Assembly (NCBI RefSeq): GCF_004361695.1
Contig: NZ_SNVW01000005.1
Coordinates: 62,001-126,000 of the forward strand
Length of the DNA stretch: 64,000 bases
Source of the DNA: Curtobacterium flaccumfaciens
Lineage (GTDB): Bacteria; Actinomycetota; Actinomycetes; Actinomycetales; Microbacteriaceae
Direction of reading: 5' to 3'
Shown: piece by piece, positions 1-64,000 of the stretch
Position numbering within the stretch: position 1 is the stretch's first letter
Layout: each line of letters opens with the position of its first letter
Translations under genes and position numbers: made by a program
The notes under the pieces: generated by a model
What the model was told of the DNA's origin: nothing
Database searches by the model: none
Seen by the model: only the letters and a program-made list of their open reading frames with translations

Positions 1-123
1 CTTCGTCAGCATTTCGGCCTTGAGCAGGTTCAGTTCCCCCGTGACCAGCTCCTTGACGAGCTTGGGGACGTCACCGACCAGGCCGAACAGCGAACGCGGC
101 TTGCGGTCGCGGGTGTCCGTCAT
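1..123 (-). CDS. Phage-holin-superfamily-like (DUF1469) membrane protein, partial
   Basis: Only the first 41 codons are in the window; the gene runs off the left edge. The visible N-terminus begins MTDTRDRKPRSLFGLVGDVP and continues with an amphipathic stretch ending LLKAEMLTK. This resembles the start of actinobacterial DUF1469 putative holin-superfamily-III proteins, small membrane proteins usually found beside a YtxH-like protein. The ATG overlaps the stop of the upstream YtxH-like gene (ATGA), so the two are very probably cotranscribed. The family call rests on a short fragment plus the neighbour, so it is moderate only. Confidence 0.5.
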   Translation of the reverse strand, partial: MTDTRDRKPRSLFGLVGDVPKLVKELVTGELNLLKAEMLTK

Positions 124-374
124 GAGGTTGCGGTGTCCTTCTTCTGCCCGACCTTGCGGACGACCTTCTTGGTCTGCTCACCGACGAACTCGGCGACGTC
201 GGGGGTCTTGTCGGCGATGAAGTCCTCGGCGACGTGGACGCCCTTCTGGACGCCGTTGCTGTTCCAGATCTTGCCGCTGACGGTCTTGATCTGCTCGTAC
301 CGCGCCCGTCCGGCTCGCGATCCCAGGACGTACCCGAGTGCTGCGCCGGCGACGAACAGGAGCTTGCCTCGCAT
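120..374 (-). CDS. YtxH-like small membrane-anchored protein
   Basis: The product is 84 aa. It starts with one hydrophobic segment containing the glycine-rich pattern AGAALGYVLGSRAGRARYEQI, typical of YtxH/gas-vesicle-like envelope proteins. A basic, helical tail follows (KKVVRKVGQKK). The function of these proteins is not established; they are often stress-associated. The start chosen gives MRGKLLFVAG; longer readings upstream in the same frame are an antisense shadow of hemE. The stop overlaps the start of the holin-like gene, so the two form a pair downstream of cgoX, separated from it by about 100 bp. Confidence 0.75.
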   Translation of the reverse strand: MRGKLLFVAGAALGYVLGSRAGRARYEQIKTVSGKIWNSNGVQKGVHVAEDFIADKTPDVAEFVGEQTKKVVRKVGQKKDTATS

Positions 375-472
375 GTGCGAATCCTCCGTTGGGTCAGTGT
401 GCGTGGTCATGCGCCGAACGGAATACGTCCGGCGTTCCTGCAACAGTAGCCCTCCTCCCCGGTGGGGTCCGC

Positions 473-1789
473 TCAGGAATCCAGGATGCGTCCAGCGGCC
501 GTGCGCGACGCCGCCACGATGCCCGCCAGCCCCCGCCCGGACGAGGCCTCGCCGATGCCGACGACCCCCTCGGCCAGACCGGCCGCGGTCGCGTCCGGTC
601 CGTTCCAACGGACGCTGGCAGCGCCCACGACGGCGTCCGGTGCGATGTGGACGCCGAGCAGGGCGGACGCGTCGCGGGTGGCGCGGGTCCCGGTGGCGTC
701 CGCGGGGTCGACCGGGAGGCTCGTGGCCAGGTCCGCCTGGTCGGTCGCGGCCGTCGTGTAGCTGAGTCGCAGGACGTGTCGGCCAGCGGCCGCCTCGGCG
801 AGCCACGGCCACTTCACGGTGGCGTGCGTGATCGCCTTCGCGGCGACGCCCTCGGCCTCGGGGTGCACGAGCATCCCGGTGCCCCGCGGCGCGGCGTCCA
901 GCTCGGGCTGGTCGACCACGAGCGTGACGAGCTCGATGCCCGTGCGCGCGGCAGCGGCACTGCGGGTCGGGTCGGCCGTCGACGCGAGGACGTGGTCGGC
1001 GTGCAGGCGCTCGGTCTCGCCGTCGGCGCCGAGGACCTCGACCGCGTGCTCCTCGATCGCGGTCGCCCGGGTGTGCAGCCGGACGTCGACGCGGTAGGTC
1101 TCCAGGTCGGCGACGAGTTCGTCCACCAGCCGGACGGTGCCGCCGCGGATGCCCTGCACGGCGGACCCGGCGGTGGCCCGGGCGCGGAGGGCGAGGACGG
1201 CCCTGGCGAGCGAACCGTCGCGGAGCAGGGCGGCGCGGAGCCCCGGCGCCACCCGGTCCGGGTCGAGGTCGTCGGGGTGCGTCGAGTGCACGCCCGCGAC
1301 GATCGGCACGACCAGGTCGTCGAGGACCCGCTCCCCCATCCGCTTCCGGACGAGTTCGCCGAGCGAGGGTGCCTTCGAGCCGACGAGCGAGGGCAGCAGC
1401 GAGTCCATCTGTGCCCGGAACGCGGCCTGCTGACCCACGACCGCGATCACGTCCGCCGCCATCGGGCTGCCGGGGATGCCGAGCAGCCCGGTCTGCGGGA
1501 TCGGGTGGACGCCTCCGGTGCGGGTCATCAGCCAGGCGCCCCGCGGGTCCGGGGTGGTGACGTCGTTGCCCAGCCCGAGTTCGACGGCCAGGCGCCCGAC
1601 GGCGTCGTTCCGGGTCGCGAACGAGTCGGCCGCCATGTCGAGGTCGATCCCCGCGACGGTGTGCCGGCGGACCATGCCGCCCAGGACGCCGGAGCCCTCG
1701 ACGAGCACCACGTGCGCCCCGCCCTTCGCCAGGTCCCGCGCGGCGACCAGTCCGGCGACCCCGCCGCCGACCACGACGACGTCGGTCAC
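473..1789 (-). CDS. hemG: Coproporphyrinogen III / protoporphyrinogen oxidase (HemY/CgoX type)
   Basis: This 438-aa flavoprotein would oxidise coproporphyrinogen III to coproporphyrin III, the route used by Gram-positive bacteria. The N-terminus carries the FAD-binding motif VVVGGGVAGLVAA. The C-terminus carries the matching signature GEASSGRGLAGIVAASR, which closes the FAD fold. The GTG start at 1789 overlaps the hemE stop (GTGA), which decides the start and shows translational coupling. No hemQ (coproheme decarboxylase) or ferrochelatase follows in the visible region. The symbol used in the literature varies (hemG, hemY, cgoX). Confidence 0.93.
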   Translation of the reverse strand: MTDVVVVGGGVAGLVAARDLAKGGAHVVLVEGSGVLGGMVRRHTVAGIDLDMAADSFATRNDAVGRLAVELGLGNDVTTPDPRGAWLMTRTGGVHPIPQTGLLGIPGSPMAADVIAVVGQQAAFRAQMDSLLPSLVGSKAPSLGELVRKRMGERVLDDLVVPIVAGVHSTHPDDLDPDRVAPGLRAALLRDGSLARAVLALRARATAGSAVQGIRGGTVRLVDELVADLETYRVDVRLHTRATAIEEHAVEVLGADGETERLHADHVLASTADPTRSAAAARTGIELVTLVVDQPELDAAPRGTGMLVHPEAEGVAAKAITHATVKWPWLAEAAAGRHVLRLSYTTAATDQADLATSLPVDPADATGTRATRDASALLGVHIAPDAVVGAASVRWNGPDATAAGLAEGVVGIGEASSGRGLAGIVAASRTAAGRILDS

Positions 1790-2892
1790 GCCGGGACTCC
1801 GTCCCCGAGGCCGTGCACCAGCTCGACGATGCGGGTGAGCACCGCGGGGTCGGTCTCCGGCGGCACACCGTGGCCGAGGTTGACCACGTGGGCACGCGCG
1901 GCACCGCCGCGGCGGACGACGTCGCGCACGTGGGCCTCGAGCACCTCCCACGGGGCGGCGAGCATCGCCGGGTCGATGTTGCCCTGCACGGTGACGCCGG
2001 TGCCGACGCGGCGGACGGCCTCGTCCAGCGGCAGGCGCCAGTCGACGCCCACCGCGTCAACCCCCACCGTGTCGGTGCCGAACGTCGTCATGTCGTGCAG
2101 GACCTCGCCGCTGCCGACGCCGAAGTGGATGCGCGGGACGTCGAGGTCGGCGACGTGGGCGAGGGCCGCCGCGGAGTGCGGGGCGACGGACTGCACGTAG
2201 TCGGCGCGGGACAGCGAGCCCACCCACGAGTCGAAGAGCTGCACGGCCGAGGCCCCGGCGAGCACCTGGGCTCGGAGGAACGCCCCCGACACCTCGGCCG
2301 CCCAGCCGAGCAGTCGCGACCAGGTCTCCGGGTCGGCGTGCATGAGTGTGCGGGCGCGGATGTGGTCCTTGGACGGGCCGCCCTCGACCAGGTACGCGGC
2401 GAGGGTGAACGGGGCACCGGCGAACCCGATGAGCGGGGTGTCCCCGAGCTGCTCGACCGTCCGTGCCACGGCCGCGCTGATCGGGGCGAGCGCCGCCGGG
2501 TCGAGCGACTCGAGCGCGTCGACGTCGGCCGCCGAGCGGATCGGCGAACCGAGCACCGGACCGCGGCCGGGGACGATCTCGACGTCCACGCCGGCGAGCT
2601 TGATCGGCACGACGATGTCGCTGAAGAAGATGCCGGCGTCGACCCCGTGCCGACGGACCGGCTGCAGCGTGATCTCCGACGCCATCGCCGGGTCGAGGCA
2701 GGCGTCGAGCATGGCCGTGCCGACCCGGAGTTCGCGGTACTCGGGCAGGGACCGTCCGGCCTGCCGCATGAACCACACCGGCAGGGTCTCCGGGCGGTCG
2801 CCGCGCAGCGCCCGGACGAGCGGCGACCCCGACGTGCGCCCCGAGACGAGCGGGTGCGAGGCGGGCAGGGCGGTGGTCGGCGCGTCGGTCAC
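1786..2892 (-). CDS. hemE: Uroporphyrinogen decarboxylase
   Basis: This 368-aa cytoplasmic enzyme removes four acetate carboxyls from uroporphyrinogen III to give coproporphyrinogen III. Family signatures are VWFMRQAGRSLPEYR near residue 40, which holds the substrate-binding arginines, and FFSDIVVP with the catalytic aspartate. GFAGAPFTLAAY and the C-terminal NLGHGVPPETDP are also typical. A GTG start at 2892 gives the normal family length. The gene is the first of hemE-cgoX and is divergent from hemA across about 80 bp, so haem synthesis is probably coordinately expressed from this short intergenic region. Confidence 0.95.
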   Translation of the reverse strand: MTDAPTTALPASHPLVSGRTSGSPLVRALRGDRPETLPVWFMRQAGRSLPEYRELRVGTAMLDACLDPAMASEITLQPVRRHGVDAGIFFSDIVVPIKLAGVDVEIVPGRGPVLGSPIRSAADVDALESLDPAALAPISAAVARTVEQLGDTPLIGFAGAPFTLAAYLVEGGPSKDHIRARTLMHADPETWSRLLGWAAEVSGAFLRAQVLAGASAVQLFDSWVGSLSRADYVQSVAPHSAAALAHVADLDVPRIHFGVGSGEVLHDMTTFGTDTVGVDAVGVDWRLPLDEAVRRVGTGVTVQGNIDPAMLAAPWEVLEAHVRDVVRRGGAARAHVVNLGHGVPPETDPAVLTRIVELVHGLGDGVPA

Positions 2893-2973
2893 CGGACGAT
2901 TCTCCCATCGGCGAACAGGGCGTATCCCGAGCACGCACGATGCGGACGGGAGACCGAGCGGATGCGAGTTACC

Positions 2974-4305
2974 ATGGAACACGTGCTCATCTGTCTCACG
3001 GCGTCGCACCGCAACGCCAGCTTCGACCTCCTGGAGCGACTGAGCATCGGCGCACCGACCGCCGCGAGCCGTCTCGTGACGGACTCCGACGTGCTGGACG
3101 GGGCCGTCGTCCTCGCCACGTGCAACCGCTTCGAGGCCTACCTCGACATCGCGGGCGACGACCGCGACTCCGCCGTCTCGGCCACCGTCGATGCCGTCGC
3201 CACCGCCAGCGACCTCGACCCCGCCGAGGTCCTCGACTCCGTGCAGGTGCTCGGCGGCAAGGACGTCGTGCAGCACCTCTTCGCCGTGTCGAGCGGCCTC
3301 GAGTCCGTCGTCGTCGGCGAGACCGAGATCTCCGGGCAGGTCCGGCGTTCCCTCGAGGACGCCCGCTCGAACGGCACCACCACCTCCGACCTCGAGCGCC
3401 TCTTCCAAGAGGCAGCGCACACCTCCCGCGGCGTGAAGACCCGCACCCGGATCGGTGCCGCCGGCCGCTCGCTCGTGCGACTCGGCCTCGAGCTCGCGTC
3501 GTCCCGCATCACCGACTGGGGCCACGCCCGCGTGCTCCTCGTCGGCACCGGCAGCTACGCCGCCACGACGATCGCCGCCCTCCGCGACCGCGGCGCCGTG
3601 CACATCCAGGTCTTCTCCCCCTCGGGCCGCGCGTCGTGGTTCGCCGCAAAGCACGACCTCGTCGCCGCGCGCGACCTCCGCCAGGCGATCGCGACGAGCG
3701 ACGTCGTCATCACCTGCACGTCGAGCGAGGTGCCGGTCGTCGAACCAGCCGACCTCGACGACGGTGTCCGCCGGATCGTCATCGACCTCGGCCTCCCCCG
3801 GAACGTCGACCCGGACGCCGCCGACGTCGACGGGGTCGAGCTCCTCGACCTCGAGACGATCAGCATCCACGCCCCGGTCGCCGAGCTGAACGCCGAGTCC
3901 GAGGCCCGCGCCATGGTCGACGACGCCGTCTCGCGGTTCCGCGCCCAGGCCCTCGAGCAGTCCACCACCCCGGCGCTCGTGGCCTTCCGCAAGCACGTGT
4001 TCGACATCCTCGACGACGAGATCGACCGGGCGAAGCGCCGTGGCGACGCCGACGGCGAGTCCGTCGAGCAGACCGAGCGCGCGCTCCGGCACCTCGTCGG
4101 CGTCCTGCTGCACCGGCCGTCCGTCCGCGCCCGTGAGCTCGGTCGCGCGGGTCGCGGCGAGGAGTTCGTCGGAGCGCTCGACGCGATCTTCGGCGTCCGT
4201 CCCGAGCCGGAGGCGGAGCTGCCCGCGCCCGTCGTGCCGCTCGCGGAGCGCACCGCGCCCGACCGCGCCGTGGCGGACCGGGCAGACGAGGCGGACGCGA
4301 GCTGA
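2974..4305 (+). CDS. hemA: Glutamyl-tRNA reductase
   Basis: This enzyme reduces glutamyl-tRNA(Glu) to glutamate-1-semialdehyde, the first committed step of C5-pathway tetrapyrrole synthesis. The N-terminus (LICLTASHRNASFDLLERL) and the catalytic cysteine in ATCNRFEAYLD (about Cys50) are diagnostic. The motif SSGLESVVVGETEISGQVR follows, then a Rossmann NADPH domain (VLLVGTGSYA) and the C-terminal dimerisation helix. Length is about 443 aa. The start is uncertain: ATG 2974 is used, but GTG 2983 (giving MLICLTASHRN) and ATG 2962 are in frame. The gene is divergent from hemE and 11 nt upstream of the NUDIX gene. Confidence 0.95.
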   Translation: MEHVLICLTASHRNASFDLLERLSIGAPTAASRLVTDSDVLDGAVVLATCNRFEAYLDIAGDDRDSAVSATVDAVATASDLDPAEVLDSVQVLGGKDVVQHLFAVSSGLESVVVGETEISGQVRRSLEDARSNGTTTSDLERLFQEAAHTSRGVKTRTRIGAAGRSLVRLGLELASSRITDWGHARVLLVGTGSYAATTIAALRDRGAVHIQVFSPSGRASWFAAKHDLVAARDLRQAIATSDVVITCTSSEVPVVEPADLDDGVRRIVIDLGLPRNVDPDAADVDGVELLDLETISIHAPVAELNAESEARAMVDDAVSRFRAQALEQSTTPALVAFRKHVFDILDDEIDRAKRRGDADGESVEQTERALRHLVGVLLHRPSVRARELGRAGRGEEFVGALDAIFGVRPEPEAELPAPVVPLAERTAPDRAVADRADEADAS

Positions 4306-4316
4306 GCCTCCAGGCC

Positions 4317-4733
4317 GTGCCGCCGACCCTGCGCGTCAGTGCGCTGCTGCTGGTGCGCGACCGACGCGTCCTGATGGTGCGCGCGCGAGCGCGCGACGTC
4401 CTCTACCTGCCCGGCGGCAAGGCGGAGCCCCACGAGACCGACGTCGAGGCGGCGATCCGCGAGGCGCACGAGGAGACCGGCCTGCGGCTGACCGCCGACG
4501 ACGTCGACGCGTTCGGCACGGTCACCGAGCCCGCGCACGGGCAGGCTCCCGGCACGATGGTCGCGATGGCGCTCTTCCTGGTCCGGCCTGGAGGCACGCT
4601 GGACTCCGCCACGCCGGTCGCCTCGGCCGAGGTGGACGAGGTCGAGTGGGTCACCTCCGCGGACGCGGACCGGTGCCCGCCGGCGGGCGTGGAGACGCTC
4701 CGCCGCCTGGTGGCGGCGGAGCTCATCGACTAG
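4317..4733 (+). CDS. NUDIX hydrolase
   Basis: A 138-aa protein with a textbook NUDIX box: GKAEPHE, then seven residues, then REAHEETGL (G-x5-E-x7-R-E-x-x-E-E-x-G). This coordinates Mg2+ for hydrolysis of nucleoside-diphosphate-linked compounds. The preceding LPGG and the aromatic pair EWV after the box fit small house-cleaning NUDIX proteins. The GTG start lies 11 nt after the hemA stop, so cotranscription is likely. The substrate cannot be read from sequence. Confidence 0.88.
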   Translation: MPPTLRVSALLLVRDRRVLMVRARARDVLYLPGGKAEPHETDVEAAIREAHEETGLRLTADDVDAFGTVTEPAHGQAPGTMVAMALFLVRPGGTLDSATPVASAEVDEVEWVTSADADRCPPAGVETLRRLVAAELID

Positions 4734-4736
4734 CGA

Positions 4737-5012
4737 TCAGGCCTGGTCGCGGTCCGTGTAGTGGCCGACCTCGCCGTCCGGAGTGGGCTCGGCCTCGCCC
4801 GGGATGTCCGACTCGACGTACTCACCCTCGCCGGTGCCGCCCTCCGGACGGACCTCACCGGGGATGTCGCTCGACACGAACTCACCAGCGGGCTCGTTCG
4901 TCCCCACCGGCGTCTCGCCCGGGATCTCGCTGTCCGTGAAGGCTCCGGCGCGGGGCTCGACGCCGTCCGACCGGCCCTCGTCGCCGCGTGCCTGTTCGTG
5001 CTTGCCTGCCAT
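4737..5012 (-). CDS. Small acidic protein with 20-residue tandem repeats
   Basis: The product is 91 aa with no recognised domain. After a basic-acidic lead (MAGKHEQARGDEGRSD) it is built from three exact-length 20-residue units and one half unit. They begin AGAFTDSEIPGE, AGEFVSSDIPGE, EGEYVESDIPGE and VGHYTDRDQA. The consensus is G-x-[FY]-x-x-S-[DE]-I-P-G-E followed by a Pro/Gly/Glu-rich linker. There is no signal peptide or membrane segment, so it is probably cytoplasmic and disordered. The ATG has an upstream CGGAGG-like site (read on the minus strand) and faces the lipoprotein gene across about 105 bp. Confidence 0.75.
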   Translation of the reverse strand: MAGKHEQARGDEGRSDGVEPRAGAFTDSEIPGETPVGTNEPAGEFVSSDIPGEVRPEGGTGEGEYVESDIPGEAEPTPDGEVGHYTDRDQA

Positions 5013-5117
5013 GTCGACCTCCGTTGCTCGAGCGCTCGCGCGCGTGCTCCGGAGTGTGCTCGTGACGGCTGGACGTCGCCCGAGTCGTGTACCCCGGTGC
5101 GGTGGTTGCGTTGGATC

Positions 5118-5777
5118 ATGCAACAACGCGCGCGGATCACCGTCCTCGTCGGCACCGGCATCGTCGCCGCGGCCCTGCTCGCCGGCTGCTCGTCGGGCGG
5201 GACCGGCACCCCGACCGAGACGGCGACGGCCACCGAGACGGTCACGGCGTCGCCGACCACGGCCCCCTCGTCCGCCGGTGCATCGTCGCCCGGCGCCACC
5301 ACGCCCGCGGGGGCATCGGGCGCGGGCGGCGGGAGCAGCGCGTGTGCGACGAGCTCGCTCGCGGGCAGCATCGAGGCGGGCAGCGGCGGGGCGGCCGGGA
5401 GCACCTACGTCCACCTCGTCCTCCGCAACACGGGTTCGGCGACCTGCACGCTGCAGGGCTGGCCGGGGGTCTCCTTCGTCGGGGACACCAACGGCACGCA
5501 GCTCGGCAACGCGGCGTCGCAGGACCGCGCGTCCGCGCACTCCACCGTGACGCTCGCCGCCGGGCAGCAGGCGGTCGCGCCGCTCAAGATCACGAACGCG
5601 GAGAACTACCCGGCCGGCAAATGCGACCCGGTCTCTCCCGACGGGTTCCGCGTCTACCCACCCGGGTCGAAGCAGTCGCTGTTCATCAAGGATGCCGACT
5701 ACACGGCCTGCCGTTCCACCGACGTGAGCGTGCTGGAGGTCCAGGGTCTGGTGGCTGAGGGGCAGGCCGTCGATTGA
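5118..5777 (+). CDS. DUF4232-type secreted lipoprotein
   Basis: The product is 219 aa. A signal peptide (QQRARITVLVGTGIVAAA) ends in the lipobox LLAGC with the lipidated cysteine at residue 24. A Thr/Ser/Ala/Pro-rich spacer of about 60 residues is followed by a compact domain with the DUF4232 pattern: LVLRNTGSATCTLQGWPGVSFV, then a central KITNAENYP and paired cysteines. The protein should be anchored on the outer face of the membrane. The function of DUF4232 is unknown. The gene is followed with overlap by a GNAT gene. Confidence 0.85.
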   Translation: MQQRARITVLVGTGIVAAALLAGCSSGGTGTPTETATATETVTASPTTAPSSAGASSPGATTPAGASGAGGGSSACATSSLAGSIEAGSGGAAGSTYVHLVLRNTGSATCTLQGWPGVSFVGDTNGTQLGNAASQDRASAHSTVTLAAGQQAVAPLKITNAENYPAGKCDPVSPDGFRVYPPGSKQSLFIKDADYTACRSTDVSVLEVQGLVAEGQAVD

Positions 5778-5779
5778 CG

Positions 5780-6193
5780 ATGACCATCGCCGACGAGCGG
5801 CCCGGTCGGGACGAGCTGGTCGGGCTCTACGACGCCGTCGGATGGAGCGCCTACACGCGTGAACCGGACGCCCTCGTCGACGCGATCTCCGGCTCACACG
5901 CAGTCCTGACGGCACGGATCGACGACGGGTCGCTCGTCGGTCTGGTGCGGACCGTGTCCGACGGGGTCACGATCGCGTACGTGCAGGACCTGCTCGTCCG
6001 TCCCGCACACCAGCGGGCCGGCGTCGGCGGTGCGCTCCTCGACGCCGTGCTCGACCGGTACGCGGGCGTCCGGCAGACCGTGCTGCTGACCGACGCCGAG
6101 CCGGGGCAGCGCGCGTTCTACGAGTCGCGCGGGTTCACCGAGGTGCACGACGTGACTCCGGCGCCGCTGCGGTCATTCGTGCTGCTTCGCTGA
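5780..6193 (+). CDS. GNAT-family N-acetyltransferase
   Basis: A 137-aa single-domain GNAT protein. Motif A, which binds the acetyl-CoA pyrophosphate, is visible as VQDLLVRPAHQRAGVGGALLDAVL. The C-terminal motif B is AFYESRGFTEV. The acceptor substrate is unknown. ATG 5780 is chosen; an in-frame TTG at 5774 would add two residues and overlap the upstream lipoprotein stop. The near overlap suggests cotranscription with that lipoprotein. Confidence 0.88.
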   Translation: MTIADERPGRDELVGLYDAVGWSAYTREPDALVDAISGSHAVLTARIDDGSLVGLVRTVSDGVTIAYVQDLLVRPAHQRAGVGGALLDAVLDRYAGVRQTVLLTDAEPGQRAFYESRGFTEVHDVTPAPLRSFVLLR

Positions 6194-6253
6194 GGCGTCG
6201 ACGGCGGTGTCAGGTCAGGACTCGGCGCCGTCCGTGACAGTACGCTCGTCGCC

Positions 6254-7096
6254 GTGTCCCAGCCCACCATCCCGGACCTCGTCGAGGCCGCCGCACGCCT
6301 GCTCGGACGACCGCTCACCCTGGTTCGCGAACTCACCGGCGGACAGCACGCCCGCACGCTGCTGGCCGCCGACGGTGCGGAGCGCGTCGTGGTGCGGTCG
6401 TTCCCGCGCGCCGACGACTCGGTCGACCGTGAGTTGGCGGTGCTCGCCCGGCTCGGGCCCCTCGGTCGCCTGGCTCCTGCGGCGCTGGCCCACGGCGACC
6501 TGGACGGGCACGGGGTCATCGTGACCGAGGCCGTCCCGGGCGGACCGCCGTCGCCGACCCTCGACCCGGTCGTGATCGGCGAGCAGCTCGGCGTCGCCCT
6601 CGCGGCGATCCACCGGCTGGACCCGGTCGGCCTGCCGGACGAGGACCGCGAGCCCACGCACCGAGCGGGTCGCCTGGCCGCGATCGCGCAGGAGGCCTGG
6701 CGCGAGGCCGATCGCGACCGGGTGCTCACCCACGGCGACTTCTGGAGCGGCAACACCGTCTGGGACGGCGACCGGCTCACGGGGGTCGTCGACTGGTCCG
6801 GCGCACGCTCGGCGCCGCGCGGGGTCGACCTCGCCTGGTGTCGGCAGGACCTCGTGCTGCTCGGCTCCCCCGAGGCCGCCGAGCGGTTCCTGACGGCCTA
6901 CGAGGCAGCAGCGGACCGCCGGGTCCGGGACGTGCACGCCTGGGACGTCGTCGCCGCCGCTCGTGCGGACACGTACGTGGAGACCTGGGCGCCGAACTAC
7001 GCCGGGATCGGACGGCCGGAGATCGACGGTCGCCTGCTGCGCGAGCGTTTCGACGGCTGGGTCGGCACGCTGATCGGCGGGCGGATCGCGCGCTGA
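6254..7096 (+). CDS. Aminoglycoside-phosphotransferase-family kinase
   Basis: A 280-aa protein kinase-like fold enzyme of the APH/choline kinase family. The catalytic loop is VLTHGDFWSGNTVWD (H-x-D-x4-N). The Mg2+-binding aspartate lies in GVVDWSGA, and a hinge-like VTEAVPGG precedes the lobe boundary. Such enzymes phosphorylate small molecules including antibiotics, homoserine, choline or sugars; the substrate here is not deducible. A GTG start is used because it gives a complete N-lobe. The gene stands alone and converges with the beta-lactamase-like gene. Confidence 0.85.
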   Translation: MSQPTIPDLVEAAARLLGRPLTLVRELTGGQHARTLLAADGAERVVVRSFPRADDSVDRELAVLARLGPLGRLAPAALAHGDLDGHGVIVTEAVPGGPPSPTLDPVVIGEQLGVALAAIHRLDPVGLPDEDREPTHRAGRLAAIAQEAWREADRDRVLTHGDFWSGNTVWDGDRLTGVVDWSGARSAPRGVDLAWCRQDLVLLGSPEAAERFLTAYEAAADRRVRDVHAWDVVAAARADTYVETWAPNYAGIGRPEIDGRLLRERFDGWVGTLIGGRIAR

Positions 7097-7142
7097 CGCA
7101 GCGCTTGCTGACCCGACGCTTCGCGACGCAGCGCTGCCCGAC

Positions 7143-8099
7143 TCAGCGCTTCGCGGGGGCGTGCACGGCCTCGAGCACCTCGGTGCCCATCGTCCGCAGC
7201 GCCTCGATCACGGCGAGCCGACGCTGCAGCGTGGCGTCGTCGAACGTCACCGTCACGGCGTAGCTCACGGACGAGCCGGGTCCGCGGAGGATCCCCGCCT
7301 CGGCCCGCACACCCGTGCTGGACCCGGTCACCGAGACGACCTGCAGCCCGTGGTCGAGCGCCCGGTGCGCCAGCGGGTCGAGCCCGAAGGCCCCCGCGAC
7401 GAGGCTCAGGTCACTCGCGAGCGACAGCCAGCCGAGCACACGGTTCGACACCGCTTCGTCGACGACCTCGCCGAGCGCGAGACCGCGCATCAGCCAGGCG
7501 AGCTCGCCGGTCGGCGCGACCGAGGCGTCCGGGGCGTCGTCCGGCCCGCGACGGTCCCGCACCCGGTCGATGAGGGCGGTGCGCTCGATCCCCAGCGACT
7601 CCGCACGCTCGCGGACGGCGTCGATCCCGACGGTCGACAGCAGCGCGTTCGTCGCCCAGGCGTCCGCGCTCGCGCCGACCAGGGTCGCGAGGTCGGGCAC
7701 CTGCATGGTCGGCTCCTGCAGGAACTGCCACAGCCCGGCACCGGTCGCGGTGTCCCGCGCCATCCGCTGCAGCCGGTCGCCGTGCAGTCGGCCGTCCTCG
7801 AGCCGCGCCGCGACCTCGACGAGCAGCAGCACCCGTCCGAGGCTCGCCACGGGCTGCACGAGGGTGTCGTCGACCGCGAGCAGGGCCTTGCCGGTCGAGG
7901 TGTCGATGACGGAGGCACTGACGGACGCACCGTCCCTGGCGATCGTGCCCAGCGCCTCCAGGGTGGACGCGAACCGGTCGTCGGCGCCCCCGCGGTGGCG
8001 ACCGTGGGGACGACCGTCGGCCCCGCCGGCGTGCTGTCGTCGACGCGACCGTCGAGCCGCTCCCGGCTCGGACGACGGAGCCGCGTCGGGCTCGGTCAT
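7143..8099 (-). CDS. Beta-lactamase-like (serine-hydrolase fold) protein, degenerate active site
   Basis: A 318-aa protein whose core matches the class A beta-lactamase/transpeptidase-like fold (PF13354 type). The nucleophile region reads VQPVASLGRVLLLVEVA, so the S-x-x-K motif is S86-x-x-R89. The usual KTG triad near the C-terminus appears as SVTGSSTGVRAEAGI. No signal peptide is visible; the first 40 residues are a disordered basic linker. It overlaps the upstream M13 peptidase gene (ATGA). True beta-lactamase activity looks unlikely. The fold call is fairly secure but the function is unknown. Confidence 0.7.
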   Translation of the reverse strand: MTEPDAAPSSEPGAARRSRRRQHAGGADGRPHGRHRGGADDRFASTLEALGTIARDGASVSASVIDTSTGKALLAVDDTLVQPVASLGRVLLLVEVAARLEDGRLHGDRLQRMARDTATGAGLWQFLQEPTMQVPDLATLVGASADAWATNALLSTVGIDAVRERAESLGIERTALIDRVRDRRGPDDAPDASVAPTGELAWLMRGLALGEVVDEAVSNRVLGWLSLASDLSLVAGAFGLDPLAHRALDHGLQVVSVTGSSTGVRAEAGILRGPGSSVSYAVTVTFDDATLQRRLAVIEALRTMGTEVLEAVHAPAKR

Positions 8100-10063
8100 C
8101 ACCAGATCGCGACGCGCTCGGCCGGATCGAGGTACATCGCGTCCCCCTCGGTCACGCCGAAGGTCTCGTAGAAGCCGTCGATGTTGCGGACCACCTGGTT
8201 GCAGCGGAACTCGTTCGGCGAGTGCGGGTCGATGCTGAGCAGGCGTGCGGCCTCTTCCGGACGGATCGCCATCCGCCAGGCCTGCGCCCAGCTCAGGAAG
8301 AACCGCTCGGCACCGCTGAGTCCGTCGACCACGGGCGGCTCCTGGCCGTCGAGGGAGAGCAGGTACGCCTTCCACGCGATGGACAGCCCACCGAGGTCGC
8401 CGATGTTTTCACCGATGGTCAGGGCACCGTTCACGTGGCCGTCCGGCACCTCGGTCGGCACGAGCGCGTCGTACTGCGCGATGAGGGCCTTCGTGCGCTC
8501 CTCGAACGCGGCACGGTCCGCCTCGGTCCACCAGTTCTGCAGCCGGCCGTCGCCGTCGTACTGCGAACCCTGGTCGTCGAAGCCGTGCCCGATCTCGTGC
8601 CCGATGACGGCACCGATCGCGCCGTAGTTCGCGGCGGCGTCACGGCCGGCGTCGAAGAACGGGAACTGCAGGATGGCCGCGGGGAACACGATCTCGTTGA
8701 ACCCGGGGTTGTAGTAGGCGTTGATCGTCTGCGGGGTCATGAACCACTCGTCGCGGTCGATCGGCTTGCCGATCTTGCCGAGCTCGCGGTCGACCTGGAA
8801 GCTCGCGACGGCGCGGACGTTGCCGATGAGGTCGTCGGCAGACACCGGCAGCGCCGAGTAGTCGCGCCACTTCACCGGGTAGCCGATCTTCGGCGTGAAC
8901 TTGTCGAGCTTGTCGAGGGCACGCGCCCGGGTCTCGTCGGTCATCCAGTCGAGCGCGGTGATGCTCTGGCGGTAGGCCTCGACGAGGTTCGCGACGAGGT
9001 CGTCCATCGTCGCCTTCGAGGTCTCGTCGAAGTGCTCCTGCACGTAGACGCGCCCGACGGCCTCGCCCATCGCGCCCTCGACGAGGGAGACGCCGCGCTT
9101 CCAGCGCTCGCGCTGCTTCGGTGCACCGGTCAGCGCCGTGCCGTAGAACGAGAAGTTGGTGGCCGAGAACGTGCTCGTCAGGTAGGCCGCCGACCCGCGG
9201 ATGACCTGCCAGCGGAGCCAGTCCTTCCACATCTCGAGCGGTTCGCCGTGCAGCAGCTCCGACAGGCCGGTGACGAAGGACGGCTCGCGCACGACGACGG
9301 TCTCGAAGGCCCCGGCGGGCGCGTCGATGGCCTCCCACCAGTGCTGCAGCTGGACGTCCGCGGCGAGCGCGGCGACCTCGGCCCAGGGCAGCTTGTTGTA
9401 GGTCTTCTGGCTGTCGCGGGTGGTGACGTTGTCCCAGTGCCGTGCGGCCAGGGCGGTCTCGAGCGCGATCACGTTGTCCGTGCGCTGCCCGCCGTCGGCG
9501 AACCCGGCGAGGGGGAACATCGCGGCGACGAACTCGCGGTACTTCGTCCGGATGTCGGCGAAGCGGTCCTCGCGGTAGTACGACTCGTCGGGCAGGCCAA
9601 GGCCGGACTGCTCGAGGAAGACGACGTAGGACTCCGGGTCGCCCGGGTCGTTGTCGACGAAGAGCTGCAGGAAGCTCGGCAGTCCGATGCGTTCGAAGCG
9701 CCCGACCATCCGGACGACCTCGTCGACGGACTCGATCGCGGTGATCTCGGCGAGCAGGGGCTCGATCGGCGCGGTGCCCAGGGCCTCGAGCCGTTCCTCG
9801 TCGGTGAACGAGGTGAAGAGGTCGCCGACCTTCCGCTCCTCGGTCCCCGGGGCGGCGAGCTGCGAGCGCTCGATGATGTCCCGCACCGCGATCTCGGCGG
9901 CCTCGGCCAGCACCGTGAAGGAGCCGTACCGTGCCTTGTCGTCGGGGATCGGTGTGGCGTCGATCCAGGAGCCGTTCACGTGGCGGTACAGGTCGTCCTG
10001 GGGGCGGACCTCGGCGTCCAGCTCGTCGGTGTGGATCCCGGAGGTGCGTGCGACGTCGGTCAT
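8099..10063 (-). CDS. M13-family zinc metallopeptidase (PepO/neprilysin-like)
   Basis: A 654-aa M13 endopeptidase. The zinc site is VIGHEIGHGFDDQGS with H489, E490 and H493, and the third ligand lies in the GENIGDLGG motif. The typical INAYYNP and the C-terminal DPAERVAIW are present. No signal peptide is visible, so like bacterial PepO it is probably cytoplasmic. The family cleaves short peptides. ATG 10063 (MTDVARTSG) is chosen over ATG 10081. The gene overlaps the downstream beta-lactamase-like gene by four bases and faces the permease gene across about 80 bp. Confidence 0.93.
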   Translation of the reverse strand: MTDVARTSGIHTDELDAEVRPQDDLYRHVNGSWIDATPIPDDKARYGSFTVLAEAAEIAVRDIIERSQLAAPGTEERKVGDLFTSFTDEERLEALGTAPIEPLLAEITAIESVDEVVRMVGRFERIGLPSFLQLFVDNDPGDPESYVVFLEQSGLGLPDESYYREDRFADIRTKYREFVAAMFPLAGFADGGQRTDNVIALETALAARHWDNVTTRDSQKTYNKLPWAEVAALAADVQLQHWWEAIDAPAGAFETVVVREPSFVTGLSELLHGEPLEMWKDWLRWQVIRGSAAYLTSTFSATNFSFYGTALTGAPKQRERWKRGVSLVEGAMGEAVGRVYVQEHFDETSKATMDDLVANLVEAYRQSITALDWMTDETRARALDKLDKFTPKIGYPVKWRDYSALPVSADDLIGNVRAVASFQVDRELGKIGKPIDRDEWFMTPQTINAYYNPGFNEIVFPAAILQFPFFDAGRDAAANYGAIGAVIGHEIGHGFDDQGSQYDGDGRLQNWWTEADRAAFEERTKALIAQYDALVPTEVPDGHVNGALTIGENIGDLGGLSIAWKAYLLSLDGQEPPVVDGLSGAERFFLSWAQAWRMAIRPEEAARLLSIDPHSPNEFRCNQVVRNIDGFYETFGVTEGDAMYLDPAERVAIW

Positions 10064-10144
10064 GCGGTCCACGATAGCCACCGCCGCCCTGATCGAGCAG
10101 GTCGGGCGCCGTCACGGGCCGCACCCTGCCGGTACGGTCGTCGC

Positions 10145-11482
10145 ATGGGACTTCCGTGGAAGCTGCACGGGGACGGCAAGACCGTCTCGGCGACGACGAT
10201 CGTGGCACCGGACGAACGCCTCACCTGGCCCCGGACGATCGGGCTCGGCGTCCAGCACGTGGTCGCGATGTTCGGCGCCACGTTCCTGGTGCCGCTGCTG
10301 ACCGGCTTCCCGCCATCGACGACGCTGCTGTTCAGCGGCATCGGCACGATCCTGTTCCTGCTCATCACCGGCAACCGGCTGCCGAGCTACCTCGGGTCGT
10401 CGTTCGCGTTCATCGCCCCGATCGGTGCGGCCACGAAGATCGGCGGCATCCCGCTCGCCCTGTCCGGCATCATCGTCGTCGGCGTGCTGCTCGCGGTCGT
10501 CGGGCTCGTCGTGCACCTGGCCGGAGCCGGCTGGATCGACCGGCTGATGCCCCCGGTGGTCTCCGGCGCGATCGTGGCCCTGATCGGCTTCAACCTCGCG
10601 CCTGCGGCCCGAGACAACTTCACCGCCGCCCCGGTGGTCGCGCTCATCACCCTCGCGGCGATCATCCTGGTGACCGTCCTGTTCCGGGGCCTGATCGGCC
10701 GGTTGTCGATCGTCATCGGCGTGCTCGTCGGGTACGTCGCCGCGCTCATCGGCGGCCAGGTCGACTTCTCGAAGGTCGGCGAGGCGAAGTGGATCGGCCT
10801 GCCCGACTTCACCGCTCCCGCCTTCGACCCGGGGCAGATCGCGATCTACCTGGCGTTCGTGCCGGTGGTCCTCGCGCTCGTGGCCGAGAACGTCGGGCAC
10901 GTGAAGGGCGTCGGGCAGCTGACCGGCCGCGACCTCACGCCGCTCACCGGTCGCGCGCTCTTCGCCGACGGCGTCTCGACCGTCCTGGCCGGTGTCGGCG
11001 GCGGGTCCGCCACCACCACCTACGGCGAGAACATCGGCGTGATGGCCGCCACTCGCGTCTTCTCCACCGCCGCGTACTGGGTCGCCGCCATCGCGGCCGT
11101 CCTGCTCGGCCTGTCACCGAAGATCGGTGCGGTCATCTCCTCGGTCCCGGCGGGCGTGCTCGGCGGTGCCACCACCGCCCTGTACGGCCTGATCGGCGTC
11201 ATCGGCATCCGCATCTGGGTCGAGAACCGCGTCGACTTCTCGAAGCCGAAGAACCAGCTCACCGCGGGCATCGCCCTCATCATCGGCATCGCGGACTTCA
11301 CGTTCCGGTTCGGTCAGGCGAGCTTCGGCGGCATCATCGTCGGCACGATCGCCGCGATCGTCGTCTACCACGTGATGGACGTCATCGGTCGGGCCCGTGG
11401 CACCGACGAGCCCTCGACCGAGGCAGCGGACCCCGCGCACGCCGCCACCGGCGGTGTACCCGCCGAACCACGCGCCGACTGA
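10145..11482 (+). CDS. Uracil/xanthine permease (NCS2 family)
   Basis: A 445-aa membrane protein of the nucleobase-cation symporter-2 family. The N-terminus (LTWPRTIGLGVQHVVAMFGATFLVPLLTGF) is typical of UraA-like permeases. The substrate-site motifs AENVGHVKGVGQLTG and GVGGGSATTTYGENIGVMAATRV are both visible. About 12-14 membrane helices are expected. The C-terminal 35 residues form an acidic/Ala-rich cytoplasmic tail. It stands alone, and the palindromic repeat at 11533 follows it. Uracil is the likeliest substrate but others are possible. Confidence 0.9.
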   Translation: MGLPWKLHGDGKTVSATTIVAPDERLTWPRTIGLGVQHVVAMFGATFLVPLLTGFPPSTTLLFSGIGTILFLLITGNRLPSYLGSSFAFIAPIGAATKIGGIPLALSGIIVVGVLLAVVGLVVHLAGAGWIDRLMPPVVSGAIVALIGFNLAPAARDNFTAAPVVALITLAAIILVTVLFRGLIGRLSIVIGVLVGYVAALIGGQVDFSKVGEAKWIGLPDFTAPAFDPGQIAIYLAFVPVVLALVAENVGHVKGVGQLTGRDLTPLTGRALFADGVSTVLAGVGGGSATTTYGENIGVMAATRVFSTAAYWVAAIAAVLLGLSPKIGAVISSVPAGVLGGATTALYGLIGVIGIRIWVENRVDFSKPKNQLTAGIALIIGIADFTFRFGQASFGGIIVGTIAAIVVYHVMDVIGRARGTDEPSTEAADPAHAATGGVPAEPRAD

Positions 11483-11532
11483 CGCGAGTGGTCGGCCGGA
11501 ACGCGCGTCCGGCCCGACGACGTGGGACCACC

Positions 11533-11574
11533 GGACTGGAGGCCCGTAGCGGCGCCGCCACGGGCCTCCAGTCC
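11533..11574. repeat. Perfect GC-rich inverted repeat, member of the CTGGAGGCGCG family
   Basis: A 15-bp arm GGACTGGAGGCCCGT is followed by a 12-nt loop and its perfect complement ACGGGCCTCCAGTCC. It sits between the permease and the MATE gene. It has no T-run, so it is either a non-canonical transcription terminator or an intergenic palindromic repeat. Related hairpins occur at 38520 and 46864. Confidence 0.8.
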
Positions 11575-11640
11575 GTCCCGGCTTGACGCCCACCCCGTCG
11601 GCCGGCCACGACGGGTCGGCATCGCCGACAGAATGGATCG

Positions 11641-12975
11641 GTGCCCCGACCGACGAGACCCGCTGCGACCGCCGAGCGGCGCGCGGTCGACCGTGACATC
11701 GTCCGGCTGGCGGTGCCCGCACTCGGCGCGCTCGTGGTCGAGCCGCTGTTCCTGCTCACCGACACCGCCCTCGTCGGGCACCTCGGGGCGACGCCGCTCG
11801 CCGCCGTCGGTCTCGCGAGTGCCGTGCTGTCGACCGTGACCGGGCTGCTGGTGTTCCTGGCGTACTCGACCACGCCCGCCGTGGCCCGCGCCCTCGGCGG
11901 CGGCGACCGTCGGAGCGCCGTGCACGCCGGCATCGACGGTATGTGGCTCGCGCTCGTGCTGGGAGTGGTCCTGGCGCTCGTCGGGTGGCCGCTCGCCGGA
12001 CCGCTCGTCGACCCGTTCGGTGCCTCACCTGACGTGTCGGCGACCGCGACCGCCTACCTGACGGTCTCGCTCATCGGGCTGCCCGGGATCCTGGTCGTGA
12101 CCGCCTCGACCGGGCTGCTGCGTGGCCTGCAGGACACGAGGACGCCGCTCGTCGTCGCGACCGTCGGGTTCGTCGCGAACGGGCTGCTCAACGCCGTCCT
12201 GATCTACGGCGCCGGCTGGGGTGTCGAAGGGTCCGCCGCCGGCACCGTCATCGTGCAGTGGGCGATGGCGATCGTCTACGTCCGGATCGCGGTGCGGGCC
12301 GCGCGGTCGTCGGGGGCCCCACTGCGGCCCGGCGCCTCGGGCGTCGTCCGTGCCCTCCGGTCCGGAGCATGGCTGTTCCTGCGGACCGCCTCGCTGCGGA
12401 TCGCGATGCTCGCGACCGTCGGGGCCGCTGCCGGGCTCGGGACCACCGGGCTCGCGACCACGCAGGTCGGGCTCACGGTGTTCTCGACCCTGGCGTTCGC
12501 GCTCGACGCCCTGGCCATCGCCGGGCAGGCACTCGTCGGGCACGGACTCGGCGCGCGGGACCCCGGGCGGGTGCGGCTGGTGACACGGCGGCTCGTGCTG
12601 CTCGGCATCGTCGGCGGGGTGCTGCTCGGGGTGCTGACCCTGGCCGTGAGCGGGGTGCTCGGGCCGGTGTTCTCGGACTCGTCCGCGGTGCGGGACGCGC
12701 TGCCCGTCGTGCTGGTGCTCATCGCGGTGGGGATGCCGGTCGCCGGGTACGTCTTCGTGCTCGACGGGGTGCTGATCGGTGCGGGGGACGCTCGGTACCT
12801 GGCGATCGCCGGCGGGGTGAACCTCGTCGTGTACCTGCCGCTGCTGTGGTGGGCGGGTGGGACGCTCGCGGGGCTGTGGGCGGCGTTCGCGCTCGGCTAC
12901 ATCGGCGTGCGGGCGGTGACGCTCGGGGTGCGGGCGCACCGGAGGGGGTGGGTGGAGCAGGCGTTGGCGCGCTGA
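11641..12975 (+). CDS. MATE-family efflux transporter (DinF-like)
   Basis: A 444-aa, roughly 12-helix multidrug and toxic-compound extrusion protein. The two homologous halves begin IVRLAVPALGALVVEPLFLLTDTALVGHLG and LRSGAWLFLRTASLRIAMLATVG. The first contains the conserved PxLGxLxxEPLxxLxDTAxVG pattern of DinF-type MATE proteins. These export cations or drugs against a Na+ or H+ gradient. The GTG start at 11641 gives the normal length. The gene is followed 35 bp later by the DUF4129 operon, possibly as a separate unit. Confidence 0.88.
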   Translation: MPRPTRPAATAERRAVDRDIVRLAVPALGALVVEPLFLLTDTALVGHLGATPLAAVGLASAVLSTVTGLLVFLAYSTTPAVARALGGGDRRSAVHAGIDGMWLALVLGVVLALVGWPLAGPLVDPFGASPDVSATATAYLTVSLIGLPGILVVTASTGLLRGLQDTRTPLVVATVGFVANGLLNAVLIYGAGWGVEGSAAGTVIVQWAMAIVYVRIAVRAARSSGAPLRPGASGVVRALRSGAWLFLRTASLRIAMLATVGAAAGLGTTGLATTQVGLTVFSTLAFALDALAIAGQALVGHGLGARDPGRVRLVTRRLVLLGIVGGVLLGVLTLAVSGVLGPVFSDSSAVRDALPVVLVLIAVGMPVAGYVFVLDGVLIGAGDARYLAIAGGVNLVVYLPLLWWAGGTLAGLWAAFALGYIGVRAVTLGVRAHRRGWVEQALAR

Positions 12976-13010
12976 CGGGCGTCGTCGGGGCCGCGGGGTA
13001 GCGTGGCCGC

Positions 13011-13745
13011 ATGGCGCACGACGACCGTCCCCATCGTGGTGGCATCCCCGTCGTGCCGGTCGTCGCGTTCGCGCTCGGTGGTCTCGTCGTCGCCGCGGCT
13101 GGTCTGGGGGCCCGTCCGATCCTGACCGGCGCCCGGTGGTCCCCGACCGTCGCCCCGGCCACCGCGCCGCCGCAGCCGGACGACGCCTCGGCACCGGCCA
13201 CCGCCGAGCCGCAGCCGCTCGGTGCACGGGCCGCCCAGCACGTCGACACGACCTGGCTCCTCGTCGTCGCGACAGTTGTCCTCATCGCTCTCGGCGTCCT
13301 CGTGGTGCTGTACGTCCTCCGTCACCGGCGCCGCCGTGTGCGCCCGGAACGGATCGACGTCGCCGGACTCGCGGTCGACGTCACGACGGACCCCTCGGCC
13401 GAGGTCGGGCTGCAGCACATCCGCCGCGGGCTCAGCCGCGCGCTCGCGGTGCTGTCCGACCACCGCGACCCGTCCGACGCCGTCACCGCGGCGTGGCTCG
13501 GGCTGCAGGAGTCCGCGGAGGACGCCGGGTTCCGCCGCGGCCCCGCGGAGACGCCGACCGAGTTCACCACGCGCATCCTCCAGCAGCACGACGTCGACGA
13601 GACCGCCCTCGGCACCCTCCGTCGGTGCTACCTCGCGGTGCGGTTCGGCGGCGTACCGGCCACCGACGCGGACGTCGACGCGGTCCGTGCCGCCCTGCGG
13701 ACGCTGGAGCAGCAGTGGTCCGTGGCCCCGACGGGCCGGACGTGA
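13011..13745 (+). CDS. DUF4129-domain membrane protein
   Basis: A 244-aa protein with two membrane segments: residues about 14-34 (VVPVVAFALGGLVVAAAGLGA) and about 84-104 (LLVVATVVLIALGVLVVLYVL). A cytoplasmic C-terminal domain of DUF4129 type follows, with GLSRALAVL, DAVTAAWLGLQESAEDAGF, ETPTEF and CYLAVRFGG. DUF4129 proteins accompany MoxR and DUF58 proteins and are thought to act in envelope-associated maturation, but the activity is unknown. It is the first of five overlapping genes (13011-17122). Confidence 0.82.
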   Translation: MAHDDRPHRGGIPVVPVVAFALGGLVVAAAGLGARPILTGARWSPTVAPATAPPQPDDASAPATAEPQPLGARAAQHVDTTWLLVVATVVLIALGVLVVLYVLRHRRRRVRPERIDVAGLAVDVTTDPSAEVGLQHIRRGLSRALAVLSDHRDPSDAVTAAWLGLQESAEDAGFRRGPAETPTEFTTRILQQHDVDETALGTLRRCYLAVRFGGVPATDADVDAVRAALRTLEQQWSVAPTGRT

Positions 13746-14236
13746 ACCCCCGCGCCGCGGCCGGCGTCGTCGTGCTCGCCGTGATCGCGTCCGCCGTCGT
13801 CTGGTTCTTCGGCGTCGGCGTCGCACTGTCCCTCGCCGTCGGCGGCGTGGTCGCCGCAGTCGGACTGACGTGGACCGCGATCCGCGACGCTCCCTCGCTG
13901 ACCTGGCCCGTGCCTCCCGTCCGATCCGCGCCCGGCGCACGACGCGGGCTGTCCGAGACCGCCTGGTCGCTCCGGTCCCGCGGCGGCGTGCCGGAGCGGG
14001 CGCTCGGCCGCGCCCGCGCGGTCGCTCGACACCGACTCAGGACCGTCCACCGGCTCGACCTGGACGACCCGGACGACCGCCCCGAGATCGAGGCGCTCCT
14101 GCCGCCGGACGTCGTCGCCGTGCTGCGGAGTGAACGGCGGCCCGAACTCGACCTCACCGCGTTCGGGGCCGTCCTCACCGCCGTCGAGGCGCTCGCACCC
14201 CCCACCGACCGCACCGCGACCGAGAGGCATCCGTGA
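13742..14236 (+). CDS. Hypothetical membrane protein of the MoxR/DUF58 operon
   Basis: A 164-aa protein with two adjacent hydrophobic helices in the first 45 residues (VVVLAVIASAVVWFFG and ALSLAVGGVVAAVGLTW). A basic cytoplasmic region with ARAVARHRLRTVHRLDLDD follows. No family is recognised. The GTG start overlaps the preceding stop (GTGA), and its own stop overlaps the MoxR gene start, so translational coupling supports both boundaries. A role in the MoxR-DUF58 complex is only inferred from position. Confidence 0.7.
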   Translation: MNPRAAAGVVVLAVIASAVVWFFGVGVALSLAVGGVVAAVGLTWTAIRDAPSLTWPVPPVRSAPGARRGLSETAWSLRSRGGVPERALGRARAVARHRLRTVHRLDLDDPDDRPEIEALLPPDVVAVLRSERRPELDLTAFGAVLTAVEALAPPTDRTATERHP

Positions 14237-15264
14237 CCGTGACACAGCCCGAGACCGAGGCCCCGATGCCGATCGCCGAGGTCGCCGCGCGAGCTCGTGA
14301 CGTCCTCGACGCGGTCGGCGCCGTCGTCGTCGGGATGCGCGAACCGCTCGCGCTGGCGTTCGCGAGCATCCTCGCCGGCGGCCACGTGCTCTTCGAGGAC
14401 GTCCCGGGGCTCGGGAAGACCCTCGCAGCGCGGAGCCTCGCCGCGGCGTGCGGACTCGACTTCCGTCGGCTCCAGTGCACCCCGGACCTGCTGCCGGCCG
14501 ACATCACCGGATCCTTCGTCTACGCCCCCGCGACCGCCGAGTTCGTCTTCCGGCCCGGTCCCGTCTTCACCGGCATGTTCCTCGCCGACGAGATCAACCG
14601 GACGTCACCGAAGACGCAGTCGGCGCTGCTCGAGGCGATGGCGGAGGGGCAGGTCACGGTCGAGGGTGAGGGCTTCCCGCTCCCGCGGCCGTTCCACGTC
14701 ATCGCGACGTCGAACCCGATCGAGTACGAGGGGACGTACGCGCTCCCCGAGGCGCAGCTCGACCGGTTCATGGTGCGGCTCTCCGTCGGCTACCCGACCC
14801 GGGAGGGCGAGCAACGCGTGCTCCTCAACCGGATCGGCCGGCGACACGAGGTGGCGGAGGTCCCCGCCGTGGTCAGCGCGGCCGAGATGCTCCGGATGCA
14901 GGCGAGCGTCGAGGGCGTGCACGTCGACGACGACATCGCCCTGTACTGCGTCGACCTCGCGAGCGCGACGCGGTCCCACCGTGACGTGCAGGTCGGGGCG
15001 TCGCCGCGCGGTGCACAGGCGCTCATGCTCGTCGGCCGTGCACGGGCGGTCATGGACGGGCGGGACTTCGTCACGCCCGAGGACGTCAAGATCACCGCGG
15101 TCGCGGTGCTCGCGCACCGCATCTCGCTGACGCCGCAGGCGTGGGCGAACGGGGTCGACCCTGCGGGGATCGTCCGGGGCATCGTCGCGCAGGTGCCGGG
15201 GCCGCCGGTGGTCGGCCGGGGTGCGTCGGGACCGTCCGAAACGGTCGACCGGGAGGCGCGGTGA
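14233..15264 (+). CDS. MoxR-family AAA+ ATPase
   Basis: A 343-aa ATPase. Walker A is EDVPGLGKTLAARS (K62), Walker B is FLADEINRTSPKTQ, and sensor 1 is ATSNPIEYEGTYALPEAQLDRF, all typical of MoxR proteins. MoxR ATPases act as chaperones that mature partner protein complexes, usually with DUF58 and VWA proteins encoded beside them. That arrangement is seen here: DUF58 follows with a 4-nt overlap. It is cytoplasmic. The client protein is not known; no VWA-domain gene or transglutaminase gene is present in the operon. Confidence 0.92.
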   Translation: MTVTQPETEAPMPIAEVAARARDVLDAVGAVVVGMREPLALAFASILAGGHVLFEDVPGLGKTLAARSLAAACGLDFRRLQCTPDLLPADITGSFVYAPATAEFVFRPGPVFTGMFLADEINRTSPKTQSALLEAMAEGQVTVEGEGFPLPRPFHVIATSNPIEYEGTYALPEAQLDRFMVRLSVGYPTREGEQRVLLNRIGRRHEVAEVPAVVSAAEMLRMQASVEGVHVDDDIALYCVDLASATRSHRDVQVGASPRGAQALMLVGRARAVMDGRDFVTPEDVKITAVAVLAHRISLTPQAWANGVDPAGIVRGIVAQVPGPPVVGRGASGPSETVDREAR

Positions 15265-16589
15265 GCGTCCCCGACCCACCTCCCGCCCGGCACCGGCCCG
15301 GCCCCGACACCGCGCCGGTCTGGGTGCGCAACCCAGCGCTGGTGTTCGGGCTCGCCGGCGGGGTGTTCCTCGCCGGTCTCGCGCTCGTGACGGGGCGCCC
15401 CGAGCTCGCCGTCGTGGCGTTGCCGGCGCTCGTGGCCGCCGGGTTCGGCGCCCGTCCGCGGCTCGGCCGAGCGCCCCTCCGGGTGGTGACGACGCTCGAG
15501 CCGTCCGACTCGGGCCGCGGCGTCGGCTACCGGACGGAGATCGCACTGCCGCCGTCTGCCGAGGCCGTCGCCCTCGAGCTCCGCGTCGCGGGCGACCGAC
15601 GACACGTCGTCGTGGTCGATCGCCGGACGGCTGCGAAGCTCGTCGGGACCGTCCCCGTCTCGCACTCCGGGCCCCAGGAGATCCTCCGGACGCACGTCTC
15701 GCTGCTCGGACGGGGCGGCACCGCGGTGTCGGTACCCGCCGCGGGACCGATCGCCGAGGCGGTCGTCCCGCCACCGCACCTCCGCATGCAGCACCTGCCG
15801 ATGCCGCACCGCGTGACGGGGATCACCGGCGCGCACGACTCCGCCCGACCGGGCGACGGCGGTGAGTTCCGCGACGTCGCCCTGTTCGCGCCCGGGGACC
15901 GCCTCCGACGGATCGACTGGCGGCGCACCGCACGTCGCGCCGAGCGCGTCGGGGACCTCTACGTGCGACGGACCTTCGCCACCGCGGACGCGCTCGTCGT
16001 CCTCGTCGTCGACGGCCGCGACGACCTCGGCTCCGACGTCACGGAGTGGGGCGGCTCCCGCCACCGCGCGCACGGCGCGACGTCGCTCGACCTCGCGCGC
16101 GAGGCCGCCGTGTCCCTCGCGACCGCGTACATCTCCGCCGGCGACCGGGTTGGCTTCCGCGGTCTGGCCGGTACCGCGCGCTCGGTCGAACCCGGCGGCG
16201 GCACACGGCACCTCGAACGGCTCCGATCGACGATCGCCTCGGTGACCCCGACCGGCGACGCGACCGAGGCGGCACGGATGCCCCTCGTGCCGGCCGCGTC
16301 GCTCGTGGTCGTCCTGTCGACGTTCCTCGACGACCAGGCCGCCTCGATGGCGATGACGTGGGCCGCCACCGGTCACCGGGTCGTCGCGGTGGACGTGCTG
16401 CCGACGCCGGACCTGCGCCGGGCGAGCAAACACGAGCGCGCGTCCTTCCGGCTCCTCGCCCTCGAGCGCGACGACCGGCTCGCGGAGATGGCCGCCACCG
16501 GCGTCGAGCGGATCCGCTGGCAGACCGGCGACGACGGCTCCCCCGCCGTGCAGCTCCGGCTCCTCAGTCGCCCTCGGCGGGCCGGATGA
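15261..16589 (+). CDS. DUF58-domain protein
   Basis: A 442-aa protein with an N-terminal membrane hairpin (LVFGLAGGVFLAGLALV and LAVVALPALVAAGF). Its central DUF58 signature is GGEFRDVALFAPGDRLRRIDWRRTAR. A VWA-like Rossmann segment follows: DALVVLVVDGRDDLG, then DLAREAAVSLATAYISAGDRVGF. The GTG start overlaps the MoxR stop. DUF58 proteins are the usual partners of MoxR ATPases. It is probably a membrane-tethered cytoplasmic component of unknown exact function. Confidence 0.88.
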   Translation: MSVPDPPPARHRPGPDTAPVWVRNPALVFGLAGGVFLAGLALVTGRPELAVVALPALVAAGFGARPRLGRAPLRVVTTLEPSDSGRGVGYRTEIALPPSAEAVALELRVAGDRRHVVVVDRRTAAKLVGTVPVSHSGPQEILRTHVSLLGRGGTAVSVPAAGPIAEAVVPPPHLRMQHLPMPHRVTGITGAHDSARPGDGGEFRDVALFAPGDRLRRIDWRRTARRAERVGDLYVRRTFATADALVVLVVDGRDDLGSDVTEWGGSRHRAHGATSLDLAREAAVSLATAYISAGDRVGFRGLAGTARSVEPGGGTRHLERLRSTIASVTPTGDATEAARMPLVPAASLVVVLSTFLDDQAASMAMTWAATGHRVVAVDVLPTPDLRRASKHERASFRLLALERDDRLAEMAATGVERIRWQTGDDGSPAVQLRLLSRPRRAG

Positions 16590-17122
16590 GGCTCGGCTCG
16601 CGAGCAGAACGGGCCGGGGCGCCGTCGATCGGCGCTGCCGTCCCCGCGTGGACGATCGGTGCGCTCGGCCTCGTCGCGGGGATCACCGGGTCCGCCGTCG
16701 TCATCGGAGCGAGCGGGTGGCTCGTCGTCGCGGTCCTCCTCGCCGTGGCCGCCGCACTCCTGCCCCGCGGTCCGTTCGCCGCCCTGCTCGTGGTGCAGCT
16801 CGCGATCGCAGGGCTCAGCGGAACGAGCCTGCCGCTGCTCCTCGTCACGACGCACCTCGTCCTCGCCACGAGCCTGCTCTGGGCGTGGACGCCGCCGACC
16901 GCCCGCGTGCAACTCCGGTCGCTCCTGCCGTCGGCGCTGCGGTTCGCCGCGGTGCAGGCGGGGACGCAGGCGGTGGCGTTCATCGTGGTCGCGCAGTTCG
17001 GCGGCGCCGGGTCCATCGGGGGCGTGTGGCTCGCGGTGGCCGGCGCGGTCGCGCTCCTCGCACTGGCGCTCGGCCTGTTCGTGCCGACGCTGCTGCGCGT
17101 CGAAGGCGATGCCGAGGGCTGA
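16586..17122 (+). CDS. Hypothetical polytopic membrane protein (last gene of MoxR operon)
   Basis: A 178-aa protein, almost entirely hydrophobic, with five to six predicted membrane helices. Examples are AWTIGALGLVAGITGSAVVI, WLVVAVLLAVAAALLP and VAGAVALLALALGLFVPTLL. No family is recognised. The ATG overlaps the DUF58 stop (ATGA), which makes it part of the same transcript. A role as membrane anchor for the MoxR/DUF58 complex is a positional guess. Confidence 0.68.
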   Translation: MRLGSRAERAGAPSIGAAVPAWTIGALGLVAGITGSAVVIGASGWLVVAVLLAVAAALLPRGPFAALLVVQLAIAGLSGTSLPLLLVTTHLVLATSLLWAWTPPTARVQLRSLLPSALRFAAVQAGTQAVAFIVVAQFGGAGSIGGVWLAVAGAVALLALALGLFVPTLLRVEGDAEG

Positions 17123-17425
17123 CCGGCGGAGCGCCGTGCGAGGGGCTGCGTCATCAGAGGACGACGCGGCCTTTCATCCCGGCGCGGCGAAGCGCTGTCT
17201 CGTCTTTCAGATGAGCACCGTTGCGATGACCATGACAGGGAACACCAGCAGCAGCTCACCTGTCCGACGTTCGCAAGCTGCCGAAACCACGAAACCGGTG
17301 GTTCCGGGCGAGCGACGCGGTGGGCGAAGTCCGCGACGAGGGACGGGTCATGCTCGCGCAGGACGACCGGGAGCCGATCGACCCGCGCACCATCCCGCGG
17401 AGTTGCCCGCACGTACCATGACGCC
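17123..17425. other. 303-bp gap without a convincing gene
   Basis: No complete gene with a start signal is seen here. Frame 1 on the plus strand is open from 17236 to 17419 and reads like a protein C-terminus (RWFRASDAVGEVRDEGR, then MLAQDDREPIDPRTIP), but it lacks a start codon. The minus strand is also open. Base composition looks slightly lower in GC than the flanks. It may hold a decayed gene. Confidence 0.4.
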
Positions 17426-17956
17426 ATGCCTGGGGATCAGAAGAAGAACGCCGACGGGCGGTACGCGGGGAGCAACTACCGGTACAGCGACCGGTTCATC
17501 AAGGTCGTCACCGGTTGTCTCATCGCGTGGATCTTCGTCGGAACTGGCCTCGGGTTCGCGCTGGGCGCGCTGGGCGACGTGTTCTTCCAGGGCGAGTACG
17601 GCCCGCAGACACCTGACTGGTACAGCCGCACGGCCGCGGCGATCGCCTTGAGTGGCGTGGTCTTGCCGCTGGTCGCAGGAGCGGTCCTGGGAGCGCTCGC
17701 GATCAACAAGTACGCCGCTCCGGTTGCGGTGCTGCTGCTCGCGGCCATCGGGTCGTTCATCTACGGCCGGGTCGTCGACGGGCAAGGAGTCTGGATGCTC
17801 TACGGGGTCGCTGGTGGCGTCGTTGCTGTCGCGCTGTTCTTCTCCATCGGGCTCCAGGCGAGGGTGCCCGTGTGGCTGCAGCTCCCCGGCCTGAACTCTC
17901 CACGTGTCCATCTCACAAGAGGCGATCCCGACGACAGCAAGCCCCCGCACAGGTGA
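17426..17956 (+). CDS. Hypothetical four-helix membrane protein
   Basis: A 176-aa protein. A polar N-terminus (MPGDQKKNADGRYAGSNYRYSDRF is its general character) is followed by four membrane helices: VVTGCLIAWIFVGTGLGFAL, AIALSGVVLPLVAGAVLGAL, APVAVLLLAAIGSFIYG and MLYGVAGGVVAVALFFSIGL. A short charged tail ends the protein. No family is recognised. It lies just upstream of, and codirectional with, the blaI promoter, but has about 30 bp separating it from that promoter, so it is probably independent of the regulator. Confidence 0.65.
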   Translation: MPGDQKKNADGRYAGSNYRYSDRFIKVVTGCLIAWIFVGTGLGFALGALGDVFFQGEYGPQTPDWYSRTAAAIALSGVVLPLVAGAVLGALAINKYAAPVAVLLLAAIGSFIYGRVVDGQGVWMLYGVAGGVVAVALFFSIGLQARVPVWLQLPGLNSPRVHLTRGDPDDSKPPHR

Positions 17957-17987
17957 CGAATCGTTCGCACCGCCGTTCTTCCGCTCG

Positions 17988-18025
17988 TTGACCGAGCGTG
18001 GTCCTGATTGCTACGTTGAGTCGCA
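17988..18025 (+). promoter_or_regulatory. blaI promoter with overlapping BlaI operator
   Basis: A -35 TTGACC (17988-17993) and a -10 TACGTT (18012-18017) are separated by 18 nt. The expected start point coincides with the ATG at 18025, so the transcript is probably leaderless. The -10 is inside an imperfect dyad, TGCTAC-5 nt-GTCGCA (18009-18025), whose arms and spacing match the perfect dyad at 19418. This implies autorepression. Confidence 0.72.
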
Positions 18026-18420
18026 TGTCAGTCGGGCCGAACGGACTCGCGGGCCAGTTCGGGCCGCTCGAGTTCGCGATCCTCGAAGCGCTCTGGGCCG
18101 GCGGAGAGTCGTCCGTGGGCGAATGCGCCGAGCGACTGAGCGGTGGCCAGGCGTACACGACGGTCAAGACCGTGATGGAGCGGATGACCGTGAAGGGGCT
18201 TCTCCTGCGGCGCAAGGAGTCCCGTGCCTACCGGTACAGCGCAGCGCGGACGCGTGACGAGATGAACCGAGACGCAGCGGAGCGGTCGAGCCGCGAGCTC
18301 CTCGCCGGGTTCGGCAGTGTCGCGGTGAGCAGCTTCGTGGACGCGATCGATCCGAGCTCGCCGGAGTTCGACGACCTGGTCGCGCGGCTCCGGGCCGTCG
18401 CCGGGCGGACCGAGGAGTAG
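18025..18420 (+). CDS. blaI: BlaI/MecI-family transcriptional repressor
   Basis: A 131-aa winged-helix repressor. The DNA-binding half is LEFAILEALWAGGESSVGECAERL followed by AYTTVKTVMERMTVKGLLLRRKESRAYRY, the family signature. The C-terminal helices (RELLAGFGSVAVSSFVDAI) form the dimerisation arm. BlaI repressors are inactivated by proteolysis when a membrane M56 protease senses envelope damage, and such a protease gene follows 28 bp downstream. No SD site is needed if transcription starts at the ATG, as the promoter suggests. The likely targets are its own gene and the ABC-SARP operon. Confidence 0.92.
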   Translation: MSVGPNGLAGQFGPLEFAILEALWAGGESSVGECAERLSGGQAYTTVKTVMERMTVKGLLLRRKESRAYRYSAARTRDEMNRDAAERSSRELLAGFGSVAVSSFVDAIDPSSPEFDDLVARLRAVAGRTEE

Positions 18421-18448
18421 ACGGCGCCGAGCGCGTTGGGGGATGCAC

Positions 18449-19357
18449 ATGGACTTCGGAGTGATCGGTTACCCGCAGGTGCTGCTGGGGCTCTGGGGGC
18501 CCCTCGCCCTCCGCGCCGCGTGGTTCGTGTGGACCCGCCGCGGTGCCGCCAACGTCGCACCCGCCACGCGGGCACTCGTCACCGCAGCCGTCGCCATCGC
18601 GCCGCTCGTGGCGCTCTTCGTGCCGTTCGAGCCGTCGACACCGCTCCGCGACGCCTTGCCCTGGCGCGCACCCATCGCCTGGGGCATCGCGATCGCACCG
18701 CCTGCCGACGCCGAGCGGTCGCCGGTCGGACTGGTGCTCATGCTGTTCGCGGTCGTGCCCGTCGTCTCCGTCCTCGTGTCGTTCGCGATCGGTGTCGTCG
18801 AGGTGGTGGTGTCGCGGTGCCGACTCGCCCGTCTCGAGACCGGTCGCCGAGGGGGACTGCGCCTCATCGCCGAGAACGACAGTCTGACCGCGTGCGTGGC
18901 TGGCCTCGTGGTGCCACGGGTGTACATCACGGAGTCGACACTCCGCGGTCCGCACTCGTCGGCAGTCATCGCGCACGAGCGCGCGCACCAGCGTCGTCTC
19001 CACCCGCTCCTCAAGTGGACCGTCGGGTGCGCGCTCCGCGCGTGGTGGTGGATCCCCGGTGCTCGGGCGATGCGGCACGACCTCGTCGTCTCGACCGAAC
19101 TCTGGGCCGACGATGCGGCGAGGCGACGCGTCGGCGACCGTGCGGTCGCGTCGGCGCTGCTCGGTTCGATGGAGCACGCCGGCGTGGGCGGGCTGCGGAC
19201 GGCGGTCTCGGTGGCCGGTCTCGTCGGCGCGGAGAGCGTCCTCGGAATGCGCGTCGGAGCGCTGTGCGTGCCGGTGCGTGCTCGCCGCCCCGTCGAGCGG
19301 GTCCTCGTGCCGGTGTTGCTCCTCGGCTCGCTCGTCCTCTTCGTCCTCCTGTTCTGA
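18449..19357 (+). CDS. M56-family membrane protease (BlaR1-like, no sensor domain)
   Basis: A 302-aa membrane protease. The zinc motif is VIAHERAHQRRLHP with H176, E177 and H180, and the second motif is STELWADDAA (E-x-x-A-D). Two helices precede (LLGLWGPLALRAAWFVW and ALVTAAVAIAPLVALFV), one lies near residue 100 and one at the C-terminus (VLVPVLLLGSLVLFVLLF). The penicillin-binding C-terminal domain of BlaR1 is missing, so the signal is not obviously a beta-lactam. ATG 18449 is preferred because a GGGGG site lies 5-6 nt upstream; ATG 18443 is also in frame. It forms a sensor-repressor pair with BlaI. Confidence 0.87.
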   Translation: MDFGVIGYPQVLLGLWGPLALRAAWFVWTRRGAANVAPATRALVTAAVAIAPLVALFVPFEPSTPLRDALPWRAPIAWGIAIAPPADAERSPVGLVLMLFAVVPVVSVLVSFAIGVVEVVVSRCRLARLETGRRGGLRLIAENDSLTACVAGLVVPRVYITESTLRGPHSSAVIAHERAHQRRLHPLLKWTVGCALRAWWWIPGARAMRHDLVVSTELWADDAARRRVGDRAVASALLGSMEHAGVGGLRTAVSVAGLVGAESVLGMRVGALCVPVRARRPVERVLVPVLLLGSLVLFVLLF

Positions 19358-19417
19358 GCCGTCTGTTCTGAGCCCCCTGGCGTTCCGCCGTCCCGAACCC
19401 GCCGGCGAAACCCCCAT

Positions 19418-19436
19418 CTGCTACTTTGTGTAGCAG
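19418..19436 (+). promoter_or_regulatory. Perfect BlaI-type operator upstream of the ABC-SARP operon
   Basis: CTGCTAC-TTTGT-GTAGCAG is a perfect 7-bp inverted repeat with a 5-nt spacer. This is the layout of BlaI/MecI operators (TAC...GTA core). A possible -10, TACTTT (19422-19427), is embedded in it, so binding would block transcription of the operon starting at 19474. No clear -35 was seen. Confidence 0.75.
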
Positions 19437-19473
19437 TTCGCATCGGAGCGAGCGTGGACGGAAGGGGACCACG

Positions 19474-20229
19474 GTGGACCATGCAGCAGCGACGGGGTGG
19501 GAGCGCGGCACGGGGACGATGGTGGGGAAGCCGGTCGCGGAGACCGGCGGGCTCACGAAGCGCTTCGGCCGGACAGTGGTGGTCGACGGCGTCGACCTCG
19601 TGGTGCGACCCGGCACCGTGTACGGCCTGCTCGGGCCGAACGGCGCGGGCAAGAGCACGACGCTGAAGATGATGCTCGGTCTCCTCAAGCCGACCTCGGG
19701 CGGGGTCGACCTGTTCGGGGAGCCGTGGAACCGCGCCGCACTCGGCCGCATCGGTGCGAGCGTCGACGGCCCGGGTCTCTACGAGCACCTCTCCGCCGCG
19801 CAGAACCTCGGCGTGCACGCGGAGCTGCTCGGACTCGATCGGGGCGGGATCGACACGGCCCTCGACATCGTCGGCCTCGCGCACACCGGACGGAAGGCCG
19901 TCCGGCACTTCTCCCTCGGGATGAAGAGTCGCCTCGCGCTGGCAGTGGCTCTGCTCGGCGAGCCGGAACTCGTCATCGTGGACGAACCCCAGAACGGGCT
20001 CGACCCGGAGGGGATCGCCGCGACGAGGCGGCTCCTGCGGTGCATCGCGGACTCCGGTCGCACCGTGTTGCTGTCCAGCCACGTGCTCGCCGAGGTCGCC
20101 GCAGTCGCGGACGACATCGGCGTCATGGCCGCGGGCCGGCTCGTCTACCAGGGGTCACTGACGGACCTCGCGCCCGACGGCGACCTCGAGCGGGCGTACT
20201 TCGCGCTCACCGCTGGCGGTGTGCGGTGA
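19474..20229 (+). CDS. ABC transporter ATP-binding protein (bacitracin/lantibiotic-export type)
   Basis: A 251-aa ATPase. Walker A is GLLGPNGAGKSTTLKMMLGLL, the signature is HFSLGMKSRLALA, and Walker B is ELVIVDEPQNGLDPEGI. The switch histidine lies in VLLSSHVLAEVAAVADDIGVM. Close resemblance to BcrA/LanF-type ATPases is apparent, including SLGMK instead of LSGGQ. GTG 19474 is chosen because a GAAGGGG SD site lies 6-7 nt upstream; ATG 19519 is an alternative. The stop overlaps the permease start. Given the BlaI operator upstream, it is a candidate self-protection pump for the nearby lanthipeptide. Confidence 0.87.
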   Translation: MDHAAATGWERGTGTMVGKPVAETGGLTKRFGRTVVVDGVDLVVRPGTVYGLLGPNGAGKSTTLKMMLGLLKPTSGGVDLFGEPWNRAALGRIGASVDGPGLYEHLSAAQNLGVHAELLGLDRGGIDTALDIVGLAHTGRKAVRHFSLGMKSRLALAVALLGEPELVIVDEPQNGLDPEGIAATRRLLRCIADSGRTVLLSSHVLAEVAAVADDIGVMAAGRLVYQGSLTDLAPDGDLERAYFALTAGGVR

Positions 20230-21752
20230 GCACGATGACCGGTGTCGCTCCCCTGCCGCGGGTGGTCGGTGCCGAGGCACTGCGGTGGCGGCGCGACGTG
20301 GCCGCATGGCTGCCGTTGGGCGGAGTCGTCATCGGCGCCGGTCTCGGCGTGCTCTCCGGTGGAGTCCACGCCGGGCCGGGATGGGGCGCCGTGCTGGCGT
20401 GGCTCAACCCGTGGGCGGTCTTCGTCGGACCGATGCTCGCCGTGCTCGTCGTCGGTGTCTCCGTCGCGGGCGATCGCACGTGTCGCGGCGGTGGGACCTG
20501 GTGGCGGCCGGTCGACGCCCTCCGTGCGGACGTGGCGAAGCTCGCGGTCGCAGCCGTGTTCCTCCTCGCGATGGACCTGCTCGCGGTCCTCGGGGTCCTC
20601 GGCATCGGGGCGACGCGTGCCAGCGGTGCGTTGCCGGTGCTCCGGGTCCTCGCGGTCGTGGTCGTGCTCTGGTCCGGGTCGCTCTGCGTGGCCGCGATCG
20701 GTCTCCGGGTGGCTCGACGGCTCGGCGTGCTCGCGGGGCTCGGCGTCGGCGTCGTGTGGTGTGTCGTCGGGGCCCTCGCCGCCGAGGGCAGCGCGGCGCT
20801 GTTCGTCCCCCCGGCGTGGGCGGTCCGCGCGACGATCCCGCTCCTCGGGACGCACGCGAACGGCGTCCCGCTCCCGGAGTCCTCCACCCTGCAGTCGATC
20901 CAGCCGCTCCCCCTCGCGCTCGCCTGCATCGTGCTGGCCGTCGTGATCGTCGTCGTACGCCTCCCGCAGGCACGCCCGTCCGGGATCTCGCACCGCTCCG
21001 GTCGACGTCGGCCCGACGCCGGTGGAGCCGGCGCAACGGCACCACCGCGGGCGCTCGACGCCCGCGAACGCGGAGCCGAGCCGGTCGAACGCGCGGTCGG
21101 CCGCCGGGCAGTGCGTCCCAGCGCGGCCGGTGCGGTGACCGCGTCGCTGCGACGCACCCCGGTCTGGATCCTCCCGGTCGGATCGGTCGCGCTCTGTCTC
21201 CTCATGACCCGGTGGCAGGCGCCGGATCGAGTCCTCGTGATCGTCCCCGTGCTCGTCGTGCCCGTCGTCGCGTTCGTCGCGCCGATGGTCCTGTGGGGAC
21301 GGCAGCGGCCGGCGTGGCGGGCGATCGCGAGTCGGACGGTGCCGATCGAACGGGTCGCACACGCCCTCGCCCTCACGAACGCGGTGCTCGCCGCCGTGTC
21401 CGTCGTCGTTCCGCTCGTGGTGCTCGGCGTCCTCGCCGAGGCGCGGCCGGCGCGGGTGCTGCTGCTCGCCGGTCTGGGCTGTCTGGCCGTCCTGGCGGTG
21501 TCCGCCTGGCAACTCGTCCTCGAGATGACCGTCGGGCGCGTGGTGGCACTCGCCGTGGGGATCGTCGGCACGTTCGTGTCGCTGCTCATCGGCGGCAGCG
21601 GGCTCGGGACGGTCTTCTGGACCGTCGATCCGTGGTCGTGGGGCGCTTTCGGCGCGCCAGCACAGATGGTCCTGACGGTCCCGGTCATGCTCGCCGCCGT
21701 GGTCCTCGCGTGGTTCGTGATCGCCCGGTGTGGACGGCGGGCAGCCGCGTGA
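20226..21752 (+). CDS. ABC-2-type permease, probable lantibiotic/immunity exporter subunit
   Basis: A 508-aa membrane protein with about twelve helices in two blocks of six. The blocks are split by a polar Arg-rich linker near residues 250-310. The first block includes WLPLGGVVIGAGLGVLSGGV and AVFLLAMDLLAVLGVLGIG. The second starts at PVWILPVGSVALCLLM and ends VMLAAVVLAWFVIARC. This looks like a fused or duplicated LanE/LanG-type permease. GTG 20226 overlaps the ATPase stop, and its own stop overlaps the SARP start, so the three genes are cotranscribed. The substrate is inferred from context only. Confidence 0.75.
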   Translation: MSTMTGVAPLPRVVGAEALRWRRDVAAWLPLGGVVIGAGLGVLSGGVHAGPGWGAVLAWLNPWAVFVGPMLAVLVVGVSVAGDRTCRGGGTWWRPVDALRADVAKLAVAAVFLLAMDLLAVLGVLGIGATRASGALPVLRVLAVVVVLWSGSLCVAAIGLRVARRLGVLAGLGVGVVWCVVGALAAEGSAALFVPPAWAVRATIPLLGTHANGVPLPESSTLQSIQPLPLALACIVLAVVIVVVRLPQARPSGISHRSGRRRPDAGGAGATAPPRALDARERGAEPVERAVGRRAVRPSAAGAVTASLRRTPVWILPVGSVALCLLMTRWQAPDRVLVIVPVLVVPVVAFVAPMVLWGRQRPAWRAIASRTVPIERVAHALALTNAVLAAVSVVVPLVVLGVLAEARPARVLLLAGLGCLAVLAVSAWQLVLEMTVGRVVALAVGIVGTFVSLLIGGSGLGTVFWTVDPWSWGAFGAPAQMVLTVPVMLAAVVLAWFVIARCGRRAAA

Positions 21753-22357
21753 CCGACGACCTGCTCGACCTCGATCTCGGCTCCGCACCGCGGCCGTCCG
21801 AGATGCCCGACGTCCGTCTGCTGGGCCGCCCGACGGTCAACGCCAAGCAAGTGCGGTCGACGAAGCCGCTGGAACTCGTCGCAGCGGTGGCACTCGCCGG
21901 TGGCCGGTACTCCCGGGACGGACTGGTCTCGGGCATCTACGGAGGCGAAGCGTCCGATTCGGCGCTCCCCACGCTCGCCTACCGCGCTCGCCTCCTCGGG
22001 CTCCCCGTCGAGTACGACCCGTACACCGGGTTCTACGCCCTGACGAGCGCGATCTCGCTCGACGTCGTGGACGTGCTGCGGCTCTCGGCCGCCGGACGCG
22101 CGAGTGATGCGCTGTGTCTCTACCGCGGACCGTTCCTCCCGCGGAGCGGGAGCCCGTTCGCCGCGACGCTCCGTGCGGAGATCGACAACGCCGTCGCCCA
22201 GGCGGCGCTGGCCACGGGCGACCAGCGCGTGATCGAGTACGCGGCGCGAGCGGTCCTGCACCCGATGCTCGCGGACGCCGTCCGTCGCGCTCGACCGGAC
22301 GTCGCCTCGACCGTGCTCGGCGCGGCGTACCTGCGCGGCATCGGTGCGACCTCGTGA
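21749..22357 (+). CDS. Small SARP-like transcriptional activator (wHTH plus short BTAD domain)
   Basis: A 202-aa protein with an OmpR-type winged helix: VRLLGRPTV, KPLELVAAVALAGGRYSRDGLVSGIYGG, then TLAYRARLLGLPVEYDPYTGFYAL. A truncated bacterial transcriptional activation domain follows (ALCLYRGPFLPRSGSPFA and AARAVLHPMLADAV). This matches Streptomyces antibiotic regulatory proteins, though shorter than the usual 250-280 aa and with no ATPase or TPR module. GTG 21749 overlaps the permease stop. SARPs bind direct heptamer repeats 11 bp apart; such repeats occur just downstream, before lanA and lanB. It is the probable pathway activator. Confidence 0.75.
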   Translation: MTDDLLDLDLGSAPRPSEMPDVRLLGRPTVNAKQVRSTKPLELVAAVALAGGRYSRDGLVSGIYGGEASDSALPTLAYRARLLGLPVEYDPYTGFYALTSAISLDVVDVLRLSAAGRASDALCLYRGPFLPRSGSPFAATLRAEIDNAVAQAALATGDQRVIEYAARAVLHPMLADAVRRARPDVASTVLGAAYLRGIGATS

Positions 22358-22372
22358 CGTCCGGAGCGGAAC

Positions 22373-22416
22373 TGTGATGGGGGTGTGAAGGGGGTGCGAC
22401 CCATCGCCGCGACAGT
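22373..22416 (+). promoter_or_regulatory. Triple 11-bp direct repeat (SARP box) and putative lanA promoter
   Basis: Three repeats start at 22373, 22384 and 22395: TGTGATG, TGTGAAG and TGCGACC, exactly 11 bp apart and the first two each followed by GGGG. Spacing of 11 bp is the hallmark of SARP sites. Sixteen bases from the start of the last repeat lies GACAGT (22411), at the same distance as TACGGT in front of lanB. The -10 assignment is weaker than the repeats. Confidence 0.68.
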
Positions 22417-22418
22417 GG

Positions 22419-22446
22419 TTCCGACGGGCCGACCGGCCCGTCGGAA
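22419..22446 (+). promoter_or_regulatory. Perfect hairpin upstream of lanA
   Basis: TTCCGACGGGCC, a 4-nt GACC loop and GGCCCGTCGGAA form a perfect 12-bp stem, followed by TCCTCGTTG. It could terminate read-through from the ABC-SARP operon, or stabilise the 5' end of the lanA message if transcription starts before it. It overlaps the expected lanA start point, so the role is ambiguous. Confidence 0.65.
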
Positions 22447-22455
22447 TCCTCGTTG

Positions 22456-22469
22456 AAAGGGGGGTGGAG
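22456..22469 (+). promoter_or_regulatory. Unusually strong lanA ribosome-binding site
   Basis: AAAGGGGGGTGGAG lies directly before the ATG at 22470, with the AAAGGGGGG core about 5 nt from the start. It is much more purine-rich than other sites in this window. It supports both the start choice and high-level translation of the precursor. Confidence 0.75.
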
Positions 22470-22640
22470 ATGAGCAACAGCGACTTCGATCTCGACCTGC
22501 AGGTCGAATCGACCAACGCGACGGTGACGCCGCAGATCACCAGCGTCTCGCTCTGTACGCCGGGTTGCCCGACGGGCGGCTTCGCGTGCTTCACGGCGGC
22601 GTGCACCGGTGGGTGCACGATCTCGTCGTCCAGCGCCTGA
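22470..22640 (+). CDS. lanA: Nisin-like class I lanthipeptide precursor
   Basis: A 56-aa precursor. The leader (residues 1-22) has the class I recognition box FDLDLQV at 6-12 and ends VTPQ, a plausible cleavage site (Pro at -2). The 34-residue core begins ITSVSLCTPGC, identical to nisin residues 1-11 except Val4 for Ile4. It continues PTGGFACFT, AACTGGC and TISSSSA. Five Cys (core 7, 11, 18, 23, 27) can pair with Ser3, Thr8, Thr13, Thr20 and Thr24. Ser5 and Thr2 would be dehydrated as in nisin. The core contains no Lys, Arg, His, Asp or Glu. The function is predicted: lipid II binding and antibacterial activity. Confidence 0.9.
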   Translation: MSNSDFDLDLQVESTNATVTPQITSVSLCTPGCPTGGFACFTAACTGGCTISSSSA

Positions 22641-22656
22641 CGGCAGCGATGCGCAC

Positions 22657-22694
22657 GACGGCCGATCGCCCACGGGCGGTCGGCCGTCTTCGTT
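22657..22694 (+). terminator. Attenuating terminator between lanA and lanB
   Basis: GACGGCCGATCGCC (22657-22670), a 4-nt loop and GGCGGTCGGCCGTC (22675-22688) form a 14-bp stem with one G-U pair, followed by TTCGTT. It lies 17 bp after the lanA stop. It would keep precursor mRNA in excess over the modification-enzyme mRNA, a common arrangement in lantibiotic operons. Confidence 0.75.
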
Positions 22695-22712
22695 CCTCCG
22701 GGGTCTGCCAAC

Positions 22713-22745
22713 TGTGATCGTCGTGTGAATCGTGGACCGTACGGT
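22713..22745 (+). promoter_or_regulatory. SARP-type direct repeat and leaderless lanB promoter
   Basis: AACTGTGAT and GTGTGAA recur here exactly as before lanA, with TGTGAT at 22713 and TGTGAA at 22724 (11-bp spacing). A -10 TACGGT (22740-22745) places the transcription start at or next to the ATG at 22752. A palindrome GACCGTACGGTC (22735-22746) covers the -10. Confidence 0.7.
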
Positions 22746-22751
22746 CTGGCC

Positions 22752-25700
22752 ATGACGGACGCAGAACTCGAGTCGATCGGCATCGCGATGATCCGCATGC
22801 CGTTCTGGTCAACACGGCGGCTGGAGGCCCTGTCCGGCTTCGATCGACCCGACGAGGTCGTGCCGGTCCTGTGGGAGGATCCCGACTTCCGCCGGGCCGT
22901 GCGCATCAGCAGCCCGAGACTCGCCGCGGACGCGGACTGGGCGACGTCGACCGCCGCGGTACCCGGCAAGCGGCTCCGCGGGGTCGGTCTCGCGCTCCTC
23001 CGGTACGCGATCCGGATGTCGAGCCGACCGACACCGTTCGGCGCCTTCGCGGCCGTGGGCACCGTCCCCACCGAGACCGGCTCCGACGACGCCGTGACGA
23101 CCGTCCACTCCACCGGGTTCCGGAGCCGGCACCGGATCGGCTCCGGCGCGGCACAGGGCGCCGTCCTCGCGACCGAGCGCGAGGCGCTGGAGGAGCTCGA
23201 GGTCATGATCAACCCGACGGTCCACCGCAGGTCCGACCGTCTGGAACTCCTCGTCAACGCGGCACAGGACCGGGAGACAGCGCACGACCTCCTCTCGGTG
23301 CGCTGGACGCCCGCGGTCGAGAAGACACTCGAACTCGCTGCCGGGCCGATCCGAGCAGACGCCCTCATCCGCGCACTCGTCGGCGACGGGGACGGGGAGA
23401 TCCGCACTCGCGTCGAGTCGTTCGTCCGCACGCTCCTCGGGCGCGGCTTCCTCGTCTCGAGCGCCCGTGCGTCGTTGACCGACAGCGGCGCAGTGGAACG
23501 CGTCGCCCCCCTGGAACCGACCGGCGACCTGCGACGGACGGTGGATGCACTGGACCGCGGAGAACTCGACGACGCCGCGCTCGAGGACGTCTTCCGCTCG
23601 CTCCGGCCCTTCGTCGACTCGGAGACGCAGGAGATGCTCCAGGTCGACGTCGCCGCAGCCACCGAGGGAGTCGTGTCCGGCCGCCTCGTCGACCGGATCA
23701 CCGCGGCGGCGACGGCGCTCACCCTCCTCTCGCCCGCACCGGGCCGATCGCCGGAGCTGCGCGACTACGCCTTCGCGTTCCAGGAGCGGTACGGCCGGCG
23801 GGAGGTCCCCGTCACCGAGCTCCTCGACGAACTCGTCGGTCTCGGATTCCCGCACGGGTACCCGGGCTCGAACCGACCCGCGCCGCCCCGGTTCGACGAG
23901 CGGTGGGAGGCCGACCTCGCGATCCTCCGGCGTCGGCTGACCACCCGCGCCGAGGTCGTCGACGGCATCCCGCACAGCGAACTCCTCGACGCGGACCTGA
24001 CGCCGTTCCGCACGCGCGGCGACCGGCCGCCGGCGTCGCTCGACGTGTTCGCACTGATCGGGGGCACCGACGACCCGGACGGTGCGACGATCGCGCCGGT
24101 CGGGGCAACCACCCCGGCGGGCGCTGCGTTCGGTCGCTTCGACGCGATCCTCGACGACGTCACCGCGGTGCTCCACGGCGGCAGCGAGCTCGAGCTCGCC
24201 GCGCAGACCGACACCCGGTTCTGCCACGTCGACTACCTCAACCCACGGCCCCACATGAACAACGTTGCGTTCGCGCCACAGCAGTTCGACACGGTCATCC
24301 CACTGACGAGCACCGCCCACGCGGGCACCCCCGGCGCACTCCCGCTCGCCGACGTCCTGGTCGGCTGGGCCGACGGCTTCCACCTCCGGAGTGCGAGCAC
24401 CGGCGCGCGGATCATCGTGCGGAACCCGAACATCCTCAACCGCGTCACGCAGCCGGGGCTCGTCCGGTTCCTGCTCGACGTCTCGGACGACGGCACGGCG
24501 AAGCCGGGCTGGGCCTGGGGTGCGCACGAGGAGCACGTCGACGTGCTCCCACGCATCGTCCACAACGGCATCACGATCGCTCCCGCACAGTGGCGGCTGC
24601 CGGAGACGGCCGGGGACCGCGACGAATCCGTGGCCGCGCTCCGCACGTGGCGGACGAAGCACGGCGTCCCGCGCCGGGTGTACGTCGGTGTCTACGACAA
24701 CCGGCTGCTCGTCGACCTCGAGGACGATCTCCAGACAGAGGTGCTCCTCCGCGAGCACCGGGCAGGCGCCGCCTGGGTGCAGGAGGGTCCGGAGACGCTC
24801 GACTCCCCCACCGTCACCGGACCGGACGGGCAGCCGCGGCTCGCCGAGATCGTCCTGCCGTTGCGGCGCCGGACGGTCGAGCCGCACCCACCGCTGCCGC
24901 CCCGACGCGGATCGGTCGGCACGTCCGTCCCGCAGCCGTCGCCCGGAGCCGACCCACTCGCGGCGAGCGCGGCGCGCGGCCTGCGCGAACGATGCGCACC
25001 GGGCGTCGAGTGGTGGTCGTTCCGGATCGCCGGACGACGGAAGGACCAGGACGACGTCCTGCGCGCCATGACCGCGGCCGCGACGACGGCCGGTGCCGAC
25101 TTCTTCTTCGTGCGCTACAGCGATCCCGAGGACCACGTCCGGTTCCGCGTCCGTGCCACGACGGCACCGGGTCCGGTGTTCGCGTGCGCCGGTGACCTCC
25201 TGTCGTCCGGTCGGGTGTCGGACGTCTCACTCCGGTCCTACGACCGCGAGGTCGAGCGGTACGGCGGCAGGGCGGTCTTCCCGAGGTGCGAGACGTTGTT
25301 CTGCCGGACGTCGCTGGCCACCGTCGGGCTCCTCGCGGCGCTGCCCGGCGAGCACGACGAGGACGGCGACCGCACGACGGCCGGGGCGTTCGTGGTCGAC
25401 GCCTTCCTGCAGGGTCTCGGTGTCGGCGCCGAACGGTCCAGCGGTCTCCTGCAGGGCATGGCGGCCGGGTACGCGATGGAGTTCGCCGAGGAGGGTCCGG
25501 CCCTCCGCCGTGCGGTGCAGCGTGCGCGTCCCCTCCGGCGACCGGCGCTGGCCGCACTCATGGCATCGCGGGAGTCCGGCGCTCCGGGGGCGCTCGTGTC
25601 GGGGCCGCTCGTGACGGGGGCGACCGCCCTCGCCGCAGCAGCCGTCCACGACGGACCCGCGATCGTCGACGACGTGTTCGCCGCCGGTGACGACACGGCG

Positions 25701-25847
25701 TTCGGGGTGCTGAGCAGCCTCGTGCACATGCAGGCGAACCGACTCGGGTTCACCCGCCAAGAGGAGTACCAGATCGTGCTCGTCCTGCTGGACGGGCTCG
25801 CTGCGCGGAAGCACCGCGCGGCAACGGAGCAAGGGGGAGTTCGATGA
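22752..25847 (+). CDS. lanB: Full-length class I lanthipeptide dehydratase (LanB)
   Basis: A 1031-aa glutamyl-tRNA-dependent dehydratase that converts core Ser/Thr to Dha/Dhb. The glutamylation domain shows RMSSRPTPFGAFAAVG with R88, R92 and T94, matching NisB R83, R87 and T89. NPRPHMNNVAFAPQQFD appears later in that domain. The C-terminal elimination domain (from about residue 750) has WWSFRIAGR, FFFVRYSDPEDHVRFRVRAT, YDREVERYGG and LVHMQANRLGF with H992, the equivalent of NisB H961. Both halves are intact in one chain. ATG 22752 fits the predicted leaderless promoter; an in-frame GTG at 22725 is less likely. The stop overlaps the lanC start. Confidence 0.93.
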   Translation: MTDAELESIGIAMIRMPFWSTRRLEALSGFDRPDEVVPVLWEDPDFRRAVRISSPRLAADADWATSTAAVPGKRLRGVGLALLRYAIRMSSRPTPFGAFAAVGTVPTETGSDDAVTTVHSTGFRSRHRIGSGAAQGAVLATEREALEELEVMINPTVHRRSDRLELLVNAAQDRETAHDLLSVRWTPAVEKTLELAAGPIRADALIRALVGDGDGEIRTRVESFVRTLLGRGFLVSSARASLTDSGAVERVAPLEPTGDLRRTVDALDRGELDDAALEDVFRSLRPFVDSETQEMLQVDVAAATEGVVSGRLVDRITAAATALTLLSPAPGRSPELRDYAFAFQERYGRREVPVTELLDELVGLGFPHGYPGSNRPAPPRFDERWEADLAILRRRLTTRAEVVDGIPHSELLDADLTPFRTRGDRPPASLDVFALIGGTDDPDGATIAPVGATTPAGAAFGRFDAILDDVTAVLHGGSELELAAQTDTRFCHVDYLNPRPHMNNVAFAPQQFDTVIPLTSTAHAGTPGALPLADVLVGWADGFHLRSASTGARIIVRNPNILNRVTQPGLVRFLLDVSDDGTAKPGWAWGAHEEHVDVLPRIVHNGITIAPAQWRLPETAGDRDESVAALRTWRTKHGVPRRVYVGVYDNRLLVDLEDDLQTEVLLREHRAGAAWVQEGPETLDSPTVTGPDGQPRLAEIVLPLRRRTVEPHPPLPPRRGSVGTSVPQPSPGADPLAASAARGLRERCAPGVEWWSFRIAGRRKDQDDVLRAMTAAATTAGADFFFVRYSDPEDHVRFRVRATTAPGPVFACAGDLLSSGRVSDVSLRSYDREVERYGGRAVFPRCETLFCRTSLATVGLLAALPGEHDEDGDRTTAGAFVVDAFLQGLGVGAERSSGLLQGMAAGYAMEFAEEGPALRRAVQRARPLRRPALAALMASRESGAPGALVSGPLVTGATALAAAAVHDGPAIVDDVFAAGDDTAFGVLSSLVHMQANRLGFTRQEEYQIVLVLLDGLAARKHRAATEQGGVR

Positions 25848-27154
25848 CCGACACAGCCGGGCTGCGGACGGCAGCCGTCCGCGACGCGCAGAGCATCGCC
25901 TGGGACACCGTCGCGCGGATCAGGGACGACGCGGAACGGGCGTCCCGACCGACGCCCGACGAGTTCACCGGACGGGTCGAGCCACGATGGCACCCGCTCA
26001 GCATCGACCAGGGCGACCTCGGCCTGGCGTTCATGTACGCGACCGCCGATCGGGTCGACCCGGATGCGGGATGGGACTCGAGCGCGCACCAGCACCTCTC
26101 GGCGGTCGGAGCGTCGTTCGGCTCGGTCGGACCGATCGGGCCGGGCGTCTTCGGCACCGGCGCGGTCCTCCTCGCGTTCCGGGCCCTCAGCCGAGGCGGT
26201 GCGCGGTACCAGCGCGCCGAAGCAGAGGCGGAGCGGGTGCTCCGGGAACGCCTCCGCTCGCTCCTGCGGTCGAGTCCGCTCCGTGGCGGCCTCCCGACGG
26301 CGGCGTTCGACGTGGCATCGGGCGTGGCCGGCGCACTCATGACCGGACTCACGACGGCCGGCTCCGACCCGAGCGCGCACCAGATGGTCGCCGAAGCCGC
26401 GGCCGCCCTCTCGATCTGGGCCCGACAGGCGGCGCCGGAGGGGCTCTGGACACCGCAGACCGGGGTGACCGACTTCGATCGGGCGCACCGCCCGGAGGCC
26501 GCGAGCGGCTACATCGACCTCGGGTACGCCCACGGTGTCCCCGGCGTGCTCGCGGCGCTCGGCGGGGCTCGTCGTGCCGGGATCGCGGTCGACGGACTCG
26601 ACGACGCCGTCGATCGCCTGCGGGCGGAGCTCACGGCCGACCTGATCGACACGAGATGGGGTGCCGACGTCCCGTACCGACGCACGGCCGCGGTCTACGG
26701 CGAGTACCTGCCGGCCAGGACCGCGTGGTGTTACGGGGGCCCGGGCGTCGCCCTCGCCCTCGCCGTGAGCGCACGTGACGCCGGTGAACTGGGGGTGTCG
26801 GAGAAGCTGTGGCGCAGCAGCGTGGACCGGCCCCGCGCGGCGCGGAACACTGCCGCCGCCGGCATCTGCCACGGCACGGCCGGGCTGCTGCTGGTCGGCC
26901 GTGCCCTCCGCCGCGCCGGCCTCGAGGTGCCGGACTCCGATCTCGACCGACTCGTGGGCGAGATCATCGACGATCACGACGACGGAAGCCGGTACGGGTT
27001 CCGAGACCTCGACCACCACGGCGTCGCGTTCGACTCGGCAGGCTTCCTGCAGGGTGCAGCCGGCGTCGCGGCGGCCCTGCTGTCGATCACGGCGGAGGCC
27101 CCGTCGCCCGCGGAGACCGTCTTCACGGGGGTGGCCGATGTTCGAGCTCGCTGA
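25844..27154 (+). CDS. lanC: Lanthionine cyclase (LanC)
   Basis: A 436-aa zinc enzyme that adds Cys thiols to dehydrated residues to form lanthionine and methyllanthionine rings. The zinc ligands are Cys296 in AWCYGGPG and Cys342-His343 in GICHGTAGLLL. The conserved YAHGVPGVLAAL with His230 (like NisC His212) is also present. The seven-fold repeat pattern GxxG/GAAG is visible across the chain. ATG 25844 overlaps the lanB stop, and the gene overlaps the following ABC ATPase by 17 nt, giving a lanB-lanC-ABC operon. Confidence 0.93.
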   Translation: MTDTAGLRTAAVRDAQSIAWDTVARIRDDAERASRPTPDEFTGRVEPRWHPLSIDQGDLGLAFMYATADRVDPDAGWDSSAHQHLSAVGASFGSVGPIGPGVFGTGAVLLAFRALSRGGARYQRAEAEAERVLRERLRSLLRSSPLRGGLPTAAFDVASGVAGALMTGLTTAGSDPSAHQMVAEAAAALSIWARQAAPEGLWTPQTGVTDFDRAHRPEAASGYIDLGYAHGVPGVLAALGGARRAGIAVDGLDDAVDRLRAELTADLIDTRWGADVPYRRTAAVYGEYLPARTAWCYGGPGVALALAVSARDAGELGVSEKLWRSSVDRPRAARNTAAAGICHGTAGLLLVGRALRRAGLEVPDSDLDRLVGEIIDDHDDGSRYGFRDLDHHGVAFDSAGFLQGAAGVAAALLSITAEAPSPAETVFTGVADVRAR

Positions 27155-28025
27155 CGTCGCCGTCCGGTACCCCGGGGCGCCGGCCGATGTCTTCTCCGGT
27201 GTCGACCTGGCGCTCCCGGACGGCACCCTCATGGTGCTCGTGGGGCCGAACGGAGCGGGCAAGACGACGCTGCTCCGCGCCATGTGCGGCCTGATCCGCC
27301 CGACGAGCGGACGTATCGAGATCGACGGGTGCGACGTGGTGGCGCACCCCGACCGGGCTCAGCGCAGCTTCGGTGTGTCGCTCTACCCCGAGCGCAGCTT
27401 CTACTTCCGCCTGACGGCGCGGCAGAACCTCCGCTACTTCGCGGCACTCCGCGGGCTCGGTCGTCGCGACGCGATCGCCGAGGTGGACCGCGTGCTCGCC
27501 GTCGCCGGACTCGAGGAACACACGGAGCTGCCGTTCATGCGACTGTCGCTCGGACTCCGGAAGCGGCTCGGCTTCGCACGGGCGCTCCTCGGCACGCCGA
27601 GCACGCTCCTCCTCGACGAGCCACTCGCGAACCTCGATTCCGCGAGCGCCACCGCCGTCGTGGAGCACCTCGCCTCGCTCCGGGATGCGGGCCACCGGGT
27701 GGTCCTGTCGACGCACGAGGCGAGCGGCGTCGCGTCCCTGGTCGACATCGTCGGACAGCTCCGCGACGGGCGCCTCACGACGACCGACGAACGCACCGCG
27801 CTCGTCCTCGGCAAGACGGTGATGGTCGAGACCGAACCGGCACCGGACCCCGGAGTGCTCGTGCCCGGCTGGGCGACCACCTCGTACGGGTTCTCCCGGA
27901 TGGTCGGCGCGGACGAGGACATCACGCCGCTCCTCACCACGCTCGGCGCGGCCGGCTTCCGCGCGGTCCGCATCGGCACCCGCCAAGAGGCCTCCGTGCT
28001 CCCCGTCTCGGAGGTCCTCGTATGA
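27138..28025 (+). CDS. ABC transporter ATPase of the lanthipeptide operon
   Basis: A 295-aa ATPase. Walker A is VLVGPNGAGKTTLLRAMCGL, the signature is RLSLGLRKRLGFARAL, and Walker B is TLLLDEPLANLDSASA. A C-terminal extension of about 70 residues resembles the regulatory tail of BcrA-type ATPases. It starts inside the lanC 3' end and its stop overlaps the permease ATG. In context it either exports the modified peptide or provides immunity. It has no C39 peptidase domain, so it cannot remove the leader itself. Confidence 0.88.
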   Translation: MFELADVAVRYPGAPADVFSGVDLALPDGTLMVLVGPNGAGKTTLLRAMCGLIRPTSGRIEIDGCDVVAHPDRAQRSFGVSLYPERSFYFRLTARQNLRYFAALRGLGRRDAIAEVDRVLAVAGLEEHTELPFMRLSLGLRKRLGFARALLGTPSTLLLDEPLANLDSASATAVVEHLASLRDAGHRVVLSTHEASGVASLVDIVGQLRDGRLTTTDERTALVLGKTVMVETEPAPDPGVLVPGWATTSYGFSRMVGADEDITPLLTTLGAAGFRAVRIGTRQEASVLPVSEVLV

Positions 28026-28834
28026 CGGCCCTCGAGCAGCTGCGGATGGTGCTGGTGCGGTCCGTCTGGGAACGTCGGACCTACCGGACCGCGATGCTGC
28101 TGGGCGTGGTGACCGCCGTCATCGGCTGCCTCCAGTTCGCGATCATGGGCAAGTTCCTGCAAGCGGGCAACTCGTTCCCCGGGCTGCAGGCCTACGGCGG
28201 GGACATCCTCTCGTTCCTGCTCACCGGATCGATCTTCACCGGCTTCGTGAACATCTCGCTCGGCACGTTCTCACGGTTCGTCCAGAACGAGCAGCGGTCC
28301 GGGACGCTGGAGTCGCTGGTGGTGTCGAACGTCTCGCTGCTGCGCCTGATGATCTACCACGGCGTCGTCGGCATGGTCGGCACGGTCGTCAGCTCAGCGG
28401 TGATGCTCGTCGCGTTCGGGTTCGTCTTCCACGTTCCCTTCGACATCGACGTCTGGGCGTCCGCGCTCGTCCTCGTGGTCCTCGTGCTGACGATGGGCAG
28501 TCTCGGCCTCGCGGGGTGCGGCGTCCTGCTCGTCACGAAGCGCGGCGACCCGATCACGTGGGTCCTCACGACGCTGACGGTCCTCATGTCCGGGGTGCTC
28601 TACCCGACGTCGGTCCTGCCGCCCTGGATGTCCGCGACCGCGCAGTGGCTCCCGACGACCCGTGCTCTCGATGCGATGCGCCTGACGCTCGGTTCGCACG
28701 GCGGCGTCTCGGCGGTCGCCCCGGACCTGCTCGTCCTGGCGGTGTGGTGCCTCGTCGCGATGCCGGTCGGCGTGTGGACGTTCCGGACCGGGCTCCGACG
28801 AGCGCGCCGAGCGGGGTCGCTCGCCGAGTTCTGA
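28022..28834 (+). CDS. ABC-2-type permease of the lanthipeptide operon
   Basis: A 270-aa permease with six membrane helices: AMLLGVVTAVIGCLQFAIMG, LLTGSIFTGFVNISLG, GMVGTVVSSAVMLVAFGFVF, ASALVLVVLVLTMGSLGLAG, TTLTVLMSGVLYPTSVLP and LLVLAVWCLVAMPVGVW. The motif GTLESLVVSNVSLL between helices 2 and 3 is typical of ABC-2 exporters. The ATG overlaps the ATPase stop. It is the last gene of the lanB operon; after it a convergent LacI gene begins. Confidence 0.85.
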   Translation: MTALEQLRMVLVRSVWERRTYRTAMLLGVVTAVIGCLQFAIMGKFLQAGNSFPGLQAYGGDILSFLLTGSIFTGFVNISLGTFSRFVQNEQRSGTLESLVVSNVSLLRLMIYHGVVGMVGTVVSSAVMLVAFGFVFHVPFDIDVWASALVLVVLVLTMGSLGLAGCGVLLVTKRGDPITWVLTTLTVLMSGVLYPTSVLPPWMSATAQWLPTTRALDAMRLTLGSHGGVSAVAPDLLVLAVWCLVAMPVGVWTFRTGLRRARRAGSLAEF

Positions 28835-28886
28835 GCCGCCGCGTCGACCCCGGCGACGGAGCGCGACCGGTCCCGACTCGCTCGAC

Positions 28887-30026
28887 TCACGGACGAGGGT
28901 CGCGCACCGGCCCGGTGGTGTCCCCGATCCGCAGCTCGGACCGGAACGCCGCCGGCACGGGCTCGTCCCCCTCGAGCATCGCGAGCGCGGCACGAGCGGC
29001 AGCGCGGCCCTTCTGCGCGAACGGCTGCACGAGGGTGGTGAGGTGCCGGATCGGCGTGCGGTGCAACAGGCTGTCGTCCACCGTGATGCCGTCGAAGCCC
29101 ACGACGCTGACGTCCTCCGGCACCCGGAGCCCGGCGTCGAGTGCGGCCGAGATCACCCCGACGGCGAGCAGGTCGCTCTGCGCCACGACGGCGGTCGGGA
29201 CCGTCGACCCGGGGGCGAACAGGGCGTCGCCGGCGATCCGTCCTTCTTCCACTGAACTGCCCGCGGTCTCGATCGCGACGGCGTCCGGGTAGACCCCGCG
29301 CACGCCGCGCAGGCGTTCGAGGGTCGTGTGGGCGACGCCAGCGGCCTCGCGCGCAGCGTCGACCGGGCCCCGACGCCGAGCGGCGTCGAGCGGCAGCGCG
29401 ACGATCGTGACCGAGGTGTGCCCGAGGTCGCGCAGGTACGCGGCGGCCCGGCGCGAGGCCTCGCGGTTGTCGAGGTGGATCGGCACGGCGCCCTCGATCT
29501 CGTCCGCCTCGATCGCGACGACGGGGATCTGCCGGCGGCGGAGGACGGCGACGGCGGGGTCGATCCGGACGTTGCACCCGACGAGCACGACGGCGTCCAT
29601 CGGGGCGTCGACGATCGGACCGGCGCCCTGCTCGTCGTCGAGCGGGCTCCGGACGAGCAGCAGCGAGGCACCGGCGGCTCCGGCGACCTCGGCGATGCCG
29701 TCGAGCGTGAGGACGTTGACCGGGTCGCGGAAGGCGTCGCTCAGGCGTTCGTCCATGACGACCCCGATCACCCCGGATCGACCGCGGCGCAACGAGCGGG
29801 CGCGGGGGTCGGGGCCGCCGTACCCGAGCTCGGCGGCTGCGGCGAGCACGCGGGCCTTGGCGTCCTCGGACACCGGGCCGCTGCCGCTGAACGCGAGCGA
29901 GGCGGTCGACGGGGCGACCCCGGCGGCACGTGCGACGGCGGCGAGGGTCGGGCGCGACCGACGTGCGACGCCGTCACGGGCTGCTTCCGTCCGCGACGCG
30001 CCGGGTCCTGTTGCCGGTTCGTCCAT
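28887..30026 (-). CDS. LacI-family transcriptional regulator
   Basis: A 379-aa regulator. The N-terminal HTH is TLAAVARAAGVAPSTASLAFSG with the hinge LAAAAELGYG. A periplasmic-binding-like effector domain follows (GVIGVVMDERLSD, VVLVGCNVRIDPAV and the C-terminal VVGFDGI). The N-terminal 25 residues are an unusual polar extension. It is divergent from an MFS gene; a perfect palindrome lies between them at 30052, which is probably its operator. A sugar or nucleoside effector is usual for the family, but none is identifiable. Confidence 0.9.
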   Translation of the reverse strand: MDEPATGPGASRTEAARDGVARRSRPTLAAVARAAGVAPSTASLAFSGSGPVSEDAKARVLAAAAELGYGGPDPRARSLRRGRSGVIGVVMDERLSDAFRDPVNVLTLDGIAEVAGAAGASLLLVRSPLDDEQGAGPIVDAPMDAVVLVGCNVRIDPAVAVLRRRQIPVVAIEADEIEGAVPIHLDNREASRRAAAYLRDLGHTSVTIVALPLDAARRRGPVDAAREAAGVAHTTLERLRGVRGVYPDAVAIETAGSSVEEGRIAGDALFAPGSTVPTAVVAQSDLLAVGVISAALDAGLRVPEDVSVVGFDGITVDDSLLHRTPIRHLTTLVQPFAQKGRAAARAALAMLEGDEPVPAAFRSELRIGDTTGPVRDPRP

Positions 30027-30051
30027 CGCCCGTTAGCGTAGCCGGAACCAG

Positions 30052-30071
30052 CGGTCGAATCGATTCGACCG
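30052..30071. promoter_or_regulatory. Perfect 20-bp palindrome, probable LacI-family operator
   Basis: CGGTCGAATCGATTCGACCG is fully self-complementary with a central CpG, the layout of LacI-family operators. It lies 25 bp upstream of the lacI-type start and about 150 bp upstream of the divergent MFS start, so it could control both. Confidence 0.8.
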
Positions 30072-30080
30072 AAGCGCGAC

Positions 30081-30180
30081 ACGCACAGCACGACCCGCGC
30101 AGCACGACCCGCGCAGCAGCACGCACAGCACGACACTCACAGCACGACCCGCGCAGCGGCACGCACAGCACGACACCAGC
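30081..30180 (+). repeat. 40-bp tandem repeat, about 2.4 copies
   Basis: ACGCACAGCACGAC recurs at 30081, 30121 and 30161, a strict 40-bp period. The first two units are almost identical. Each also contains an internal AGCACGACCCGCGCAG, so there is a shorter sub-repeat. The third copy decays after about 18 bp. It fills the space between the LacI-type operator and the MFS gene and may lie in that gene's 5' untranslated region. Confidence 0.8.
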
Positions 30181-30222
30181 ACCACCCCGCCACGACCAGC
30201 ACCGAAGCACGATGGGACCACC

Positions 30223-31605
30223 ATGACGACGACGTCCGCCCGCACCACCCCGACGACACGGGCCTGGATCATCGCGGTGTTCGTCGTGTTCACCCTGTCC
30301 GGGCTCGACATCGCCACGTGGCTCGGCCGGATCCCGAGCGTCCGCGACGCCCTCGGCGCGAGCACGTTCGAGATGGGCCTGCTCGTGCTCGGCATGGCGG
30401 TCGGCTCGATCGGGGGCCTGACCTTCGCGGGGCACATCGTCTCGAAGCTCGGCGCCCGTCGTGGCGTGCAGGTCGCCGCAGCCTGCCTGGCGCTCGGCAT
30501 GGTGTTCGCCGGGATCGCGGTGACGCTCGGGTGGGGCTTCGCCGCGATCTGGATCGCCCTCATCGCGTTCGGGTTCGGCAACGGCCTGTGCGACGTGTCG
30601 ATGAACGTCTCCGGTGCTGCGGCCGAGAAGGCCGGCGGGCGCACGATCATGCCCCTGTTCCACGCCGCGTTCAGCCTCGGCACGCTCGCGGGCGCCGGCC
30701 TCGGGGCCCTGGCCGAAGCCCTCGAGATCCCGGTCGCGTGGCACTTCATCGTCCTCGTGCTCGTCACCAGCGCCGCGATGCTCGTGGCGGTCCGCGCTTT
30801 CCAGGACGAGCACCGGTTCGCCGACGCCGAGCACGTCGCCACGGAGACCAGCCCGGTGCCGACGCAGGTCACCCGCTGGCAGGTGTGGGCGCAGCCGTCC
30901 ACGATCCTCATCGGCGTGATCGTGCTCGGCATGGCACTGGCCGAGGGATCAGCGAACGACTGGCTCCCGCTGGCGATGATCGACGGCCACGGGCTCGACA
31001 ACGCCGCCGGCGCCGCGGTGCTCACCGTCTTCCTGGCGGCGATGACCGTCGGCCGCGTCGCGGGCAGCCCGCTCATCGACCGGTTCGGTCGTGTGCCGAT
31101 CCTGCGGATCAGCGCCGCCGTCGCGGTGGTCGGCCTCGGCATGCTCATCTTCATCGACAACGTGCCGCTCGCGATCGTGGGCGTCGTGCTCTGGGGTCTC
31201 GGCGCCAGCCTCGGGTTCCCGATGGGGATGTCCGCCGCGGCCGACGACCCGCGGACCGCCGCACTCAAGGTCAGCGCCGTCGCGACGATCGGCTACGTCG
31301 CGTTCCTCGCCGGGCCGCCGATCATCGGGTTCCTGGGCGAGCACGTCGGACTCCTCGGTGCGCTGCTCGTGGTGTTCGTCTTCATCATCGCGGCCGGACT
31401 GGCGTCGGGAGCCGCCCGCGAGACCGGCGCCGCCGCCAGGCCGACCCGTCGCGGTCGCGACGCGGACGGCGGGGCCGGACCGCGCCTCCAGGCCGACGGC
31501 GCAGACCGGACCGACGCGACCGACCGGTCCCACGGGACGGAGGAGACCGACAGCGCCGACCGTGCAGACCGGCCCACGTCCGACCGCGCCGCCGACCGCA
31601 GGTAG
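30223..31605 (+). CDS. MFS transporter with long disordered C-terminal tail
   Basis: A 460-aa, 12-helix major facilitator protein. Key regions are [59 protein letters not shown] and [17 protein letters not shown]. The last 70 residues are a hydrophilic Asp/Arg/Thr-rich tail ([20 protein letters not shown]). It resembles fucose-permease-like/bacterial MFS exporters. It shares these signatures with the MFS at 38566, so the two are paralogues. Control by the divergent LacI protein is likely from the palindrome. The substrate is unknown. Confidence 0.87.
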
Positions 31606-31615
31606 GCTTCCCGGC

Positions 31616-32311
31616 GTGCGTCTCGTCATCGCCCGCTGCTCCGTCGACTACGCCGGTCGGCTGTCGGCCCATCTGCCGCTCGCCACCCGTCTGCTCATGC
31701 TGAAGGCCGACGGCTCGCTGCTCGTGCACTCCGACGGCGGCAGCTACAAGCCGCTCAACTGGATGAGCCCGCCGTGCTCGATCGAGATCACCGAGCCGGA
31801 CGACGAGCAGTCGAGCGCCGGCATCACGCAGGTGTGGACGGTCACGCAGAAGAAGACGCAGGACAAGCTCATCGTGTCCCTGTACGAGGTCGTCTCCGAC
31901 GAGACCCACGACCTCGGCGTCGACCCGGGCCTGGTGAAGGACGGGGTCGAGGCGCACCTGCAGCAGCTCCTGGCCGAGCAGATCGAGCTCCTCGGCGACG
32001 GGCACACCCTGGTCCGCCGCGAGTACATGACGGCCATCGGTCCGGTCGACATCCTCGCGCGGGACGAGGCCGGGGCGAGCGTCGCGGTCGAGATGAAGCG
32101 CAACGCCAACATCGACGCGGTCGAGCAGCTGACGCGGTACCTCGAGCTGATGAACCGCGACCCCCTGCTCCGTCCGGTGCAGGGCGTGCTGGCGGCGCAG
32201 ACGGTCGCGCCGCAGGCGCGCACCCTCGCCGAGGACCGCGGCATCCGCGTCCTGGTGCTCGACTACGACGCGATGCGCGGCATCGAGGGCGGCCACACCC
32301 GCCTGTTCTGA
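31616..32311 (+). CDS. nucS: Mismatch-specific endonuclease NucS
   Basis: A 231-aa nuclease that makes double-strand breaks at mismatches. It provides the non-canonical mismatch repair of actinobacteria that lack MutS/MutL. The N-terminus [21 protein letters not shown] and the mid-region [13 protein letters not shown] are diagnostic of the DNA-binding half. The RecB-like catalytic motif is [23 protein letters not shown] (D, E and K residues). A GTG start at 31616 gives the normal length. It stands alone between the MFS and HAD genes. Confidence 0.95.
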
Positions 32312-32361
32312 GCAGCAGGCTCGGGTGCAGCACCGACTGCCCCGCCGGTTCCGAGGGCGGG

Positions 32362-32373
32362 CCTGGAGGCGCG
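32362..32373 (+). repeat. Half copy of the CTGGAGGCGCG repeat
   Basis: CCTGGAGGCGCG lies between nucS and the HAD gene. It matches one arm of the hairpins at 38520 and 46864, but a complementary arm is not present nearby. Confidence 0.6.
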
Positions 32374-32424
32374 GGTCGACTCCGCCACGTCGGCACGCCA
32401 CCGCGCAGATAGGGTGGGGAGGAC

Positions 32425-33081
32425 ATGACCAGCCCGTTCAGCGCCATCCTCTTCGACCTCGACGGCACCATCAGTGACTCCGCTCCGGGCATCCTCGAGA
32501 GCCTCACGTACACGTTCCGCAAGGTCGGCGTGCCGGTGCCCGACCACGACACCCTGATGTCGTTCGTCGGTCCGCCGATCATGGACACGTTCACGACGGC
32601 CATGGGGATGGACCAGCAGCAGGCCGAGCACACCCTCGCCGTCTACCGCGAGCACTACTTCTCGCACGGCGCCCTCGACTCCGAGATGTTCCCCGGGATC
32701 GACGTCGTGCTCCGCACGCTGCACCAGGCCGGGCTGCCGATCTCGACCGCGACGAGCAAGCCCGAGACCCCGGCGACGTACATCCTCGAGCACTACGGCC
32801 TCACCGGGGACATCGACATCATCACCGGGGCGAGCGACGACGAGGTCCGGAGCTCGAAGGCCGACGTCGTCGAAGAAGCACTGAAGCGGCTCGACGCCCG
32901 CGGCTTCGACATCTCGCGTCCGGTGCTCGTCGGGGACCGCCTGCACGACGTCGAGGGCGCGACGGTGCACGGCGTGCCGGTCGTCTTCGCCGCGTGGGGG
33001 TACGGCTCGCCGTCCGAGGCAGAGGGCACGATCGCCACCGCGGCGACCCCGCTCGACCTGCTGCCGATCCTGCTGCCGTGA
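32425..33081 (+). CDS. HAD-superfamily phosphatase (Gph-like)
   Basis: A 218-aa HAD hydrolase. Motif I is LFDLDGTISDS with the nucleophile Asp, motif II is STATSKPE, motif III includes the lysine in SSKADVVEEAL, and motif IV is VLVGDRLHDVEGA. The inserted helical cap (PGILESLTYTFRKVG) is like phosphoglycolate phosphatase/PpaX. The substrate is uncertain. The stop overlaps the GTG of the downstream MFS gene, so they are cotranscribed. Confidence 0.9.
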   Translation: MTSPFSAILFDLDGTISDSAPGILESLTYTFRKVGVPVPDHDTLMSFVGPPIMDTFTTAMGMDQQQAEHTLAVYREHYFSHGALDSEMFPGIDVVLRTLHQAGLPISTATSKPETPATYILEHYGLTGDIDIITGASDDEVRSSKADVVEEALKRLDARGFDISRPVLVGDRLHDVEGATVHGVPVVFAAWGYGSPSEAEGTIATAATPLDLLPILLP

Positions 33082-34355
33082 CCCGCGCCGTCTCGACGGG
33101 CCTGCGCGGCGCGGCGTGGTTCCTGCCCGCCGCCATCGTCCTCATCGCGCTGAACTTCCGCGGCCCGATCGTCGCGACGGCTCCGGTGATCGGCGACGTC
33201 CGGGCCGACCTCGGGCTGACCGCCACGATCGCCGGCCTGCTGACGACCATCCCGGTGCTGTGCTTCGCCCTCGCGACGCCGTTCGCCAGCTGGGTGATCG
33301 CGAAGGCCGACCCGGAACGCGCCGTCTCCCTGTCGCTCGTCATCGTGCTCGTCGGCACCGTCGTCCGGTCGATGCCGTCCGCCGCGTCGCTGCTGATCGG
33401 CACCGCGGTCATCGGCATCGGGATCACGATCGGCAACGTCGTGATCCCGGTGGTGATCCGCCGCGACACCTCGCCGGAGCGGGTCGGCCTGGTCACCGGC
33501 GTCTACACGTCGGCGCTCAACGTCGGGTCGATGATCACCTCGCTCGGCACCGCGCCGATCGCCGCCGCGTGGGGCTGGCCGGTCGCGATCGCGATCTGGG
33601 CCGTGTTCGCGGTCATCGCCGGCGTCGCGTGGACGTCCGCCGTCGGTGCGCGAGCCGCCTGGATGCGTCCGACCCGCGCCGCCGCCGAGGAACCGCTCCC
33701 CGTGACCGGCCCGATCGACCAGGTGCTCGACACCGGCGCGATCCGGACCGTCCGTGCCGCGCGCGCCGCCGAGCTGGCGGCCGCCGAGCCCGTCCGTCCG
33801 GCTCGTCGACTCATCACCTGGGGCCTCACGCTGGCGTTCGGCGGGCAGGCCTTCTCGTACTACGCCCTCACCGCGTGGATCCCGACGCTGCTGCACGACG
33901 AGATCGGCTTCTCGAAGGCGTCGTCCGGCGCGAGCTCGTCGGTGTTCCAGATCCTCGCCGTCGTCGGGGCGCTCGGCGTGCCGATCCTGGCCGCGAAGTG
34001 GCGCCCGCGCGCGATCATCGCCCTCGTCGCGTTCCTCTGGCTCGCGATGCCGCTCGGCCTGCTCTTCGCGCCGCAGCTCTGGCTCCTCTGGTCGGTGCTC
34101 GGCGGAGCAGCCCAGGGTGGCGGCATCACGGTGATCTTCATCGTGATCGTCCGGATCGTCTCGAGCGACGCGGATGCGCGGCGGATGTCGGCGTTCGTGC
34201 AGGGCGGCGGCTACCTGCTCGGCTCGGCGGGGCCACTCGTCGCCGGGTCGCTGCACGGGGCGACCGGGGACTGGACGGCACCGCTGCTCGTCGTCCTCGG
34301 CGCGGTGCTGGTCCTCGGCGTCGTCGGCACGTTCGCCGCGCGTCGGGTGTCGTAG
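33078..34355 (+). CDS. MFS transporter, CynX/NimT-like
   Basis: A 425-aa, 12-helix protein. The opening LIALNFRGPIVATAPVIGDVRADLGLT is the signature of the cyanate/2-nitroimidazole (CynX/NimT) MFS family. The central loop of about 60 polar residues separates the two halves, and the second half includes GGQAFSYYALTAWIPTLLHDE. The GTG start overlaps the HAD stop. The substrate is unknown. Confidence 0.87.
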   Translation: MTRAVSTGLRGAAWFLPAAIVLIALNFRGPIVATAPVIGDVRADLGLTATIAGLLTTIPVLCFALATPFASWVIAKADPERAVSLSLVIVLVGTVVRSMPSAASLLIGTAVIGIGITIGNVVIPVVIRRDTSPERVGLVTGVYTSALNVGSMITSLGTAPIAAAWGWPVAIAIWAVFAVIAGVAWTSAVGARAAWMRPTRAAAEEPLPVTGPIDQVLDTGAIRTVRAARAAELAAAEPVRPARRLITWGLTLAFGGQAFSYYALTAWIPTLLHDEIGFSKASSGASSSVFQILAVVGALGVPILAAKWRPRAIIALVAFLWLAMPLGLLFAPQLWLLWSVLGGAAQGGGITVIFIVIVRIVSSDADARRMSAFVQGGGYLLGSAGPLVAGSLHGATGDWTAPLLVVLGAVLVLGVVGTFAARRVS

Positions 34356-34368
34356 CGCTGGTCGCGCG

Positions 34369-35202
34369 TCAGCCCTGCTCGAGCACCTCGCGCAGGGACA
34401 TCGGCCGTCGCCCGGTCACCCGCTCGACGTCGCCGGAGACCCGCGCGAGCGCGCCCTCGGCGATCGCCGTGTAGGTGCTCACCCACGCGTCCGCCTGCCA
34501 CGGTTCGGGGTTCCACCTCGCCCGCGACGCGTACGCCTCGTCGAGGGTCTCCGGGTGGTAGGTGACGGTCCGCCCGCGGACCTCGGAGACGGTCGCCGCC
34601 GCCTGCTCGAGCGTGATCGCCGTGGGCCCGGTCAGCTCGTACGTCCGGTCGAGGTGGCCGTTCGGGTTCCGGAGCACCTCCGTCGCCACGCGTGCGACGT
34701 CGGCGCGCGCGACCGCCGCCATCGCTCCGTCGCCGGCCGGCCCGCGGATCACCCCGTCCTCGCCGACCAGGTCCTCGACGAAGTCCAGGTAGAAGGCGTC
34801 CCGCAGGAACGTGTGCGCCATCGACGTGGCCCGGATCGCCTGCTCCGTCGCCCAGTGGTCGCGCCCGAGCGTGAAGGTCGCGTCGGCCGCGGCGCCCATG
34901 AAGGACGTGTAGACGACGTGCCGGACGCCGGCCGTCGCCGCCGCGCCGACGAAGGCCTTGTGCTGCGCCAGACGGTCCGGGGCTTCGGCGCCGGACACCA
35001 TCAGCAGCAGGTCGACGCCCTCGAGCGCGGCTCGGCTCGCCTCGACGTCGCCGAAGGTCGCCACCGCGGTCTCCGTCCCGGGGAGTTCCGGTGCGCGCGA
35101 CGCGTCGCGCACGATCATGCGGAACGGCACGCCGTCCGCGGCGAGCGCTCGTGCGACGGCTCCGCCGATGTTGCCGGTCGCGCCGGTGAGTGCGATGGTC
35201 AT
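34369..35202 (-). CDS. NmrA/NAD(P)H-binding atypical SDR oxidoreductase
   Basis: A 277-aa Rossmann protein beginning MTIALTGATGNIGGAVARAL (GATGxxG dinucleotide motif). YTSFMGAAADATFTLGRDH then ATEQAIRAT is typical of quinone oxidoreductase-2-like or NmrA-type atypical SDRs. These bind NADPH and act as reductases or redox sensors. ATG 35202 is used because it places the nucleotide motif at the N-terminus. It converges with the upstream MFS gene and lies downstream of the kinase gene. Confidence 0.87.
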   Translation of the reverse strand: MTIALTGATGNIGGAVARALAADGVPFRMIVRDASRAPELPGTETAVATFGDVEASRAALEGVDLLLMVSGAEAPDRLAQHKAFVGAAATAGVRHVVYTSFMGAAADATFTLGRDHWATEQAIRATSMAHTFLRDAFYLDFVEDLVGEDGVIRGPAGDGAMAAVARADVARVATEVLRNPNGHLDRTYELTGPTAITLEQAAATVSEVRGRTVTYHPETLDEAYASRARWNPEPWQADAWVSTYTAIAEGALARVSGDVERVTGRRPMSLREVLEQG

Positions 35203-35239
35203 GGTCGCTCCTGATCTGTCGGGGTCACCGGACGTGTGG

Positions 35240-35887
35240 TCACGTCCGGACCGTCCTGGAGGCACGGATCACCGTGGGCGCGACCCTCGCCGCGTTCACG
35301 CCGTCGACCTCCACCGCCCAGCGGCGGGCTGCCTCGTGGTCGCGTCCGTGCCGCATGTGCCGGCCGACGAGGCGGTCGACCCGGACCGTGTCGTCCACGG
35401 CGCAGAACCACGTCTCGGCGAACAGGTCGGGGAGCGCGGTCCAGGGGGCGGTGTCGTCGAGCAGGTAGTTCCCCTCCGACACGACCAGCCGGGCCGTCGG
35501 CGGGACGGAGATGCTGCCGGCGACGGGCTCGTCGACGCGGCGGTCGAAGTCGGGCGCCCAGACGACCGGCCCGTCGGGCGCTCCGTCGACCAGGCGGCGG
35601 ACCAGCGCGACGTAGCCGTCGGCGTCGAAGGTGTCGATCGCACCCTTGCGGTCGTGGCGGCCGAGCGCGTCGAGGGCGGCGTTCGACAGGTGGAAGCCGT
35701 CCATCGGCACCTGCACGGCCGTCCCGGTGCCGAGGGCGTCGTCGACCGCGACCATGATCCGCCGGGCCAGGGTGGACTTGCCGGCGCCCGGTGCACCGAC
35801 GATGCCGAGCACGACGCGTCGGCCGGCACCGGCGAGTCCGACCGCGCGGGTCACCGCTTCGTCGACGGACATCTCGGGCGGGGTCAC
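35240..35887 (-). CDS. P-loop nucleoside/pantothenate-kinase-like protein
   Basis: A 215-aa small-molecule kinase. Walker A is LGIVGAPGAGKSTLARRI. VQVPMDGFHLSNAALD and DTFDADGYVALVRRL are conserved in the PRK/URK/PANK family. EGNYLLDD and the lid region DDTVRVDRLVGRHMRHGR complete the fold. The DGFHxxN signature matches actinobacterial 'nucleoside/nucleotide kinase family' proteins (fructose- or uridine-kinase-like). The exact substrate is unknown. It precedes the NmrA-like gene on the same strand by 37 bp. Confidence 0.85.
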   Translation of the reverse strand: MTPPEMSVDEAVTRAVGLAGAGRRVVLGIVGAPGAGKSTLARRIMVAVDDALGTGTAVQVPMDGFHLSNAALDALGRHDRKGAIDTFDADGYVALVRRLVDGAPDGPVVWAPDFDRRVDEPVAGSISVPPTARLVVSEGNYLLDDTAPWTALPDLFAETWFCAVDDTVRVDRLVGRHMRHGRDHEAARRWAVEVDGVNAARVAPTVIRASRTVRT

Positions 35888-35946
35888 GGCTTCATCCTGG
35901 CAGAGCCGACCGATGGGCTCCCGGAACGGGTCGCGGGCGAGTGGGC

Positions 35947-35970
35947 CAGCGGGTCAGCGGGTCAGCGGGT
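35947..35970. repeat. Three exact 8-bp tandem copies at a gene end
   Basis: CAGCGGGT is repeated three times without interruption across the stop codon of the NUDIX gene at 35962. Copy-number slippage here would alter the C-terminus of the NUDIX protein. Confidence 0.7.
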
Positions 35971-36402
35971 GAGCGCGCCCGCCCAGCCGAGGGCGATCGG
36001 GACGACCAGGCCGTGCCGGTGGTGTGGCAGGTCGGCGATCGGCAGCCAGGCGGCCTCGTCGGTCGACCCGTCGAGCTCCGACCGCAGCGACCCGCCGGTG
36101 ATCGACGCCCGGAAGACGACCTGCACGGCCTTCATCGGTCGCCCGTTGGCGTGGATGCGACGCTCGGCGGGCACGATGTGGTGGCGGACGCCGAGGAGTG
36201 CGCCGACCGCGGCCTCGAAGCCGGTCTCCTCCCGGATCTCGCGCACGACGGCCTGCTCGACGGACTCGTCGAACTCGACCCCGCCGCCGGGCAGGGTCCA
36301 GGTGCCCGCCTCGGGGAACCGGAGCTTCGCGAGGAGCACGCGGTCGCCCTCGGTGATCACGCCGTAGGCGGCGAGCCGGGTGTCGTAGTCCGTGTACTCC
36401 AT
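35962..36402 (-). CDS. NUDIX hydrolase
   Basis: A 146-aa protein with the NUDIX box GGVEFDESVEQAVVREIREETGF (G-x5-E-x7-R-E-x-x-E-E-x-G) preceded by TWTLPGG. The C-terminal AAWLPIADLPHHRHG fits the usual after-box elements. The substrate is unknown. Its C-terminal codons lie in the 8-bp repeat described at 35947. It is not related closely to the NUDIX protein at 4317 outside the box. Confidence 0.88.
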   Translation of the reverse strand: MEYTDYDTRLAAYGVITEGDRVLLAKLRFPEAGTWTLPGGGVEFDESVEQAVVREIREETGFEAAVGALLGVRHHIVPAERRIHANGRPMKAVQVVFRASITGGSLRSELDGSTDEAAWLPIADLPHHRHGLVVPIALGWAGALTR

Positions 36403-36475
36403 CTGCCGACCATGCCAGCAAGCCCACCCCGGACCGCTCAGCCGCGCCGGTCGCGCCCGGTCGTGGCGGTGTCGG

Positions 36476-37096
36476 TCAGGACAGCGTCGTGACGGAGCCG
36501 GTCGTGGGCGATGCCGCGGCGGCAGCCGACCACCCGACGCGCATCCGTGTCACGGCACGGTCGAAGCCGGCCAGCGGGTCGGTGTCGTCGCGGACCATCG
36601 ACTGCAGCTGCAGCCCCTCGTACAGGGCGACGAGCTGCTCGGCCGCGTGCCGGGGCGAGGTGCCGCGGGGCTCCCGCCCGGCGACCACGTCGCGCACGAG
36701 GGCGAGGGTGATGTCGTCGAACGAGCGCGTGTACTGGCCGCGGAACCACCCGGCGGCGGGGTGCTCCGGGTTCGACGCGGCGCTGAGGAGCGCGGTCCGG
36801 AGCCGGACGAGCGCGGGTTCGTCGAGGCCGGCCTCGAGTCGGGCGCGCAGGTACGCGACGGCCCCGGAGCGTTCGGCCACGACCCACAGGGCTCGTCGGT
36901 TGCCGTTGTTCCACCGGTCCATCACGGCGACGACCAGGAGCTCCCACGACGGGTAGGCCCGGTGGACGTCGGCCTCGGTGACCTCCGCGTGCGCGGCGAC
37001 CTCGGCCGGGCCGACGGAGTGGAAGTCGGATGCGCGGTACGCCTCGATCGCGCCCGTGACGATGCGGGCGCGCAGGTCGGCGTCGGACTCGGGCAT
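36476..37096 (-). CDS. TetR-family transcriptional regulator
   Basis: A 206-aa regulator. The HTH region is ARIVTGAIEAYRASDFHSVGPAEVAAHAEVTEADVHRAYPSWELL in character: it starts at about residue 10 and has the TetR pattern, with the recognition helix at EADVHRAYPSWE. The C-terminal half is helical with GRxP-like PRGTSPRHAAEQLVALYEGL. The ligand and target are unknown. It lies between the NUDIX and carboxylesterase genes on the same strand. Confidence 0.8.
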   Translation of the reverse strand: MPESDADLRARIVTGAIEAYRASDFHSVGPAEVAAHAEVTEADVHRAYPSWELLVVAVMDRWNNGNRRALWVVAERSGAVAYLRARLEAGLDEPALVRLRTALLSAASNPEHPAAGWFRGQYTRSFDDITLALVRDVVAGREPRGTSPRHAAEQLVALYEGLQLQSMVRDDTDPLAGFDRAVTRMRVGWSAAAAASPTTGSVTTLS

Positions 37097-37166
37097 GCCC
37101 TCGATTCTCCGGGCCGCACGCCCACCCCGCGAGCCGCCTGTTCTGGGGGCGTCCGGCCGGGTCCCG

Positions 37167-38489
37167 TCAGCCGCGGTCGAACGTCAGCGTCTCGTCGTCC
37201 TCGGCGGTGACCCGGCCGGTGCGCGCGAACTCGGCCCAGATCGCCCGGAACGCCCGGCCGCGCCGTTCGACCTCGGGCCAGTCGCGCTCCGGCACGAACC
37301 GGGTGCCGGCCCAGGCGTCGCGGCCGCCGAGCAGCAGCGGCAGGTCGCTCATGTGCACGGCACCGGTCGGCTTCGTCGTGACGCCGCGGTGCAGCCGGTA
37401 CGCGGTCGCTCGACCACCCGCCGCCCGGTGGCGTTCGGCGAACCGTCGGACGTCGCGCCCGTAGATCACCTCGGACAGCGGGCGGACGAGCAGCCAGCGG
37501 AGGAGCGGACGGACCGCACGGAGCCTGGCGACCGACCGCAGGCCGGGGATGAGCGGGACGTACATGCCGGTCTCGTCCGAGGCGGACCCGATCAGGACGT
37601 CGACGTCCGGCGCGACCGCGCTCCAGGCACGGTCGAGGTCGCGTTCCGCGGGCAGCGGCGCGTGACCGTACTGGGTGCCGTACGGCATCCCGCTGGCCAG
37701 GCCGTACGGAGCAGCCGCCCTCGTGCCGACCGCCTGCCGGTCGAGCAGGTCCTCGAGCGGGGTGTCCGGGTGCACGGCGCCGATGGCCCTGGTCATCGCC
37801 CGGTTCATCCGGGCCCGACCCCGCGAGAGGCCGAGCGGCGCGCTCTGGATGATCGCGCGCCGGAAGAGCCCGGCCGTCCCCGCGCTGATCATGAGGTGTG
37901 CGGCCGCGTCCCCGCCGGCCGACTGCCCGAACACGGTGACGAGGTCGGGGTCGCCGCCGAACGCCGCGATGTTCCGCTGCACCCAGCGGAGGGACTCGAC
38001 CAGGTCGAGCAGTCCGAGGTTCGCGGGGACGGTCTCCCCGTCGCCGAGGAACCCGAGGATCCCGAGCCGGAACGTCACCGACACGAGCACCACGCGCTGC
38101 TCGGTCACGAGCTCGCGCGCGTCGTAGATCGGTAGGTCGCCGCCGCCGATGACGTACGAGCCGCCGTGGATCCAGACCATGACGGGCAGTCGTTCGCCGG
38201 GCTGCACGTCGGCCGGCGCGGTGATCGACAGGCGCTGGCAGTGCTCGTCGACGGCGAGCCCCTCGACCGGCCGGAGCAGCTGGTCGACGAACTCCGCCTT
38301 CGGCTGCGGGGCCACGGGCGACGGCACGGTCGCCGGGTACGGCTCGGTGAACGTCGGCATCGGCTCCGGTGGCGCGAACCGCTCGGCGCGCGCGTACGGG
38401 ATCCCGAGGGCACGGACGACGCTCCCGTCGACGACGCCGGTGACGGGTCCGGCGGGTGGTTCGAAGGTCAGCGAGGCGGCGTCGAGCAT
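37167..38489 (-). CDS. Type B carboxylesterase (para-nitrobenzyl-esterase-like)
   Basis: A 440-aa alpha/beta hydrolase. The oxyanion hole is VMVWIHGGSYVIGGG. The nucleophile elbow is VTVFGQSAGGDAAAHLM, with Gln in place of the usual Glu (GESAGG). LGLLDLVESLRWVQRNIAAFGGDP is highly typical. ATG 38489 is chosen; the upstream in-frame ATG at 38516 would extend it by nine residues without family support. No signal peptide is present, so it is cytoplasmic. The substrate is unknown. Confidence 0.9.
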   Translation of the reverse strand: MLDAASLTFEPPAGPVTGVVDGSVVRALGIPYARAERFAPPEPMPTFTEPYPATVPSPVAPQPKAEFVDQLLRPVEGLAVDEHCQRLSITAPADVQPGERLPVMVWIHGGSYVIGGGDLPIYDARELVTEQRVVLVSVTFRLGILGFLGDGETVPANLGLLDLVESLRWVQRNIAAFGGDPDLVTVFGQSAGGDAAAHLMISAGTAGLFRRAIIQSAPLGLSRGRARMNRAMTRAIGAVHPDTPLEDLLDRQAVGTRAAAPYGLASGMPYGTQYGHAPLPAERDLDRAWSAVAPDVDVLIGSASDETGMYVPLIPGLRSVARLRAVRPLLRWLLVRPLSEVIYGRDVRRFAERHRAAGGRATAYRLHRGVTTKPTGAVHMSDLPLLLGGRDAWAGTRFVPERDWPEVERRGRAFRAIWAEFARTGRVTAEDDETLTFDRG

Positions 38490-38519
38490 CCGCTCACGGT
38501 ACCGAGGTGACCACACGGC

Positions 38520-38561
38520 GGCCTGGAGGCGCGGGGCGGGCCGGTCGCGCGCCTCCAGGCC
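38520..38561 (-). terminator. Hairpin of the CTGGAGGCGCG family downstream of an MFS gene
   Basis: GGCCTGGAGGCGCG (38520-38533) and CGCGCCTCCAGGCC (38548-38561) form a perfect 14-bp stem with a 14-nt loop. It lies 5 bp after the stop of the MFS gene at 38566, a terminator position, though there is no T-run. It belongs to a family of intergenic palindromes in this window. Confidence 0.7.
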
Positions 38562-38565
38562 GTCG

Positions 38566-39774
38566 TCAGTCCCGTCCGGCGACCGGACGCAGGGAACCCG
38601 ACGCCGCGAAGGCCGCGACGAACAGGACGGCGACCAGCCAGAGCGCGCTCAGCGCGCCGACGTGCTCGGCGATCGCGCCCACGACGGGTGGCCCCGCGAA
38701 GTTCGCGAAGTACCCGATCGACGCGACCACGCTCACCCGCGCCGCCGGGTTGGGGCCGCTCTGGGCCGCCGCGGACATGCCGAGGGGGAAGCCCATCGAG
38801 ACACCGACCGCCCAGAGCACCACGCCGATCAGCGTCAGCCACCAGCTGTCGCCGACGATGAAGAGGACCGCGCCGACGATGCCGAGGGCCGTCGTCCAGC
38901 GGATGGTGGCGACCCGGCCGAGACGGTCGACGACCGGTCCGGCGAACACGCGCGTGGCGGCCTCGGACACCGCGAAGGCGGTGAAGAACAGCGCACCCAC
39001 CGCGGCACTCTGCCCGTGGCCGTCGGTGGCGGCGAGGGCGAGCCAGTTGTTCGCGGACCCCTCACCGAGCTCGACGCCGAGCATCACCACGCCGATGAGC
39101 AGGAGCCGCACGTCGGCCCACCCGCGTGCCCACTGACGGAGGCGCTGCCGACGGCTGAGCGTGGTGTCGGGCGGCTCGGCACGGCTGCCGTCCGGGATGC
39201 CGCACATCGCGACGGTCCCGACCACCAGGATGACGACGGCCTCTCCCAGGAGCTGGGCCGACGGGGTGATGCCCAGCCACGCGCAGAGGGCGGCGATCCC
39301 GGCGCCGAGGGCCGCGCCTCCCGACCAGGCGGCGTGCATGAGCGGGAGGAGCGTGCGTCCCGCGAGCACCTCGATGGCCGTGCCCTCGACGTTCGCCATC
39401 ACGTCCAGCGCACCGATGCCGGCACCGGCGATCACGAACCCGACGGACGCCAGCGGCGCGGAGTGCAGGGCCGCCGCGGTGCCGATCACGCTGATCGCGG
39501 CGGGCACGAGCACGACGACCGCGGTGAGCGCGCGGCGGCTGCCGAGCCGGCGGAGGAGCGGTGCCGCACTGAGCAGACCACCGATCGACCCGATCGTGAC
39601 CAGGCCGAGCATGAGCCCGATCGTGCCGACGTCCACGCCGAGTTCGACGCGGAGCTCGGGGAGACGCGGACCCCAGGCAGCCAGGCTCACCCCGCCGATC
39701 GCGAAGGCGGTGATGACGGCGTTCCGCCACCCGGCGAGCTGTCTGCGGTCCACGTCGACCCCGAGCTGGTGCAT
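38566..39774 (-). CDS. MFS transporter, paralogue of the MFS at 30223
   Basis: A 402-aa, 12-helix protein. It shares GEGSANNWLALAATDGHG, GVSMGFPLGMSAAAQ and ASIGYFANFAGPPVVGAIAEHVG with the transporter at 30223, at the same places. It lacks the long hydrophilic tail of that protein. The N-terminus WRNAVITAFAIGGVSLAAWGPRLP fits exporters of the fucose-permease-like group. It lies 5 bp downstream of the next MFS gene on the same strand, so the two may be cotranscribed. The substrate is unknown. Confidence 0.87.
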   Translation of the reverse strand: MHQLGVDVDRRQLAGWRNAVITAFAIGGVSLAAWGPRLPELRVELGVDVGTIGLMLGLVTIGSIGGLLSAAPLLRRLGSRRALTAVVVLVPAAISVIGTAAALHSAPLASVGFVIAGAGIGALDVMANVEGTAIEVLAGRTLLPLMHAAWSGGAALGAGIAALCAWLGITPSAQLLGEAVVILVVGTVAMCGIPDGSRAEPPDTTLSRRQRLRQWARGWADVRLLLIGVVMLGVELGEGSANNWLALAATDGHGQSAAVGALFFTAFAVSEAATRVFAGPVVDRLGRVATIRWTTALGIVGAVLFIVGDSWWLTLIGVVLWAVGVSMGFPLGMSAAAQSGPNPAARVSVVASIGYFANFAGPPVVGAIAEHVGALSALWLVAVLFVAAFAASGSLRPVAGRD

Positions 39775-39778
39775 CCCG

Positions 39779-41077
39779 CTATCGAACCCGCTTGATGGGG
39801 ATCACGGCAAGGGCACCGAGGACGGCTGCGGCGCCGGCACCCCAGAGCATGAGCGTGTAGTTCTGCGCGTCCGGGCTGCCGACCTGCAGGAGCCAGAGCG
39901 CGACGGCCGGGGCGAGCGACTGCGGCAGCGCGTTCGCGATGTTGATGACGCCGAGGTCCTTGCCGGGGCGGTCCGCGTTCGGCAGCACGTCGACGACGAG
40001 CGCGGTGTCGACGGCGGAGTAGATGCCGTACGCGAAGCCCATGATGACCTCGGCGACGTAGAACGTGCCGACCGAGTCGGCGTGCGCGAGGACGACGAGA
40101 CCGACCGCGAACAGCGCGGTCGAGCCGCCCACGAAGACCTTCCGGCGACGGAACCGGTCGGAGAGCCAGCCGGAGACGGCGGCCGCGACCATGAGGACGA
40201 TCGTGTAGAGGAGCACACCGAAGGCGACCGCCGCGGTGGCCTCCTTCTCGTCCTCGATGCCGAGGTGGTCCTGCATGTACAGCAGGCGGTACGTCGTGAA
40301 CATGAAGGTCGCGAAGATGATGAGGAAGCGCGACCACCACGCGAAGCCGAAGTCCGGGTTCTTGATCGGGTTCGTCCAGAACGACGAGATGAGGTTGATC
40401 CAGGTGAACTTCTTCAGCCGGTACGTCGGCAGGTCGTCCCGCGCGACGAAGCAGTACACGAGGATGAGCACGACCGCGAGCACACCGGGGGCGATGAAGA
40501 GCACGGGCAGGTTCGCGACGAAGAACACCGACAGGTAGGTGCCGGCGAGGATCGCGATGTTCTGCGCGAGCGCGATGATGCTCGACGACCTGCCCCGCTG
40601 GAACTGCGGCACGTTGTCGGCGAAGCTCGCCGTCAGGGTCGCGAGCGTGGCGTTGGCCGCGACCTGGGCGAGGAGCCACGCGAAGGTCAGCTGCAGCTGG
40701 TCGGGCGCGTAGGCGATCCAGACCAGGGCGACGAGGAACAGTGTGACGCCGGCGAGCATCCACGGACGGCGGCGGCCCCAGCGGGTGCGGGTCCGGTCGG
40801 AGAGCGCGCCGGCGAGCGGGTTCGCGACGAGGGCGCCGAGCGCGCCGACCGGCAGCACCGCGCCGATGAGCGCCGCGGGGTTGTCCGGGTTGAGCTGCGA
40901 CGCCTTGAGCTGCATCGAGACCATGACCGGGGCCATGAGCGCCACGAAGAGCCCGAACTGGCCGAGGAAGAGGGCGGCCTGGTACCCGGCCCCGACCTTC
41001 ATCGTGCTGACCGGCTGGGTGATGCCCTGGTCGGGCTGCAGCAGGACCGGGGTCTCCGCGGGTTCGGGTGTGCTCAT
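39779..41077 (-). CDS. MFS sugar transporter (SLC45/GPH-like)
   Basis: A 432-aa, 12-helix protein. The motif NPLAGALSDRTRTRWGRRRPWMLAG between helices 2 and 3 is the diagnostic D-R-T-x2-R-x-G-R-R-R-P signature of sucrose/glycoside-cation symporters. ATG 41077 is supported by a perfect AAGGAGG SD site 6 nt upstream. The promoter region carries a strong inverted repeat at 41098. It is divergent from the isomerase-oxidoreductase pair, which suggests import of the sugar those enzymes process. Confidence 0.87.
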   Translation of the reverse strand: MSTPEPAETPVLLQPDQGITQPVSTMKVGAGYQAALFLGQFGLFVALMAPVMVSMQLKASQLNPDNPAALIGAVLPVGALGALVANPLAGALSDRTRTRWGRRRPWMLAGVTLFLVALVWIAYAPDQLQLTFAWLLAQVAANATLATLTASFADNVPQFQRGRSSSIIALAQNIAILAGTYLSVFFVANLPVLFIAPGVLAVVLILVYCFVARDDLPTYRLKKFTWINLISSFWTNPIKNPDFGFAWWSRFLIIFATFMFTTYRLLYMQDHLGIEDEKEATAAVAFGVLLYTIVLMVAAAVSGWLSDRFRRRKVFVGGSTALFAVGLVVLAHADSVGTFYVAEVIMGFAYGIYSAVDTALVVDVLPNADRPGKDLGVINIANALPQSLAPAVALWLLQVGSPDAQNYTLMLWGAGAAAVLGALAVIPIKRVR

Positions 41078-41097
41078 GACGCCTCCTTGAGTCGATG

Positions 41098-41120
41098 AAA
41101 ACCTTGTCGGGCAAGGTTTT
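41098..41120. promoter_or_regulatory. Probable TetR-type operator before the sugar-transporter gene
   Basis: AAAACCTTG, a 5-nt spacer (TCGGG) and CAAGGTTTT form a perfect 9-bp inverted repeat 21 bp upstream of the transporter start. The same AAAACCTT half-site recurs on the minus strand at about 43995-44005, in front of the TetR gene at 43353, suggesting that TetR regulates both. Confidence 0.7.
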
Positions 41121-41176
41121 GACGAACGCGAGCATACATCGATGCCGGACGGGGGCAACAGGTGTGGTCGACGCGC

Positions 41177-41295
41177 GGCGTCACGGGGTCGTTGCGGTGC
41201 CGTCGCGCTGCAGGTGCGCCGCCGTCACGCGGCGTGACGGGCGGCGTAACGCGCGGCAGCAAAAACTACACACCGGGTGGTTTTTGGGGTAGCGT
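41177..41295 (+). promoter_or_regulatory. Operator-rich promoter region of the isomerase operon
   Basis: GGCGTNACG occurs three times (41177, 41231 and 41243). The middle copy is half of a dyad CGTCACGC-G-GCGTGACG (41223-41239). A second, imperfect dyad, AAAAAC...GTTTTT, spans 41261-41285. It overlaps the expected -35 of a -10 TAGCGT (41290-41295). The binding proteins are unknown. Confidence 0.55.
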
Positions 41296-41370
41296 CGTCA
41301 TCGATCTCGCCGCGGAGCATCGCTCCTCGACGGGCCGCGACACCCAGTCAGGACCGAAGGAGCCTCTGCA

Positions 41371-42171
41371 ATGCCCACCACCTCTGTGCAGCTGTACTCG
41401 CTGCGCGACGCCGTCGCCGAAGACCTCGACAAGGCCATCGCCCGCGTCCGTGAGATCGGCTACGAGAACGTCGAGCCCTACGCGTTCGTCGAGCGTGCCG
41501 CCGACCTCGAGCGCGCCTTCGCCGCCACCGGCCTCAAGGCACCGTCCGGCCACGTCGCCGTGATCGACGCCGACGACACCGCCCCGATCTGGGACGCCGC
41601 CGAGCGCCTCGGCATCCAGACCGTCATCGACCCGTTCATCCCGACCGACCGCTGGCAGACCGCCGACGACGTCGCGAAGATCGCCGAGCGCGTCAACGAG
41701 CTCACCGCCGAGGCCGCGTCGCGCGGCCTGAAGTTCGGCTACCACAACCACCAGTGGGAGTTCACGAACAAGGTCGACGGCCGCACCGTCTACGACCTGT
41801 TCGTGTCGCAGCTCTCGCCGGAGACCGTCCTCGAGGTCGACACCTTCTGGGCGACCGTCGGTGGCGCCGACGCCCCGGCCGTGCTGAAGGCCCTCGGCGA
41901 CCGCGTCGTCGCGATCCACGTCAAGGACGGCAAGGTCGACGGTGACATCCGCACCGCGCTGCCCTCGTCCGAGAGCGCCCTCATCGTGCCCGAGGCACTG
42001 CAGCGTGCCTTCGAGAACCAGACGCCGGCCGGCCAGGGCGACGTCGACGTGGCCGCCATCCTCGCCGCGGCCCCGCAGGCCATCCGCGTCGTCGAGTTCG
42101 ACGCGTACAAGGGTGACGTCTTCGAGGGCATCGCCGAGTCGCTCGAGTGGCTGAAGGCCAACGACAAGTGA
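41371..42171 (+). CDS. Xylose-isomerase-like TIM-barrel sugar epimerase/isomerase
   Basis: A 266-aa AP-endonuclease-family-2 TIM barrel. Metal-site elements are visible: GLKFGYHNHQWEF (conserved NH...E), VLEVDTFWATVGGAD (D), and VAIHVKDGK with the conserved His. These proteins isomerise or epimerise ketoses or act on inositol-type rings. The ATG has a GAAGGAG site upstream. The gene is followed with 4-nt overlap by a Gfo/Idh/MocA oxidoreductase, a pairing typical of catabolic modules for inositols, glucosides or 3-keto sugars. Confidence 0.88.
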   Translation: MPTTSVQLYSLRDAVAEDLDKAIARVREIGYENVEPYAFVERAADLERAFAATGLKAPSGHVAVIDADDTAPIWDAAERLGIQTVIDPFIPTDRWQTADDVAKIAERVNELTAEAASRGLKFGYHNHQWEFTNKVDGRTVYDLFVSQLSPETVLEVDTFWATVGGADAPAVLKALGDRVVAIHVKDGKVDGDIRTALPSSESALIVPEALQRAFENQTPAGQGDVDVAAILAAAPQAIRVVEFDAYKGDVFEGIAESLEWLKANDK

Positions 42172-43271
42172 GCCGCGTCGGGATCGGCATCATCGGTGCC
42201 GGCAACATCTCCACGCAGTACCTCGAGAACCTGACGAAGTTCGCCGACGTCGAGGTCCGCTTCGTCGCCGACGTGCTGCTCGACCGTGCGGCCGCCCAGG
42301 CAGCCGCCTACGGTGTCGGTGCCTCGGGCAGCGTCGAGGAGCTCCTCGCGCGTGACGACGTCCAGATCGTGATCAACCTGACGATCCCGGCCGCACACGC
42401 CGAGGTCGACCAGCAGATCATCGACGCGGGCAAGCACGTCTGGAGCGAGAAGCCGATCGCGACCGACCACGAGTCGGCCGCCGCGGTGCTCGAGTCGGCG
42501 AAGGCCAAGGGGCTCCGCGTGGCGACCGCCCCGGACACCGTGCTCGGTGCGGGCATCCAGACGGCACTCCGGGCCATCGCCCGCGGTGACATCGGCGAGC
42601 CGCTCTCCGCGACGACGCTGTTCCACGTCCCCGGACCCGAGGCGTGGCACCCGAACCCGGACTTCCTGTTCGCGACGGGTGCCGGGCCGCTGTTCGACAT
42701 GGGCCCGTACTACGTGACGACCCTCGTGCACGCGTTCGGCACCGCCACGCGCGTGCAGGCCGTGTCCTCGAAGTCGCTCGAGCGCCGGACCATCGCGTCC
42801 GGTCCCCGTGCGGGTGAGACGTTCCCGGTCGAGGTCCCCACGCACCACGCCGCGCTGATCGAGTTCGCCGGCGGGCAGTCCGCCCAGTCGACGTTCTCGT
42901 TCCAGCACGCGCTGCCGCGGATGGGCTTCGTCGAGATCAACGGCACGCTCGGCACGATCTCGCTCCCCGACCCGAACACGTTCGAGGGCGCGTCGCAGCT
43001 CTGGCGCTACGGCCAGGAGGAGCCCGAGACGCTCGAGGCGGTCGGCTCCACCTGGGGTCGCGGCACCGGCGTCGTCGAGCTCGCCCGCGCGATCGCCGAG
43101 GACCGTCCGGAACGCGCTTCCGGTGCGGTCGCGCTGCACGTCCTCGACGTGCTGCTCGGCATCCGCGACGCCGCCGAGGCCGGGTCCGCCGTCGACATCA
43201 CGTCGACCGTGGACGCGATCCCGCCGCTGCCGGAGGACTTCGATCCGGCCGCCGCGGTGCTCACCGCCTAG
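42168..43271 (+). CDS. Gfo/Idh/MocA-family NAD(P)-dependent oxidoreductase
   Basis: A 367-aa dehydrogenase. The Rossmann motif is VGIGIIGAGNISTQYLENL. The family signature WSEKPIATDHESAAAVL contains the catalytic EKP lysine. The C-terminal domain has GPLFDMGPYYVTTLVHAFG, where the conserved Asp and Tyr contribute to the substrate site (the usual H is replaced by Y). GTG 42168 overlaps the preceding stop. With the isomerase it probably oxidises and rearranges a sugar brought in by the divergent transporter. Confidence 0.9.
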   Translation: MSRVGIGIIGAGNISTQYLENLTKFADVEVRFVADVLLDRAAAQAAAYGVGASGSVEELLARDDVQIVINLTIPAAHAEVDQQIIDAGKHVWSEKPIATDHESAAAVLESAKAKGLRVATAPDTVLGAGIQTALRAIARGDIGEPLSATTLFHVPGPEAWHPNPDFLFATGAGPLFDMGPYYVTTLVHAFGTATRVQAVSSKSLERRTIASGPRAGETFPVEVPTHHAALIEFAGGQSAQSTFSFQHALPRMGFVEINGTLGTISLPDPNTFEGASQLWRYGQEEPETLEAVGSTWGRGTGVVELARAIAEDRPERASGAVALHVLDVLLGIRDAAEAGSAVDITSTVDAIPPLPEDFDPAAAVLTA

Positions 43272-43292
43272 CAGTCGCGCTCCGCGTGCCGG

Positions 43293-43330
43293 AACGGCCG
43301 GGTCCCGATCGGGACCCGGCCGTTCTCGTT
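43293..43330. terminator. Bidirectional terminator hairpin
   Basis: AACGGCCGGGTCCC, a GATC loop and GGGACCCGGCCGTT form a perfect 14-bp stem followed by CTCGTT. It lies between the convergent oxidoreductase and TetR genes, so it probably serves both. Confidence 0.85.
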
Positions 43331-43352
43331 CCGTCCCGGGCTGCGCCGGTGC

Positions 43353-43964
43353 TCAGCGGTCGCCGGGGACGAGCGCCTCGAGCAGTCGCAGGACCTTCTC
43401 GCCGTCGACGGCGTCCGGGTCGAGCAGCCACTGCACCTGCAGCCCGTCCGACGCGGCGATGCTCAACGACGCCAGGTCGACCGGATCCAGGTCGGCACGG
43501 ATGCGTCCGGCCACCTGGTCCGCCTCGATGAGCGTCGCGAGGTCGGCCCGGAGCCGGGTGAAGCGCTCCCGCATGAACTCCCGGGTCGCCGGGTGGCCCT
43601 CCTGCACGGCATCGGCCGCGAGCGTCGTGTAGAGCTGCACGAGCCCCGGCACCGCACGGTTCCGCGAGGCACTCTCGCGCATGTCCCCGATCGCGGACTT
43701 CATCCGGTCGGGAGCGCCCTGCTCGCGCACCTCGTGCTCGCGGTACACGGCGAGCAGGAGTTCGTCGCGGTTCGGGAAGTAGTGGCGCAGGGCCGCGTGG
43801 GTGATCCCGAGCGCGTCGGCGACGGATCGCAACGACGACGCGTCCACCCCGTGGTCTGCGACCATCCGGATCATCTCGTCGAGGATCTGCGTCCGGCGCT
43901 CGGCACCCTTGCGGTACCCGCCGCGTCGCGGCGGGGCCGCGTCGTCGTCGACCGGGTGCGTCAT
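43353..43964 (-). CDS. TetR-family transcriptional regulator
   Basis: A 203-aa regulator. The HTH is ILDEMIRMVADHGVDASSLRSVADALGITHAALRHYFPNRDELL in character, with the recognition helix THAALRHYFPNRDE. The N-terminus is basic (PPRRGGYRKGAERR). The upstream minus-strand region carries AAAACCTT and a duplicated CTTCCAGCGGTA, and the AAAACCTT half-site matches the dyad at 41098. It is therefore the likely local regulator of the sugar-transport and isomerase genes, as repressor. The ligand is unknown. Confidence 0.88.
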   Translation of the reverse strand: MTHPVDDDAAPPRRGGYRKGAERRTQILDEMIRMVADHGVDASSLRSVADALGITHAALRHYFPNRDELLLAVYREHEVREQGAPDRMKSAIGDMRESASRNRAVPGLVQLYTTLAADAVQEGHPATREFMRERFTRLRADLATLIEADQVAGRIRADLDPVDLASLSIAASDGLQVQWLLDPDAVDGEKVLRLLEALVPGDR

Positions 43965-44006
43965 CCCCCCAACCTACCGCTGGAAGTTACCGCTGGAAGG
44001 TTTTTT

Positions 44007-44018
44007 CCTGGAGGCGCG
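44007..44018 (+). repeat. Half copy of the CTGGAGGCGCG repeat
   Basis: CCTGGAGGCGCG lies in the intergenic space between the TetR and MarR genes, directly after a T-run. No complementary arm is seen within 100 bp. Confidence 0.6.
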
Positions 44019-44076
44019 TGGGGACCCGTCCACGACGATCCGGTTCAGGGGACGTCCGGCTCTGCGACCGTCCGGC

Positions 44077-44634
44077 TCAGGAGTCGTTCGGCTCCGCGTC
44101 GCCGTCCGGGTCGACCACGTACTCGTCGACCGGGGCGGGGGCGCCGCCGACGAGGGCCTCGGTGATCTGCACCAGGCACCGGGTGAGGACGTCGTTCTCC
44201 TCGGTCGACAGGTGGTCCATGACCTCGACGACGGCCTCGTGGAACCGCGCGTACGAGGCGTCGATCTTCTTCGCCGCCTGCACCGTCGGCTCGAGCACCT
44301 GCGCGCGGCGGTCGGTGGGGTGCGGCACGCGGACGATGTCGCCCTTGTCGACGAGTCCGTCGACGATCTTCGTGACCGAGGCGTTCGACACGTTGAGCAT
44401 GACGGCGAGGTCCTTCGGACCCATGGCCCGGCCGTCCCGGTGCGCCTGGAGCATGTACCGGACGGCGAGGAACTCGTTCTTCGTCAGCCCACTCTCGGAC
44501 CGCGCCTGCTCGAGCTGCTGCTCCTCGGCGTGCTGCAGCCGGAGGAGGGCGTCGACGGCGACCTTCGCGGCACGCGACCGGGGCTCCCGGGCGTAGAGGT
44601 GCATGTGCTCGCGGCGGACGACGGTCAACGGCAT
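44077..44634 (-). CDS. MarR-family transcriptional regulator
   Basis: A 185-aa winged-helix regulator. The core is LTKNEFLAVRYMLQA, MGPKDLAVMLNVSNASVTKIVDGLVDKGDIVRV and the wing PHPTDRRAQVLEPT. The D-x-R-x wing signature (TDRRA) is diagnostic. It lies 48 bp downstream of a 60-aa protein gene on the same strand. A GTTC-rich dyad region in front of that gene is a candidate operator. The effector is unknown. Confidence 0.9.
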   Translation of the reverse strand: MPLTVVRREHMHLYAREPRSRAAKVAVDALLRLQHAEEQQLEQARSESGLTKNEFLAVRYMLQAHRDGRAMGPKDLAVMLNVSNASVTKIVDGLVDKGDIVRVPHPTDRRAQVLEPTVQAAKKIDASYARFHEAVVEVMDHLSTEENDVLTRCLVQITEALVGGAPAPVDEYVVDPDGDAEPNDS

Positions 44635-44682
44635 GTGTTCGGGGGTTCTCTCGTGCCTGGTGGAGGGGCCTGCGGCGCGGTG

Positions 44683-44865
44683 CTACGCCGCGGACACGCT
44701 GAAGAAGTCCGCGTAGGACGGTTCGGAGCGCCCCGACAGGAGCGACGGGTCCTGGATGCGCCGCTCGACGTAGGCGTCGATGACGGCGGGGTCGGTCAGG
44801 CCGACCCGGGTGTGGGTCCCGCCGAGCCGTGCGTGGCGCGGCATCCCGGTGTACGTGCTGTGCAT
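44683..44865 (-). CDS. Small hypothetical protein (60 aa)
   Basis: A 60-aa soluble protein beginning MHSTYTGMPRHARLGG and ending with the acidic-aromatic SEPSYADFFSVSAA. The middle TDPAVIDAYVERRIQDPSLL is helical. No family is recognised. A GGAAGGCGGGA SD-like site lies just upstream, and the gene precedes the MarR gene on the same strand, so they may share a transcript. Real coding status is likely but unproven. Confidence 0.5.
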   Translation of the reverse strand: MHSTYTGMPRHARLGGTHTRVGLTDPAVIDAYVERRIQDPSLLSGRSEPSYADFFSVSAA

Positions 44866-44963
44866 AGCGATCCCGCCTTCCGGCTTCCGAGCTGTCCCCT
44901 GCGGACGGTCAGAACTCTTTCACGAACCGAACGATCAGTGCAACGAACCTTTTTCGTTCTGTA

Positions 44964-44982
44964 CGGTTCACGCACTGAACGG
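44964..44982. promoter_or_regulatory. GTTC/GAAC dyad cluster, candidate MarR operator
   Basis: CGGTTCA-CGCAC-TGAACGG is an inverted repeat with one mismatch, about 100 bp upstream of the 60-aa gene. Neighbouring GAACCGAACG (44924) and CGAACCTTTTTCGTTC repeat the GTTCG word. This suggests several regulator half-sites between the divergent-looking MarR and GH6 regions. Confidence 0.45.
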
Positions 44983-45021
44983 TTCGACGGGCCGAACGAC
45001 AGGGGTCTCGGGCCAGGGTCG

Positions 45022-45996
45022 TCACCGGTTGCGGAGGAGCGAGGCGGCCCCGGCCGGGAACCACTGCCCGGCCGCTGGCCCGCCGTTGCAGGTGCCGTCG
45101 CTCTCTCCCGGGAGCTTCACCCAGAGCAGCGCGTCGAGCCCCGTGGCGTCGTCCACCACCGTGGGGTCCTGCCCCAGTCCGGCGGCTCGGGAGTTGCACC
45201 AGGCGCCCGTCGCTCCCCGACCGTTCCGCGACACGTCGATGACGAAGTGCCCTCCGGTCAGGCGCCGCAGCTGTTCGCCGTAGGCCCGTTCCCCCGCCGT
45301 CGCGTACGAGTTGGAGACGTTGAGCGAGAAGCCCCGCGCCTCGGCGACCCCGGCGTCTCGCAGGAGCCTGGCCATCGTCGTCGGCGCGGTCCAGCCCTCG
45401 TGACCGGCGTCGATGTACACCGCAGCGCCGGCCGACGCGAGGTCGTGCACCGCGGTGCGGATGAGGCGGGTCCGCTGGGTGGCGTCGGTCCCCGGGCAGG
45501 ACGACAGCTGTGCGAGGGCGTCCGGTTCCACGATGACCGCGGCACGGTGCCCACGGAGGGTGTCGGCCAGCACGCGGTTCCACGTGCCGTACGCGCCCGG
45601 CGTGAGTCCACCGGCGGAGAAGCTCCCGCAGTCGCGGCCGGGGATCGCGTACGTGACGAACACCGGGGTGCCACCCTGGGCCGACGCGGCGGCGAGGTGT
45701 CGCTGGACGGTCGTCCGGAGTGCGGCGGTGGACAGCCAGTCACCGAGCCAGACGCTCGCCGGGCGGGCGGCGATCGTGCGGGCGACCGCCGCGTCCGATG
45801 CCCGACCGGCTGCGGCGAGCGCCGTCGCCTGGCGGGAGGCCGTCGTGTCGGCGGGGTGGTACAGCCCGCCGGCGAACACGTCGGAGCCGCGCGCGCTGGC
45901 GGACGGCGCGGGCCCGATGGTGGCGGCAGTGACGGCGGCGAGCAGCACGGCGAGTACCAGTGCGGGGACAGAGCGGCGGGTGCGGAGGAGCGGCAT
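45022..45996 (-). CDS. Secreted glycoside hydrolase family 6 (cellulase-like)
   Basis: A 324-aa secreted enzyme. A signal peptide (LRTRRSVPALVLAVLLAA, cleaved near ASA-RG) precedes a single GH6 domain. Catalytic and substrate motifs are TYAIPGRDCGSFSAGG (first Asp), AAVIVEPDALAQLSSC (general acid Asp), YIDAGHEGW and ALLWVKLPGESDGTC. GH6 enzymes cleave beta-1,4-glucans with inversion. No carbohydrate-binding module is present. It is convergent with nothing close and stands alone, consistent with a plant-litter or plant-surface lifestyle. Confidence 0.92.
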   Translation of the reverse strand: MPLLRTRRSVPALVLAVLLAAVTAATIGPAPSASARGSDVFAGGLYHPADTTASRQATALAAAGRASDAAVARTIAARPASVWLGDWLSTAALRTTVQRHLAAASAQGGTPVFVTYAIPGRDCGSFSAGGLTPGAYGTWNRVLADTLRGHRAAVIVEPDALAQLSSCPGTDATQRTRLIRTAVHDLASAGAAVYIDAGHEGWTAPTTMARLLRDAGVAEARGFSLNVSNSYATAGERAYGEQLRRLTGGHFVIDVSRNGRGATGAWCNSRAAGLGQDPTVVDDATGLDALLWVKLPGESDGTCNGGPAAGQWFPAGAASLLRNR

Positions 45997-46175
45997 GGCG
46001 GCCTCGGTTCCTGGTCCGTGGACGAGCGTGGTGAGTGCTACCCGTCGAGGGTCCCTCCTGCTCCATAGAGCCCGTCACCGTTTCCCAGCCATGACGGAGG
46101 TTCGCAGGCATCGCCAGGCGGCTCCGGAACGAGGAAAGCCCCGCGGGCGCGCCCCGACGGGCATAGCGTGGACGC

Positions 46176-46859
46176 GTGGACCTCGAACTCAAGAACCGTG
46201 TCGCGCTCGTCGTCGGAGGGAAGGGGTACATCGGCGCAGCCGTCGCCGATCGACTCCGGGCCGAGGGGGCGACCGTCGTCGTGGCCTCCCGCAGCGCGGA
46301 CGCCGCCGACGGCGTCGTGATCGACACCGCGGACCGGGCATCGGTCGACGCCGGCGTCGCGCGGGTGCTCGAGCAGCACGGACGCATCGACGCACTCGTC
46401 GTGACCGCCGCGCCGAGCGCCGGCACGCTCGACCCGTCGCGGAAGTCCGACCCGGAGCAGGTGCTGTCCGCGATCGACGGCAAGGCGCTCGGGTTCCTCC
46501 GCGTCGCGAACACCGTCCTGCCGGCACAGCGCGAGGCCGGCTACGGCCGGGTCGTGGTGGTGAGCGGGCAGAACGCGTACCTCTCCGGCAACATCACCGC
46601 CTCGCTCCGGAACACCGCCGTGAGCGTCATCGCGAAGAACCTGGCCGACGAGGTCGCCGGCTCCGGCGTCACGGTGAACGTCGTCAACCCGGGAACGGTG
46701 ACGGACTCCCCCGCCGCCGAGGTCCAGCGCGGCGCGGGCGGCGAGTCCAGCCCGCAGCAGATCGCGGACCTGGTCGCGTTCCTCGTCTCGCCGCTGTCCG
46801 CGGTGTCGGGCGAGTCGATCTCGATCGCGCACCGGGTGCTCGGCCAACTGACGATCTGA
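46176..46859 (+). CDS. SDR-family protein lacking the canonical Tyr-x3-Lys
   Basis: A 227-aa short-chain dehydrogenase-like protein. The N-terminal nucleotide site is VALVVGGKGYIGAAVADRL (G-x3-G-x-G). The usual catalytic Y-x-x-x-K region reads SGNITASLRNTAVSVIAKNLADEV, in which Tyr and Lys are not in their expected places. NVVNPGTVTDSP follows normally. It may be a non-catalytic or divergent SDR. A GTG start is used. The hairpin at 46864 follows it directly as a likely terminator. Confidence 0.78.
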   Translation: MDLELKNRVALVVGGKGYIGAAVADRLRAEGATVVVASRSADAADGVVIDTADRASVDAGVARVLEQHGRIDALVVTAAPSAGTLDPSRKSDPEQVLSAIDGKALGFLRVANTVLPAQREAGYGRVVVVSGQNAYLSGNITASLRNTAVSVIAKNLADEVAGSGVTVNVVNPGTVTDSPAAEVQRGAGGESSPQQIADLVAFLVSPLSAVSGESISIAHRVLGQLTI

Positions 46860-46863
46860 CGGA

Positions 46864-46899
46864 CTGGAGGCGCGTGGCGGGCCCGCCCCGCGCCTCCAG
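46864..46899 (+). terminator. Hairpin of the CTGGAGGCGCG family after the SDR gene
   Basis: CTGGAGGCGCG (46864-46874) and CGCGCCTCCAG (46889-46899) form a perfect 11-bp stem. The loop is itself self-complementary (GGCGGGCCCGCC). It starts 5 bp after the SDR stop, a terminator position, but without a T-run. Confidence 0.7.
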
Positions 46900-46996
46900 G
46901 CCGCCACCGGGTCACGACGGTCTTTCACCCGGTGGGATGAAGCCCTTCGCCCGCTGGTCCGATGTGGCGGCGCCCGCGGTTGTCGATGCTGGTGTC

Positions 46997-47098
46997 ATGG
47001 AGACCTCGACCAAGCACACGATCGCCACCCTGTTGCTCTGCGCGGCGATCGTCGTCGTCACCGCCGTCGCGCTCGTCGCGATGTCGCCGATGCCGTGA
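46997..47098 (+). CDS. Putative single-pass membrane micropeptide (33 aa)
   Basis: A possible 33-aa protein: a short polar start (METSTKHT) and one membrane helix (IATLLLCAAIVVVTAVALVA), ending MSPMP. An in-frame ATG at 46937 would lengthen it to 53 aa. No clear SD site is visible for either start. It lies 34 bp before the histidine-kinase gene and could be a small accessory of that system, or a chance open frame. Confidence 0.35.
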   Translation: METSTKHTIATLLLCAAIVVVTAVALVAMSPMP

Positions 47099-47132
47099 CC
47101 GCCGGCTCCCACCATCGTGCGATGATCGAGCC

Positions 47133-48359
47133 GTGACGGAACGGCGCACGTTCATCCGGCCGCTCGCCACCCGAGCGATCGTCGTCGACGTGGCCTGGGC
47201 GGCGCTCGCTGCGTTCGTCTTCCTGCTCCCCATCGACCTCGAGCTGCAGCACGCGAGCCTCCTCGCGGTCCTCGCCGCGGCTGCCGCGATCGCGCTGCGC
47301 CGGATCTCGCCGACGGCGGCGATGGCGATGGTCGTCGTGCTCGGCGTCATCCAGGTCGGCGGCGGGGAACGGCCGTCGCTCGTGGACCTCGCGATGTTCG
47401 TGGTGATCGGCACGACCGCCGTGGTCGGGAGCCGTGGCGAGGTCGTCGCGTCCGGGCTCCTCGCCCTCGTCGCCGGCGTCGGCGCGACGGTGTACCTCGC
47501 GTCGACCGGTTTCCGCTTCCTGCTCCTCATCAACGGCCCGCGCGACCAGGCGTTCCTCGCCATGGCCGCACCAGTGACGGCGCTCCTCGGGGTGTGGGCC
47601 GGCGGGATCGCCCTGCGCGCGTTCCGTTCGCGCGACCGCGAGTCCGAACGGCGGGCCGACGCCGAGGCCGCCGCGTTCCGTGCCGAGGCCGTCGCGACCG
47701 AGGCGGCCGCCACCGCCACCCGCGCGATCGACGAGGCGGAGTCGGAGCGCATCCGCGCGGACATCGCCCGCGACGTCCACGACGTCGTCGGGCACTCCCT
47801 CGCCGTGATCATCGCGCAGGCCGACTCGGTGCCGTTCCTCGACGACGAGGCCCGCATCCGCGAGGTCAGCGCCACCATCGCCAGCACCGCCCGGAGCTCC
47901 CTCGTCGAGGTCCGGCAGGTCCTCGGGCACATCGACGGCTCCGGGACGGACACCGACCCAGGGTCGCTCGACGAGATCGTGCAGGGCATCCGCGAGGCCG
48001 GGGTCGACGTGGACCACAGCCGCCGCGGGGCCCTCGTGACGCTCGGCCCGGACAGCGGGACCGCCGCACGCCGTGTCCTGCAGGAGATGCTGACGAACGC
48101 CCTGCGGCACGGTGCCCCGGGACACCCCCTCGTCGTCCGCGAGACCTGGCGGAGCGCCGACCTCGTGCTCGAGGTCGAGAACCAGGTCGTCGATGCGGCC
48201 GCTGCCCTGCCGAGCACGCGTGGCTCCGGCCGGGGCCTCACCGGGATGCAGTCCCGGCTCACCACGCTCGGCGGGTCGTTCGACGCCGCCGTCCTGGACG
48301 ACGTGTTCGCCGCACGCGCCCGCATCCCGTTCGACGTCCATGGGGGGACCATCCGATGA
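47133..48359 (+). CDS. NarL-type sensor histidine kinase
   Basis: A 408-aa membrane kinase. Five to six helices lie in the first 160 residues. A coiled coil rich in Glu/Ala/Arg follows (SERRADAEAAAFRAEAVATEA). The HisKA_3 phosphoacceptor is ARDVHDVVGHSLAVIIAQAD. The ATPase domain shows LQEMLTNALRHGAP (N box) and GSGRGLTGMQSRL (G box). It has no extracytoplasmic sensor domain, so it probably senses within the membrane. The GTG start is used. The stop overlaps the response-regulator ATG. Confidence 0.9.
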   Translation: MTERRTFIRPLATRAIVVDVAWAALAAFVFLLPIDLELQHASLLAVLAAAAAIALRRISPTAAMAMVVVLGVIQVGGGERPSLVDLAMFVVIGTTAVVGSRGEVVASGLLALVAGVGATVYLASTGFRFLLLINGPRDQAFLAMAAPVTALLGVWAGGIALRAFRSRDRESERRADAEAAAFRAEAVATEAAATATRAIDEAESERIRADIARDVHDVVGHSLAVIIAQADSVPFLDDEARIREVSATIASTARSSLVEVRQVLGHIDGSGTDTDPGSLDEIVQGIREAGVDVDHSRRGALVTLGPDSGTAARRVLQEMLTNALRHGAPGHPLVVRETWRSADLVLEVENQVVDAAAALPSTRGSGRGLTGMQSRLTTLGGSFDAAVLDDVFAARARIPFDVHGGTIR

Positions 48360-49030
48360 CCGATCCGATCCGCATCCTGCTGACCGACGACCAGGCACTC
48401 TTCCGCGCGGGCCTGCGCGTGGTGCTCGACGCCCAGGACGACATGGTCGTCGTGGGCGAGGCGTCCGACGGGGCCGAGGCGCTCGGGCTCATCCCGCAGC
48501 TCCGACCGGACGTGGTGCTGCTCGACATGCGCATGGCCGGGATGGACGGTGTCGAGACCGTCCGCCAGCTCTTCTCCGGCGCCGTGCAGGGCCCCCTCCC
48601 CCGCGTGGTCGTCCTCACCACGTTCGGCCTCGATCCGGCCGCGGCCACGGCGATCCGCCTCGGCGCGAGCGGGTTCCTCCTCAAGGACACGACGCCGCCG
48701 TTCCTGTTCGCCGCCGTCCGGGCCGTGCACGAGGGCAGCTCGGTGATCGCGCCGAACGACCTGTCGCAGCTGTTCGGTGCGGACGTCGAGCGCGCCCCGT
48801 CCCCGCAGCCGTCCGAGTTCCAGTCGCTGACCGACCGGGAACGCATCGTGTTCGGCTGGGCGTCGCGCGGGCTGTCGAACGCCGAGATCGCGGCGAAGGA
48901 GTTCGTCACCGAGTCCACGGTGAAGACGCAGATCTCGAGCATCCTCGGCAAGCTCGCCCTTCGGGACCGGGTGCAGCTCGTCGTGTACGCGCACGACCAC
49001 GGGCTGGCCGGCGCGCGCGGCGAGTCCTAG
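48356..49030 (+). CDS. NarL/FixJ-family response regulator
   Basis: A 224-aa regulator. The receiver begins ILLTDDQALFRAGL with the acidic pair, the phosphorylated Asp lies in VVLLDMRMAGMDG, and the conserved Lys in FLLKDTTP. The LuxR-type HTH is LTDRERIVFGWASRGLSNAE followed by ESTVKTQISSIL. It is translationally coupled to its kinase. The stop codon TAG shares the CTAG sequence with the stop of the convergent triosephosphate isomerase gene, so the two genes overlap tail to tail. Confidence 0.93.
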   Translation: MTDPIRILLTDDQALFRAGLRVVLDAQDDMVVVGEASDGAEALGLIPQLRPDVVLLDMRMAGMDGVETVRQLFSGAVQGPLPRVVVLTTFGLDPAAATAIRLGASGFLLKDTTPPFLFAAVRAVHEGSSVIAPNDLSQLFGADVERAPSPQPSEFQSLTDRERIVFGWASRGLSNAEIAAKEFVTESTVKTQISSILGKLALRDRVQLVVYAHDHGLAGARGES

Positions 49031-49782
49031 AGCGCCACCACCTCGTCGAGGATCGTCTCGACCGCGGTCGGGTCGTGCGCGAACCGGCCGAGGAACAGCC
49101 CGCCGATCCGGCCCTGCCCCCGCGTGAGCAGCCCCGGACCGGCACTGCCCCCGTAGACGACCCGCGACCCGGCCAGCTCGGGTCGCGTCGCGAGGTGCGC
49201 CGACACCCCGGCCAGCACCTCGACGACGTGGTCGTCCGGCGCGGGGGCCGGCGCCCCGATCGCCCACACCGGTTCGTAGGCGACGGTGAGCGGTCGGGCC
49301 TGCCCGGCGGCGACCGCCACCGAGACGGCGCGGTCGAGCTGCGCGGTCACGTCCGCGATCGCGTCCGGACTGGAGGCACGGGTCGCCTCGCCGACGCAGA
49401 CCAGCGGACGCAGGTGGTTGCGGTACGCGGCGTGCACCTTGCGCGCGACGTCCTCGTCCGTCTCGTGGAACAGGGAGCGCCGCTCGGCGTGGCCGATCTC
49501 GACGAGGTCGACCCCGATCTCGCGGAGCTCCGCACCGGACACCTCGCCCGTGTACGCCCCCTCGTCCGCCCACGCCAGGTCCTGTGCGCCGAGCAGCACC
49601 GGGGCGTCGCCGAGGACCTGCCGCACCGGCACGAGCGCGGGGAACGTCGGGATGACGAACAGTTCGGCCGCTCCGGAGCGCACCGCGGGGTGCCGCCGGG
49701 CGATGTCCCCGACGGCCGCCGCCCACGAGAGCGTGCGGGCGTGCGAGAAGTACATCTTCAGCGACACCCCGACGGTGATCAC
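49027..49782 (-). CDS. Triosephosphate-isomerase-family enzyme in a carbohydrate operon
   Basis: A 251-aa TIM. Catalytic elements are SLKMYFSH (Lys), VEIGHAERRSLF (His; usually GHSERR) and AYEPVWAIGAP (Glu). VVYGGSAGPG forms the phosphate site. The non-standard N-terminus (GVSLKMY instead of NWKMN) and the position after a DhaK-DhaL kinase suggest a specialised paralogue. Such TIM homologues isomerise erythrulose phosphates in tetritol and apionate pathways. GTG 49782 overlaps the kinase stop. Glycolytic tpiA is expected elsewhere in the genome. Confidence 0.85.
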   Translation of the reverse strand: MITVGVSLKMYFSHARTLSWAAAVGDIARRHPAVRSGAAELFVIPTFPALVPVRQVLGDAPVLLGAQDLAWADEGAYTGEVSGAELREIGVDLVEIGHAERRSLFHETDEDVARKVHAAYRNHLRPLVCVGEATRASSPDAIADVTAQLDRAVSVAVAAGQARPLTVAYEPVWAIGAPAPAPDDHVVEVLAGVSAHLATRPELAGSRVVYGGSAGPGLLTRGQGRIGGLFLGRFAHDPTAVETILDEVVAL

Positions 49783-51485
49783 TCCGCGACCGCCTCCACG
49801 ATGAGCGCGAACGACACCGCGCCCGGGTCGACCGTGCCGACGGCCTGCTCGGCGTGCGTGCGGGCGCGGCCCTTCTTCGGCATGAGCTCCGCCGTGCCGT
49901 CCGCGGCCTCGCGGGCGGCGGCGACCGCAGCTGCCCAGGCCTCGGCGAGCGGTGCCCCGGAGTCGACGCGCGCACGGAGCGTGTCGTCGAACGGGACGAG
50001 CGCGTCCACCATCGTCTTGTCGCCGGGCACGGCGCCGAAGGCGAGGACCGCGTCGGTGGCGGCGTGCACCGCGTCCGCGACCTGCGCCGACGACGGACGC
50101 GAGTCGTCCCCGAGGACGCGACCCAGTGCCTCCAGGGCGGCTCCCCAGATCGCGCCGGAGGTGCCACCCGCCTTGTCGGACCAGGCGTCTGCGGCGATCC
50201 GGAGGACGGATCCCGTTCCTGCACCATGCTCCAGCGCGTCCGAGGCAGCGGCGTCGGCGGCGTGTGCGCCGCGCTGCATGCCGATCCCGTGGTCGCCGTC
50301 GCCGGCGACGGCGTCGATGCGGCCGAGCTCGTCGGCGTGCTCGTCGATGACGGCGCGGACGGCTGCCAGGCCGGCCGCCACCCGTCCGGCCACCGCTCGC
50401 GAGTCGTCGCTCGCCGGGCCGATCGCCACGGCTGCTTCGTCGGCCGAGGCGACCGACGGGTCGACGCGCTCCTGCGGGACGGCACCGCCCTTCCGGTAGG
50501 CGGGGGTGTCCGCGGGGGCCGACCAGAGTTCCTCGAGCTCGTCGTCGAGCCAGAAGAGCGTCAGCGAGACGCCGGCCATGTCGAAGCTCGTGACGAGCTC
50601 CCCCACCTCGGGTTCGACGATGACCACGCCCGCGTCGGCGAGCCGGCGCTGCACCGATCGGTAGACGACGAAGAGCTCCTCGTACTTCACGCTGCCGAGG
50701 CCGTTGAGGATCGGGACCACCCGCTGGCCGCCGAGCGAGACGCCGTCGGGGAGCTCGTCGAGGAGCTTGCCGACGAGCAGCTCGGCCAGGCCCTCCGCGG
50801 TCGGCACGTCGGTCTCGTCGATCCCGCGCTCACCGTGGATGCCCATGCCGATCGCCATCCGGCCCTCGGGCACCTCGAAGAGGGGCTCGTCGGCGCCGGG
50901 CAGCGAGCAGCCCGAGAAGGCGACACCGAACGACCGGGTGCGGTCGTTCGCGCGCTCCGCGATCGCGGTGACCGCCTCGAGGTCGTCGCCACGCTCCGCG
51001 GCGGCGCCCGCCACCTTGAAGACGCAGAGGTCACCCGCGATCCCGCGCCGTTCGTCCGCACGGTCGGCCGGCGCGGACACGACGTCGTCCGTGACGCGGA
51101 CGGTCCGGACCGGGATGCCGTCCGCCTCCAGCGTCCGCGCCGCCGCGTCGAAGTTGAGCACGTCGCCCGCGTAGTTGCCGTAGCTGAGCAGCACGCCCCC
51201 GCCGTGCTCGGCCGCCCGCGCCACCCCGGCCACCTGCTGGGCGCTCGGGCTGGCGAACAGGTTGCCCATCGCGGCACCCGCGGCGAGGCCGTGGCCGACG
51301 AGCCCGCCGAACGCGGGGTAGTGACCGGAACCGCCGCCGATGACCACGGCGACCGTCCCCTCGGGGCTGGTGGTCGCACGGGCGACACCGCCGTGCACCT
51401 TCCGGACCCAGCGCTCGTTGGCGGCGACGAAGCCGTCGGTGGCTTCGTCCGCGAAGTCCGCGGGGTCGTTGAACAGTCGGGTCAT
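49779..51485 (-). CDS. DhaK-DhaL fusion dihydroxyacetone/erythrulose kinase
   Basis: A 568-aa ATP-dependent kinase with both domains in one chain. DhaK (about 1-330) has VVIGGGSGHYPAFGGLVG and GMGIHGERGIDE, whose His binds the ketose covalently. DhaL (about 370-560) has DAVAGDGDHGIGMQRGA and DKAGGTSGAIWGAAL, the ADP/Mg site. ATP-type DhaKL phosphorylates dihydroxyacetone, and homologues (LerK, DerK) phosphorylate L- or D-erythrulose. The ATG overlaps the transporter stop and the TIM gene follows with overlap. In this setting a tetrulose substrate is as likely as dihydroxyacetone. Confidence 0.9.
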   Translation of the reverse strand: MTRLFNDPADFADEATDGFVAANERWVRKVHGGVARATTSPEGTVAVVIGGGSGHYPAFGGLVGHGLAAGAAMGNLFASPSAQQVAGVARAAEHGGGVLLSYGNYAGDVLNFDAAARTLEADGIPVRTVRVTDDVVSAPADRADERRGIAGDLCVFKVAGAAAERGDDLEAVTAIAERANDRTRSFGVAFSGCSLPGADEPLFEVPEGRMAIGMGIHGERGIDETDVPTAEGLAELLVGKLLDELPDGVSLGGQRVVPILNGLGSVKYEELFVVYRSVQRRLADAGVVIVEPEVGELVTSFDMAGVSLTLFWLDDELEELWSAPADTPAYRKGGAVPQERVDPSVASADEAAVAIGPASDDSRAVAGRVAAGLAAVRAVIDEHADELGRIDAVAGDGDHGIGMQRGAHAADAAASDALEHGAGTGSVLRIAADAWSDKAGGTSGAIWGAALEALGRVLGDDSRPSSAQVADAVHAATDAVLAFGAVPGDKTMVDALVPFDDTLRARVDSGAPLAEAWAAAVAAAREAADGTAELMPKKGRARTHAEQAVGTVDPGAVSFALIVEAVAE

Positions 51486-52873
51486 CGGCCCGTCTCCTTC
51501 CGGTCGGCAGTGGCGACGTGCGAGGTGTCGAGCAGTTCGTCCGCCTTCGCCCCGCGGAAGAACTTGGTGCAGAAGATCATCACCGCGGCCACGAACGCCA
51601 GCACCCCGAGCGACACGATGCCGAACGCCCCGCTCTCCGTCGGGACGACCTCGTTGATCGCCGTGCGCATGATCGGTGCCACGAACCCGCCGAGGTTGCC
51701 GAGCGAGTTGATCAGGCCGATGCCCGCCGCCGCCGCGGCACCCGTGAGGAACGCCGTCGGGTACGCCCACGTGATCGGGCCGACCGCCAGGAAGCTCGCG
51801 ACCGCCAGCGTGATGAACACGATGCCGAGGATCGGCTGCCCGTTCGCGCCGGCCCACGCCGACCCGAGGATCGACAGCCCCGTGGTGATGTAGAACAGGG
51901 AGCCCCAGCGACGACGACGGCCGACGGTGTCCGCCCGCGAGCCGACCAGGTAGCAGGCCACGAGACCGACGAGCCACGGGATGGCCGCGACGAGGCCGAC
52001 CTGCCAGCCGACGTCCTGCCCGAGCAGCGCGGAGACCTGCTGCGGCAGGTAGAACGTCGTGCCGTACACGGCGACCTGCAGGCAGAAGTAGATGATCGTG
52101 AAGTACCAGACGCGGCCGCTTGCCATCGCCTTCCAGATGCCCGTCGGGCCGTCCTCGCTGCGCGCCGTGTCCTCGCGCTCCATCGCCGCGGTGAGGGACT
52201 GCTTCTCCCCCGGCTCCAGCCACTTCGCCTGCTGCGGACTGTTCGTCAGGAACACGAGCGCGGCGATGCCGGCCAGCACGGCCAGGATCCCCTCACCGGC
52301 GAACATGACCTGCCAGCCGTGGAACGGGGTGGCCTTGTCGCCGAAGCTGATCAGGCCACCGGACAGCGGGGCGCCGATCATCTGCGAGAACGGCTGCGCC
52401 AGGTAGAAGATCGCGAACATCCGCACGCGGACCTTGTTCGGGAACCACTCGGACAGGTACATGATCACGCCCGGGAACAGCCCCGCCTCGGTCACGCCGA
52501 GGATGAACCGCAGGATGATGAACATCGTGTCGTTCGTCGTGAAGGCGAACAGGGCGGCGACGATGCCCCACGTGACGGCGATGCGGGCGAGCCAGAAGCG
52601 CGCCCCGAACCGCTTGAGCAGCAGGTTCGACGGGATCTCGAAGATCGCGTAGCCGATGAAGAAGATGCCGGCGCCGAGCGCGAAGGCCGCGTCCGAGATG
52701 CCGCGGTCGACGCTGAGCGCCTCTTCCGCGAAGCCGACGTTGGTGCGGTCGAGGAAGGCGACGAAGTACAGGATGACGAGCATCGGCATCAGGTGCTTGG
52801 TCGCCTTGCCGATGGCGGACTTCAGGCCGGGGTCGTTCGTCGACCCGAGCGCTGGTGCAGGGGGTAGTGACAC
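51482..52873 (-). CDS. MFS transporter, ACS (anion:cation symporter) family
   Basis: A 463-aa, 12-helix protein. The opening PMLVILYFVAFLDRTNVGFA is the ACS family signature. RFILGVTEAGLFPGVIMYLSEWFP and the second-half GLINSLGNLGGFVAP are also conserved. ACS members carry sugar acids, tartrate, phthalate and related carboxylates. GTG 52873 is chosen because an AAAGGAG SD site lies 9 nt upstream. The gene overlaps the kinase gene and is preceded on the same strand by the SDR gene. Confidence 0.9.
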   Translation of the reverse strand: MSLPPAPALGSTNDPGLKSAIGKATKHLMPMLVILYFVAFLDRTNVGFAEEALSVDRGISDAAFALGAGIFFIGYAIFEIPSNLLLKRFGARFWLARIAVTWGIVAALFAFTTNDTMFIILRFILGVTEAGLFPGVIMYLSEWFPNKVRVRMFAIFYLAQPFSQMIGAPLSGGLISFGDKATPFHGWQVMFAGEGILAVLAGIAALVFLTNSPQQAKWLEPGEKQSLTAAMEREDTARSEDGPTGIWKAMASGRVWYFTIIYFCLQVAVYGTTFYLPQQVSALLGQDVGWQVGLVAAIPWLVGLVACYLVGSRADTVGRRRRWGSLFYITTGLSILGSAWAGANGQPILGIVFITLAVASFLAVGPITWAYPTAFLTGAAAAAGIGLINSLGNLGGFVAPIMRTAINEVVPTESGAFGIVSLGVLAFVAAVMIFCTKFFRGAKADELLDTSHVATADRKETGR

Positions 52874-52910
52874 GGGGTTCGCTCCTTTGCGAGCACGGTG
52901 CGGTTGCTGA

Positions 52911-52921
52911 CTGGAGGCGCG
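52911..52921 (+). repeat. Half copy of the CTGGAGGCGCG repeat
   Basis: CTGGAGGCGCG lies between the SDR and transporter genes of the carbohydrate operon. A complementary arm was not found nearby. If it folds with distant sequence or marks a processing site, it could separate the two halves of the operon transcript. Confidence 0.55.
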
Positions 52922-52963
52922 GATCGCGTCGCGTGTTCGGCGCACGACCGCAGGCGGCCGGGC

Positions 52964-53725
52964 CTAGTGCATGTACAGGCCGCCGTCGACGTTGAGCGTC
53001 TGTCCGGTCACGAAGCCGGCGTCCTCGCCGATGAGGTAGGCGATCGCGGCGGCGATGTCGCGCGGTGTGCCGATGCGGGGCAGGACCCCGTCGGCGGCCA
53101 GCTCGGCCTTCCGCTCCTCGGACAGCGTGCCGCCCATGATGTCGGTGTCGATCGGGCCGGGGGCGATCGCGTTGACGGTCACGCCCTTCGGCCCGAGTTC
53201 ACGGGCGAGTCCGCGGGTGAGGCCGATCACGCCGGCCTTCGCCACCGTGTACGGCGTCTTGCTGAACGTGCCACCGCCGCGCTGGGCGGAGACCGACGAC
53301 AGGTTCACGATGCGCCCGTACCCGTTCCGCACCATCGACTCCGCCGCCCGCAGGCTCGCGAAGTGGACGCCGTCGAGGTTGATCGACAGCACGCGGTGCC
53401 ACTCCCCCTCCGGCAGGTCGAGGTACGCGTGGGCCGACGAGACACCGGCCAGGTTGACGAGCGCCGCGACGGGCGGCAGCTGCGACTCGATCGTGTCGAA
53501 CGCCGCACGGACGGCCGACTCGTCGGCGACGTTCGCGCCCGCTCCGACGGCCTGCACGCCGTACTGGTCGCGGAGCTCGGCGGCGACGGCCTCGCTCGCG
53601 GCCTGGTCGAGGTCGATGACGCCGACGTTCCAGCCGGCCTCGGCGAGGTGGTGGGCGGTGGCCCGTCCGATGCCGCGCGGTGAGGCGGCTCCGGTGAGGA
53701 CGACGGTGCGGTCCTGGTTGCTCAT
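52964..53725 (-). CDS. Short-chain dehydrogenase/reductase
   Basis: A 253-aa classical SDR. The cofactor motif is VVLTGAASPRGIGRATAHHL. The catalytic residues are the Ser in IVNLSSVSAQRGG and Y-x-x-x-K in TPYTVAKAGVIGL. It ends FVTGQTLNVDGGLYMH, typical of polyol/3-oxoacyl-type SDRs. It is 12 bp from the 3-hydroxyacyl-CoA-dehydrogenase-like gene upstream. In context it probably oxidises a polyol or sugar-acid hydroxyl, giving a ketose or keto acid. Confidence 0.9.
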   Translation of the reverse strand: MSNQDRTVVLTGAASPRGIGRATAHHLAEAGWNVGVIDLDQAASEAVAAELRDQYGVQAVGAGANVADESAVRAAFDTIESQLPPVAALVNLAGVSSAHAYLDLPEGEWHRVLSINLDGVHFASLRAAESMVRNGYGRIVNLSSVSAQRGGGTFSKTPYTVAKAGVIGLTRGLARELGPKGVTVNAIAPGPIDTDIMGGTLSEERKAELAADGVLPRIGTPRDIAAAIAYLIGEDAGFVTGQTLNVDGGLYMH

Positions 53726-53736
53726 GGTCGTCCCCC

Positions 53737-54690
53737 TCAGTGGATCGGCGCCGGGCCGAGGTCGTCGAGGAGCTTCTGCATCGCGACGTACGCCTTGTTC
53801 CGGTACGCGACGAGCTCAGGGGTCCGGTCGGCCGGCACGTCGAGGTAGCCCGCGCCGGACTTCGTGCCGAGTTCGCCGGCGTCGACGTGCTGCTGCAGCG
53901 AGGCCGGGGTCGCGAAGCGCTCGGGCCAGCGGGTCTGCAGCGACTCGAAGCAGAACGCGTAGACGTCGAGGCCCGCCATGTCTGCGATCGCGAACGGGCC
54001 GAAGAACGGCAGGCGGAAGCCGAAGGTCGTGCGGACGATCGTGTCGATGTCGTCGGGGCTGGCGATGCCCTCGTCGGCGATCTTGGTCGCCTCCTCGAAC
54101 AGCGCGTACTGCAGGCGGTTCAGGACGAAGCCGGTGGAGTCCTTCACGCGGGCGGACTGCTTGCCCGTGGCCGCGACGACGGCTTCGCCGACCTGGATCG
54201 CGTGCTCGCCGGTGGTGGGGTGCGGGATGAGCTCGACACCGGGGATGAACGGCGCGGGGTTCGAGAAGTGCACCCCGAGGAAGCGCTCCGGTCCGGTGAC
54301 GGCCTCGGCGAGCGACTCGATGAGGATCGTCGACGTGTTGGACCCGATCACGGCATCGGGACGAGCCGCCTCGCTGATGCGCCGGAGGGTGGCGTGCTTG
54401 ATCTCGAGCTTCTCCGGCACCGCCTCCTCGATGAAGTCGGCGGTCGCGACCGCTTCCTCGATGGACTCCGCGGCGCTGAGGTGCGCCCGGACGCGCTCGA
54501 CGGCGTCCGCGGGGAAGAGCCCGTCGGCGACGAACTGCTCGGTCTCCCCGATCAGCCGCGCGAGGTTCTGCTGCGCGATCTCCGCGGAGACGTCGGCGAT
54601 GCGGACGGTGTGGCCGGCGAGGGCGAGGACCTGGGCGATCCCGCCGCCCATGTAGCCGGACCCGACGACGGCGATGTCGAGGGTGCTCAT
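53737..54690 (-). CDS. 3-hydroxyacyl-CoA-dehydrogenase-fold oxidoreductase (gulonate-dehydrogenase-like)
   Basis: A 317-aa NAD-dependent dehydrogenase of the 3-HCDH fold. The N-terminal motif is IAVVGSGYMGGGIAQVLALAG. The catalytic His lies in FLGVHFSNPAPFIPGVELI, with DSTGFVLNRLQYALFEEA and GPFAIADMAGLDVY in the C-terminal domain. Fatty-acid genes are absent from the neighbourhood, so a sugar-acid role (as in L-gulonate 3-dehydrogenase or crystallin-like enzymes) is preferred over fatty-acid oxidation. The ATG overlaps the stop of the TIM-barrel gene. Confidence 0.85.
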   Translation of the reverse strand: MSTLDIAVVGSGYMGGGIAQVLALAGHTVRIADVSAEIAQQNLARLIGETEQFVADGLFPADAVERVRAHLSAAESIEEAVATADFIEEAVPEKLEIKHATLRRISEAARPDAVIGSNTSTILIESLAEAVTGPERFLGVHFSNPAPFIPGVELIPHPTTGEHAIQVGEAVVAATGKQSARVKDSTGFVLNRLQYALFEEATKIADEGIASPDDIDTIVRTTFGFRLPFFGPFAIADMAGLDVYAFCFESLQTRWPERFATPASLQQHVDAGELGTKSGAGYLDVPADRTPELVAYRNKAYVAMQKLLDDLGPAPIH

Positions 54691-55685
54691 CGAGTTGCTC
54701 CTTCGTGCTTCGTGCCCACGCTCGAGGTGGCGAGGACCGATCGGATGTACTGCTGGTTGGTGGCGCAGACGCCGAGGCTGTCCCCGCCGTACTGCTCGGT
54801 CATGAGGATCCCGCGGAACCCGTCGGCGACGGCGTCTCGGAGGACCTGGCGGTAGTTGATGAGGCCGGTCTCCATGGTGCTCGGCACGCTCGTCGCCCAG
54901 CTGCCGTCGGCGGCCTCGTCCCGCGTGTAGTTCTTCACGTGCAGGTAGTTCGTGACCGGGAGCGTCTTGGCGAACAGCTCCTTCCAGTCCTCCACCGGGC
55001 GGTGCAGGCGGATGAGGTTCGCGACGTCGGCGTTGAGGCCGACGTTGTCGAGGCCGATCTCCTCGATCAGTCGGACGGCGCTGTCCGCGGTGCCGAGGTA
55101 GGTGTCCTCGTAGAGCTCGAGCGCCATCGGCAGGCCGACCGACGCCGCGTGCTCGCCGAGCTCACGGAGCCGCGAGACCGCCGCCGCGCGGACCTCCGGG
55201 TCGTCCGGGTCCTTCGGGCCCTGCGCCGTCCAGAACCAGAGCGCGCGCTGCTGGTCCTCGTTGAACGGCTGGTGGAGGCCCGTCGAGAAGACCTGCATGC
55301 CCCACTCGGCCGCCGCGTCGATGGTGCGGTGGGCGTACGCGAGGTTGTCCTCCTCGTGCCCGGGCTGCACCACGCTCTTGCGCTGCAGGTGCACCGACGG
55401 GATCCCGACGCCGTGGGCCTTCGCGATGGCGAAGAGCTCGTCGCGACGGGAGCGCTCGAGGTCGGCGGGCCGGATGTGGCTGTCGGCGAGCTCGGCGAGC
55501 GAGAAGCCGACGGCCTCGATCTGCGCGAAGACGTCGTCCCAGACCGCGGGATCCGCGTCGTGGAAGGCGACGCCGTCGCGGGTGACCGGCGGGAACCCGT
55601 GCAGGCAGGTGGCGATCGGCCAGGTGTCCGACGTCCAGCTGGTGGGGTTCCAGTCCTGGTCGACCCAGTCCTGTGGTGTGCTCAC
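54687..55685 (-). CDS. AP-endonuclease-family-2 TIM-barrel isomerase
   Basis: A 332-aa xylose-isomerase-like TIM barrel. The metal site is suggested by MALELYEDTYLG (Glu), LNADVANLIRLHRP (Asp, His) and NYLHVKNYTRD. The final conserved Glu is in ILMTEQYGGDS. It is larger than the isomerase at 41371 and not closely similar. It is the first gene of the six-gene operon and uses a GTG start with a GGGAG site. It probably rearranges the ketose or keto acid formed by the two dehydrogenases. Confidence 0.85.
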   Translation of the reverse strand: MSTPQDWVDQDWNPTSWTSDTWPIATCLHGFPPVTRDGVAFHDADPAVWDDVFAQIEAVGFSLAELADSHIRPADLERSRRDELFAIAKAHGVGIPSVHLQRKSVVQPGHEEDNLAYAHRTIDAAAEWGMQVFSTGLHQPFNEDQQRALWFWTAQGPKDPDDPEVRAAAVSRLRELGEHAASVGLPMALELYEDTYLGTADSAVRLIEEIGLDNVGLNADVANLIRLHRPVEDWKELFAKTLPVTNYLHVKNYTRDEAADGSWATSVPSTMETGLINYRQVLRDAVADGFRGILMTEQYGGDSLGVCATNQQYIRSVLATSSVGTKHEGATR

Positions 55686-55724
55686 GGAATGCTCCCTTGC
55701 ATGTCTCGGTTCGACGATGAACCT

Positions 55725-55740
55725 CTTTCCTATAGGAAAG
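55725..55740. promoter_or_regulatory. Perfect GntR-type operator before the carbohydrate operon
   Basis: CTTTCCTATAGGAAAG is a perfect 16-bp palindrome, about 40 bp upstream of the first operon gene on the minus strand, and just downstream of the GntR gene. It resembles operators of FCD-type GntR regulators. A related word (TCCTAGAGAA) occurs before the GntR gene itself. Confidence 0.8.
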
Positions 55741-55787
55741 ATACTCGCATGATCATCTCGCGCAACCCAGGTCGCGTGATCTGGTGT

Positions 55788-56504
55788 CTACCCGGTGTGC
55801 GTCGCGTCCGCCCGCGACCGCAACCGAACCGCGTCGATGTGGTGCCGCATCGCCGCGACCGCTTCCGCCGGCCCCGTGCCCAGGGCGTCGAGCACGGCGC
55901 GGTGCTCGTGCACGGCTCGGTCGGTGTCGTCCCCGCCGCCCTCGACGATCTGACGCATCCGGTGGACCCGGGTCGTGATGACCTCGGACATCTCCTCGAG
56001 GAAGGGGTTCCGCGTCGCGTCGAAGATCAGTTGGTGGAACTGCCAGTCGCTCCGGAAGAACCGGGCCATCAGCTCCTCGGACGCCGCCTCGACACCCACG
56101 GCCGCGACCTCCTCGGCCACGGCGGACTGCTCGGCCAGCGCGGCGGCGAGCCGGTCCCGCAGCAGGTCGACGTCGCCGCGGGCAGCGAGTTCGACCGCGC
56201 CGCTCTCCACGATGAGCCGTGCGTCGAACAGGGCCTCGAGCTGGTCGCCGGCGAGCGGTGGGGACACCCGGTACCCCTTGTTCGCCTCGCGGGTGACGAG
56301 CCCGGTGCGCTCGAGCTGCACGAGGGCTTCTCGCACCGGGGTCGGCGAGACCCCGAGCGTCCGTGCGAGTCCGTCGATCGACAGGCGCATGCCCGGCTCG
56401 ACGTCGTGCCCCATCAGGACCTCGAGCACCCGGTCGTAGACGCGGTCCCGCAGTCCGAGCTGCGTGATGCGCTCCGTCCCGAAGCCCGGCATGGTCGTCG
56501 ACAT
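55788..56504 (-). CDS. GntR-family regulator (FCD/FadR-like)
   Basis: A 238-aa regulator. The winged helix is LGLRDRVYDRVLEVLMG, MRLSIDGLARTLGVSPTPVREAL and LVTREANKGYRV. The FCD effector domain follows with LFDARLIVESGAVELAA, FHQLIFDATRNPFLEE and VHEHRAVLDAL, with the metal-binding Asp and His residues. Such regulators respond to sugar acids and related small carboxylates. It lies upstream of the operon it probably represses, with the palindrome at 55725 between them. Confidence 0.92.
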   Translation of the reverse strand: MSTTMPGFGTERITQLGLRDRVYDRVLEVLMGHDVEPGMRLSIDGLARTLGVSPTPVREALVQLERTGLVTREANKGYRVSPPLAGDQLEALFDARLIVESGAVELAARGDVDLLRDRLAAALAEQSAVAEEVAAVGVEAASEELMARFFRSDWQFHQLIFDATRNPFLEEMSEVITTRVHRMRQIVEGGGDDTDRAVHEHRAVLDALGTGPAEAVAAMRHHIDAVRLRSRADATHTG

Positions 56505-56506
56505 GT

Positions 56507-56526
56507 GTCGATCCTAGAGAATCGAC
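56507..56526. promoter_or_regulatory. Candidate autoregulatory GntR site
   Basis: GTCGAT, an 8-nt spacer (CCTAGAGA) and ATCGAC form a dyad just upstream of the GntR start codon. The central TCCTAGAGAA resembles the TCCTATAGGAA core of the operator at 55725. Autoregulation is inferred. Confidence 0.5.
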
Positions 56527-56590
56527 GATCCACGGTCACCGCGTGGTCCCGCGCGGACGGTGCGGCGCGGTCAGGGCGGAACGGTGCGGC

Positions 56591-57571
56591 TCAGTAGACG
56601 GCGTCGATCCCGAGCACGTCGCCGAGCCCGAGGGTGCGTTGGCCCATCTCGCACGTGGTCGACGCCGGCTTCATGACGAGGCCGCTGTTCTGCGCGGTGT
56701 GCCCGAGGCCGAACGCGTGCCCCCACTCGTGCGTGGCGACCCCGCGCAGGTCGAACCGGGCACCGGAGCACGTCGGTCCGACGTACCACTGCTGCCCCGT
56801 CGTGTAGCGCTGGTCGACCTCGACGGCGACGCCCGACCGCGACCACACACACGTCACGGCGAGGGTGCCCGACGGCAGGGAGCCCCACCCGACGACGCTC
56901 GCACCGCTCGACGCGCCGCAGCCGCCGGTGCCGGAGACCCCGGTGGCCTTGGTGGTGTTGCCGACCAGGCTCTCCCCGGCCGCCGAGGTGACCGTCTTGC
57001 CGCACGAGGCGATCGTGCCCGTCCACGCGTCGGCGCCCGCTCGGATCGACGCCGCACCGGTGGTCTTCTGCCCGGCGGGGTTGTAGCTCCACTGCACGGG
57101 TGCCGCCCACTTGAAGCCGAGCTTCGAGAAGGTCTTGTTCGTGCAGCTCGACGGCTTCGCGGCCGCGGTGGTCGTCGCGGCCTGCGGGGTGGCGGCGAGG
57201 CGGGCGCGCAGGGCGTCCCGCTCCTGGCGGACGGCGGCGGCCGAGCCCTTCCAGACCTCGTCGACGTGCACGGCGACCCCGGAGCGCCCGGTGTTCGTGA
57301 TCGAGACGTCCCCGTCGTCCGCCGCCCCGGTCGCGGCCACCGGTAGCGCGGCGACGGTGGTGCCGGGTGCGGGGACGGCGAAGTGCCGACCGTCGGGCAG
57401 GACGACCGTGCCCGAGGACACGGCACACCCGGTCGCGAGTTGCGCGACGGTGATGCGCTCCCCGCGGCAGGACGGTGCCGCCTCGGCCGGTGCCGCACCG
57501 GTCGACGTGACGATCGCGACGAGCGCGATCCCGAGTGCGACCGCCCCGGCGGTCACGGACGACGTCCGCAC
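56591..57571 (-). CDS. Secreted matrixin-type metalloprotease
   Basis: A 326-aa secreted protease. A signal peptide (RTSSVTAGAVALGIALVAIV, cleaved after AEA) is followed by an Ala/Thr-rich region with a short coiled segment (VRQERDALRARLAATPQ). The catalytic domain has the zinc motif GVATHEWGHAFGLGHT (HExxHxxGxxH) and a Met-turn (LVMKPAS). Six cysteines suggest disulphides. GTG 57571 is supported by an AGGGAGG site 7 nt upstream. It is likely to degrade extracellular proteins. It stands alone, divergent from the FAD oxidoreductase. Confidence 0.87.
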   Translation of the reverse strand: MRTSSVTAGAVALGIALVAIVTSTGAAPAEAAPSCRGERITVAQLATGCAVSSGTVVLPDGRHFAVPAPGTTVAALPVAATGAADDGDVSITNTGRSGVAVHVDEVWKGSAAAVRQERDALRARLAATPQAATTTAAAKPSSCTNKTFSKLGFKWAAPVQWSYNPAGQKTTGAASIRAGADAWTGTIASCGKTVTSAAGESLVGNTTKATGVSGTGGCGASSGASVVGWGSLPSGTLAVTCVWSRSGVAVEVDQRYTTGQQWYVGPTCSGARFDLRGVATHEWGHAFGLGHTAQNSGLVMKPASTTCEMGQRTLGLGDVLGIDAVY

Positions 57572-57719
57572 GATGATGCCTCCCTGATGCAGCAGTGATC
57601 GTTCGCTCCGGTGCGACGAGCCCCCTCGGCGCAACGGAAGACAGTGTGCGGAGCGCTCGGGGCAGGGGTCAACCCCCCGAAGTGGACCCGGGGCTCGTGC
57701 GGTCCGGCAGGATCGGTGC

Positions 57720-58826
57720 ATGGGATCACGCTCCGTCGTCGTCATCGGGTCGGGCATCGCCGGCGCCGCCACCTTCTTCGCCCTGGCCCGACGCGGGGCC
57801 GAGGTCACCGTCGTGGACGACGGCGCGACCGGGCAGGCGACCGCGGCGAGCGCCGGCATCCTGCAGCCGTGGTCGTCCGCGATCGATGGACCGTTCGCCG
57901 ACCTGTACGTCCGCGGAGCGGCGTTCTGGCCGGAGGTCCTCGCACGTCTCGCGGAGGTGGGCGTCACGCACACCGACCACCGGCGGAGCGGAGCACTCGT
58001 GGTGAACGCGGACCCGGCCGAGGTCGACGCCGCCGAGGCGCGGGTCGAGCGGCGCCGGGCAGCGGAGCCGGACGTGGTCGGACGGGTCGAGCGCATCGGC
58101 GGCGATCGCGCCCGCGAGCTGTTCCCGCCGCTCGCCTCGGGGCTCGACGCACTGTGGATCGAGGGCGGCGGCCGCGTGGACGGCCGCACGGTGCGGGATG
58201 CGCTGCTCGACGCCGGCGAACGGCTCGGCGGGGTCCGGCGTCGCGGACGGGCGACGCTCGAGGCCGACGGCCGGGTCCAGGTCGACGGCGACCTGCTCGA
58301 GGTCGACGGCGTCGTCGTCGCGGCGGGTGCCTGGACGAACGACCTGCTCGGCGCCCTCGGCCTGCGGGTGCCGGTCGCGCCGCAGCGCGGCCAGATCACC
58401 CACCTCGCGCTCCCCGGGGTGGACACCACGCACTGGCCGTCGGTGCACCCGTTGTCCCACCACTACCTCGTGGCGTTCGACGGCTCACGGATCGCGGTCG
58501 GGGCGACCCGCGAGACGGGCAGCGGCTTCGACGCACGCGTCACCGCAGCCGGGCAGCTGCAGGTGCTGCAGGACGCGCTCTCGATCGCTCCGGGCCTCGC
58601 CGACGCGACCGTGCTGGAGACCCGGGTCGGACTCCGTCCGCTCGCCGACGACGCGATGCCGATCGTCGGGGCCGTCCCCGGGAACGAGGGGCTCTTCGTC
58701 GCGACCGGGTACGGCGCGGCCGGGCTCACGATGGGGCCGCTCCTCGGCGACGCCCTCGCCCGCCGGGTCCTCGCTGAGCCCGCTCCCGAACTCGACGCGC
58801 TGCAGCCGGAGCGCGAAGGCGTCTAG
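57720..58826 (+). CDS. FAD-dependent oxidoreductase (DadA/glycine-oxidase-like)
   Basis: A 368-aa DAO-family flavoenzyme. The N-terminus is VVVIGSGIAGAATFFALARRGAEVTVVD, the dinucleotide fold. TAASAGILQPW follows, then VAAGAWTNDLL. The C-terminus is LFVATGYGAAGLTMGPLLGDALA, the FAD-contacting signature. These enzymes oxidise D-amino acids, glycine, sarcosine or similar amines. The specific substrate is unknown. Its TAG stop shares a CTAG with the stop of the convergent GNAT gene. Confidence 0.9.
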   Translation: MGSRSVVVIGSGIAGAATFFALARRGAEVTVVDDGATGQATAASAGILQPWSSAIDGPFADLYVRGAAFWPEVLARLAEVGVTHTDHRRSGALVVNADPAEVDAAEARVERRRAAEPDVVGRVERIGGDRARELFPPLASGLDALWIEGGGRVDGRTVRDALLDAGERLGGVRRRGRATLEADGRVQVDGDLLEVDGVVVAAGAWTNDLLGALGLRVPVAPQRGQITHLALPGVDTTHWPSVHPLSHHYLVAFDGSRIAVGATRETGSGFDARVTAAGQLQVLQDALSIAPGLADATVLETRVGLRPLADDAMPIVGAVPGNEGLFVATGYGAAGLTMGPLLGDALARRVLAEPAPELDALQPEREGV

Positions 58827-59737
58827 GGCACCTGCACGAACCGCGGTGCCCCACGGTCCCGCAGCCGGAACCCGAGGTGCTGGTACAGACCGATCGCCCC
58901 GGTGTTCCCCGCGGCGGCGTGCATGAGCGGGACCTCCCCGCGCTGCCGGATGCCGTACGCGACGTCGAGGACGAGCCGTCGTCCGAGCCCCTGGCCGCGG
59001 AAGGCCTCGTCGGTGCACACGGCGCTGATCTCGGTCCACCCCGGGGGGTGCAGACGCTCGCCCGCCATCGCGATGAGCCGCCCGTCGCGCCGGACGCCGA
59101 CGTACCGCCCGAGTTCGATCGTGCGCGGCAGGAACGGGCCGGGCTTCGTGCGGGCGACGAGCTCGGTCATCTCGGGGACGTCGTCCTGCGTGAGCTCGAC
59201 GGCCTCGGCGTCCGGGGCTCCCTCGATCGCCTCGCCCGTGAGCTGCACGCCCCCGGAACCCTCGACCGTCTGCCACCCCTCCGGGACGACGGCTGAGGCA
59301 CCGACGCCGAACACGGCACCCGATCCGATGAGGGCGCGGACGTCCTCCCAGTCCTCGGGTGTCGGGCGCTCCGGGATGCCGGTCCAGACCGACACGTCGG
59401 GCAGGTAGCGCGCGATCTCCCCACGCCGCTCCGCGAACCGGGCGTGCTCGCCGTTGAGGGACGCGAGAGCCGGGTTGTCGAGCAACCGGGTCGGGGTGCC
59501 GTCGTCGGCGATCGTCAGGTCGAGCGTCCGGAGTGCCGCGCCGCGGGCGTCGCCACCGCGGAATCCGAGTTCCTCGAGTCGGCGTCGGTCCCCGTCGGCC
59601 CACCCGGTCGTGTCCGCGACGACCCCGGCCGCGTACCGGTTGCGTGCACGGTCGACGACGTCGCCCATGTCGACCACGGTCTCGAGGACGACCTCACCGG
59701 GTCGCGTCGGGGCGGTCGGGCGTGCGCTGGTGGTCAT
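58823..59737 (-). CDS. GNAT-family N-acetyltransferase with extended N-terminal domain
   Basis: A 304-aa protein. The C-terminal half is a GNAT domain of FR47 type, with EISAVCTDEAFRGQGLGRRL (acetyl-CoA site) and NTGAIGLYQHLGFRLR. The N-terminal 150 residues have no recognised domain but contain HARFAERRGEIARYLPDV. It is probably a fused or divergent GNAT half-domain. The acceptor is unknown. The ATG is isolated about 120 bp from the secreted-protein gene upstream. Confidence 0.82.
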   Translation of the reverse strand: MTTSARPTAPTRPGEVVLETVVDMGDVVDRARNRYAAGVVADTTGWADGDRRRLEELGFRGGDARGAALRTLDLTIADDGTPTRLLDNPALASLNGEHARFAERRGEIARYLPDVSVWTGIPERPTPEDWEDVRALIGSGAVFGVGASAVVPEGWQTVEGSGGVQLTGEAIEGAPDAEAVELTQDDVPEMTELVARTKPGPFLPRTIELGRYVGVRRDGRLIAMAGERLHPPGWTEISAVCTDEAFRGQGLGRRLVLDVAYGIRQRGEVPLMHAAAGNTGAIGLYQHLGFRLRDRGAPRFVQVP

Positions 59738-59857
59738 GCGTCCATCCTCCGTCCGCCGGCGCTGCCGCGACGAATCGTTGCACCCCGTGACGCGTGCGCG
59801 CCTCGCACCGTGCGAAGGGGGGGGAACGGGCCCGCCTCTCGCACCGTGCGGGGTCGG

Positions 59858-60793
59858 TCAGCGCAGCGTGAACGCCACGGTCTCCGACGTGACACCGCCG
59901 GCGACGGCCGAGGCCCGGAGCGTGGCACCGGTGGCGTGCACCCCGACCGCGATCCGCACGGAGCCGTCCGGACCGGCCACGGCGCTCGCGGAGCCGATCC
60001 GCACCGTCGAACCCGGAGCGGCCACGGCAGTCACCGTCCAGTTCCGCAGCGACGGCATCCACGGGCTGGGGTTCGGGATCGCGACACCGCTCGTCGACGT
60101 GACCCGAGGAGCCGCCACGGTCGCGGCCGGGAGGCGGACGGTGGTCGCCGACGAGCGGTCCGAGCCGAGGACGATCGCGGTGACGTCGACGGTCCGACCC
60201 GCGAACCGGAACGGCAGGTCCAGTGCGAAGCGTCCGGTGCCGTCCGAGCGCACCGACGGGACGCCGTCGCCAGCGGCCGTCCGGGCGTCGACGATCGCGT
60301 TCGGGGTGGTGGTGCCGGTCAGCCGGAACGCGCCGCCGGACACGACCACCGGGTCAACTGCGGGAGCCTCGACCACCGGCGTCTCGACGTCGTGCGCCGG
60401 GAGCGACAGGGGCACCCCGACCGACTCGTCCTCGTCCCCGGGGAACCACGATGTGATCTGCAGCGTCTGCTCGGCGAAGCGCTTCGGGACGGTGAACTCG
60501 ACCGTGTCGTCCGCTCCGGCGACGGCGTGCGCCACGACCCTGTCGGTGCCGTGGTGCGCCAGCGCCCAGCCCGTCGCCGGCAGCGTCCCGCGGACCACGA
60601 AGCCGACGGGGTCCTGCGTGACGTCGGTGACGATCACCTCCGCACGAGCCGTCCGGTCGTGTACCTGCGCCGAGGCGTGCGCATCGGGTCGGCCGGCGGC
60701 GTGTCCGTCCGCGTGGGCAGGCGCGGCGCCGACGAGTGCGACGCCGAACGCGAGTCCGATGGCGGTGGTGACTGTGGTGATGCGACGGTCCAT
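59858..60793 (-). CDS. Secreted Ig-like-domain protein of unknown function
   Basis: A 311-aa secreted protein. The signal peptide is MDRRITTVTTAIGLAFGVALVG with cleavage after AHA. Beta-rich repeats follow, including FRLTGTTTPNAIVDARTAAGDGV and WTVTAVAAPGSTVRIGSAS, which look like bacterial Ig-like modules with a G-x-T-x-P-N-A motif. The N-terminal part (FVVRGTLPATGWALAHHGTD) is a further beta domain. ATG 60793 is supported by an AGGAG site 9 nt upstream. No enzyme motif is visible; cell-surface adhesion is a guess. Confidence 0.75.
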   Translation of the reverse strand: MDRRITTVTTAIGLAFGVALVGAAPAHADGHAAGRPDAHASAQVHDRTARAEVIVTDVTQDPVGFVVRGTLPATGWALAHHGTDRVVAHAVAGADDTVEFTVPKRFAEQTLQITSWFPGDEDESVGVPLSLPAHDVETPVVEAPAVDPVVVSGGAFRLTGTTTPNAIVDARTAAGDGVPSVRSDGTGRFALDLPFRFAGRTVDVTAIVLGSDRSSATTVRLPAATVAAPRVTSTSGVAIPNPSPWMPSLRNWTVTAVAAPGSTVRIGSASAVAGPDGSVRIAVGVHATGATLRASAVAGGVTSETVAFTLR

Positions 60794-60920
60794 GCCGGTA
60801 CTCCTGGTCCGTGGCCCCGGACATCCGCGACGGTCACGGGAGGGACTCACCCTCGCACCGTATCTGGTATTTCACACCAGCCGCGCCCCGCACCGTGCGA
60901 GGAGCGCCCCCGCCCCGGCC

Positions 60921-62840
60921 TCACGCCAAGCGGTCCGCCACGAACTCCACCATCGCCCGCACGAGCCGCGCCCGCGACGACGCCCGCCGGTACTCGTGCC
61001 CCTCGCCCTCGAGCTCCAGGTACGACACGTCGTGCGACCGGGCCCGCAGCGCCGCCACGACCTGGTGCGCCTCACCGATCGGCACGTTCGTGTCGAGCTC
61101 GCCGTGGACGACGAGGAGCGGCGCGGTGACGTCCCCGATCGCCCGCATCGGCGACAGGGCCTCGAGCAGCTCGGCGTCGTCCACCGGGTGCCCGTACTTG
61201 GTGGCCGCGGCGGAGGCGATCCACGGCTCGGTGTCGCGGTAGAACGTCGCGAAGTCGCTCATCCCGCACACGGCCACGCCGGCCGCGAAGACGTCGGGCG
61301 TGAACGCCAGGGACGCGAGGGTCGCGTACCCGCCGTAGGACCGCCCCTCGACGGCGACACGGGAGCGGTCCGCGTACCCGTTGGACACCAGGAACCGTGC
61401 GCAGTCGACGACGTCGGCGAGGGCGTTCCACCGCAACCCGAGGTCGTCGGCGTGCACGAAGTCGCGTCCGTACCCGGAGGACCCGCGGATGTTCGGGGCG
61501 AACACCGTCACCCCCGCGGCGGCGAGCGCCTGGTGCTGCGGCGAGAAGGTGGGCCGCTCCTGGGACTCGGGTCCGCCGTGCAGGTGGACGAGCGCTGCGC
61601 GCGGGCCGGGAGGCACGGTGCCGATCGCGTCGTCCGCCCCCGTCGGCGAGACGGTGGGCTCCACGGCCCGGTACAGCCAGCCGGTGATCTCCAGTCCGTC
61701 GCGCGCCGCGAAGCGTTCGAGGGTCGGCTCGACGAGCGGCGCGTGCGGCAGCTCCGGCACGTCGGTGACCCGGCTCCACGTGAGCGCGTTCGTGTCGAGC
61801 CGCCAGAGCTCCCGGGGTCGCGCGGGACCCTCGACGGCGAGGATGACGCTCCGACCGTCACGGCTGAGGACCGGGTCGGTGACGACGTACCCGGGCAGGT
61901 CCGGCACGGGGGTGCGCGAGGCGTCGTGCGTGTTGACGAGCTCGAGCTCGCTGCGGCCGTCGACGTTCCAGCCGAGCAGCAGCGTCCGGCCGGCGTCGTC
62001 GGCGTCGAGGTACTCGAGTTCGGCGTCGGCGCGCTCGGTGAGCGGACGTGTCCTCCCCCGCCAGCCGTGCGGGCCGACCGGCTGCGCGATGAGGCCGCGG
62101 CGGGGCATGCCGGACTCGGTCGCGACGTAGGCGACGAGCGGACTGGTCTCGCTCGCGGGCGCCGGGCGGAGGAACGCGATCTCGGCCGACCCGTCGGGCT
62201 GGTCGGACAACAGCGCGCGGCTCTCGTCGGTGAGCCGGTCGACGACCACGACGAACTCCTGGCCGCGCTGGCCGTCCCGGAGCACCACGAGGCGCTCCTC
62301 GACGGAGAGGTCGAGGATGTGGATGAGCTCACCGACGGCGAGGTCGTCGCGGTCGCCGGACACCGGGTCGACGAGGTACGAGCGTGCGGGCTGGTCGGCC
62401 TCGGTGGACGGCAGGGTGATGACGACGCGGTGCCCGCTGCGGCTCCAGGGACCGAGCTCGGCGTGCTGGGAGCGCGAACCCGCGATCTGCGCGGCGTCGG
62501 AGCCGTCGGGGCGGACCACCCAGACCTGCTGCTTCACACCCCCGTCGGTCGCGATCGCCACCGCCAGCCACTCGCCGTCGGACGACCACGTGACGCGGAT
62601 CACCGGGTCGTCGGACAACCGGATCCTGGTCGGCTCGGGCAGCTCACCGTCGACCACGACGTCCTGCACGAAGACCTCGGGGGTGCCGTGCCGGTCGCTC
62701 ACGAACGCCACCCGTCGGGCGTTCCGGGTCATGGTGGGGCCCCACGATCCCCAGGCCGCGGCGAGGCGCTCGCCCAGGCCGGCCGCCTGCGCGACGCGGG
62801 CCGACGGACGGGCGCGGGTCGTGCCTCCAGGCCCGCTCAC
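60921..62840 (-). CDS. S9-family prolyl-oligopeptidase-like serine peptidase
   Basis: A 639-aa enzyme. An N-terminal beta-propeller (about 1-370) shows repeated blades such as WSSDGEWLAVAIATDGGVKQ. The C-terminal alpha/beta hydrolase has VAVEGRSYGGYATLASLAF (nucleophile Ser), VVHGELDTNVPIGEAHQV (Asp) and ELEGEGHEYRRASSR (His). HLHGGPESQERPTFSP forms the oxyanion region. It is cytoplasmic with no signal peptide. It fits acylaminoacyl-peptidase-like S9C enzymes. GTG 62840 overlaps the amidotransferase stop. Confidence 0.9.
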   Translation of the reverse strand: MSGPGGTTRARPSARVAQAAGLGERLAAAWGSWGPTMTRNARRVAFVSDRHGTPEVFVQDVVVDGELPEPTRIRLSDDPVIRVTWSSDGEWLAVAIATDGGVKQQVWVVRPDGSDAAQIAGSRSQHAELGPWSRSGHRVVITLPSTEADQPARSYLVDPVSGDRDDLAVGELIHILDLSVEERLVVLRDGQRGQEFVVVVDRLTDESRALLSDQPDGSAEIAFLRPAPASETSPLVAYVATESGMPRRGLIAQPVGPHGWRGRTRPLTERADAELEYLDADDAGRTLLLGWNVDGRSELELVNTHDASRTPVPDLPGYVVTDPVLSRDGRSVILAVEGPARPRELWRLDTNALTWSRVTDVPELPHAPLVEPTLERFAARDGLEITGWLYRAVEPTVSPTGADDAIGTVPPGPRAALVHLHGGPESQERPTFSPQHQALAAAGVTVFAPNIRGSSGYGRDFVHADDLGLRWNALADVVDCARFLVSNGYADRSRVAVEGRSYGGYATLASLAFTPDVFAAGVAVCGMSDFATFYRDTEPWIASAAATKYGHPVDDAELLEALSPMRAIGDVTAPLLVVHGELDTNVPIGEAHQVVAALRARSHDVSYLELEGEGHEYRRASSRARLVRAMVEFVADRLA

Positions 62841-64000
62841 CGCACCCCCTGGTGCTGCAGCCACATCTCGATGAGGCCGAGCTGCCAGAGCGCGTTGGCG
62901 CCGATCTCGGTCCGCGTGCTGTTCGGGTCCTGGAGCATCCGCTCGACCGTACCCGGGTCGAACAGGCCGCGCTCCCGGGCCTCCGGTGCGTGCAGCGCCT
63001 GGCGGACGCGCTCGAGGTACGGGCCCTCGAGCTGCCGGATCGCCGGCACCGGGAAGTAGCCCTTCGTCCGGTCGATGACGGCGTCCGGGACGATGCCGCG
63101 GGCCGCGCGCTTCATGACCCCCTTGCCGCCGTCCGCCAGCTTCAGCGACGGCGGGATCGCGCCGGCGAACTCGACGAACTCGTGGTCGAGGAACGGCACG
63201 CGCGCCTCGAGTCCCCACGCCATCGTCATGTTGTCGACGCGCTTCACCGGGTCGTCCACGAGCATGATCGTGGTGTCGCTGCGGAGTGCGGCGTCCACGC
63301 TCGTCTCCGCGCCGGGCCGGGCGAACTCCGCGTCGACGAAGGCCGACGGGGTGTCGTCGTCGCTGCGCCAGCGCTCCCCGAGCAGCGCCTGCAGGGCGGG
63401 CCAGCGGCGGTCCATGAACACGGAGCGGTAGACCTCGGCGGCCTGGTCGCGCGGAGTGGCGGCGAGCGGCGGGTACCAGCTGTACCCACCGAGCACCTCG
63501 TCCGCACCCTGACCGGACTGCACCACCTTGACGTGCTGCGAGACCTCCTGCGAGAGCAGGTAGAACGCGACGCAGTCGTGGCTGACCATCGGTTCGCTCA
63601 TCGCCTGGATGGACCCGTCGATCCCGTCCAGCAGGCGCGACGACGGGATCCGGATGCGGTGGTGGTCGGTGCCGAAGTGGCGGGCGACCTCGTCGGAGTA
63701 CTCGAACTCGTCGCCGGACTCGCCGCCGGCCGACTCGAAGCCGATGCTGAACGTGGCGAGGTCCTGCTGGCCGGCCTCGGCGAGCAGCGCGACGACGAGG
63801 GACGAGTCGATCCCGCCGGAGAGCAGCACCCCGACCGGCACGTCGGCGACCATGCGGCGCTCGACGGCGGTGCGGAGCTTCTCGGTGAACGCCTCCTGCC
63901 AGTCCTGGTCGGACCAGCCGGCCGTGCCGGGGTCGCGCTCGAAGCGGGGCTCCCAGTACGTCTCGTCGTGGGAGCTGCCGTCGGGTTCGATCACCCGGAC
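62837..64000 (-). CDS. Asparagine-synthetase-type amidotransferase, partial (possible NAGGN synthesis)
   Basis: The gene runs off the right edge; the C-terminal 387 residues are visible and form the synthetase domain. The PPi loop is GVLLSGGIDSSLVVALLAEAG. SGQGADEVLGGYSWYP and VDNMTMAWGLEARVPFLDHEFVE are conserved. The C-terminal ANALWQLGLIEMWLQHQG resembles N-acetylglutaminylglutamine amidotransferase, which makes an osmoprotectant dipeptide. The glutaminase domain lies outside the window. It is translationally coupled to the S9 peptidase. The NAGGN assignment is moderate; general AsnB is the alternative. Confidence 0.82.
   Translation of the reverse strand, partial: VRVIEPDGSSHDETYWEPRFERDPGTAGWSDQDWQEAFTEKLRTAVERRMVADVPVGVLLSGGIDSSLVVALLAEAGQQDLATFSIGFESAGGESGDEFEYSDEVARHFGTDHHRIRIPSSRLLDGIDGSIQAMSEPMVSHDCVAFYLLSQEVSQHVKVVQSGQGADEVLGGYSWYPPLAATPRDQAAEVYRSVFMDRRWPALQALLGERWRSDDDTPSAFVDAEFARPGAETSVDAALRSDTTIMLVDDPVKRVDNMTMAWGLEARVPFLDHEFVEFAGAIPPSLKLADGGKGVMKRAARGIVPDAVIDRTKGYFPVPAIRQLEGPYLERVRQALHAPEARERGLFDPGTVERMLQDPNSTRTEIGANALWQLGLIEMWLQHQGVR

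Follow-up and report, generated by a model that had tools for sequence, protein, structure and literature searches.

A nisin-type lanthipeptide gene cluster with a charge-free core peptide in Curtobacterium flaccumfaciens

The ten-gene block and its precursor peptide

The window, by which we mean the whole 64-kb stretch of Curtobacterium flaccumfaciens DNA that was analysed, contains a conserved block of ten genes on the plus strand, and within this block lies a short open reading frame, lanA, that the original prediction had taken for the precursor gene of a nisin-type lanthipeptide. The genes of the block and the two parts of the precursor are as follows.

17998..18420, plus strand: BlaI/MecI/CopY-type repressor (PF03965, 4.7e-19), the first gene of the conserved block
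18443..19357, plus strand: M56-type membrane metallopeptidase, the repressor's partner (PF05569 at 4.3e-4, under cut-off; 4 hydrophobic windows)
19426..20229, plus strand: ATPase of an immunity-type ABC system (LanF-like; dN/dS 0.065)
20226..21752, plus strand: permease partner of the immunity ABC system (508 aa; 12 hydrophobic windows; dN/dS 0.212)
21749..22357, plus strand: possible divergent SARP-like regulator (202 aa), between the permease gene and lanA
22470..22640, plus strand: lanA, 56-aa precursor from an ATG, recognised by its open reading frame, family models and dN/dS
22470-22535, plus strand: lanA leader MSNSDFDLDLQVESTNATVTPQ, 22 aa, FDLD-type
22536-22637, plus strand: lanA core ITSVSLCTPGCPTGGFACFTAACTGGCTISSSSA, 34 aa
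22752..25847, plus strand: lanB, full-length dehydratase with glutamylation and elimination domains, 1031 aa from the ATG at 22752
25844..27154, plus strand: lanC, lanthionine cyclase, 436 aa (PF05147, 1.1e-34)
27132..28025, plus strand: ABC transporter ATPase (PF00005), the probable export half
28010..28834, plus strand: ABC-2 permease partner (274 aa; PF01061, 1.6e-12; 5 hydrophobic windows)

The precursor scored above the cut-offs of TIGR03731 (gallidermin/nisin; 50.6 bits against 29.3, E 1.4e-13 in the NCBIfam search), of NF038155 (FDLD class I lanthipeptide; 33.3 bits against 20) and of PF02052 (Gallidermin; 25.7 bits against 21), and a GTG at 22464, two codons 5' of the ATG, reads as an alternative start. 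The FDLD sequence (FxLD box) occupies residues 6-9 of the leader, which ends in Pro-Gln. Two other peptides, one encoded on a Priestia megaterium plasmid (L009) and one epidermin-like, from another genome of the phylum (L013), have leaders with the same ending; because the -PQ/ITS pattern recurs in these two peptides, the border between leader and core was placed at this point. The first eleven core residues, ITSVSLCTPGC, depart from those of nisin A at position 4 alone, in line with the single difference given in the original prediction, and the same eleven are present in the Priestia megaterium plasmid precursor; within them, SVSLCTPGC (core residues 3-11) agrees with SxxxCTP(G/S)C, the lipid II motif as it is worded in the text of PMC7268733. 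The core comprises 34 residues, of which 5 are Cys, 12 are Ser or Thr and none (0/34) is Lys, Arg, His, Asp or Glu, and it ends SSSSA, with no C-terminal CC and no Trp. The original prediction had thus described correctly the nisin-like length and cysteine count, the charge-free composition and the four-serine tail, whereas its estimate of 10-11 waters to be lost needs correcting, since the core has 12 dehydratable residues. The calculated monoisotopic mass of the core is 3157.35 Da unmodified and 2941.23 Da once 12 waters are lost, and ring closure leaves it unaltered. When charge was tallied over 10 peptides, which took in 2 of the 26 plasmid records matched, the only ones with no charged residue were the window peptide, its counterpart in Curtobacterium sp. 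VKM Ac-2922 and NAI-107. A chance open reading frame, which was considered for lanA, is ruled out by the family models over cut-off and by dN/dS, and the precursor has all the gallidermin/nisin family features that could be checked in its sequence.

A separate two-domain LanB and a LanC adjoin lanA. The lanB product, read from the upstream GTG start at 22725, matched PF04738 at 1.5e-107 and PF14028 at 2e-34, and its best match in the PDB was 5ehk (1.8e-41), which we take to be MibB, followed by 9g04 (6.8e-41) and, at a greater distance, NisB (1.4e-22). The motifs RxxxRxTPFG, GRF, RYSDP, EVERYGG and VHMQANR, which presumably have catalytic roles, were all found in LanB. The chain paired with it in 9g05, together with the text of PMC12241602, indicates that 9g04 would be MadB. 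LanC in turn was closest to MadC (8byk, 3.8e-22) and matched NisC at 1.1e-4, and it holds the zinc-ligand motifs AHG, WCYGGPG and CHG, the roles of whose residues are described in PMC9889658. The ATPase encoded at 27132..28025 had its top NCBIfam score with drrA, under the cut-off of that model, and belongs to the conserved block. Searches of the ten block genes against Pfam and NCBIfam gave no family match for LanP, a fused LanT, LanI or a two-component system, and none for a flavoprotein family; maturation and export were assigned by default, because no dedicated leader protease or fused LanT was recognised among these genes. Nisin production depends on two-component autoinduction, and the present block differs from the nisin system in that no family match of the NisP, NisT, NisI or NisRK type was obtained for its ten genes. 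Four block genes that were compared with defence-system models gave no match.

Upstream of lanA, the ATPase encoded at 19426..20229 had its top NCBIfam score with TIGR03740 (lantibiotic protection ABC; 244 bits, E 1.4e-72, under the cut-off of 309.75), and the 508-aa protein beside it, for which Pfam gave no match, is possibly a fused LanE/LanG. The M56-type peptidase carries an HExxH motif (HERAH) at residue 178; together with the BlaI-type repressor (17998-19357) it might sense cell-wall damage and relay it to immunity, or it might be the missing leader protease. The family score of the precursor and the adjoining LanB, LanC and ABC pair bear out the assignment to the nisin-type lanthipeptides, and by all its sequence features the cluster is a real, intact class I lanthipeptide cluster of the nisin/gallidermin type.

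Occurrence and purifying selection

The peptide was found in 2 of the 66 genomes of the genus Curtobacterium, its own included. The second genome, that of Curtobacterium sp. VKM Ac-2922, has the block (18008-28834) colinear over all ten genes at a DNA identity of 86.4%, and its precursor is identical at 55 of 56 residues, with 5 synonymous differences and 1 non-synonymous difference. The sole residue change, from Val4 to Phe, falls within ring A, of which positions 4-6 are variable according to PMC10257480. Between the two species dN/dS was 0.040-0.212 over all ten genes and 0.059 for lanA, and the ten-gene block is under purifying selection. That the cluster is dead, or that the open reading frame is a chance match, is therefore an extremely improbable reading: the failure to recognise a leader protease in the block would fit it, but all ten genes are open and show the dN/dS values just given, the family match of the precursor is strong (E 1.4e-13) and the promoter boxes described below are conserved.

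Two side observations concern the same comparison. Of the 41 synonymous sites in lanA, 5 differ, whereas the remaining nine genes differ at 31% of theirs (binomial 0.004), and the scarcity of such changes in lanA perhaps indicates an RNA-level constraint. MoxR/DUF58 genes adjoin the block in both species (window 13617-17123; VKM Ac-2922 locus 16581-20168); because the neighbourhood is the same and the orientation opposite, the block was either flipped or inserted twice near one place. In addition, a tandem repeat at 30073-30176 (40-bp unit, 2.4 copies, 92% matches, 14-bp sub-period) lies directly before the gene of an MFS transporter.

Outside the genus, such precursors were rare. At E <=0.001, TIGR03731 matched a single genome among 398 of the family, and three genomes each among 396 of the order and 396 of the phylum; of these, 1, 2 and 2, respectively, scored above the curated cut-off, and every count includes the genome of the window. 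The other matches were L011, which has no LanB; L012, which is NAI-107-like and under the cut-off; L013, the epidermin-like peptide mentioned above; and L014, also under the cut-off, which was discarded because its frames show no sensible peptide. A LanB search of 297 genomes of the order returned its own genome and two others at 32-34% identity, of which the one at 32% is the L012 genome; no nisin-type precursor was seen beside the LanB of 34% identity. The NAI-107-like precursor of L012 and L017, in the same order, contains ITSVIFCTEGCTSPNTGSGCSFCC, in which Glu replaces the Pro of CTPGC, and stands beside a LanB (L026). Weak matches of profile A1 (L019-L023; one in 35 and four in 197 genomes around L011, besides L011 itself) were dismissed as chance on reading the frames, and the viral contigs searched gave no match.

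The match without LanB deserves separate mention. This more distant relative, from another family of the same order, encodes ITSKFLCAPGCPTGGIACFTAQCANGCGISVGCKW after an acidic stretch that has no clear start; its core lies at about 9497-9601 on the minus strand of locus L015, and an immunity-type ABC system lies at 7405-9411, with an ATPase whose top NCBIfam score was TIGR03740, under the cut-off, and with two membrane-like proteins nearby. Across the 16.6 kb that were read, no LanB was found; a gene for a Mutator-type transposase lies at 4846-6138, about 3.5 kb off, beyond the ABC genes. Relative and window peptide have CPTGGxACFTAxCxxGC in common; however, because the relative has Ala at positions 8 and 24, it could form neither ring B nor a ring between Thr24 and Cys27. 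The relative looks like a remnant and gives the last of the rings discussed below no support. It is possible that immunity has been retained at this locus without production.

Twin direct-repeat boxes and a candidate regulator

Two boxes of direct repeats, each followed by a -10-like element, and two strong inverted repeats were found in the intergenic regions before lanA and lanB.

22372..22404, plus strand: lanA promoter box, 11-bp direct repeats CTGTGAT-N4 and GTGTGAA-N4 with a degenerate third, GTGCGAC-N4
22411..22416, plus strand: -10-like hexamer GACAGT of a putative lanA promoter, 6 nt past the last repeat
22417..22448, plus strand: strong inverted repeat 5' of lanA, 14-pair stem, loop GACC (folding z -4.2, 0/200 shuffles as good)
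22657..22688, plus strand: strong inverted repeat between lanA and lanB, 14-pair stem (folding z -3.6, 0/200 shuffles as good)
22712..22733, plus strand: lanB promoter box, two 11-bp direct repeats CTGTGATCGTC GTGTGAATCGT
22740..22745, plus strand: -10-like hexamer TACGGT of a putative lanB promoter, 6 nt past the box, kept in VKM Ac-2922

The 64-kb window has two copies of TGTGA-N6-TGTGA, where 0.04 would be expected, one 5' of lanA and one 5' of lanB, and VKM Ac-2922 has two at the corresponding places. When up to 2 mismatches were allowed, AACTGTGATNNNNGTGTGA matched the lanA and lanB boxes and no other place in the 3.8-Mb genome, and the reversed control matched nothing; with 3 allowed in the 19-base repeat pattern, 4 out of 100 shuffled versions of the window also gave two matches, although both real sites have 0 mismatches. 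As for the -10-like hexamers, TANNNT accounts for 0.027% and NANNNT for 1.6% of the hexamers in 17900-29000, and in VKM Ac-2922 GACTGT replaces GACAGT at the same distance. The predicted transcription start of lanB coincides with its ATG, which centres the lanB box at -29.5; for lanA the predicted start is 22423.

Both boxes show the layout of SARP targets, namely direct repeats of 11-bp period directly before a -10-like element. SARP activators bind such repeats; the 22-bp box of afsS has its centre at -29.5, and 8 bp separate the 3' AfsR repeat from the -10 element (PMC5930380 and PMC10936776); the distance here is 6 nt when counted from the 11-bp repeat and 10 from the heptamer, against the 8 of the AfsR paper. 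The likeness to SARP activators of antibiotic clusters such as AfsR and PimR lies in the direct repeats of 11-bp period before the -10 element, although the heptamer of PimR is CGGCAAG and that found here is [CG]TGTGA[AT]. SARP control of a lantibiotic is known from CinR1/KyaR1, the activators of cinnamycin-type lantibiotics (PMC6974636); among the matches listed for SARP and lanthipeptide in the literature, no title named a nisin-type cluster, which is weak evidence of absence.

The 202-aa protein encoded directly before lanA is the candidate activator for these boxes. It had no Pfam match and no NCBIfam match over cut-off, and a search of its own genome for BTAD domains, with E up to 10, gave four rows that do not include it, which counts against an easy assignment to the SARPs. 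Compared with a profile of 21 SARP domains, however, it scored 32.5 (E 2.6e-4), colinear over 152 columns, a weak match from a single comparison, against at most 19.8 for 40 shuffles and 11.8 for the reversed sequence. Its AlphaFold model is poor (pLDDT 41.7). The gene was found in 2 of the 66 genus genomes, the same two as the peptide, and its dN/dS of 0.040 is the lowest in the block. The protein may be a divergent SARP activator, distinguished from the SARPs of other antibiotic clusters in being too divergent for the Pfam BTAD model and in belonging to a nisin-type cluster, and the twin boxes with this possibly SARP-like neighbour probably constitute a dedicated activator circuit.

The possible SARP-like protein and the BlaI/M56-type pair in the block, and the restricted occurrence of the peptide (2/66), would also suit a product that serves its producer as a signal or morphogen; yet the lipid II motif is intact and the immunity-type ABC system points to an antibiotic, and we regard a signalling role as improbable.

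The inverted repeats differ in their conservation. In VKM Ac-2922 the repeat 5' of lanA is altered in its 5' arm, whereas the second repeat, which separates lanA from lanB, keeps the same stem and differs only in its loop. Hairpins that set the lanA:lanB ratio occur in other lantibiotic operons, and the second inverted repeat may do so here. Scans of 17900-29000 for sigma-70 promoters and terminators, and an Rfam search of the window, found nothing.

Ring pattern, relation to known lantibiotics and mode of action

For residue comparison we used the sequence of nisin A, in which rings B, D and E have i,i+3 spacing and the interlocked rings D and E arise from the motif TxTCxC. Nisin A and the window peptide share a length of 34 residues, 5 Cys, the sequence of rings A and B with one change, and class I enzymes. 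They differ beyond ring B: nisin has Lys12, a longer ring C, the NMK hinge, the TxTCxC motif and charge, whereas the window peptide has TAACTGGC in place of TxTCxC, a Thr13-Cys18 spacing one residue shorter than that of nisin ring C and, where nisin has its three-residue hinge, only Phe19 between Cys18 and Thr20. The two i,i+3 spacings Thr20-Cys23 and Thr24-Cys27 lie in succession and are not interleaved. The original prediction had described the missing hinge and the three spacings correctly. Once rings A and B are assigned as in nisin, the simplest and likeliest pairing of the remaining residues would be Thr13 with Cys18, Thr20 with Cys23 and Thr24 with Cys27.

Among precursors of solved structure, the closest (E 1.1e-9) is chain C of PDB 9g05, of the maddinglicin type (MadA of Clostridium maddingley), and its alignment with the window precursor shows a shared FDLD leader, a shared start ITSxSLCTPGC and a C-x-T after ring C; the shorter spacing of ring C and the lack of a hinge are common to both as well (for maddinglicin, PMC9889658). 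In contrast, maddinglicin and geobacillin I contain 7 Cys, with four C-terminal rings that are intertwined, as predicted for the former and shown for the latter (PMC9889658), and a lysine at position 4 (for maddinglicin, PMC10257480), whereas the window peptide has 5 Cys, no lysine or other charge, and a serine tail. A lipid II binder with other C-terminal rings, larger or overlapping among Thr13, Thr20, Thr24, Cys18, Cys23 and Cys27 after the manner of geobacillin or maddinglicin, is a rather unlikely alternative, to which two facts lend weight: among the solved cyclases LanC is nearest to MadC, for whose product intertwined rings are predicted at the C-terminus, and the more distant relative lacks Thr24. 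Nevertheless, there are only 5 Cys in the window peptide, and its Thr and Cys residues pair in order with known spacings (i,i+5 as in maddinglicin and i,i+3 as in nisin rings B, D and E), which speaks for the three separate rings.

NAI-107 (microbisporicin), whose dehydratase MibB we take to be 5ehk, the best PDB match of LanB, resembles the window peptide in being an actinobacterial class I product with CTPGC and no charged core residue; its published core, VTSWSLCTPGCTSPGGGSNCSFCC, is given in PMC10715042. It differs in having 24 residues, a C-terminal AviCys, chlorinated Trp and hydroxylated Pro (PMC10676316). In the NAI-107/planosporicin subgroup a LanD flavoprotein closes the C-terminal CC to AviCys, whereas the window peptide lacks the CC and its block showed no flavoprotein family. 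In at least one of the features tested, the window peptide departs from the nisin subgroup, from that of NAI-107 and from that of maddinglicin. Nisin-type precursors are known from the same phylum in Nocardia vaccinii, in Corynebacterium lipophiloflavum (flavucin) and in Bifidobacterium breve (PMC7268733, PMC12506125), and nisin-like clusters are described from 35 Actinomycetota genomes in PMC12506125 and from Nocardia in PMC7268733; flavucin has Lys4 (PMC10257480), unlike the window peptide.

These comparisons decide how much of the claimed novelty stands. A charge-free core, the lack of a hinge, a shorter ring C and clusters of this kind in Actinomycetota all have precedents, and the claims of novelty have to be narrowed accordingly. 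A literature search for ITSVSLCTPGC gave no match, the main texts of PMC12506125, PMC7268733, PMC11251773, PMC3091789 and PMC11672506 do not mention Curtobacterium (0 occurrences), and in the paper listings and passages covered we found neither the trait combination nor the serine tail, the genus or twin direct-repeat promoters. The Curtobacterium peptides of PMC10456417 are lactococcin 972-like, and PMC11899604, which came up for Curtobacterium and lantibiotic, proved unrelated. Each unusual trait is thus precedented, while the combination, together with the gene switch, looks new.

With regard to the mode of action, nisin forms its cage around lipid II when backbone amides in rings A and B donate hydrogen bonds to the pyrophosphate (PMC10257480), and because these contacts come from the backbone, the cage needs no side-chain charge. 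Charge-free NAI-107 binds lipid II and reportedly impacts membrane functionality (PMC10676316); pore formation by nisin requires the hinge (PMC10257480); and maddinglicin, which has no hinge, is argued to form no pores in the texts of PMC12241602 and PMC9889658. On the strength of the backbone cage, the NAI-107 precedent, the need for a hinge and the case of maddinglicin, lipid II sequestration without nisin-type pores is the best reading. We have good confidence, from sequence and analogy, that the peptide is a lipid II-binding lantibiotic, and by the same analogies it would, somewhat less surely, form no pores of the nisin type. Its neutral, hydrophobic C-terminal half, which like NAI-107 has no charged residue, could instead damage the membrane after lipid II has been bound, as the effect reported for NAI-107 might suggest; but the peptide has neither hinge nor cationic tail, and no pores are predicted for hinge-less maddinglicin, so that membrane damage of this kind seems a comparatively unlikely outcome.

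Our data suggest a model of lipid II sequestration whereby LanB would dehydrate Ser and Thr residues of the core and LanC would close five thioether rings, after which the ABC pair would export the peptide and a protease, for which no candidate was recognised in the block, would cleave behind Pro-Gln to remove the leader. The pyrophosphate cage of nisin would then be formed by ring A (Ser3-Cys7) and ring B (Thr8-Cys11), which would sequester lipid II, which would stop cell-wall synthesis in Gram-positive neighbours; with no hinge, no cationic residues and no interlocked D/E rings, the peptide would probably form no nisin-type pores, and the LanF-like ABC system would protect the producer. The possible divergent SARP-type activator would switch on lanA and lanB separately through the twin direct-repeat promoters. 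As a whole, this explanation, a nisin-type lantibiotic that inhibits through lipid II under possible SARP-type control, is in our judgement probable, with chemistry, binding, activity and regulation all inferred from the sequence. Its most specific form, in which a charge-free cage, three separate methyllanthionine rings and up to four dehydroalanines (S30-S33) make up a non-pore-forming product under SARP-type twin-promoter control, is put forward tentatively, as a possibility that may well fail in one of its parts.

Nisin combines lipid II sequestration with pore formation in one molecule. If the chemistry is as inferred here, the window peptide would show, in a naturally occurring molecule, what share of the activity is due to the cage by itself, and as a neutral scaffold it might be less dependent on the charge of the membrane. 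If the regulatory reading is true, the twin direct-repeat promoters would be a handle with which such clusters could be switched on in Microbacteriaceae.
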